This document shows, one piece after another, positions 1-23,199 of a DNA stretch of 23,199 nucleotides. Within the stretch, counting starts at the first letter, position 1, and every line of letters begins with the position of its first letter. Under the pieces are notes generated by a model. It was given only the letters and a program-made list of their open reading frames with translations. It was not told where the DNA came from and did not search any database. Both the position numbers and the translations under genes were made by a program. Source of the stretch: a virus; IMG/VR virus record IMGVR_UViG_3300005841_000083, positions 1 through 23,199 of that record; one strand, 5' to 3'.

Positions 1-2007
1 CCCATCGTTGATAAACCGATAGGCGCGACCAGCCACCAGGGTGGAGTTGGCACCTACGGTAGTGCCTCCTGATCCATTGAAGCGAAACGCTCCGCCGCTG
101 TTACCGAATGTCAGCGTTGTATTCGCGTCTGCCGCAACGAGAACGATCTCCATCCCGGGCTCACCGCCCGACAGGGAAGTAACTGTTGTAGCGCCGGACT
201 GCGATATGGCCTTCGATCCGTAGTAGCCTCCCATCGTGCTATTTATCAAGATAGACGGAGTCGCTCCAGTCAGATTGGATCCGTCGTACAGGCCGGTGAG
301 TCCACGACTGGTACAGGTGGGACGCCCGCCTGCTTGCAGCACCCCGAATTGCCATTCAACCTGGGGTCCTGCGGCAAGTACCTGTGTGCCGTTGTAGAAC
401 ACCCAGGGCACACCCAGAGACTGGAGGTTACGATGAGGCCGGATCAGCACACCCGCGCTATTGGTGTTGATGATGTTCCAGCACGCGGTGGGAGTTCCCG
501 CGAGTGTGAAGTGACACCCGCGCGCCTCGAATCCTGAGATATTTCGAATCTGGACCGCATTGGGAATAGATGTTGTGCCAGAGGGGCTGGCAAACATTCC
601 GTCTATGACCATCGCCAGCACGAGCGCTGAACCTGAAAGATTAGAGCCGACGTCGATGTACGGATTCCCGTTACCAGGGTTTTCCAGTTCCAGGCCCGAC
701 AGGAGTATGTTCGCACAGGCTAGCGAGCTTTCGGTCCTGCTCCCCACCTTGATCGGAGTGCCGCACGACTCGATGCTGACTCCGCTGCCCACAAAGTTGG
801 TACAGCGATCAATCAGCAGGCCGCCAACGGTCGTCACCCCGCCCGATATTCTCGATCCACGCCACTGAGCTGTGGTGCAGGTGTCGAACTCCACTGATGC
901 GTGAGTAGATGAACCGCAACCTGTTACGAGCGTGTTTTCGAATACCGGCACCAGGCAGTTGAGGAAATAAGCCCCACAGCCATTCGTCCCGCTACCGCGT
1001 ATCCAGCAGTTCTGGATGCGCGGCTCGTTGACGCTATTGATATAAAAGGCGTTACCGGCAGTCCCGGTAAGCTGGATCACCATGTCGCGGAAAGTGCCCG
1101 CGTAGTTATACGTCGAGCCCTGAGTGCCGCCCGTCGTAGCCCCGGTCCCTAGCATCACAAATCCAAAACTAGACCCGGTGCCGAAAATAACGGTAACGTT
1201 GCTCCATCCAGGACCTTGTGCGCAAACGACCGGTGCGCCGATGGATGAGGCGACAGGAACGGTGATGTCTGCGTTGCACAGGAATGTATACCCTGCAGGG
1301 AAGACTACAGTTCCACCCGAGAGCCCACCGTTTGTTTGAGCAGCCACGTTGAAGGCTGCCTGAATGGCCACGTGATCGTCTGCAACGGAATTTCCGATCG
1401 CTCCATACCGGCGCACATCCAGAGGCGCATACGCATAGTTGCTCGGCGTGACACCCGCAGAGGTCTCCGCGTTGGTCCTCGGATACAGGAACGCACCGAT
1501 CGTAGCCTGCGAAAGAGAGCCCGATGGAACGGACTGCGCGACACTCAGATTTCCGTTACTGTCGAACGTGATGTACGTATTCGCCCGAGTTGCCGCCACC
1601 GGCAGTGTGAGGTTGGGTGATACATCTCCATCGGGAGCGGTTATCGTTCGTCCGAGCAGGTCATTCAGACGCAACGCTGCCTGCACCGCTCGATCATTCA
1701 CCTGGTTGAGCGTATCCGATGGGAAGGCCGTGCCGTCCACCAGGTTGACGAGCTGTGTGAGCGGAACGTCGAGAATGAACTGAACCGCAACGTTGGAGGC
1801 AGGTGGACTGCTGAAGATCACTGTCCCGGTCTGGGGATTCCCGTTCGCATCCTCGCCACCGGTGATGGTGTAGCCGGAAGCTTGCACTGTATTCCCGAGC
1901 ATCACCGTGATATCGGTGCTCAGGTAGAAGGGGAACGGAATAGTGAAATGGGTGCTACTACCATCTCCAGTATAGCTTGCCCTCGTTTGTATGTTCGAGA
2001 CCGTCAT
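1..2007 (-). CDS. Tailspike / tail fibre protein, 3' end cut by window edge
   Basis: An open frame of 669 codons without a stop runs from an ATG at 2007 to the left edge, so the C-terminus is missing. The ATG shares ATGA with the stop of the preceding gene and follows a GGAG about seven bases upstream. Residues 1 to about 115 resemble the virion-anchoring N-terminus of T7-like tail fibres (ASYTGDGSSTHFTIPFPF, then QLVNLVDGTAFPSDTLNQ). A neck follows (IGAFLYPRTNAET, about 165-180). At 195-218 comes PLDVRRYGAIGNSVADD plus an AIQAA helix, the usual opening of a pectate-lyase-like right-handed beta helix in phage tailspikes. The remainder is Gly/Ser/Thr/Asn-rich as expected for a beta helix. Its likely role is binding, and perhaps depolymerising, a host surface polysaccharide. 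Enzyme activity and specificity cannot be read here. Being last in the tail block fits the role. Confidence 0.88.
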   Translation of the reverse strand, partial: MTVSNIQTRASYTGDGSSTHFTIPFPFYLSTDITVMLGNTVQASGYTITGGEDANGNPQTGTVIFSSPPASNVAVQFILDVPLTQLVNLVDGTAFPSDTLNQVNDRAVQAALRLNDLLGRTITAPDGDVSPNLTLPVAATRANTYITFDSNGNLSVAQSVPSGSLSQATIGAFLYPRTNAETSAGVTPSNYAYAPLDVRRYGAIGNSVADDHVAIQAAFNVAAQTNGGLSGGTVVFPAGYTFLCNADITVPVASSIGAPVVCAQGPGWSNVTVIFGTGSSFGFVMLGTGATTGGTQGSTYNYAGTFRDMVIQLTGTAGNAFYINSVNEPRIQNCWIRGSGTNGCGAYFLNCLVPVFENTLVTGCGSSTHASVEFDTCTTAQWRGSRISGGVTTVGGLLIDRCTNFVGSGVSIESCGTPIKVGSRTESSLACANILLSGLELENPGNGNPYIDVGSNLSGSALVLAMVIDGMFASPSGTTSIPNAVQIRNISGFEARGCHFTLAGTPTACWNIINTNSAGVLIRPHRNLQSLGVPWVFYNGTQVLAAGPQVEWQFGVLQAGGRPTCTSRGLTGLYDGSNLTGATPSILINSTMGGYYGSKAISQSGATTVTSLSGGEPGMEIVLVAADANTTLTFGNSGGAFRFNGSGGTTVGANSTLVAGRAYRFINDG

Positions 2008-5000
2008 TGCACTGCTCCGAATTTCAGGGCGCGCTTGGCGTCGGCTTTGTCCGCGACTTCTTGTTGAATCTCCGGAAATTCCTCGAGAACCTGCTTCTTG
2101 GCGAGGTCCCTGTATTGGGAAATGAGATCGCGGATCATCACTTCTTTCCCGCCTTCAGGACCGTCCGTCTTCAGGTTGTAGACAGCCGAAAGCGGGTGAT
2201 CGCCAGAGACGATAGAGTTCAGCAAGTCCTTCAGACCTAGGTTCCACGCGGGGTGTTTCAACTCGTTACCCGCGAGCTCAAGCAATCGTGAATAAGCTGC
2301 CGGATGCTTCGCCATGTCGATCGGAACGGTCGTGCCTTCTTGAGTGAAGGTCTGCCGGCGATCGGGCATCGTGATATTGAAACCCTGCTTCAGGATCTCA
2401 TCATCAATCGGCTCATGCTTCTCATCAGCGATCTTGACGGGCGATAGGAAGCTTGTGAGGGGGTCGTGCCCGGAAGGCATGGGCTCTCCCCATAGGTTTC
2501 GGCGAGGCGGGAGAGTTTGAGATAACCCGGGGATCTTCGACTTGAACTCATCGAGCATCGAATAGACTTCGCGCTGGTACGGATCAGACGCTCGATCCAC
2601 AGCGGACACAAAGGCGGGAACGGCGGACCCGGCAGTTGAGAGCAAAGCGCCCTCGCCCGCTCCGCCAATCCGCGCATCATGTAGCGCGGCAAATAGGTTG
2701 GCGAATCCTTGGAAATAGGACGAGTCCACCAAAGTTCGTCCGATCGCCAGTGACGTGCCGACGACCAGCTTCTCCGTGTCGGCATCATCGTGGAGCTCAG
2801 CCTGGCCCATACCGCCTGTGATGGCCTCTGTCACATCAGCAGCCAATAGAAAGAGTTTGCCGATAGGATGTACACCATTAATGTTGTACCAACGGTTTCC
2901 AGCCTTGACGGAGTCGCGCATGGCGCCTTCCCGCTCCTGCGCCTGCTCGAGCCCTTTCTGCGGAGGACCTCCGCCCTTGAGCGTGCCGTTCATAGTCATG
3001 TCGGCAGCGGCCATGGTGATCATGGAACCCATCGTCATCTGCGCTAGCGCGAGATCCCGTGAGGCGCCGCCGGCTGCGACTTTCGCGCGGAACTCTGACA
3101 TCAGAGGTGCAAGCGGGCTGCGCTCGAAGGTATAGGACATGATCCGAGAAGGGATCTTGATGAACGGCGCAACGATGTTGAGCGCAGGAATGTTCTTGCG
3201 TCCTTCAAGCATCCAACTGGTGAGCTTGCCGATCGTGTCGTTGCCTGGCTCATCGAGGAAGGCCTGATACTTGGCGGAAGACTTCGCGGCCTCATCCAAC
3301 GCCCTCGGAGGATTAGCCAGCAGGTCGGCGACCCGGGCATTCACACCCCCAGCATCGAGCTCGCCTGCGTTCACTTCCTGGAGTGCCATGCGTAGTGCCT
3401 GAGCGTTCTTCTCGGCCGAATAGGCAGCGGTGAGCGCCATGTCGTGCTGAGTCGCGATACCGCGGCGACCGAGCGAGAGAGCTGTACCGATGAAGTCAGC
3501 CGTCCGGCCTAGCGGACCATCCGGTTTGAGGTTGAAAGCCTCAACAGAGATATTCGATGGGTAGGCCTCGTGCGGTTCGCCGATTCCCTCTCCCGTGGTT
3601 CCAGTGCGGAAAGCCTTGCCGGCGAAGGCCAGGGAGTCCTTAAAGCCCCCCACCCAGCCAGACCACATGGCCGCAGCTTCTCCCGGCTCGACGCCATTCT
3701 GCGTGCCCATGAGGCTGGAGATCTTCGATGCCCAGGCGCGCTCGCCGATGCGCCAGATACCCGTGCTCACGTTGGACGCGAGGATCTTGGCCTGTGTGAC
3801 CGGCGAGGATAGTAAGGCATCTCGGAAAGCCTGGATCATGCCGTCCCGCGTTCGTTCCCATGCGGTCTTGCCGACGAACTGCTCCAGCTCGTGCGGCATG
3901 TTGCTCTCTGATAGAGCAGACACCCGTGTCGCCATATCGCGCACGGCATCCATGCCGCCGGACATGTTGATCATGCGATCCGTGATGTCCTGTAAGCGTG
4001 AGGCGCTCGAGCCGACCGGGATACGCCAGGAGGCGAGTGCGCGGGCGGTCTCGGTGCGAGCCCCCATCACTTCGTTCTGAATGGCGTAGTGCGTGGCCAT
4101 CATCTTGCGGAAGGAGAAGAGATTCTCTTCCGTGGGGGCTTGTACTGCGATCTGGGCGAGCTGCTTCAGCTTATCCGCCGAGGAGGCCCAGAGCTCGCGC
4201 GCCGCGACGGATTGCTCTGCATTTAGCGGCTCTCCGGTCCTGCGGTTCTGCAATAGCTCCCAGGCGTTCTCCATCTGGGCGTTGAGCTTGATGTCCTCGA
4301 ATGTCTGGGTGCCGCGCCGCGCCGCATCGACTTTCCCCTTGAAGCGGTCGGCGAGCGTCTGCATGACGTTCTCAACATCCTCAGGAGCGTCGATCTTTGC
4401 GAAGTTGATGTAATTGCGCGCAGGCTCGCGGGCCGCCCCTTCCGCAGTGGATTCCACGGGAGGCTGAGGCTTCTCACCCGCTAGCAACTCCTCGGGAGTG
4501 ACCGGACGCGTCACGTCCTCGGCGTGCTGGCCGCGTAGATAGTTGCCCAGCGGATTTCGACCTGGCGCAGGAGGCTCAGGCGTCGGGGGACCGGAGAAGG
4601 GCTGGTCGCTGACCAGCGGCGCTTCCGGATCGGTATCGCCCAACTGGCGGAAAGCGTTCTCCGGTATACCCGGCTCAGTCGCCACTTCCGGAGCGGCGAC
4701 GGCTGATTTAGCGCTTCCGACATTCGCGAGAAGACGAACTCCCTTCATCAGCCCATCAGTCAGGGCCCCGAGTCCGAGTCCCTCAAGCGCATTCTTAAAG
4801 CGCCCCTCGGCCTCGCTATCGCCGGGTTTGGACTGTAGGTACTGCGTGACAGGATTGGAGAGTTCCGGGAATTTCTCAATCAGGTTGGATAGCCGGTTCT
4901 GATGCGGATCGAATGCCGCGAAATTGGCGGCCGCACCCTGAAGGGCGGAATAAGCATAGCTTCCCGCGCCTTCGATACTCGCCGGTAGTCCTACCGCAGC

Positions 5001-5606
5001 TCCCGCCTTACGGGTTAGCGCAAGACCTGTGAGGAATTGGGCCACTCCCTTGAACAGTCCTCCCGTGACGGTCTTGGGATCCTCCATCGGAGCGCCCGTG
5101 ACCACATTGGTGGGATCAAGCTTGGTCCGATCGACAAAGCCCCGGACGCTATCTGCGATAGTGGAGACGGTTCCCTTCCCTCCTGTGATCTGACCCGATA
5201 GTCCGGCGCCTGCTTCGGCATCGGTCATCAGGTGTAGTCCCTTGCCTCCTCCCCACGCGATCCCTCGGAAGCCAGTTGCATCGCCGATCTTTTTGTCGGC
5301 CCACTTGCTGAAGTCGTCTATCGCGTCATAAGTGTTGACGATGGCATCACGGATGCCGGTATAGCCAGCACGAGGAGTTTCCGTGGCTCCCTTTACGATA
5401 TCGGCTCCAACACGATAGGGCACCCCATGTTTGGATGGAGCGGGTATTGCTGGCACACCAGCGGGCGCTTGTGGCGTTCCACGTGGAACTTCCTGCGCGC
5501 CTCCTCCCATCTCCTTGAGCAACGCATCGCCTGCCGCGCTATCCGGCGCCTGCGCGCGATAGGTTAGGTAGTTGCTACCCGCGTCATTTTGTAGCGGCTG
5601 CGTCAT
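2004..5606 (-). CDS. Large internal virion protein, T7 gp16-like (DNA ejection)
   Basis: A 1200-residue protein starting at ATG 5606, which shares ATGA with the stop of the gp15-like gene. Its size, position after the gp14- and gp15-like genes and before the tailspike, and composition (long Ala/Leu-rich helical stretches with Gly-rich, weakly hydrophobic patches near residues 180-210 and 860-880) fit the largest ejectosome protein of short-tailed phages, which crosses the cell envelope during DNA entry. A segment near residues 865-925, Met/Ala-rich followed by GGGPPQKG and [14 protein letters not shown], resembles a segment I recall in other podoviral proteins of this class. T7 gp16 carries an N-terminal lytic transglycosylase; here the N-terminus is a Pro/Ala-rich low-complexity stretch and I see no such catalytic domain, so peptidoglycan cleavage must come from elsewhere if it is needed. 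The family role is known; assignment here rests on context and composition. Confidence 0.8.
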
Positions 5607-7390
5607 TTGTTATCCGCTGCTGCTTTCCTAGCAGCCGCTTTCTGTTGTTGTGCGGTGACGGCAGCTTCCCATTTCTGGACTAGCGTAGCCTGCGCGTTGA
5701 ATTCGTCTCGCGATATACGTCCATCGTTGAGGGCCTTAACTAGATCCTGCTTTGCGCCCTGGATGTCAGGAGCGGCACGCGATCCTTTTCCGAGGCCAAA
5801 TTGCGGGACGGGAAGCGTTAGTAGGTTCTTGTCAGATGCAACAAGCTGATAGCGCTTGACGATCTCGATTGCCTCTTGCTGCACCTCCTTGTCTGTCGCC
5901 TTGCCGCCGTTCTTCTTGAACCAGTCCTGAAAGTCGTTGTGCATGTTGGCGAGCGTCTGAGTCTTCGCGGGATCAGGCTCCAACTCACTCACCTTGCCTG
6001 CGGTATCGATGTACCCGATCCCGCGCTTATAGGCGTTCGGAAATTCCGTGGCCGTCTTGTCCGTCAGGCGCGTGAAGTCTTCCTTGGAAAGCTGCCCGCC
6101 GGTGAATGCGGTCATGATGTCCTGCTGCGTGTCCTCACCGCGTACCGTGCGGACCAGGAGGTCGGAATACGTGCGCGGGTCGCTCTGCGTCTCCTTGCCC
6201 GAGGAGGACTCCAGCAGATACTTCATCGCCGCGGGCTCCAGCGTCTTGGAGTGGCTCAGTACCCAGCCGGCGGTGAGCGTCCCTTGTTGGCTCATCGCGA
6301 TGCCTTGCTTCAGGAGGCTGTCGGAGGCGTCTTGCTGCTCCTGCTTGGACAACGAGTGAACGCGTTCGGCATCGGCGACTCTCTGATGTAGGGTCTGGTC
6401 GGCATGAGTGATCAGTGCCTGTCGCTGCTCGGCGGTGAGGTTCTGGTAGTAACCCGACATGTACTCGTCGGCCTGCTGCTCATGCAGCGCTTTGGCAAAG
6501 GCGGTGGCATGCTCCGGCGTGTCGAATACACCGAAGTGCTTCCCTGTCTTCCGGTATTCCTCTATGGACTCCTTGTCACTCATGATCCGGCCGTCATTGC
6601 TGACCGTCGGAATTAACGTCTCGCCCTTGTCGGTACCAATGGAGATCGTGCGGACCGTACTAATCGATCCATCAGGGTTGTGGACGATCGGCCTAGAATG
6701 GAGGTCGATGTTCCCCTCTTCCATTAACCCCTGTTTGGGTAGCGCACCTTGCAACTTCAGCATCGCGGCATATGGATCGCGGTTGATGTCTCCCATCACA
6801 GCAAAGTGAGCGAGCGTCTGCTTCGTGTACTGGACGAGCTTTTCCTTAGCCGCCGGCTCTATCTGCATGGCGGAGATGGCTGCCAGGCGTTCGGATAAAC
6901 GCTGAGGGTAGAGCGAAGGATTGTCCGTGAGCTCTACCGAGGTCATGTCGGCGGACTGCCTAGCCACATCCTCATTGTGGGATTGCAAGGCCCCCGACTC
7001 GAAAGTGATCGACTGCTTCGCCAGTTGGGTACCGAACTCGGTCAGCCGATTCTGCAGGTACTGGCCGGCGATCTTATTGGGAGCGCCCTTGACCGCATCC
7101 TTCACGTACTTGTCATAGTCCCCCATGAGCTGGGGTGTGAAGTTTGGAGCGCCGGGCTGCGCATTCAGGGTGCGATCGTGGAACTGCTGCGTCCAGTCAG
7201 CCTGAGCTTTCGAGAGAGCCTGTAGGGTGTAGTTGGCTGCTTCGCTCTGCGCTAAGCGCTGTGCGCCCTCGCCGAGAGCTTCAAGACCTGGTCCTGCGGA
7301 CGCTCCTGTGCGCGTCGGGATGACCCGCCGAAGCCCCTCCTCCACGGGGACCTGTGACTCATAATCCCCGATGGCAACCGGGTGGGGCAC
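5603..7390 (-). CDS. Internal virion protein, T7 gp15-like, with inserted domain
   Basis: A 595-residue, mostly helical, Gln/Ala-rich protein. It begins with GTG at 7390, directly after the TAA stop of the upstream gene, with a GGGG run a few bases before; it ends in an ATGA overlap with the gp16-like gene. Order and composition match the gp15-like ejection protein, which forms a tunnel with the gp16-like protein across the periplasm in T7-type phages. Residues about 224-311 differ: they form a compact module opening [19 protein letters not shown] and containing [15 protein letters not shown] and [20 protein letters not shown] recognise this module as a recurring insert in phage virion proteins, here placed between helical segments (...[11 protein letters not shown] and [14 protein letters not shown]...). 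No catalytic motif is evident. The C-terminus is Lys/Ala-rich. Confidence 0.8.
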
Positions 7391-7729
7391 TTACGACCCC
7401 AGAACGGACTTCGTCGCGGTAGCCGGGGCTGGTGCGGCACCGCCGGCGAAGATGTTCGCGAACACCCCCCGACGACGACGCAGAAGATCCTGCTGTTGTA
7501 GGGCTGCGTTGGCCGCGGTGTCCTGCGTGGGAGCGGTCGGCGGAGCAATCGGGCCCTCGCCATAATAGTTGCGGTTGTTGCCGGGTCTACCTAGCACAGC
7601 ATTCTGAGTGCCAACATCCGCTTTGGAGATAATCTTGGCCAGAGGGTCGATCTTACCGATCGGTCCTCCAATGATGCCTCGATCCCATCGGCGCCCCGCG
7701 TTTGAGATGCTATTGACGATCCCGCTCAT
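7391..7729 (-). CDS. Small putative virion protein of unknown function
   Basis: A 112-residue protein, ATG at 7729 with no clear Shine-Dalgarno sequence. It sits between the gp14-like and gp15-like genes, and its TAA stop directly abuts the GTG of the gp15-like gene. The N-terminus (MSGIVNSISNAGRRWDRG) is basic. The middle is Pro/Gln/Ala-rich, followed by an RRRR cluster and an Ala/Pro-rich tail, so much of it is probably disordered. I do not recognise a family. Location inside the ejection-protein block suggests a minor virion or assembly component. A copy of the recurrent intergenic element lies just upstream, so it may be the first gene of a transcript segment carrying the gp15- and gp16-like genes. 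Confidence 0.7.
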   Translation of the reverse strand: MSGIVNSISNAGRRWDRGIIGGPIGKIDPLAKIISKADVGTQNAVLGRPGNNRNYYGEGPIAPPTAPTQDTAANAALQQQDLLRRRRGVFANIFAGGAAPAPATATKSVLGS

Positions 7730-7747
7730 GGTTTCAGCGTTGGTCAG

Positions 7748-7768
7748 TCAGGGTGCAGAAAGCAACTA
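7748..7768 (-). promoter_or_regulatory. Recurrent intergenic element, copy C
   Basis: The coding strand reads GTTGCTTTCTGCACCCTGA directly after the TAG stop of the gp14-like gene, in a 36-base gap. It matches the copy at 11169-11187 at 18 of 19 positions and shares a TAGTTG-xxTTCTGC core with the copies at 14006-14024 and 20400-20418. Its function is unknown: a phage-polymerase promoter, an RNA-processing site or a protein-binding site are all possible. No sigma-70 -10 box is conserved at a fixed distance. Confidence 0.5.
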
Positions 7769-8188
7769 CCCGAGGTAATTTCCTGCCTTGCCGCGTAGCA
7801 GTGCGCCCCCAGCTCGCAGGTAGTCCGAGGTCGCTTCGGACTGCCCTTCAGAGGCGATGTTGGCCGCCTGCAGGCCATAGCTCCATTTCTGCAATTGGGC
7901 CTTGTAGCGAATCGAGAGCGCATCCTCTGTCATGTTGCGGACGTTCTGCGTAATGGCCCGTCCGGTGGACCCGCCGAAACCCGCGCCAGCCTGGGCTGCG
8001 GCGGCAATCTGGGAACCCTGAATCATGGAGTTCTTTCGCCGTTGCTGGGCTTCGGCTTCGTATCCTTGAGCCGATGCCGTTTTCGCCTCATATCCCATGA
8101 TGGCGGCGTTGGAATCAGCGGCGTTCTGTTTGGCGGTTCCGGAGATGACGGAACCGGCCATCATGACGAGAGGGATGGCGGCGGCCAT
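7766..8188 (-). CDS. Internal virion protein, T7 gp14-like
   Basis: A 140-residue protein beginning with a short hydrophobic segment (MAAAIPLVMMAGSVISG) followed by a long Ala/Gln-rich helix with YEAKTASAQGYEAEAQQ and a Gly-Ala-rich turn (AGAGFGGSTGRAI). This is the usual make-up of the gp14-like ejection protein, thought to form the pore in the outer membrane. The start at 8188 is chosen because a GAGG lies six bases upstream. An in-frame ATG at 8164 would give a neat ATGA junction but has no ribosome binding site. The gene overlaps the preceding one by 28 bases. It lies between gp13-like and gp15-like genes, as in T7-type phages. Confidence 0.72.
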   Translation of the reverse strand: MAAAIPLVMMAGSVISGTAKQNAADSNAAIMGYEAKTASAQGYEAEAQQRRKNSMIQGSQIAAAAQAGAGFGGSTGRAITQNVRNMTEDALSIRYKAQLQKWSYGLQAANIASEGQSEATSDYLRAGGALLRGKAGNYLG

Positions 8189-8607
8189 GAAATCCTCGCA
8201 AAGCGGTAGTGGTCTTCACCGTTGAGGCCGTACGCCCTCATCCGGCCTTCATTCTCAAATCCCAGTAGCTCGAGCCAGCGGCAACCTTGGTTGAACGACA
8301 CCTCGGTGGTGGCGTCGATGCGTTTCAAGTTCGTTAGATCGAGCAGACGCCTAACACAGCGATCGAGTTTCACGAAGTGTGGCCCGGCATCCTTCGACAC
8401 GAACGCCCACAGCACGCCCATCCCAAATCCCTGGAAAGCGACCCCCGCGCAGGCGAGGATCTTTCCATCGTGTTCTGCCGAAGCGGCCGGCCCGACGGCC
8501 TGAAGACACTTCAGATATTCCACGCAGATGTGGGAAACCACGTAGCTCTGAGCCGGCTGGAGCTCCAGCCGTTCAATATGCTCGGGCTCAAAGGGGATCA
8601 CATTCAT
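8161..8607 (-). CDS. GNAT-fold protein, T7 gp13-like internal virion protein
   Basis: A 148-residue protein, ATG at 8607 sharing ATGA with the stop of the nozzle gene. The pattern resembles an N-acetyltransferase fold: N-terminal strand-helix, central AEHDGKILACAGVAFQGFGMG, and a C-terminal FNQGCRWLELLGFENEGRM, the segment where GNAT proteins typically have a LGFxxEG motif. T7 gp13 and its relatives are described as acetyltransferase-like but structural or assembly proteins. The classical R/Q-x-x-G-x-G/A acetyl-CoA loop is not obvious, so catalysis is doubtful. Position directly after tail tubular protein B and before the gp14-like gene supports a role in assembling the internal core. An authentic acetyltransferase modifying a virion or host protein remains possible. 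Confidence 0.68.
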   Translation of the reverse strand: MNVIPFEPEHIERLELQPAQSYVVSHICVEYLKCLQAVGPAASAEHDGKILACAGVAFQGFGMGVLWAFVSKDAGPHFVKLDRCVRRLLDLTNLKRIDATTEVSFNQGCRWLELLGFENEGRMRAYGLNGEDHYRFARISWPPPSLSS

Positions 8608-11150
8608 GGAGGCGAGGGCTCGTTGACCGTGAGCGTCGGGAAGATGGCGAGAATCTCGGTTGCAAACGGACCCGGCTGATAGACGCGGACCTTGCAGGAT
8701 GTCCCGTAATCCCCCGGCAGAGAGATGCGCTGGCTGTCACCGGTGAGTAACGGTGGGGGACTCGCCAACGTGGTGGTGTTGAGGTTCGACTGGATCGGGT
8801 CTAGCCGGCTGCCGGCCAGGCCGATATACGCCCCCATGGTATTCTTGAATCGCACCACAGCATGTGACGCGCGTTTGGTCTTGCCCTGAGCGGTACCGAA
8901 ATCCGCTCCACCTTCCAGATCCATGCTCACGAGGTCGGAAGGACACTTGAGGCCCACCTGAATCACACTGCCGGCGACATCGAGCGTAATGTGTCCAGTG
9001 TTGTCGACCACTCGATCCGGATGCCCGCCACCGTCTCGCAGGATGGTCACCGTCTCGCCGATCAGCCAGGGAATTGATACGGTCTTAGTCGGCGTGCCGT
9101 TATAGATACCGGACATGTCGACGTAGCACATCGTGTTCTGTGCGTCGCCGGTCTCGAAGTCTTTTTCCAGATACTCCACTGAACGCACGACCTGTCCGTT
9201 GATGGTGCGATTGACGATCAGCCAGACCTCATCCCGCGTACCATCTGGGGCAGGTATCACCGAGACGCACTCGACGATCGCCGCTCCGGCATTCGTGGCG
9301 CCCATCGTGTGTTCGTGCCAGCCCGTCACGTTATCGGGTCGATCGAATACATACCCGATCAAGACACCATCGTTACGGACGGCCCAGAGGGTCTCGTAGG
9401 GCTCCTGGTGCCAGGACATATCAACGATCCCAGAAGTCACGGTATAGCCGGCAATGTGGTTCGCTAGACGCGTCTGGTTGGTTGAGTCGAAGATGTCGAG
9501 GTAGAAGTTATAGTCCTGGGCGAGAACCTTTTTTCCACCTGCCTGGATGTAGAAGTTCGACGTTCCGATGATCTCGCCGCGTATCGCACGCGAGCGCCAT
9601 TTCGAATGGCGTAAAACGTCCACATTGCTCGGGCCAAGCGCCTGAGTCGTGACGATAGGCCCTAGGGCGAATTCGCCACCCTTGGTGCCGATGAGTAGGA
9701 ACCGTGTGGTCTGGGAGAGCCAGGTGATTGCATCAACATCCTGGGCCGCGATATTGCCGGACACCCCGCAGGCGTCCGTCACGAGCGAGAAGAGGTCTTC
9801 CGTGTGACTGGCGTACTGTCCCGGCGCGGAGCCCCACCACTTGATGCCACCCGCCCAGAAGAGGCGATCGGCGAAGAAGCTGACGCAGGTCGGGAAGGAT
9901 CCGGTATACCCCGTTCTACCCTGCCCCCAGGCTCCCAACTGCCAGTTGAGCGAGGCGTTCTTGATCGCCGAGCCGCCGGTAGTGAAAGCGGAATACCCGG
10001 TAGAGTCCACCGTCCCCAACGTGAAGGTTCCCGCGCCAGTTGCGGTGACCACATAGGACTGCTCGGAAATCTGCGTCATTCCTCCCACGCCCGTCAGGTA
10101 GACCGGATCGCCCACCACCAACGTATGGCCGGCTGCGGTGACCACTGCGGGGTTGGCCTGCGTGATACCGGTGATCGTGAATGCTGTGCCCTGAGTGGCC
10201 TGCGGGAAGTAGTAGTACTGGTTGGCGTTAGTCTTGCCGGTCTGTCCCGCGTAGGACGACAGGGTAAGCGTCACCTGAGTAGAGCTCGTGTAGGCGGTGA
10301 CTTGCCCTATTCCGTACCCGGAATCCATGTAAAGCCACTGCACTGCCCCTTTGCCATCCCAGGCGATCCCATTGGTGTGAACCGGTGGATTGGGGCCCGA
10401 TGTCGCCGCATTCAGTGCCTGATACGTGTTGCCGTTGAATCGCGTCAGGTCCCCCTTGGCGTACGAGACGTTATTGGTCCACGTGGCCACGTTGAAGTAT
10501 TGAACATCGATCCGTACCAGCCTTCCAGGAGAATTGGCCGTCGCGACGTCCGTAGGGTCAAAGACTGCCGCAGTGGCGTGGCAGGTCACCTGATTGGGAG
10601 AACCGGCGATCGTCGTGACGTAGAGCGCTGGAGTGTTCGAGGTGTTGAGATCGAGGAAGGGACCATCCGGAGGCGCGTAAGGCGTCAGGGTCCAGTTGGT
10701 GGGTCCCAACCGGGTTAGCTGCATCGGCCAGTAACTGCCGCAGGCGATATAGATCACATCGCCGGACTGCTCGAGCTGCAAGCCGCAGGTGTTATCCGTA
10801 TTGGTGAGCATCTGGGCGGTGTACGGCGTCGCGATCTCGTACGGCACGCCACCCGAGAGCACCTGCCCATGGTTGGTATAAAACCTACAATAGTTAACCC
10901 CAAACTCGATCTGGTAGGCCTGCGACTGCGAGAAGATGAATTTCCGCAACCACGTGCGGTTGGCGGAATCCTTGACGCTCTGAACGAGTCGAGATCCCGG
11001 ACGGCGCCGTGCTCCACCCTGTACACGGGGGATGTAGTTCTGGAGCGTGGAGCAGCCGACCGCGTACTTTTCGTTGTCGACCCGACCGGCGAAGTCGGGA
11101 GAGAGTTCCCCTGCATTGAAGTTCGATAGCGCCAGCGCGTTCTTGCCCAT
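8604..11150 (-). CDS. Tail tubular protein B-like (tail nozzle)
   Basis: An 848-residue protein starting at ATG 11150. The opening ALSNFNAGELSPDFAGRVD, then LQNYIPRVQGGARRRPG, and the later RLFWAGGIKWWGSAPGQY are typical of the large beta-rich nozzle proteins of short-tailed phages, corresponding to T7 gp12. It closes the tail tube and binds the gatekeeper ring. Two segments look like extra modules. Residues about 222-270 (VSYAKGDLTRFNGNTYQAL then Trp) resemble a small chitin-binding-like fold. Residues about 325-397 (ITGITQANPAVVTAAGH, GVGGMTQ, VDSTGYSAFTTGG) resemble the E1-FCCH-like repeats common in phage proteins. No strong Shine-Dalgarno sequence precedes the start. A recurrent intergenic element lies just upstream. 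It follows the tail tubular A-like gene, as expected. Confidence 0.85.
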   Translation of the reverse strand: MGKNALALSNFNAGELSPDFAGRVDNEKYAVGCSTLQNYIPRVQGGARRRPGSRLVQSVKDSANRTWLRKFIFSQSQAYQIEFGVNYCRFYTNHGQVLSGGVPYEIATPYTAQMLTNTDNTCGLQLEQSGDVIYIACGSYWPMQLTRLGPTNWTLTPYAPPDGPFLDLNTSNTPALYVTTIAGSPNQVTCHATAAVFDPTDVATANSPGRLVRIDVQYFNVATWTNNVSYAKGDLTRFNGNTYQALNAATSGPNPPVHTNGIAWDGKGAVQWLYMDSGYGIGQVTAYTSSTQVTLTLSSYAGQTGKTNANQYYYFPQATQGTAFTITGITQANPAVVTAAGHTLVVGDPVYLTGVGGMTQISEQSYVVTATGAGTFTLGTVDSTGYSAFTTGGSAIKNASLNWQLGAWGQGRTGYTGSFPTCVSFFADRLFWAGGIKWWGSAPGQYASHTEDLFSLVTDACGVSGNIAAQDVDAITWLSQTTRFLLIGTKGGEFALGPIVTTQALGPSNVDVLRHSKWRSRAIRGEIIGTSNFYIQAGGKKVLAQDYNFYLDIFDSTNQTRLANHIAGYTVTSGIVDMSWHQEPYETLWAVRNDGVLIGYVFDRPDNVTGWHEHTMGATNAGAAIVECVSVIPAPDGTRDEVWLIVNRTINGQVVRSVEYLEKDFETGDAQNTMCYVDMSGIYNGTPTKTVSIPWLIGETVTILRDGGGHPDRVVDNTGHITLDVAGSVIQVGLKCPSDLVSMDLEGGADFGTAQGKTKRASHAVVRFKNTMGAYIGLAGSRLDPIQSNLNTTTLASPPPLLTGDSQRISLPGDYGTSCKVRVYQPGPFATEILAIFPTLTVNEPSPP

Positions 11151-11168
11151 CCGGCTACGGTCATAAAC

Positions 11169-11187
11169 TCAGGGTGCAGAAATCAAC
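11169..11187 (-). promoter_or_regulatory. Recurrent intergenic element, copy B
   Basis: The coding strand reads GTTGATTTCTGCACCCTGA, overlapping the TGA stop of the tail tubular A-like gene and filling much of the 32-base gap before the nozzle gene. It is nearly identical to copy C at 7748-7766 (18 of 19). Its placement at a gene end and ahead of a large structural gene is the same as in the other copies. Function unknown. Confidence 0.5.
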
Positions 11188-11833
11188 CGTAACGGATCCA
11201 GGCTGCACCGCCGGCGCCCACCGGGCGTGTGGCCACCCACGTGTCATCTGCCTGGACACTGGGCGGGGTCTCCAGCGCATTGGCCCGTACCGCATCCTGT
11301 AGCGCCTGCATGTAGGCCGCTTCCGTGTCCTTTTCCTTACCTGTGGACTGCGTGATCCGGAAGCAGGTCACCCGGGCGAGACGCGCGGCGAAGGCCGACG
11401 TAAAACACGCATCCCATGCAGTGGTATCGGTGATCTGCTGGATGTAATGCAGAGATATCGGAGGAGCCAAGTTTGTGAGGATCATGCCCCCTTCCACGAT
11501 GTAGTCATCGTTGGTGGGGCCTGAGCGGAAATCCGAGAGGTCCACACCCGGCCAGTCCATGTTCGAGTTGCCCACTTGCAGCACCCGTATACATCCGGCA
11601 GGGAGCTCAAACTGCGTGTTGTACTGGCCATTGACCGGAGGGATAGCGAGAGCCGGCAATTGAGCGCGCGTGATGGAGAACTTCCAGACGTGCTTGCGCA
11701 GCTCGGAATCCCGCTCGAGATTCCAGACTGCGTTCAAGGCCCGAGCGGAATTGGTCTGGTCGGTGATCGCGTTGATCGTATCCGCGCCGAGTAGCGTGAG
11801 CGCGGAATTGCAGATCTCAGTTTGGCTGGCCAT
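11183..11833 (-). CDS. Tail tubular protein A-like (head-tail adaptor / gatekeeper)
   Basis: A 216-residue protein, ATG at 11833, three bases after the preceding stop. The N-terminus SQTEICNSALTLLGADTIN, then ALNAVWNLERDSELRKHVWKF and LPAGCIRVLQV are characteristic of the T7 gp11-type tail tubular protein A family. In these phages a dodecameric ring of this protein joins the portal to the nozzle. Its length matches the family (about 200 residues). It lies directly upstream of the nozzle gene, its expected partner. Its stop codon is part of the recurrent element copy B. Confidence 0.88.
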   Translation of the reverse strand: MASQTEICNSALTLLGADTINAITDQTNSARALNAVWNLERDSELRKHVWKFSITRAQLPALAIPPVNGQYNTQFELPAGCIRVLQVGNSNMDWPGVDLSDFRSGPTNDDYIVEGGMILTNLAPPISLHYIQQITDTTAWDACFTSAFAARLARVTCFRITQSTGKEKDTEAAYMQALQDAVRANALETPPSVQADDTWVATRPVGAGGAAWIRYG

Positions 11834-11836
11834 GGG

Positions 11837-12175
11837 TCATGGCACGAAGCCGGAGCAGATCGTCTCTATGATCGCCTTGCTTGCCACACTGGCCGTGGCC
11901 GTCAGACCACCAGCCGTATTGAGCCAGCCAAGTGGCCACCACGAGTCCTGCGTGGTCGATCCGGTGAACACGATGTTTGCCGCAGCGCCGGTATGGTCAC
12001 GGAACCCCACCAACGTGACGGTGACAGCGGTGCCATTCTGCGCGATCTTGACGGCATTCAGGATCGTGTCATTGGCAGCACCAGAAGAGCCCGGGATGCC
12101 CTTGCTGAAGCTCACCGTGCCGGTAGTGCCGAGGATCGTCGGTACCCCAGGCTGATTGTTGGTATAGCCAGCCAT
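11837..12175 (-). CDS. Small putative virion protein, beta-rich, unknown
   Basis: A 112-residue protein, ATG at 12175 overlapping the previous stop by one base (TGATG). It is Thr/Gly/Ala/Val-rich with alternating hydrophobic residues (GTAVTVTLVGF, TGGLTATASVAS), suggesting a compact beta fold, and ends in a short helix-like AIIETICSGFVP. I do not recognise a family. It lies between the candidate cement protein and the tail adaptor, where podoviruses often carry minor head or neck proteins, so a minor virion protein is the reasonable guess. Expression is probably coupled to its neighbours. Confidence 0.7.
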   Translation of the reverse strand: MAGYTNNQPGVPTILGTTGTVSFSKGIPGSSGAANDTILNAVKIAQNGTAVTVTLVGFRDHTGAAANIVFTGSTTQDSWWPLGWLNTAGGLTATASVASKAIIETICSGFVP

Positions 12176-12399
12176 CAGTCGTTGACGTTCGTGTCTCGGA
12201 TCAGATACTGCTCGAGGATACGCATCGCCGCCTGAACCTCGCTCTTCTTCGGTCCACGCGTGCCGCCCTGGTCGGTCACCGAGGAGCCCGCCTGGTCAGC
12301 GATGCGCAGCTCAATCTGACCCGCTGAGGGTGCGTTGGTACCGGCGGTTACGCCTTCCAGCGTGCCGCCGGCCGCGATGGTGTAGGAGACAGCAGCCAT
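12175..12399 (-). CDS. Small hypothetical protein between capsid and tail genes
   Basis: A 74-residue protein starting at ATG 12399 with a GAGG six bases upstream. The first half has beta-strand character (VSYTIAAGGTLEGVTAG, GQIELRIADQ). The second half is a charged amphipathic helix (RGPKKSEVQAAMRILEQYLI). I do not recognise it. The spacing, seven bases after the upstream stop codon and a one-base overlap with the next gene, indicates it is translated as part of the same run of genes. The ribosome binding site sits inside a small palindrome (TCACCT/AGGTGA, 12403-12415). Confidence 0.68.
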   Translation of the reverse strand: MAAVSYTIAAGGTLEGVTAGTNAPSAGQIELRIADQAGSSVTDQGGTRGPKKSEVQAAMRILEQYLIRDTNVND

Positions 12400-12407
12400 C
12401 GTTCACC

Positions 12408-12926
12408 TCAGGTGATGTATGCGAGCTTCAGCGCCAAGTTGCCACCAGCACTGCCAGCAGTGACAGCAGTCACCACGACATCGTAGATGGCGTTTGGATC
12501 GGAGGTGAGTCCGAGTAACTCCCAGACGCGCTTGGTCACGTTCGCCACAGCAGCCGAGTTTCCCGCTACCGCTGGGAAATACAGGCTTGTCCAGACGCTG
12601 CGGGCGGAGGCCATTGTGGTGCCAGCCGGGATGAAGATCGCATCCGATCCGGAAACAATCGTGCTGCCTCCGTTGATGGCGAGAACGCCACACTTGTAGG
12701 AAGTGCCGGACGTGTTCGCCTCGTTCATCACCTCGATGTCGCCGATGCGCGCGTTTGAGGGGAGCCGGAAGAAGCGGTAGGTTGAGTTGTTCGAGTCCGA
12801 GGCCCCCATCGTGCACACATCCACGACCTCGCGGTAGATGCCGCCCGCGATGTGTGGGTTGTTCAGGACCGGCGGGGTTGCCTGATCGTTGGTGACCTGA
12901 GTCGAGAGAACGTTGACGACAGCCAT
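12408..12926 (-). CDS. Putative head decoration / cement protein
   Basis: A 172-residue protein, ATG at 12926 after an AAGGGG a few bases upstream and ten bases behind the major capsid gene. It is beta-rich: IAGGIYREVVDVCTMG, STYRFFRLPSNARIGDIEVMNEA, YKCGVLAINGG, AIFIPAGTTMASARSVW, then an alpha segment NVTKRVWELLGL and a final strand NLALKLAYIT. In BPP-1 the gene adjacent to the major capsid gene codes for a jelly-roll cement protein. The same location and the beta-rich pattern suggest this one may stabilise the capsid. I see no sequence motif that proves homology, so the role is inferred from context. Confidence 0.7.
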   Translation of the reverse strand: MAVVNVLSTQVTNDQATPPVLNNPHIAGGIYREVVDVCTMGASDSNNSTYRFFRLPSNARIGDIEVMNEANTSGTSYKCGVLAINGGSTIVSGSDAIFIPAGTTMASARSVWTSLYFPAVAGNSAAVANVTKRVWELLGLTSDPNAIYDVVVTAVTAGSAGGNLALKLAYIT

Positions 12927-12936
12927 GGATTACCCC

Positions 12937-13842
12937 TTACCGAGCCCAGATCTGGACGCAGCGCTTCTCTTCGATACGCGTTGCGCCTGCGGTCATGTAC
13001 ACGTAGGCCTGCCACGGCAAGCCCTGCAGGTCTTTTCGCTGAGCGACGTCAGTCGTGATGTCGTTCCAGATTCCCAGATGCATGCCTTCCTTTTGCCACA
13101 GGCCCACCTTAGTGGATGTGCCAGATGCGTCGTCCGTGCCGGTCGGTAGACGCTCCGAGTGGATGAACTCCACTCCAAGGAAACGCTCAATGCGCCCTTC
13201 CTTGAGGACCGCTGATCCGGGATTGAAATCGGAGCTGACGACCTGGACCTCAGCCAGAAGGTTGTCGAGCTGCTTGGAGCCGGCAACGCAATAAACATCT
13301 GTCGGCTGGTCGTTGTCAGGAATCGCCTCGTTGGCGCGCAGGATGCGCAGCGCTTCACGAAGCTTGGCGACCGTGAGACCGGTTGCGCTGGAAGAGCCCT
13401 GCGAAACGGACACGATCTGAGAAGATGGGAAAGTGACGCTCGTCGAGCCGGTCTCACCGGTCTTCGAGGTGCCGAACATCGCCGAGATGATCAGGTCGTC
13501 GAACTGGCGGTTCGCGGCGAAGTGTGCGTTCTGTACGAACTTGGACTTGGGATCGATCAGCAGGCGCAGCTTGTCGAAGCTGTCGAGCAACTGCGGAAGA
13601 TCGAAGTCGGAGGGGTAGACCCACCGGCGATCGGTTGGAGCATCCACGCGGCCCATCGGCTGATAGCGCGAGGTGACCTGTTGCATGGCGATTGCGCCAA
13701 CCTGCTCAACAGGGGAACCGGCCTTGCCCTCGTAGCGTTGCTCGGTGCAGCCCTTGCGCAACCGAGAGTCACGCTGCTGAACGAGCTCGTTCAGGATGCG
13801 TGCATATTCCTGAACGTAGAAAGTCGTAATATTGACGGACAC
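12937..13842 (-). CDS. Major capsid protein (Phage_capsid_2 type, HK97-like fold)
   Basis: A 301-residue protein. The start is GTG at 13842, preceded by a strong GGAGG about seven bases upstream. The N-terminus VNITTFYVQEYARILNELVQ, then SRYQPMGRVDAPTDRRWVYP, FVQNAHFAANRQFDDLIISA, DVYCVAGSKQLDNLL and WNDITTDVAQRKDLQGLPWQ are typical of the Phage_capsid_2 family, which includes BPP-1-like capsid proteins. It forms the icosahedral shell around DNA. The length is standard for the family, without an N-terminal delta domain, which agrees with a separate scaffold gene upstream. It has the longest leader of the window (174 bases), which contains a recurrent element and two potential hairpins, as expected for a protein made in very large amounts. 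Confidence 0.9.
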   Translation of the reverse strand: MSVNITTFYVQEYARILNELVQQRDSRLRKGCTEQRYEGKAGSPVEQVGAIAMQQVTSRYQPMGRVDAPTDRRWVYPSDFDLPQLLDSFDKLRLLIDPKSKFVQNAHFAANRQFDDLIISAMFGTSKTGETGSTSVTFPSSQIVSVSQGSSSATGLTVAKLREALRILRANEAIPDNDQPTDVYCVAGSKQLDNLLAEVQVVSSDFNPGSAVLKEGRIERFLGVEFIHSERLPTGTDDASGTSTKVGLWQKEGMHLGIWNDITTDVAQRKDLQGLPWQAYVYMTAGATRIEEKRCVQIWAR

Positions 13843-14016
13843 GAAATACCCTCCAAAAGTGGAATCACTTTCGAAGGGCGTGTCCTTGCGGGGCCGCTTC
13901 TAGCCGCCTTTCACCTCTGGGCTGCGAGGAGCGCTTTGCTAGTCAGCGGGGAGTGGGTCCCACCCGTATCCGCCTTCGTGGATGGGACCGTATGCAGAGT
14001 AGAGAGCAGAATGCAA
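13843..14016 (-). promoter_or_regulatory. Leader of the major capsid gene, with two hairpins
   Basis: This is the longest non-coding gap in the window. Besides the recurrent element at its upstream end, the coding-strand RNA could form two hairpins. One has GGTCCC/GGGACC arms at 13956-13961 and 13984-13989, with an inner ATCC/GGAT pair. The other, a 6-bp AAAGTG/CACTTT stem with a four-base loop (13856-13871), lies directly upstream of the GGAGG ribosome binding site of the GTG start. Neither is followed by a long T run, so they look like leader structures or processing sites rather than intrinsic terminators. Pairing was judged by eye, not computed. Confidence 0.5.
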
Positions 14017-14024
14017 CTAGCTAT
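14006..14024 (-). promoter_or_regulatory. Recurrent intergenic element, copy D
   Basis: The coding strand reads ATAGCTAGTTGCATTCTGC, containing the TAG stop of the scaffold gene, at the upstream end of the major capsid leader. It matches the copy at 20400-20418 at 16 of 19 positions (both carry TAGCTAGTTG) and shares TTCTGC with all copies. The location before the most highly expressed virion gene fits a promoter or processing site. A -35-like TTGCAT with TACGGT 18 bases later can be found, but the other copies lack a comparable -10. Confidence 0.5.
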
Positions 14025-14898
14025 AGGCGATCTTGCCCAACTGCTCGACCTTGGGGCCGTATTCTTTCTCCCACTGGAAGTTGGTGATCTTTCCAGACAT
14101 GCGATCTGACTGGATCTGACGCAGTTCCTTCAGCGCGGCTTCCTTGCTCACGCCCGAGAAGCCGCCACCACTACCATCAGAGCCCGCGAACCCTGACTCA
14201 GAGTTCATCGCGCCGATACCGGCAAAGAACTTCGTGAGGTTGGCTGCTCCGAGTACCGACTCGGCCCGCTCGAGTGCTGCCTTGTCGTCGAGGCCGAACT
14301 GCTTGGCGAACTCCCGGTAGCCGCGCTGGGCGAGCTCGCGCTTGCCGTCGTACTCACCGCCCCACTGTTGCTTGAGGTCAGCCATCTGCTTTTCCGACTC
14401 AGCGAGGTCGGCGGTCTGACCGGACTTCACTTGATCGGCCACCCACGTATTCCAGGCCTCGGCGATCTTGTTGGCCGCACGCGGTGGGACGCCTGCTTCG
14501 TGGAACCACTTGGCGGCAGTCTTCGCAAAGCCATCGTCAGTTCCCTGCGGCATCGGTAGCTTGTAGCCGTCCGCGGTATCCGGGACGCCCAACTTGGCCG
14601 ATAGGGCTTTCCACCCGTCAGCGTCGTTCTCGTCCTTCGGGAGCATCACGGTGCGCCCGGCCTTATCGGCGCCCATGAGTCGCTCGAGACTCCAGTGCGA
14701 CTTCAGCGCGCTTTCGGCGTCCGGGTACTTTTTCGTCGAAAGCCAGGTTTTGACCTCGGCATCTTTGACCGTATCCCACCAGCCTGTGCTTGGCGCTGTA
14801 GGTAGAGAAGGTGCTGCCGAAGCATTTCCGTTTCCAGCTTCCACAGGAGCTGAAGAATTCGGGGATCCACTAGTCAGTACTGCTGCTGCTGTTGTCAT
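14017..14898 (-). CDS. Capsid scaffolding / assembly protein
   Basis: A protein of 293 residues from ATG 14898, chosen because a GGAG lies five bases upstream; an in-frame TTG at 14913 would add five residues without a better site. The first ~35 residues are low complexity (Ser/Pro/Ala/Gly). Then come GWWDTVKDAEVKTWLSTKKY, ALKSHWSLERLMGADKAGR, GWKALSAKLGVPDTADGYKL and WFHEAGVPPRAANKIAEAW, all typical of the acidic, helical podovirus assembly proteins encoded before the capsid gene. The C-terminus is charged (NFQWEKEYGPKVEQLGKIAYS ending), as expected for a capsid-binding helix-turn. It acts inside the procapsid and leaves before or during packaging. It overlaps the Bbp19-like gene by 29 bases. 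An odd run of restriction palindromes lies near the start of the coding sequence. Confidence 0.87.
   Translation of the reverse strand: MTTAAAVLTSGSPNSSAPVEAGNGNASAAPSLPTAPSTGWWDTVKDAEVKTWLSTKKYPDAESALKSHWSLERLMGADKAGRTVMLPKDENDADGWKALSAKLGVPDTADGYKLPMPQGTDDGFAKTAAKWFHEAGVPPRAANKIAEAWNTWVADQVKSGQTADLAESEKQMADLKQQWGGEYDGKRELAQRGYREFAKQFGLDDKAALERAESVLGAANLTKFFAGIGAMNSESGFAGSDGSGGGFSGVSKEAALKELRQIQSDRMSGKITNFQWEKEYGPKVEQLGKIAYS
14855..14881. other. Polylinker-like cluster of four 6-bp palindromes
   Basis: On the plus strand GAATTCGGGGATCCACTAGT is followed one base later by AGTACT: EcoRI, BamHI, SpeI and ScaI sites within 27 bases. It lies in codons near residues 6-15 of the scaffold protein and overlaps the last bases of the Bbp19-like gene. 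The frame is intact and the encoded residues (VLTSGSPNSS) fit the low-complexity N-terminus, so chance or natural sequence is quite possible. GGGGATCCACTAGT also occurs in common cloning polylinkers. Confidence 0.6.
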
Positions 14899-15157
14899 TG
14901 CCACTCCACTCAAGCATGAGATGAATACGATCCGCTACGGCCTTCTTGCCGTCCCGGTAGATTGTTGTGTAGGGATCCATCCGCCCTTCTTTGTCCATGT
15001 GAATGGTTTCGTGTCCACGCTTGCAAAATCCATCGAGGTCTTGCAGGACGCGCTGACCAACGGGGTTGTTGAAGACGGTGGCGTACGCATCATGTAGTCG
15101 CCGACGGCTCTCGATATAGTCCAGCCGGGCTGCCTCGTTCTCTTCTTGTGATGTCAC
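14870..15157 (-). CDS. Bbp19-like phage protein
   Basis: A 95-residue protein. The start is GTG at 15157, sharing GTGA with the previous stop and preceded by GGGAG about six bases upstream. The central segment YATVFNNPVGQRVLQDLDGFC, followed by HMDKEGRMDPYTTIYRDGKK and AVADRIHLMLEW, follows the pattern of the small Bbp19-like family (Y-x-x-x-F-x-x-P-x-G-x-x-V-L-x-D-L, then a G-x-x-x-V helix), named after a BPP-1 protein encoded next to the scaffold and capsid genes. The same position holds here. Function in the family is not established; a minor virion or assembly role is likely. The Ser/Asp-rich tail overlaps the scaffold gene start. Confidence 0.8.
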   Translation of the reverse strand: MTSQEENEAARLDYIESRRRLHDAYATVFNNPVGQRVLQDLDGFCKRGHETIHMDKEGRMDPYTTIYRDGKKAVADRIHLMLEWSGNDNSSSSTD

Positions 15158-16617
15158 AGCAGCTCCCGAAGTAGGGCTTTGACCACGGACGAATAGTTAC
15201 GACTGGATTTCTTTGGAGGATCCACTGGGATGGGTGTCTTCTCAGACACTCCAGGTGAGGCGCGCGTCGCTATCGCGTATTCCTCTCCGAATACCTGATC
15301 ATCACGCATAACAGGTCCTATCTTCTTCTTGCGCTTCCTGACGACGCCAGGAGCTGATCCGTCTATTGCCGGTGGCGGGGGTGTTGGAGTCGATCCTCCG
15401 GTAGCGCTACTACTATCGGATAGGCCGAGCTCATCCAACGCGGTAGCCGAGAGGATAATAGTTGCCGAGGCTGTATCGCCAAGACCGAGCGCGTCCGACG
15501 CACTGGCGCCAGACTGCGTTGCGGTAACGCTATCAGCAAGGGCGAGCGAATCCGACCCGCTCGTCTTCGCCTGCAAGATCGCGGAGCCGGCATCCGTCAG
15601 TGCCAACGAGTCAGCGCCCGTGGCTTTCGCCAACAGAATGCTCGTTGTGCTATCGCTCAATGCGAGCGAGTCACTTCCCGATGCCGGCAGAGTGGACGTG
15701 CGGGTTGCGCTGTCACTTAGCCCCAGCGAATCAGATGCCGAGTTCGCAAAGATACTGCCACCAGCGCCTGTATCGGACAGCGCCAGAGAGTCTGATCCGC
15801 TTGCCAGGAGCGTCGCTTTATTCGACGCTGAATCAGCCAGCCCCAGGGAATCTGATCCGGTGGCCTTCGCCGCCAGCGTATTGGTCGCTGAGTCTGCGAG
15901 CCCCAGGGAATCACTACCCGATACGTTGAAAGTACTGCCGCCTGCAGCCAAGATCTCATACACCACATACGCCCACTGGGGCGTACCGGGTGAATGGAAG
16001 TTCAGTGTCTGGGCTCCGGCCGCTCCCGAGTTGCTGGATTTGTAGGCCCTGCCACCGCTCGTCTGTCCGGTCTGCGTATAGCCGTTTATCGTATCAGTAC
16101 TGGTCGGCGTGCCGGCTGCAGCCCAGTCGCACGCGACACCCGCTACTCGAGAGCCCGTGGCTGTCGTTGTCAGTGATGCGCTGAGATTCGCAGTGGTGCT
16201 GGTACCGCTATTGGTTGCCGCGCCGGCTTGGCTTGTTGCAGCACCAGTCCAGACATCAACCCACCCTGCGGCATCGTTTGGGATAGATCCTGCAGTGGAC
16301 CCTGTGTTGGTGACACTGATCGTTACGGTAGTCGCGACACTGGAATTGACGAAGGCGCGCCAGACGGCGGATGACCCGCCGCTAGCATTGGCTTTACTAA
16401 GGACGATAGCCCAGGTCCCTAGACCACCGCCTGTGTTGGTGGGATTCCCGAAGGTGGGAGTCGCCCCGGCTGTGCTGTTGACGCACGCACTGCAATAGAC
16501 CCACGCGCCAGCCGGCGGGGTAAACGAGGCCGATGTCCCTGATTCTGTCCCACCTGCAGCGGTTGTACTACTGAGATTGAACCGGGCTGGACTAGACGCA
16601 TCGGGGGCAATCGCCAT
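15154..16617 (-). CDS. Repeat-containing putative virion surface protein
   Basis: A 487-residue protein, ATG at 16617 overlapping the previous TAA (TAATG). Residues 1 to about 228 form a Thr/Ser/Gly/Ala-rich beta domain (TSASFTPPAGAWVYCSACVN, GWVDVWTG, GTPQWAYVVYEIL), like the jelly-roll-type domains seen in phage structural proteins. Residues about 234-409 hold nine ~20-residue repeats built on GSDSLGLADSA. A Pro-rich linker follows (PTPPPPA), then a basic KRKKK cluster and a C-terminal tail of about 60 residues (GPVMRDDQVFGEEYAIATRA, ending SSVVKALLRELL). An elongated virion decoration or host-contact protein is my inference, with the C-terminal tail as a possible attachment point. I do not recognise the complete protein. 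Alternatively it is a non-structural accessory protein. Confidence 0.72.
   Translation of the reverse strand: MAIAPDASSPARFNLSSTTAAGGTESGTSASFTPPAGAWVYCSACVNSTAGATPTFGNPTNTGGGLGTWAIVLSKANASGGSSAVWRAFVNSSVATTVTISVTNTGSTAGSIPNDAAGWVDVWTGAATSQAGAATNSGTSTTANLSASLTTTATGSRVAGVACDWAAAGTPTSTDTINGYTQTGQTSGGRAYKSSNSGAAGAQTLNFHSPGTPQWAYVVYEILAAGGSTFNVSGSDSLGLADSATNTLAAKATGSDSLGLADSASNKATLLASGSDSLALSDTGAGGSIFANSASDSLGLSDSATRTSTLPASGSDSLALSDSTTSILLAKATGADSLALTDAGSAILQAKTSGSDSLALADSVTATQSGASASDALGLGDTASATIILSATALDELGLSDSSSATGGSTPTPPPPAIDGSAPGVVRKRKKKIGPVMRDDQVFGEEYAIATRASPGVSEKTPIPVDPPKKSSRNYSSVVKALLRELL
15391..15918 (-). repeat. Nine degenerate ~60-bp in-frame tandem repeats
   Basis: The repeats code for units of 19-21 residues, each opening (G/A)SDSL(G/A)L(A/S)DS and followed by a variable Thr/Ala/Ser stretch. 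The first two units are most alike at DNA level (shared CCCAGGGAATC on the plus strand). The last units are degenerate (SDALGLGDTAS, LDELGLSDSSS). The period is kept at about 60 bases. Asp at alternating fixed positions could bind calcium, but that is speculation. Confidence 0.85.
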
Positions 16618-16985
16618 TAGCTCACCGTGACAGAGGCTCCTGTCTTGATGTCAGCGCCCAGGGTGATCGTTCCCTTGAACTGCCGACCTGTCGTATCAGG
16701 TAGCTCTCCCGTGACATTCATCGTGGCGACTTCATGGCCTTTGACACTATGGATGCCTCCTGTGTCATCTCCTGCCGCCCATACCTGGAAGACGCCAGCC
16801 ACACTGACTTGGAATTCGTAGGAGATCGTGTCCTCGCTATCGGGCCAGATCGTTGTATCTGCAGAGGTACAACGGAGAATATCGATCTCCATCGAGGTCA
16901 ATCCGTCTGGGATGTCCGTCTCAGGTATGGTGTAGGTCCCGGCTGAATAGGTGTCGGTGGGTAGCACGGTATCGGTGGTGCTCAT
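16617..16985 (-). CDS. Beta-rich hypothetical protein in portal-scaffold block
   Basis: A 122-residue protein, ATG at 16985 sharing ATGA with the stop of the 33-residue gene. It is acidic and Thr-rich, with alternating strand patterns (DTISYEFQVSVAGVFQVWAAG, EVATMNVTGELPDTTGRQFK, GTITLGADIKTGASVTVS), suggesting an immunoglobulin-like or similar beta sandwich. I do not recognise the family. It is translationally linked to the repeat protein downstream (TAATG), so the two may act together on the virion. Confidence 0.72.
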   Translation of the reverse strand: MSTTDTVLPTDTYSAGTYTIPETDIPDGLTSMEIDILRCTSADTTIWPDSEDTISYEFQVSVAGVFQVWAAGDDTGGIHSVKGHEVATMNVTGELPDTTGRQFKGTITLGADIKTGASVTVS

Positions 16986-17083
16986 CGTTTGAACGCCTTG
17001 TGAAAGGCGCGCCTGAGCCGCAGCGCAAAGAGCCGTTGCTCAAGCTTGAGGATTTCCCTCTCTATTTCCTTCTCTACGTCCAT
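16982..17083 (-). CDS. 33-residue basic/amphipathic small gene
   Basis: ATG at 17083 follows AAGGAG with a short ACGAG spacer, one of the best ribosome binding sites in the window, and the TGA stop shares ATGA with the next gene. The product begins MDVEKEIEREILKLEQRLFA and ends LRLRRAFHKAFKR: an acidic first half and strongly basic second half forming a single amphipathic helix. It fills what would otherwise be a 107-base gap between two genes. It is too short for family recognition. Possible roles are a small assembly factor, a membrane- or nucleic-acid-binding peptide, or a leader for coupling translation of the next gene. Confidence 0.65.
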   Translation of the reverse strand: MDVEKEIEREILKLEQRLFALRLRRAFHKAFKR

Positions 17084-17092
17084 CTCGTCTCC

Positions 17093-17650
17093 TTATCCCG
17101 TCATGGTGTAGGTCACATTCAACGTGTCGCCACTCGCAACCGAGCGGGTCGCGCCGAAGCTCACAGCCGACAGAAGTGTGCCGCTTGTTCCGCCCTTGGT
17201 GGAGTTGGTCGCCATGAACACGCCGTTGATCGTGGCCGTGGCATTGATGCTGAACGCTGCCGGCGAGGCCGAATTGTCGATCGAGCCGGCTGAGGCTGTT
17301 CCCCAAGTCGGGGCAATTCGTGTCGAGTTCGAATAGGCGGTGGACTCCAGCCAGCCGGAATGGCTTGCCATCGTGTCGCCGGCTGCGATTGCACTGAAGC
17401 TCGCGTTGTCGATCAGGCCCAGGAAGTTGGCCGCCGTGTAGGCGGATCCCTTGAGCCAGTTGGTCAAGGCATCGTTCTTGCCTGTGGTGACAACCGTGTT
17501 GTCTCGGTCCTCGGTCCACTTCACCTGACCATCGGGACCGATGCACTCGATGTGAAAGCGTCCCTGAAGCCGTAGACGGTCCTGCGCAGTAGGCCGTGCA
17601 ATAAGTCCTGCGCTCGCGCTGTCCTGGACACTGACGGAGTCGTTGATCAT
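17093..17650 (-). CDS. Putative virion protein, beta-rich, with DSxSxxDSA N-terminus
   Basis: A 185-residue protein, ATG at 17650 sharing ATGA with the stop of the coiled-coil gene. After a short N-terminus (NDSVSVQDSASAG) comes GRFHIECIGPDGQVKWTED, DNTVVTTGKNDALTNWLKGS, NFLGLIDNASFSAIAAGDTM, SHSGWLE and further Ser/Thr/Ala-rich strands. I recognise this arrangement from uncharacterised phage proteins annotated only as structural or hypothetical. The N-terminal motif resembles one unit of the DSLxLxDSA repeats in the protein at 15154-16617, which suggests a shared binding feature or exchange between the two genes. Function unknown; a virion role is inferred from position. Confidence 0.75.
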   Translation of the reverse strand: MINDSVSVQDSASAGLIARPTAQDRLRLQGRFHIECIGPDGQVKWTEDRDNTVVTTGKNDALTNWLKGSAYTAANFLGLIDNASFSAIAAGDTMASHSGWLESTAYSNSTRIAPTWGTASAGSIDNSASPAAFSINATATINGVFMATNSTKGGTSGTLLSAVSFGATRSVASGDTLNVTYTMTG

Positions 17651-18069
17651 TTGCGCTCTCTCGATTCTGTGATGGTCACGGATGCCTGACCATCGGGTAG
17701 GTCCACAACGGCAGTACGCGTCTTCGGCGTGCGCATCGTGGTAACGAATTCATCGAAAGCTTTGGCCAACTTCTCGTTGGACTTGCGGAGCGCTTTCATC
17801 TCCGTTGCAACACTGCGCAGGATCTGAGAGACCTCACCATCGCGGGCGGCGTCGCGCTCAGTGGCTGCGGTTGCATGCTGGATGGCGGCAGTGAGTGGCT
17901 CTAGAGCGCCCTGGACTGCATGGAGAGTCGCCACCATGGCGACAGCATCTTGCATCGGGTCTTTTTCTTTCTTCGGCTCATCCATCTCGCTGAAGCGATC
18001 ATGGACGTCCATCCGCAACTCTTCGATGAGTCGGCGCAGCTCGGCGGTTTGATTGAGGTCACCGGCCAT
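17647..18069 (-). CDS. Coiled-coil protein of unknown function
   Basis: A 140-residue, charged, helical protein, ATG at 18069 overlapping the preceding TAA by one base. Residues 8-30 (ELRRLIEELRMDVHDRFSEM) and about 75-112 (ILRSVATEMKALRKSNEKLAKAF) have heptad-like patterns suggesting coiled coils. The last ~25 residues turn to beta/basic (KTRTAVVDLPDGQASVTI). No family recognised. It sits between the Cys-rich gene and the beta-rich gene of the accessory block; both junctions suggest coupled translation. A small oligomeric assembly factor is conceivable. Confidence 0.72.
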   Translation of the reverse strand: MAGDLNQTAELRRLIEELRMDVHDRFSEMDEPKKEKDPMQDAVAMVATLHAVQGALEPLTAAIQHATAATERDAARDGEVSQILRSVATEMKALRKSNEKLAKAFDEFVTTMRTPKTRTAVVDLPDGQASVTITESRERK

Positions 18070-18731
18070 TAGGCTCTCCGCTTGCGGCGCATGTATTCGG
18101 ACATCGACGACTCCTCTGGCTCTTCCGAATCATCTTTGTCGTCCATGTCATCATCGTCGTCGTCTTCGTCTTCGTCGTAATCGTCCTCGATCGTCGGCGT
18201 ACTGTTGATGGCGCAGCAGGTCGTGGGTGTGGTCGTGAAGTACATCGCTCCACACCACTCCCCCCGCCGTAGGCTGTCCTCCCACTTGCTGGTTTCCCTC
18301 CAACCACACCGCTGCTTCTGCTTGCTGCCGCAGCCAAATCCCTCACCGTTCTTGGCGGTACCGAACAGCGCAGCCTCTTTGGTCGTGCGCTTCATGCGAA
18401 CTTCCCAGTCCCCGGCTCGCTTGCCTTCGTAGTGACGGCAACTGCTCGCCTTAGGGTTGATGTCACCATCAGGACCAGGAACGATGTCCTCGATCACCTC
18501 GCAGTCGTTTTCTCCAGCGAGGTATTGATTGCAGTCCTGACAGACGTTGTTGCCCTTCGGGTCGTAGGTATGACCATCTCCACACCCGTGCTCGTCGGCC
18601 AACTGGAACTGATTCGCCGCCCGTTGGCGGTTGTGATCCATCACCGTTTCGAGGTCAGGCGAGTTCTTGTCCGGCTGGATGTACTTGCCGTCCCTCCCTC
18701 GCTTGAAGAACTTGATCTCGCGCTCGATCAT
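18069..18731 (-). CDS. Cys-rich protein with acidic tail, next to portal
   Basis: A 220-residue protein, ATG at 18731 sharing ATGA with the portal stop. It has ten cysteines (about residues 50, 64, 67, 77, 98, 134, 142, 160, 172, 173), including CQDC, and conserved-looking blocks SSCRHYEG, AKNGEGFGCGS and RRGEWCGAMYF. The spacing suggests a metal-binding or disulfide-bonded fold. Residues about 182-207 are nearly all Asp/Glu, followed by a basic RRKRRA end. I do not recognise the family with certainty. The acidic run might mimic DNA or bind a basic partner. Being coupled to the portal gene suggests a role in portal or head assembly, but this is inference. Confidence 0.75.
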   Translation of the reverse strand: MIEREIKFFKRGRDGKYIQPDKNSPDLETVMDHNRQRAANQFQLADEHGCGDGHTYDPKGNNVCQDCNQYLAGENDCEVIEDIVPGPDGDINPKASSCRHYEGKRAGDWEVRMKRTTKEAALFGTAKNGEGFGCGSKQKQRCGWRETSKWEDSLRRGEWCGAMYFTTTPTTCCAINSTPTIEDDYDEDEDDDDDDMDDKDDSEEPEESSMSEYMRRKRRA

Positions 18732-20374
18732 TGCGGCGGCTGCTCTTCAGGGTTCATCGCCTGATGCGCCTTAGCGAGGTTGAGCACGGCTTGCGAGGCG
18801 CCCGGGGCTGTCTGCGCAATGCTGTTGGCTTCAGCCTGCTGCTGCTTCTGCTGGCGTTTGGCGGCCAGCTTGTCGGGGTCGAGGATGAGGTTGACCGGGA
18901 ATCCAGAAGCCTCCAGGAATTCACGTCCCGTCTCGTCCTCGTCGACCAGGTCCAACATGCCAGGCATGATGCTGGCCATCGATCCCAGCCCTTGCACGGA
19001 TGTCATGATGGTCTGCGCCTCTTCGGCGCGCATGAGCTTCGCGAGTGGCGAGGTGTACTCGGTCTTGATCTTCTCGTGATTGGCCGATTCAGCAAGCTGC
19101 TTCGGCATCGGCGGCAACATCCCGGCTTTCTCCAGGATGTCGATCTCGCGGATGATCTGTGGGCCCAGGAACTCAGACTGCTGCCGGCCCATGGCGGGCG
19201 TAATGAGGATTCCCTTCTCCTGGGCGCGAATCAGGGCTTCCGTGGCCGTCATGCCCGGGTTCTGTGCCAGGATCTGCATCACGGAGGTCAGGAACGGATC
19301 GTGGATCGCCTGCGCCTCGAGCTCCATCATCTCCTTGCTGATCTCCCAATTGCTCTTGATCTCGAGCGGCTGGACCAGCGGGACTCCATCAGCGCTCAAC
19401 ATGCCGTAGTTGAGCGCACCGGCCCGGAGGTTGAACGGTGTGAGCGCTCCCTCGTCGGCGAGCAATAGCGGCGGGTCCACGGCCTTCTGTCCGGCCCGTA
19501 GCGCCGTCTTCTTCTGCTCGTTGAGGGTTCGTATGGCAGGCAGTGCAACGGCAGCCGGTGAGCGTCCGTAATGCTCACGAGGGGCCATGCGATACCGGCC
19601 CACCGCGTACGGGAATGTCCGATAGCCACCGTGGGCCAGTACCTTCTTCTCGTCAGGCCAGATGTACCACGAGGCATATGGCATGCCCTTCGGGCCCATC
19701 GCTCCTGCAACACGCTCCTCGTTGGGGCGCACGCAGTGGAGAATTTGGAACTCGTGAAAAGGGTTTTTCTCGTGAGCTTCCTTGATGGAATCAGGAATCT
19801 TCCAGCCCTGCGTCTTGGCCATCTGCATGCACTGATGGGCCGTGAACGGGAACTTGCGGTAGAGCTGGTCCACCATCCCGGCTGCATCCAGTGCCCATAC
19901 GATCTCGTTGAGAGGGATCGATCGGTAGATGAGATTCTGTCCCACCGCCTCGTCGATCAGCATCGCGGTGTTGCCGAAGGCCCCGAGCTGCAGGTAGCAC
20001 TCGTCGACCTGGCTGGTGTAATTGGCGCGGGGTCGATAGCGGGCGGTAAAGAGAGCTTTGCGGACCAGACTGCAGTACTGGGTAACCTCTTCGTCGTCCT
20101 TCAGTGCTTCATCGGCTGGTACGATGTCGTGCCACATCTGGGTGCGTGGCGTGAGCAGCGACTCCATGATAGCCGCGAATCGCTCGCAGTCCGTGATCGC
20201 TGTGGCATCGAATATCCGCGTGGTGCGGATGATGCCTTCCTCGAAGTAGCCGATAAAGTTGTCCCACGCGGGCAACACATACTGGGCGATCGTATTCCAC
20301 AGCATGCGGAAGTTGGCCTGGTTGCTGTGGAGTCGCTCCCAGTGCCCTATCAGCGTGCGGACGTCGTCACTCAT
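18728..20374 (-). CDS. Portal (head-to-tail connecting) protein
   Basis: From ATG 20374 the protein has 548 residues. This start is preferred because GAGGCT lies about eight bases upstream; an in-frame TTG at 20410 would add 12 residues but lies inside the recurrent element and has no ribosome binding site. The N-terminus (LIGHWERLHSNQANFRMLWN, IAQYVLPAW, then FDATAITDCERFAAIMESLL and LTPRTQMWHDI) and RPNEERVAGAMGPKGMPYAS are typical of the head-to-tail connecting portal family (PF12236) of podoviruses. The C-terminus is Gln/Ala-rich. It forms the dodecameric ring at one capsid vertex through which DNA enters and leaves. Placement after terminase is standard. It ends in an ATGA overlap with the Cys-rich gene. 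Confidence 0.92.
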   Translation of the reverse strand: MSDDVRTLIGHWERLHSNQANFRMLWNTIAQYVLPAWDNFIGYFEEGIIRTTRIFDATAITDCERFAAIMESLLTPRTQMWHDIVPADEALKDDEEVTQYCSLVRKALFTARYRPRANYTSQVDECYLQLGAFGNTAMLIDEAVGQNLIYRSIPLNEIVWALDAAGMVDQLYRKFPFTAHQCMQMAKTQGWKIPDSIKEAHEKNPFHEFQILHCVRPNEERVAGAMGPKGMPYASWYIWPDEKKVLAHGGYRTFPYAVGRYRMAPREHYGRSPAAVALPAIRTLNEQKKTALRAGQKAVDPPLLLADEGALTPFNLRAGALNYGMLSADGVPLVQPLEIKSNWEISKEMMELEAQAIHDPFLTSVMQILAQNPGMTATEALIRAQEKGILITPAMGRQQSEFLGPQIIREIDILEKAGMLPPMPKQLAESANHEKIKTEYTSPLAKLMRAEEAQTIMTSVQGLGSMASIMPGMLDLVDEDETGREFLEASGFPVNLILDPDKLAAKRQQKQQQAEANSIAQTAPGASQAVLNLAKAHQAMNPEEQPPQ

Positions 20375-20378
20375 CCCG

Positions 20379-20397
20379 GCAGCCTCGTGAAGGCTGC
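20379..20397 (-). promoter_or_regulatory. Hairpin covering the portal ribosome binding site
   Basis: The coding strand carries GCAGCC, a seven-base loop TTCACGA and GGCTGC, a GC-rich 6-bp inverted repeat. The portal Shine-Dalgarno GAGGCT (20381-20386) lies in the loop and right arm, so pairing could limit ribosome access. No T run follows, so an intrinsic terminator is unlikely. Pairing was judged by eye. Confidence 0.45.
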
Positions 20398-20399
20398 GC

Positions 20400-20418
20400 G
20401 CAGAAATCAACTAGCTAC
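20400..20418 (-). promoter_or_regulatory. Recurrent intergenic element, copy A
   Basis: The coding strand reads GTAGCTAGTTGATTTCTGC, starting in the TAG stop of the small upstream gene and filling part of the gap before the portal gene. It shares TAGCTAGTTG with copy D and TTGATTTCTGC with copy B. It is the upstream-most copy in the window. Function unknown. Confidence 0.5.
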
Positions 20419-20618
20419 GCCATGTCCCTAGGATCAGTATCGAGTCCGCGGGCGTAACGGAAAGCCTTGGCCTTACGCACCAGCCTGAAGTACCGCCGGG
20501 TTCGCATGATCCGATCGGTCAGGCCCTCTGGGTTGGCGTTGATCTCGTCCCGAGTGCGCTCGTCAGCCGGGTGGGTCGGCTCGACTTTATCGGGTGGGTT
20601 GAGGGGAAAGTCAGTCAC
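20415..20618 (-). CDS. Small charged hypothetical protein before portal
   Basis: From GTG 20618, which shares GTGA with the stop of the membrane-protein gene, the product has 67 residues: VTDFPLNPPDKVEPTHPADE, then a helix GLTDRIMRTRRYFRLVRKAK and a basic end. A second in-frame GTG at 20651 would add 11 residues and a 37-base overlap; neither start has a good ribosome binding site, so I chose the coupled one. The protein is Pro- and Asp-rich at the N-terminus and strongly basic in the C-terminal half. Family not recognised. Its stop codon is inside copy A of the recurrent element. Confidence 0.65.
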   Translation of the reverse strand: MTDFPLNPPDKVEPTHPADERTRDEINANPEGLTDRIMRTRRYFRLVRKAKAFRYARGLDTDPRDMA

Positions 20619-20818
20619 TGCGGGATAGTCGTCTGGAACCGCTGCTCGCACATCCCAATGGCATTTTGACTGGTAGCGTTGAGCTCATGAGATGCGCGCA
20701 CTTCGCAATCGAACTCAGCCTTTTGCCGGTCGAGTGCTAATTGCTTCCATTGCACCCATACCAGCATGACCACCAGCGCCAGCCCTACCGCAATCATCGC
20801 AATCCGGATACGTTCCAT
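20615..20818 (-). CDS. Small single-pass membrane protein
   Basis: A 67-residue protein from ATG 20818, two bases after the terminase stop. It has a positively charged start (MERIR), one transmembrane helix (about residues 7-22, AMIAVGLALVVMLVWV), then a hydrophilic domain of about 45 residues with cysteines at 38 and 57. The layout predicts an N-in, C-out inner-membrane protein. Small phage membrane proteins of this kind are often lysis accessories (holin- or spanin-like), but no lysozyme gene is adjacent and I cannot assign one. The reading frame stays open upstream inside the terminase gene, but that upstream part is a shadow. Confidence 0.66.
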   Translation of the reverse strand: MERIRIAMIAVGLALVVMLVWVQWKQLALDRQKAEFDCEVRASHELNATSQNAIGMCEQRFQTTIPQ

Positions 20819-20820
20819 AC

Positions 20821-22134
20821 CTACATCGTAGCGTACTCGTGCCGTGGGTAGGAACGTCTCGCCACGTCCTTGGCTCCCTGCGCGTAACAGCGCAGCGCAT
20901 CCGCCGCGTGGCTCGTCCAGTCGTGCAAGGGCTTCTGGCTGAAGCACTTCAGCCTGTCATCCCACGTCCGCTGGTACTGCCTGAGTGCGCCAAGGCCGCG
21001 AGCGCACCGCTCACGGTCAATTCGGCATCGAGGTAGCAGGACCCTAACTGCGTTAATGCCATCATCCACTGAGGCGCGCTTCTGAACCCGTACGGGCTTG
21101 ACTCCCAGAGACTTGAGCGTATCGACGCGGCTACTGGCGTTATTCCCCCACTCACGATCATCGGCATCATGCGGAAGGTAGTGCCCTTCGTACTGGTAAT
21201 CACGTTCCCGTAGAACTCGAGCATAGTGATCAGCTCCTACCCCGGATTGCTCGTAGTAATCGATGACGTGCACTTCGATCCCGATCTCTTGGACGAACCA
21301 GATCGCGGTGGAGTCGCCAACGCCCAGGTCCCAAGCGGTGATGACAGGATAGCGAGGGTCGTGTGGAACCTCTGTGATCCGTCCCGCCTCCTCGAGCCGC
21401 GCGATGATCTTGCCGTAGTAGCTGCCCGGGATCGCTGCGTCGAATGAGCAGAAGTACTCCTGCTGAATGAGATTGTCGGCTTCTTCATCGCCTCGTTCTG
21501 CGGCGAGCTCGCGGCGGATCCGCTCGAGCTGCTCGGGTGAGATAAGTCCTGTGTCTCGGACAGTAAGGATCTGAGAGAACCATCCCGGGGCGGTCTTACC
21601 GAGCTCCACGAGTCCGTGGAAATGATTGCGACCTCGAGGGGTGGAATTGAATATCGCCCAGCCGCCGTTCTCCTCGAGGATGGGTCGCAAAAAGGACCAC
21701 GAGTTCGGATCGCTGAGCGCATATTCGCTATACACGATGCCTCGGGGCGGGGATCCGACCAAACTATTCCAGTTGTCCGAGCCCACCACCTGCCATGTGC
21801 TACCTGTTCCCTTGAGGCGAATGAGCATGTCCTGTTCGCGGACGTTCTCGCGAATCTCTGGTGGGAATGCCCAGTCGATACGTCTTCGGCCTGTGTGAGG
21901 ATCCACGGCATCCCACACGGCCTTACGTGCCTGGTTAGCCTGGGGAAGCATGTACCAATAGTTCCCAGGGATCTGGATAGCGTCCTGAGCTGTCCAGTGC
22001 AGCCCGACATCATCCTTCCCGCTTCGACGGTGCCAGCACGCCACTGCTCGCCGGCAGCCCTGCTCCAACGCCGACCACACCGGCAATTGGTACGGGCGAG
22101 GGTCCCACAAGTTGGGTAGGCGAATAACGGACAA
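20821..22134 (-). CDS. terL: Terminase large subunit
   Basis: A 437-residue packaging motor. The start is TTG at 22134, supported by GGAG seven bases upstream and by the conserved N-terminus RPYQLPVWSAL just after it. ATPase: Walker A-like WHRRSGKD (34-41), Walker B-like GIVYSEYAL (132-140), coupling segment IFNSTPRGRNHFHG (161-174). RNase-H-like nuclease: AWDLGVGDSTA (267-277), PHDADD (321-326) and DWTSHAADALR (405-415) hold the acidic residues expected to bind metal. It translocates DNA into the procapsid and cuts concatemers, working with the small terminase and the portal encoded just downstream. Its first 125 bases overlap the small terminase-like gene in another frame. Confidence 0.94.
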   Translation of the reverse strand: MSVIRLPNLWDPRPYQLPVWSALEQGCRRAVACWHRRSGKDDVGLHWTAQDAIQIPGNYWYMLPQANQARKAVWDAVDPHTGRRRIDWAFPPEIRENVREQDMLIRLKGTGSTWQVVGSDNWNSLVGSPPRGIVYSEYALSDPNSWSFLRPILEENGGWAIFNSTPRGRNHFHGLVELGKTAPGWFSQILTVRDTGLISPEQLERIRRELAAERGDEEADNLIQQEYFCSFDAAIPGSYYGKIIARLEEAGRITEVPHDPRYPVITAWDLGVGDSTAIWFVQEIGIEVHVIDYYEQSGVGADHYARVLRERDYQYEGHYLPHDADDREWGNNASSRVDTLKSLGVKPVRVQKRASVDDGINAVRVLLPRCRIDRERCARGLGALRQYQRTWDDRLKCFSQKPLHDWTSHAADALRCYAQGAKDVARRSYPRHEYATM

Positions 22135-22381
22135 TCTTTATCTCCAGCGGGCCGCCGCCCTGACCAGCCAGGTTGACGTTGGCGAGCTTCGGGTGAACAT
22201 ACGGTGCGGCTGAGCAGGCAGCAGATAGGCGCACACCCAGTTTCTGGGACTCGTCCCGCATGACAGTGAGCATGTAGTCGAGCGGCGTGAGGCCGCTGGC
22301 TGCAATAGCGGCCTCCTTGGCGGCGGTTGCTTTATTTGGCGTGCCCTTGGAGCGCCCGCCAGTCTTTTGACCCTTGGCCAT
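22010..22381 (-). CDS. Putative small terminase subunit-like protein
   Basis: A 123-residue protein from ATG 22381. The N-terminus MAKGQKTGGRSKGTPNKATA is the Lys/Gly-rich signature shared by many small phage proteins encoded directly before the large terminase (DUF5681-type). Then come a helical part (EAAIAASGLTPLDYMLTVMR) and RLSAACSAAPYVHPKLANVN. These features and the location suggest the small terminase or a DNA-recognition partner; this is an inference. The last ~40 residues (from about EIKIVRYSP onward) are encoded in a 125-base overlap with the large terminase and look like a low-complexity extension, as if an earlier stop codon had been lost. Confidence 0.72.
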   Translation of the reverse strand: MAKGQKTGGRSKGTPNKATAAKEAAIAASGLTPLDYMLTVMRDESQKLGVRLSAACSAAPYVHPKLANVNLAGQGGGPLEIKIVRYSPTQLVGPSPVPIAGVVGVGAGLPASSGVLAPSKREG

Positions 22382-22404
22382 CTACTTGCCATCTATTGTA
22401 GACA

Positions 22405-22662
22405 TCAGCGTGCCTTCCCCAGTACCTCGCGAGACATGCGCGTCGTGCGGCTCGTCCCCTCCTTGGGCATTTCTGGCAACGGGTGGCCGAGCTCCTGTAG
22501 AACCAGGTCCGCAATCCGTGCCCCAGTCTTCACGCCTTCCGGCCCATCCAGCCTGGCGTGCACTTCAGGCTCGGAGTCAGGGAGCATGGAGACATACGAC
22601 CTCAGCCGTCGGATGTACTGCAGGACGTGGTTGCGAACTAGGTGGACGTTAAAGTCACGCAT
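22405..22662 (-). CDS. Small hypothetical protein upstream of terminase
   Basis: An 85-residue protein, ATG at 22662 with GGAG about seven bases upstream, 23 bases ahead of the small terminase-like gene. It is helical and basic at the N-terminus (NVHLVRNHVLQYIRRLRSYV), then Glu/Pro/Gly-rich (EVHARLDGPEGVKTG), then another helix and a basic tail. No family recognised. It could be a DNA-binding partner in packaging because of its place and charge, but nothing in the sequence proves it. Confidence 0.66.
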   Translation of the reverse strand: MRDFNVHLVRNHVLQYIRRLRSYVSMLPDSEPEVHARLDGPEGVKTGARIADLVLQELGHPLPEMPKEGTSRTTRMSREVLGKAR

Positions 22663-22745
22663 AGACTCTCCGCGGGGCTCTCCCTAGCACCCGCATTTAT
22701 GACAGAACTGGCAATTTCGCCTGAGCCATTTCGGCATGAAACAAA

Positions 22746-23078
22746 TCAGGCGACAGTAAAACCCGTGGGCGGATTCGGCACTGGCGGGGTGATGTCGAAG
22801 GTTGCCTCAGCGGACCATGCGCTCGTGACTCCGGCATCCGTCTTCACACGGGAGGCTGCGAACCAGGTGCCATTACCCAGGTTCTCATTCAGGCTGGACC
22901 AGGGGATCGTCACGACTCCGTTCTGCGTCTGCGTTGCGAACGCGGTGTCATCGGCGATCAGGGTGTAGTTACCGCTCGATGTGCCGAATCCGACCTGGAC
23001 ATCGACGATCTCACCGACCGGTATCTTCGTGCCGTCTGTGTTCTGAGTCGGCAGGGTCAACGTAACTGACTTGGGCAT
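22746..23078 (-). CDS. Fibronectin/Ig-like beta protein
   Basis: The product is 110 residues from ATG 23078, chosen because AGGAG ends six bases upstream; an ATG at 23084 touches the AGGAG directly and is too close. The sequence PKSVTLTLPTQNTDGTKIPV, VDVQVGFGTSSGNYTLIADD, NGTWFAASRVKTDAGVTSAW and the ending TPPVPNPPTGFTV follows the strand order of fibronectin type III-like domains used as single-domain phage proteins. Such domains occur on virion surfaces and can bind carbohydrates weakly. Its location upstream of the terminase rather than among tail genes is unusual. It forms one complete domain and has no signal peptide. Confidence 0.74.
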   Translation of the reverse strand: MPKSVTLTLPTQNTDGTKIPVGEIVDVQVGFGTSSGNYTLIADDTAFATQTQNGVVTIPWSSLNENLGNGTWFAASRVKTDAGVTSAWSAEATFDITPPVPNPPTGFTVA

Positions 23079-23087
23079 TATCATCTC

Positions 23088-23198
23088 CTAGGTTATCGGG
23101 CGACCACCGATGTGGTAGTCGCTGAAGAACGTGTGTACATGCATGGTACAGATGTAACTTGGACCTCGAGAGCCGTAAGGGCTTCGCTCAGCGACGAA
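23088..23198 (-). CDS. C-terminal end of a gene cut by the right edge (tentative)
   Basis: A frame that enters from the right edge encodes 36 residues (FVAERSPYGSRGPSYICTMH, then VHTFFSDYHIGGRPIT) and ends at TAG 23088-23090, nine bases before the fibronectin-like gene start. Another frame is open up to a TAA at 23093-23095, so I cannot tell which is real. The first is preferred slightly because of its higher share of G or C in third codon positions. Without the upstream sequence no product can be named. Confidence 0.35.
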   Translation of the reverse strand, partial: FVAERSPYGSRGPSYICTMHVHTFFSDYHIGGRPIT

Positions 23199-23199
23199 A

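Follow-up and report, generated by a model that had tools for sequence, protein, structure and literature searches.

What is the function of a short sequence that recurs, nearly unchanged, in the intergenic gaps of a phage virion block? The question is raised by an incomplete podovirus genome, an IMG/VR record of 23,199 bases that was analysed at its full length and is called the window here; judged from its portal, capsid, tail tube and internal virion proteins, it is placed near the HTVC010P-type phages. A sequence-only reading of this DNA had reported four such elements, and all of them are present on the minus strand: copy A (GTAGCTAGTTGATTTCTGC, 20418-20400), copy B (ATAGCTAGTTGCATTCTGC, 14024-14006), copy C (GTTGATTTCTGCACCCTGA, 11187-11169) and copy D (TAGTTGCTTTCTGCACCCTGA, 7768-7748). 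The stop codon of the upstream gene abuts or overlaps the element in every copy, as had been described, while the match at 18 of 19 positions credited to copies B and C belongs to C and D. The 23.2-kb record contains the pattern TTG[A/C][A/T]TTCTGC four times, each time within a gap of the virion block, while 200 dinucleotide shuffles gave 0.04 on average, and the best common 15-mer of the four gaps reaches 54 of 60 identities, where 300 random sets of segments of equal length gave at most 50. The further claim of one copy in each gap longer than 30 bases depends on a 33-aa ORF (MDVEKEIEREILKLEQRLFALRLRRAFHKAFKR) at 17083-16982 (minus strand), which is missing from the ORF list, carries an AAGGAG ribosome site and fills a 107-nt gap (16986-17092); if this ORF is counted the rule holds, otherwise that gap lacks a copy.

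The elements belong to what is, as far as sequence can tell, a real and conserved promoter-like system, made of three predicted leaderless promoters and one predicted promoter ahead of a structured leader. We consider it probable that all four are bipartite promoters read by a bacterial sigma70-type RNA polymerase, the element itself being the -35 region plus about five letters. From the sequence, geometry, statistics and conservation observed in the window and its relatives, we infer transcription initiation at these sites, leaderless transcripts and a regulator that would read the extra letters. Coordinates are collected in the table.

Table. Features of the virion block discussed in the text (positions in the window)
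Feature	Position	Strand	Remarks
Portal gene	18728..20374	-	phrog_332, E 2.8e-122; G001 portal begins at the same ATG
Copy A, -35 box TTGATT	20405..20410	-	block runs on as TTGATTTCTGC to 20400; orthologs in G001 (at 5821) and L004
Copy A, -10-like box GAGGCT	20381..20386	-	ends 6 nt before portal ATG 20374; GAGGCT likewise placed in G001
Copy B, -35 box TTGCAT	14011..14016	-	orthologs in about 19 relatives
Copy B, -10 box TACGGT	13987..13992	-	consensus of relatives TAG[CG]GT; predicted transcript start near 13980
Capsid leader, structured RNA core	13866..13975	-	P1, P2 and P5 modelled; P3 and P4 hairpins by eye; covariance-model match 90.2 bits
Hairpin P6	13848..13879	-	3' strand holds capsid ribosome site GGAGG (13854-13850); 5' strand shares CUUC with P5
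Major capsid gene	12937..13842	-	GTG start with GGAGG; phrog_3437, E 1.2e-70
Copy C, -35 box TTGATT	11181..11186	-	contains TGA stop of the upstream tail gene
Copy C, -10-like box GACCGT	11157..11162	-	ends 6 nt before nozzle ATG 11150; GATCGT in G001, GACCGT in L012
Nozzle / tail tube B-like gene	8604..11150	-	predicted leaderless; phrog_376, E 4e-157
Copy D, -35 box TTGCTT	7760..7765	-	
Copy D, -10-like box AACGCT	7736..7741	-	ends 6 nt before ATG 7729; GACGCT in G001
p112b, 112-aa gene at head of gp15/gp16 run	7391..7729	-	predicted leaderless

The geometry is strict. Counted back from the ATG, the TTG of copy A (portal), copy C (nozzle) and copy D (p112b) stands at exactly 36 nt, and the three share the layout TTGNNN-N18-NANNNT-N6-ATG with the -35 box at -36 to -31 and NANNNT at -12 to -7. 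In a search of both strands of the window, the pattern TTG-N21-NANNNT-N6-ATG is found only at these three places, and shuffled windows hold 0.35 on average. For portal the start was re-set to the ATG, since the TTG at 20410 given in the ORF list is the -35 TTG of copy A. Copy B reads TTGCAT-N18-TACGGT and is located about 170-174 nt before the capsid start. The distance between the TTG hexamer and the.A...T hexamer, of sigma70 type, is thus 18 bp in all four copies, and it is 17 or 18 bp in the orthologs of the capsid promoter. The sequence-only reading had seen no shared sigma-70 -10 box; this is right for the T of TANNNT, as only the box of copy B opens with TA, but NANNNT recurs at 18-nt spacing in all four. 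By sigma70 rules the absence of that T should make for weak -10 boxes at A, C and D, and graded strength, with TANNNT before capsid and [GA]ANNNT at the others, is plausible.

Given the 18-bp spacer and the positions of the two boxes, the predicted first transcribed base at A, C and D is the A of the start codon. In bacteria, leaderless genes have a published signature, TANNNT about 12 bp before the start (PMC3160421). When a -10 box ending 6-8 nt before the start is taken as the criterion, leaderless genes are predicted at A, C and D, at three genes each in the relatives G001 and G017, and at the tail gene of G013. No ribosome site precedes the starts of nozzle, p112b and all three G017 genes. 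The portal start is preceded by GAGG at -8 (8 nt before the ATG), a potential weak ribosome site, so that translation of portal with a leader is also possible. Under the promoter explanation, separate promoters would supply the portal block, the capsid, the nozzle block and the gp15/gp16 block, and the transcripts from A, C and D would begin on AUG as leaderless mRNAs to which 70S ribosomes may bind directly.

A search of the relatives with the exact window sequence returned almost nothing, with one chance match, and their own versions were found by reading the orthologous gaps by eye. In the close relative G001 (33.9 kb; capsid 89% and portal 82% identical) the version reads TTGAWWWCCTGAC[GT]CTG; it is present exactly four times, in the same four gaps and at the same distances, including the 36-nt ruler. 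The sequence-only reading had named loss of conservation at the same gaps in related phages as a ground for refutation, and in this close relative the conservation held. G001 also carries a 985-aa gene without Pfam match (L069 8074-11031) between portal and scaffold, where the window has no counterpart of that size.

Copy B is the most widely conserved. Orthologs of it stand ahead of the capsid gene in about 19 relatives, whose capsid identity falls as low as 63%; they have a spacer of 17 or 18 and the consensus TTG[CA][AT]T...TAG[CG]GT, of which TTG and the A and T of.A...T are invariant in the 19 relatives. This consensus comes from the 19 nearer relatives, as the automatic best-score scan chose doubtful sites in many distant ones; TTGACA-N17 was found upstream of capsid in several of the more distant relatives. 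The version in G017 (capsid 52% and portal 46% identical) is TTGATTCCGTCRCYC-N-GATATTCG, present in four copies. In three of them the ATG at +37 belongs to tailspike, to the gene preceding portal in the portal operon, and to a tail gene; the fourth is placed before the capsid leader. Across the G017 copies the mid-spacer letters vary but both half-sites are kept, a pattern that points away from recent duplication and towards selection at two contact sites. Among 205 homology-supported genes from ten genomes, TTG[AC][AT][AT] matched 13 times at -36 to -38 where 0.7 was expected, and 11 times over the other 48 offsets together (Poisson about 7e-13, or about 4e-9 with related pairs merged to 10 events). 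In distant relatives A, C and D do not recur at the same genes and B alone is general. The A, C and D sites of the window's clade represent about three independent lineages only (the window, G001 and, in part, L012). We also observed that p112b precedes the gp15/gp16 run in the window and G001 and precedes portal in G002 (rc 5759) and G017 (rc 30157). The element lies 36-37 nt before it in all four, so promoter and gene seem to move together.

The sequence-only reading had left open promoters, RNA-processing sites and binding sites of a phage regulator. The bipartite -35/-10 structure, the fixed distance to the start and the capsid orthologs in about 19 relatives favour promoters; a regulator is suggested by the extended, genome-specific part of the element, and processing gained no support. 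Against both RNA processing and rRNA pairing stands the constancy of the -35/-10 spacing between phages whose letters differ, and both were rejected on this ground.

Which polymerase, then, might read these promoters? The window is a fragment, so that the absence of a polymerase there is uninformative. In the relatives G001, G002, G006 and G017 no RNA_pol match was found, while the T7 control matched at 1e-109; the relatives gave no Sigma70_r2 match and no Sigma70_r4_2 match above the cut-off, a search that very divergent factors could escape. The single-subunit RNA polymerase or novel sigma factor that had been suggested was therefore looked for in relatives and not found, and the host RNA polymerase becomes the simplest reader. 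For published HTVC010P-type phages, which lack an RNA polymerase gene, transcription is said to rely on the host enzyme (PMC10504331).

The letters that follow the -35 box are common to the copies of one genome and different between genomes, which is more than sigma70 would require. The pattern TTGCATNTGCC-N10/11-TAGNNT, built on the extended consensus of the capsid promoter, is no general feature of hosts, with 2 matches in 200 Pseudomonadota genomes against 4 for the control. As the block is genome-specific and the pattern is no commoner than its control in Pseudomonadota, a phage regulator is the likeliest reason for these letters, and their distribution suggests one that co-evolves with the extended block. 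Such a late regulator, encoded by each phage, would read the letters beyond the -35 box. The only candidates in the relatives are a CI/Cro-like HTH gene in G001, near the contig end (L070 16515-16847), and a weak YdaS-like match, neither of them tied to the sites. Together with an integrase in G017 (L101-L102), the CI/Cro-like gene indicates that the group seems to include temperate phages. A beta-proteobacterial MAG (G015) holds three phage contigs with related portals (C147, C511 and C779), either by true association or by mis-binning; the pattern TTGCATGTGCC..TANNNT is absent from this MAG, and host and promoter could not be tied. One of these contigs, C147 (L105-L106), encodes at rc 9369-18278 a 2969-aa protein where the window has a 1200-aa gp16-like protein.

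A more specific form of the host-promoter explanation places the binding site of a repressor or activator, for example CI- or CII-like, over the -35 region of host sigma70 promoters, keeping the virion genes off in a lysogen. We regard this sub-case as a serious possibility, somewhat short of an even chance. The HTH gene of G001 and the integrase of G017 point to temperate members, for which unregulated late promoters would be costly; on the other side, the shared block shows no operator symmetry, the HTH protein has no link to the sites, and the window and G001 proteins that were scanned included no integrase.

That the sites are promoters of a phage-encoded polymerase, or of a very divergent phage sigma factor, and not of the host sigma70 holoenzyme, seems to us unlikely. 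Letters uniform within a genome and different between phages are the usual sign of a co-evolving recogniser, and a block extending to about -26 exceeds the normal reach of sigma region 4. However, the relatives have neither an RNA_pol nor a sigma70 domain in searches whose controls worked, and two half-sites with TTG,.A...T and a spacing of 17 or 18 fit a sigma70-type RNA polymerase. Far less probable is an element acting on translation, an enhancer or a signal pairing with rRNA at a fixed distance from the AUG. The exact ruler in A, C and D and the tie to start codons, which recalls the start-associated sequences of mycobacteriophages, would agree with it, but copy B stands far from its start, the letters differ between phages while 16S rRNA hardly changes, and the half-sites show -35/-10 spacing. 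Recombination boundaries or recently spread repeats with no regulatory function, suggested by the positions at module borders and by long identities (18 nt) within G001, are the least credible, given half-sites that stay while the mid-spacer diverges, a fixed distance to the ATG, and a conservation of B orthologs that extends well past the identity of the repeat itself.

On the promoter explanation, copy B would start a structured leader of about 140 nt able to hide the capsid ribosome site. From the predicted start to the capsid GTG the leader folds far better than shuffles (z -4.0). RNAalifold on 19 relatives gave 17 pairs, nine with compensatory changes; in helix P5, 98% of cells pair, compared with at most 50% when the helix is slid, and the covariation is 0.241 against 0.093 +/- 0.018 for shuffles. 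A covariance model was built from the 19 relatives and then run on sequences left out, where it matched just upstream of capsid in G017 (6e-12), L061 (2e-10), L043 (4e-7), L041 (7e-7) and L047 (3e-5) and, more weakly, in others. An internal-loop module, GG-ACAM-GG facing CC-C-CC, is present in two copies, in P1 and P5. Nothing in Rfam scored above the gathering threshold against the leader (best weak match E 0.24). The capsid leader is a structured, covarying RNA absent from Rfam. Since the CUUC strand of P5 also pairs with the capsid ribosome site in P6, the two helices are mutually exclusive, as in a translation switch, and the capsid or scaffold protein is a natural guess for the ligand.

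In phages that lack a polymerase, late promoters are served by the host RNA polymerase together with a phage factor, as with the MotA box of T4 middle promoters, Q at lambda pR' and Ogr of P2. The promoters described here are alike in being bipartite and host-type with phage-specific letters near or replacing the -35 box; they differ in the leaderless geometry, in the presence of several promoters across the virion block, and in that the factor is only a putative one. With leaderless bacterial genes (PMC3160421) they share a TANNNT-like box at -12 to -7, the predicted lack of a leader and mostly no ribosome site, whereas the phage has three such predicted genes in one virion block with a common, extended, phage-specific -35 region, and three of its four boxes start with G or A, not T. 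The start-associated sequences of cluster K mycobacteriophages are 13-bp repeats (GGGATAGGAGCCC), typically 3-7 bp from the starts of non-structural genes, with a proposed role in translation (PMC3203893); these too are short, directional, intergenic and tied to start codons, but the block of the window differs in sequence, has a -10-like box as its partner and lies 36 nt from the start. HTVC010P-type pelagiphages, the proposed Ubiqueviridae (PMC10504331), have a related portal and capsid, a similar order of the virion block and no RNA polymerase gene. They differ in that the capsid is about 33-39% identical and window-type genomes have about 60% GC, and the passages of that paper considered here mention neither such late promoters nor the capsid leader RNA. 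The kind of promoter is known; what is new relative to the literature compared is the combination, together with the phage-specific dialects and the capsid leader RNA.

At its widest, and tentatively, the picture would be of a polymerase-less podovirus family with three leaderless promoters and one structured-leader promoter, whose dialect may be set in each phage by a putative regulator reading about -36 to -26, and in which a new bistable RNA switch, by covering or exposing the capsid ribosome site, may further adjust capsid output. For the biology of these phages, the finding offers late promoters of fixed geometry that form a concrete set open to testing; it also points to the likely use of leaderless mRNAs by structural genes and to a capsid leader RNA that is conserved and missing from family libraries, while the promoter dialects provide a handle for finding the missing late regulator.
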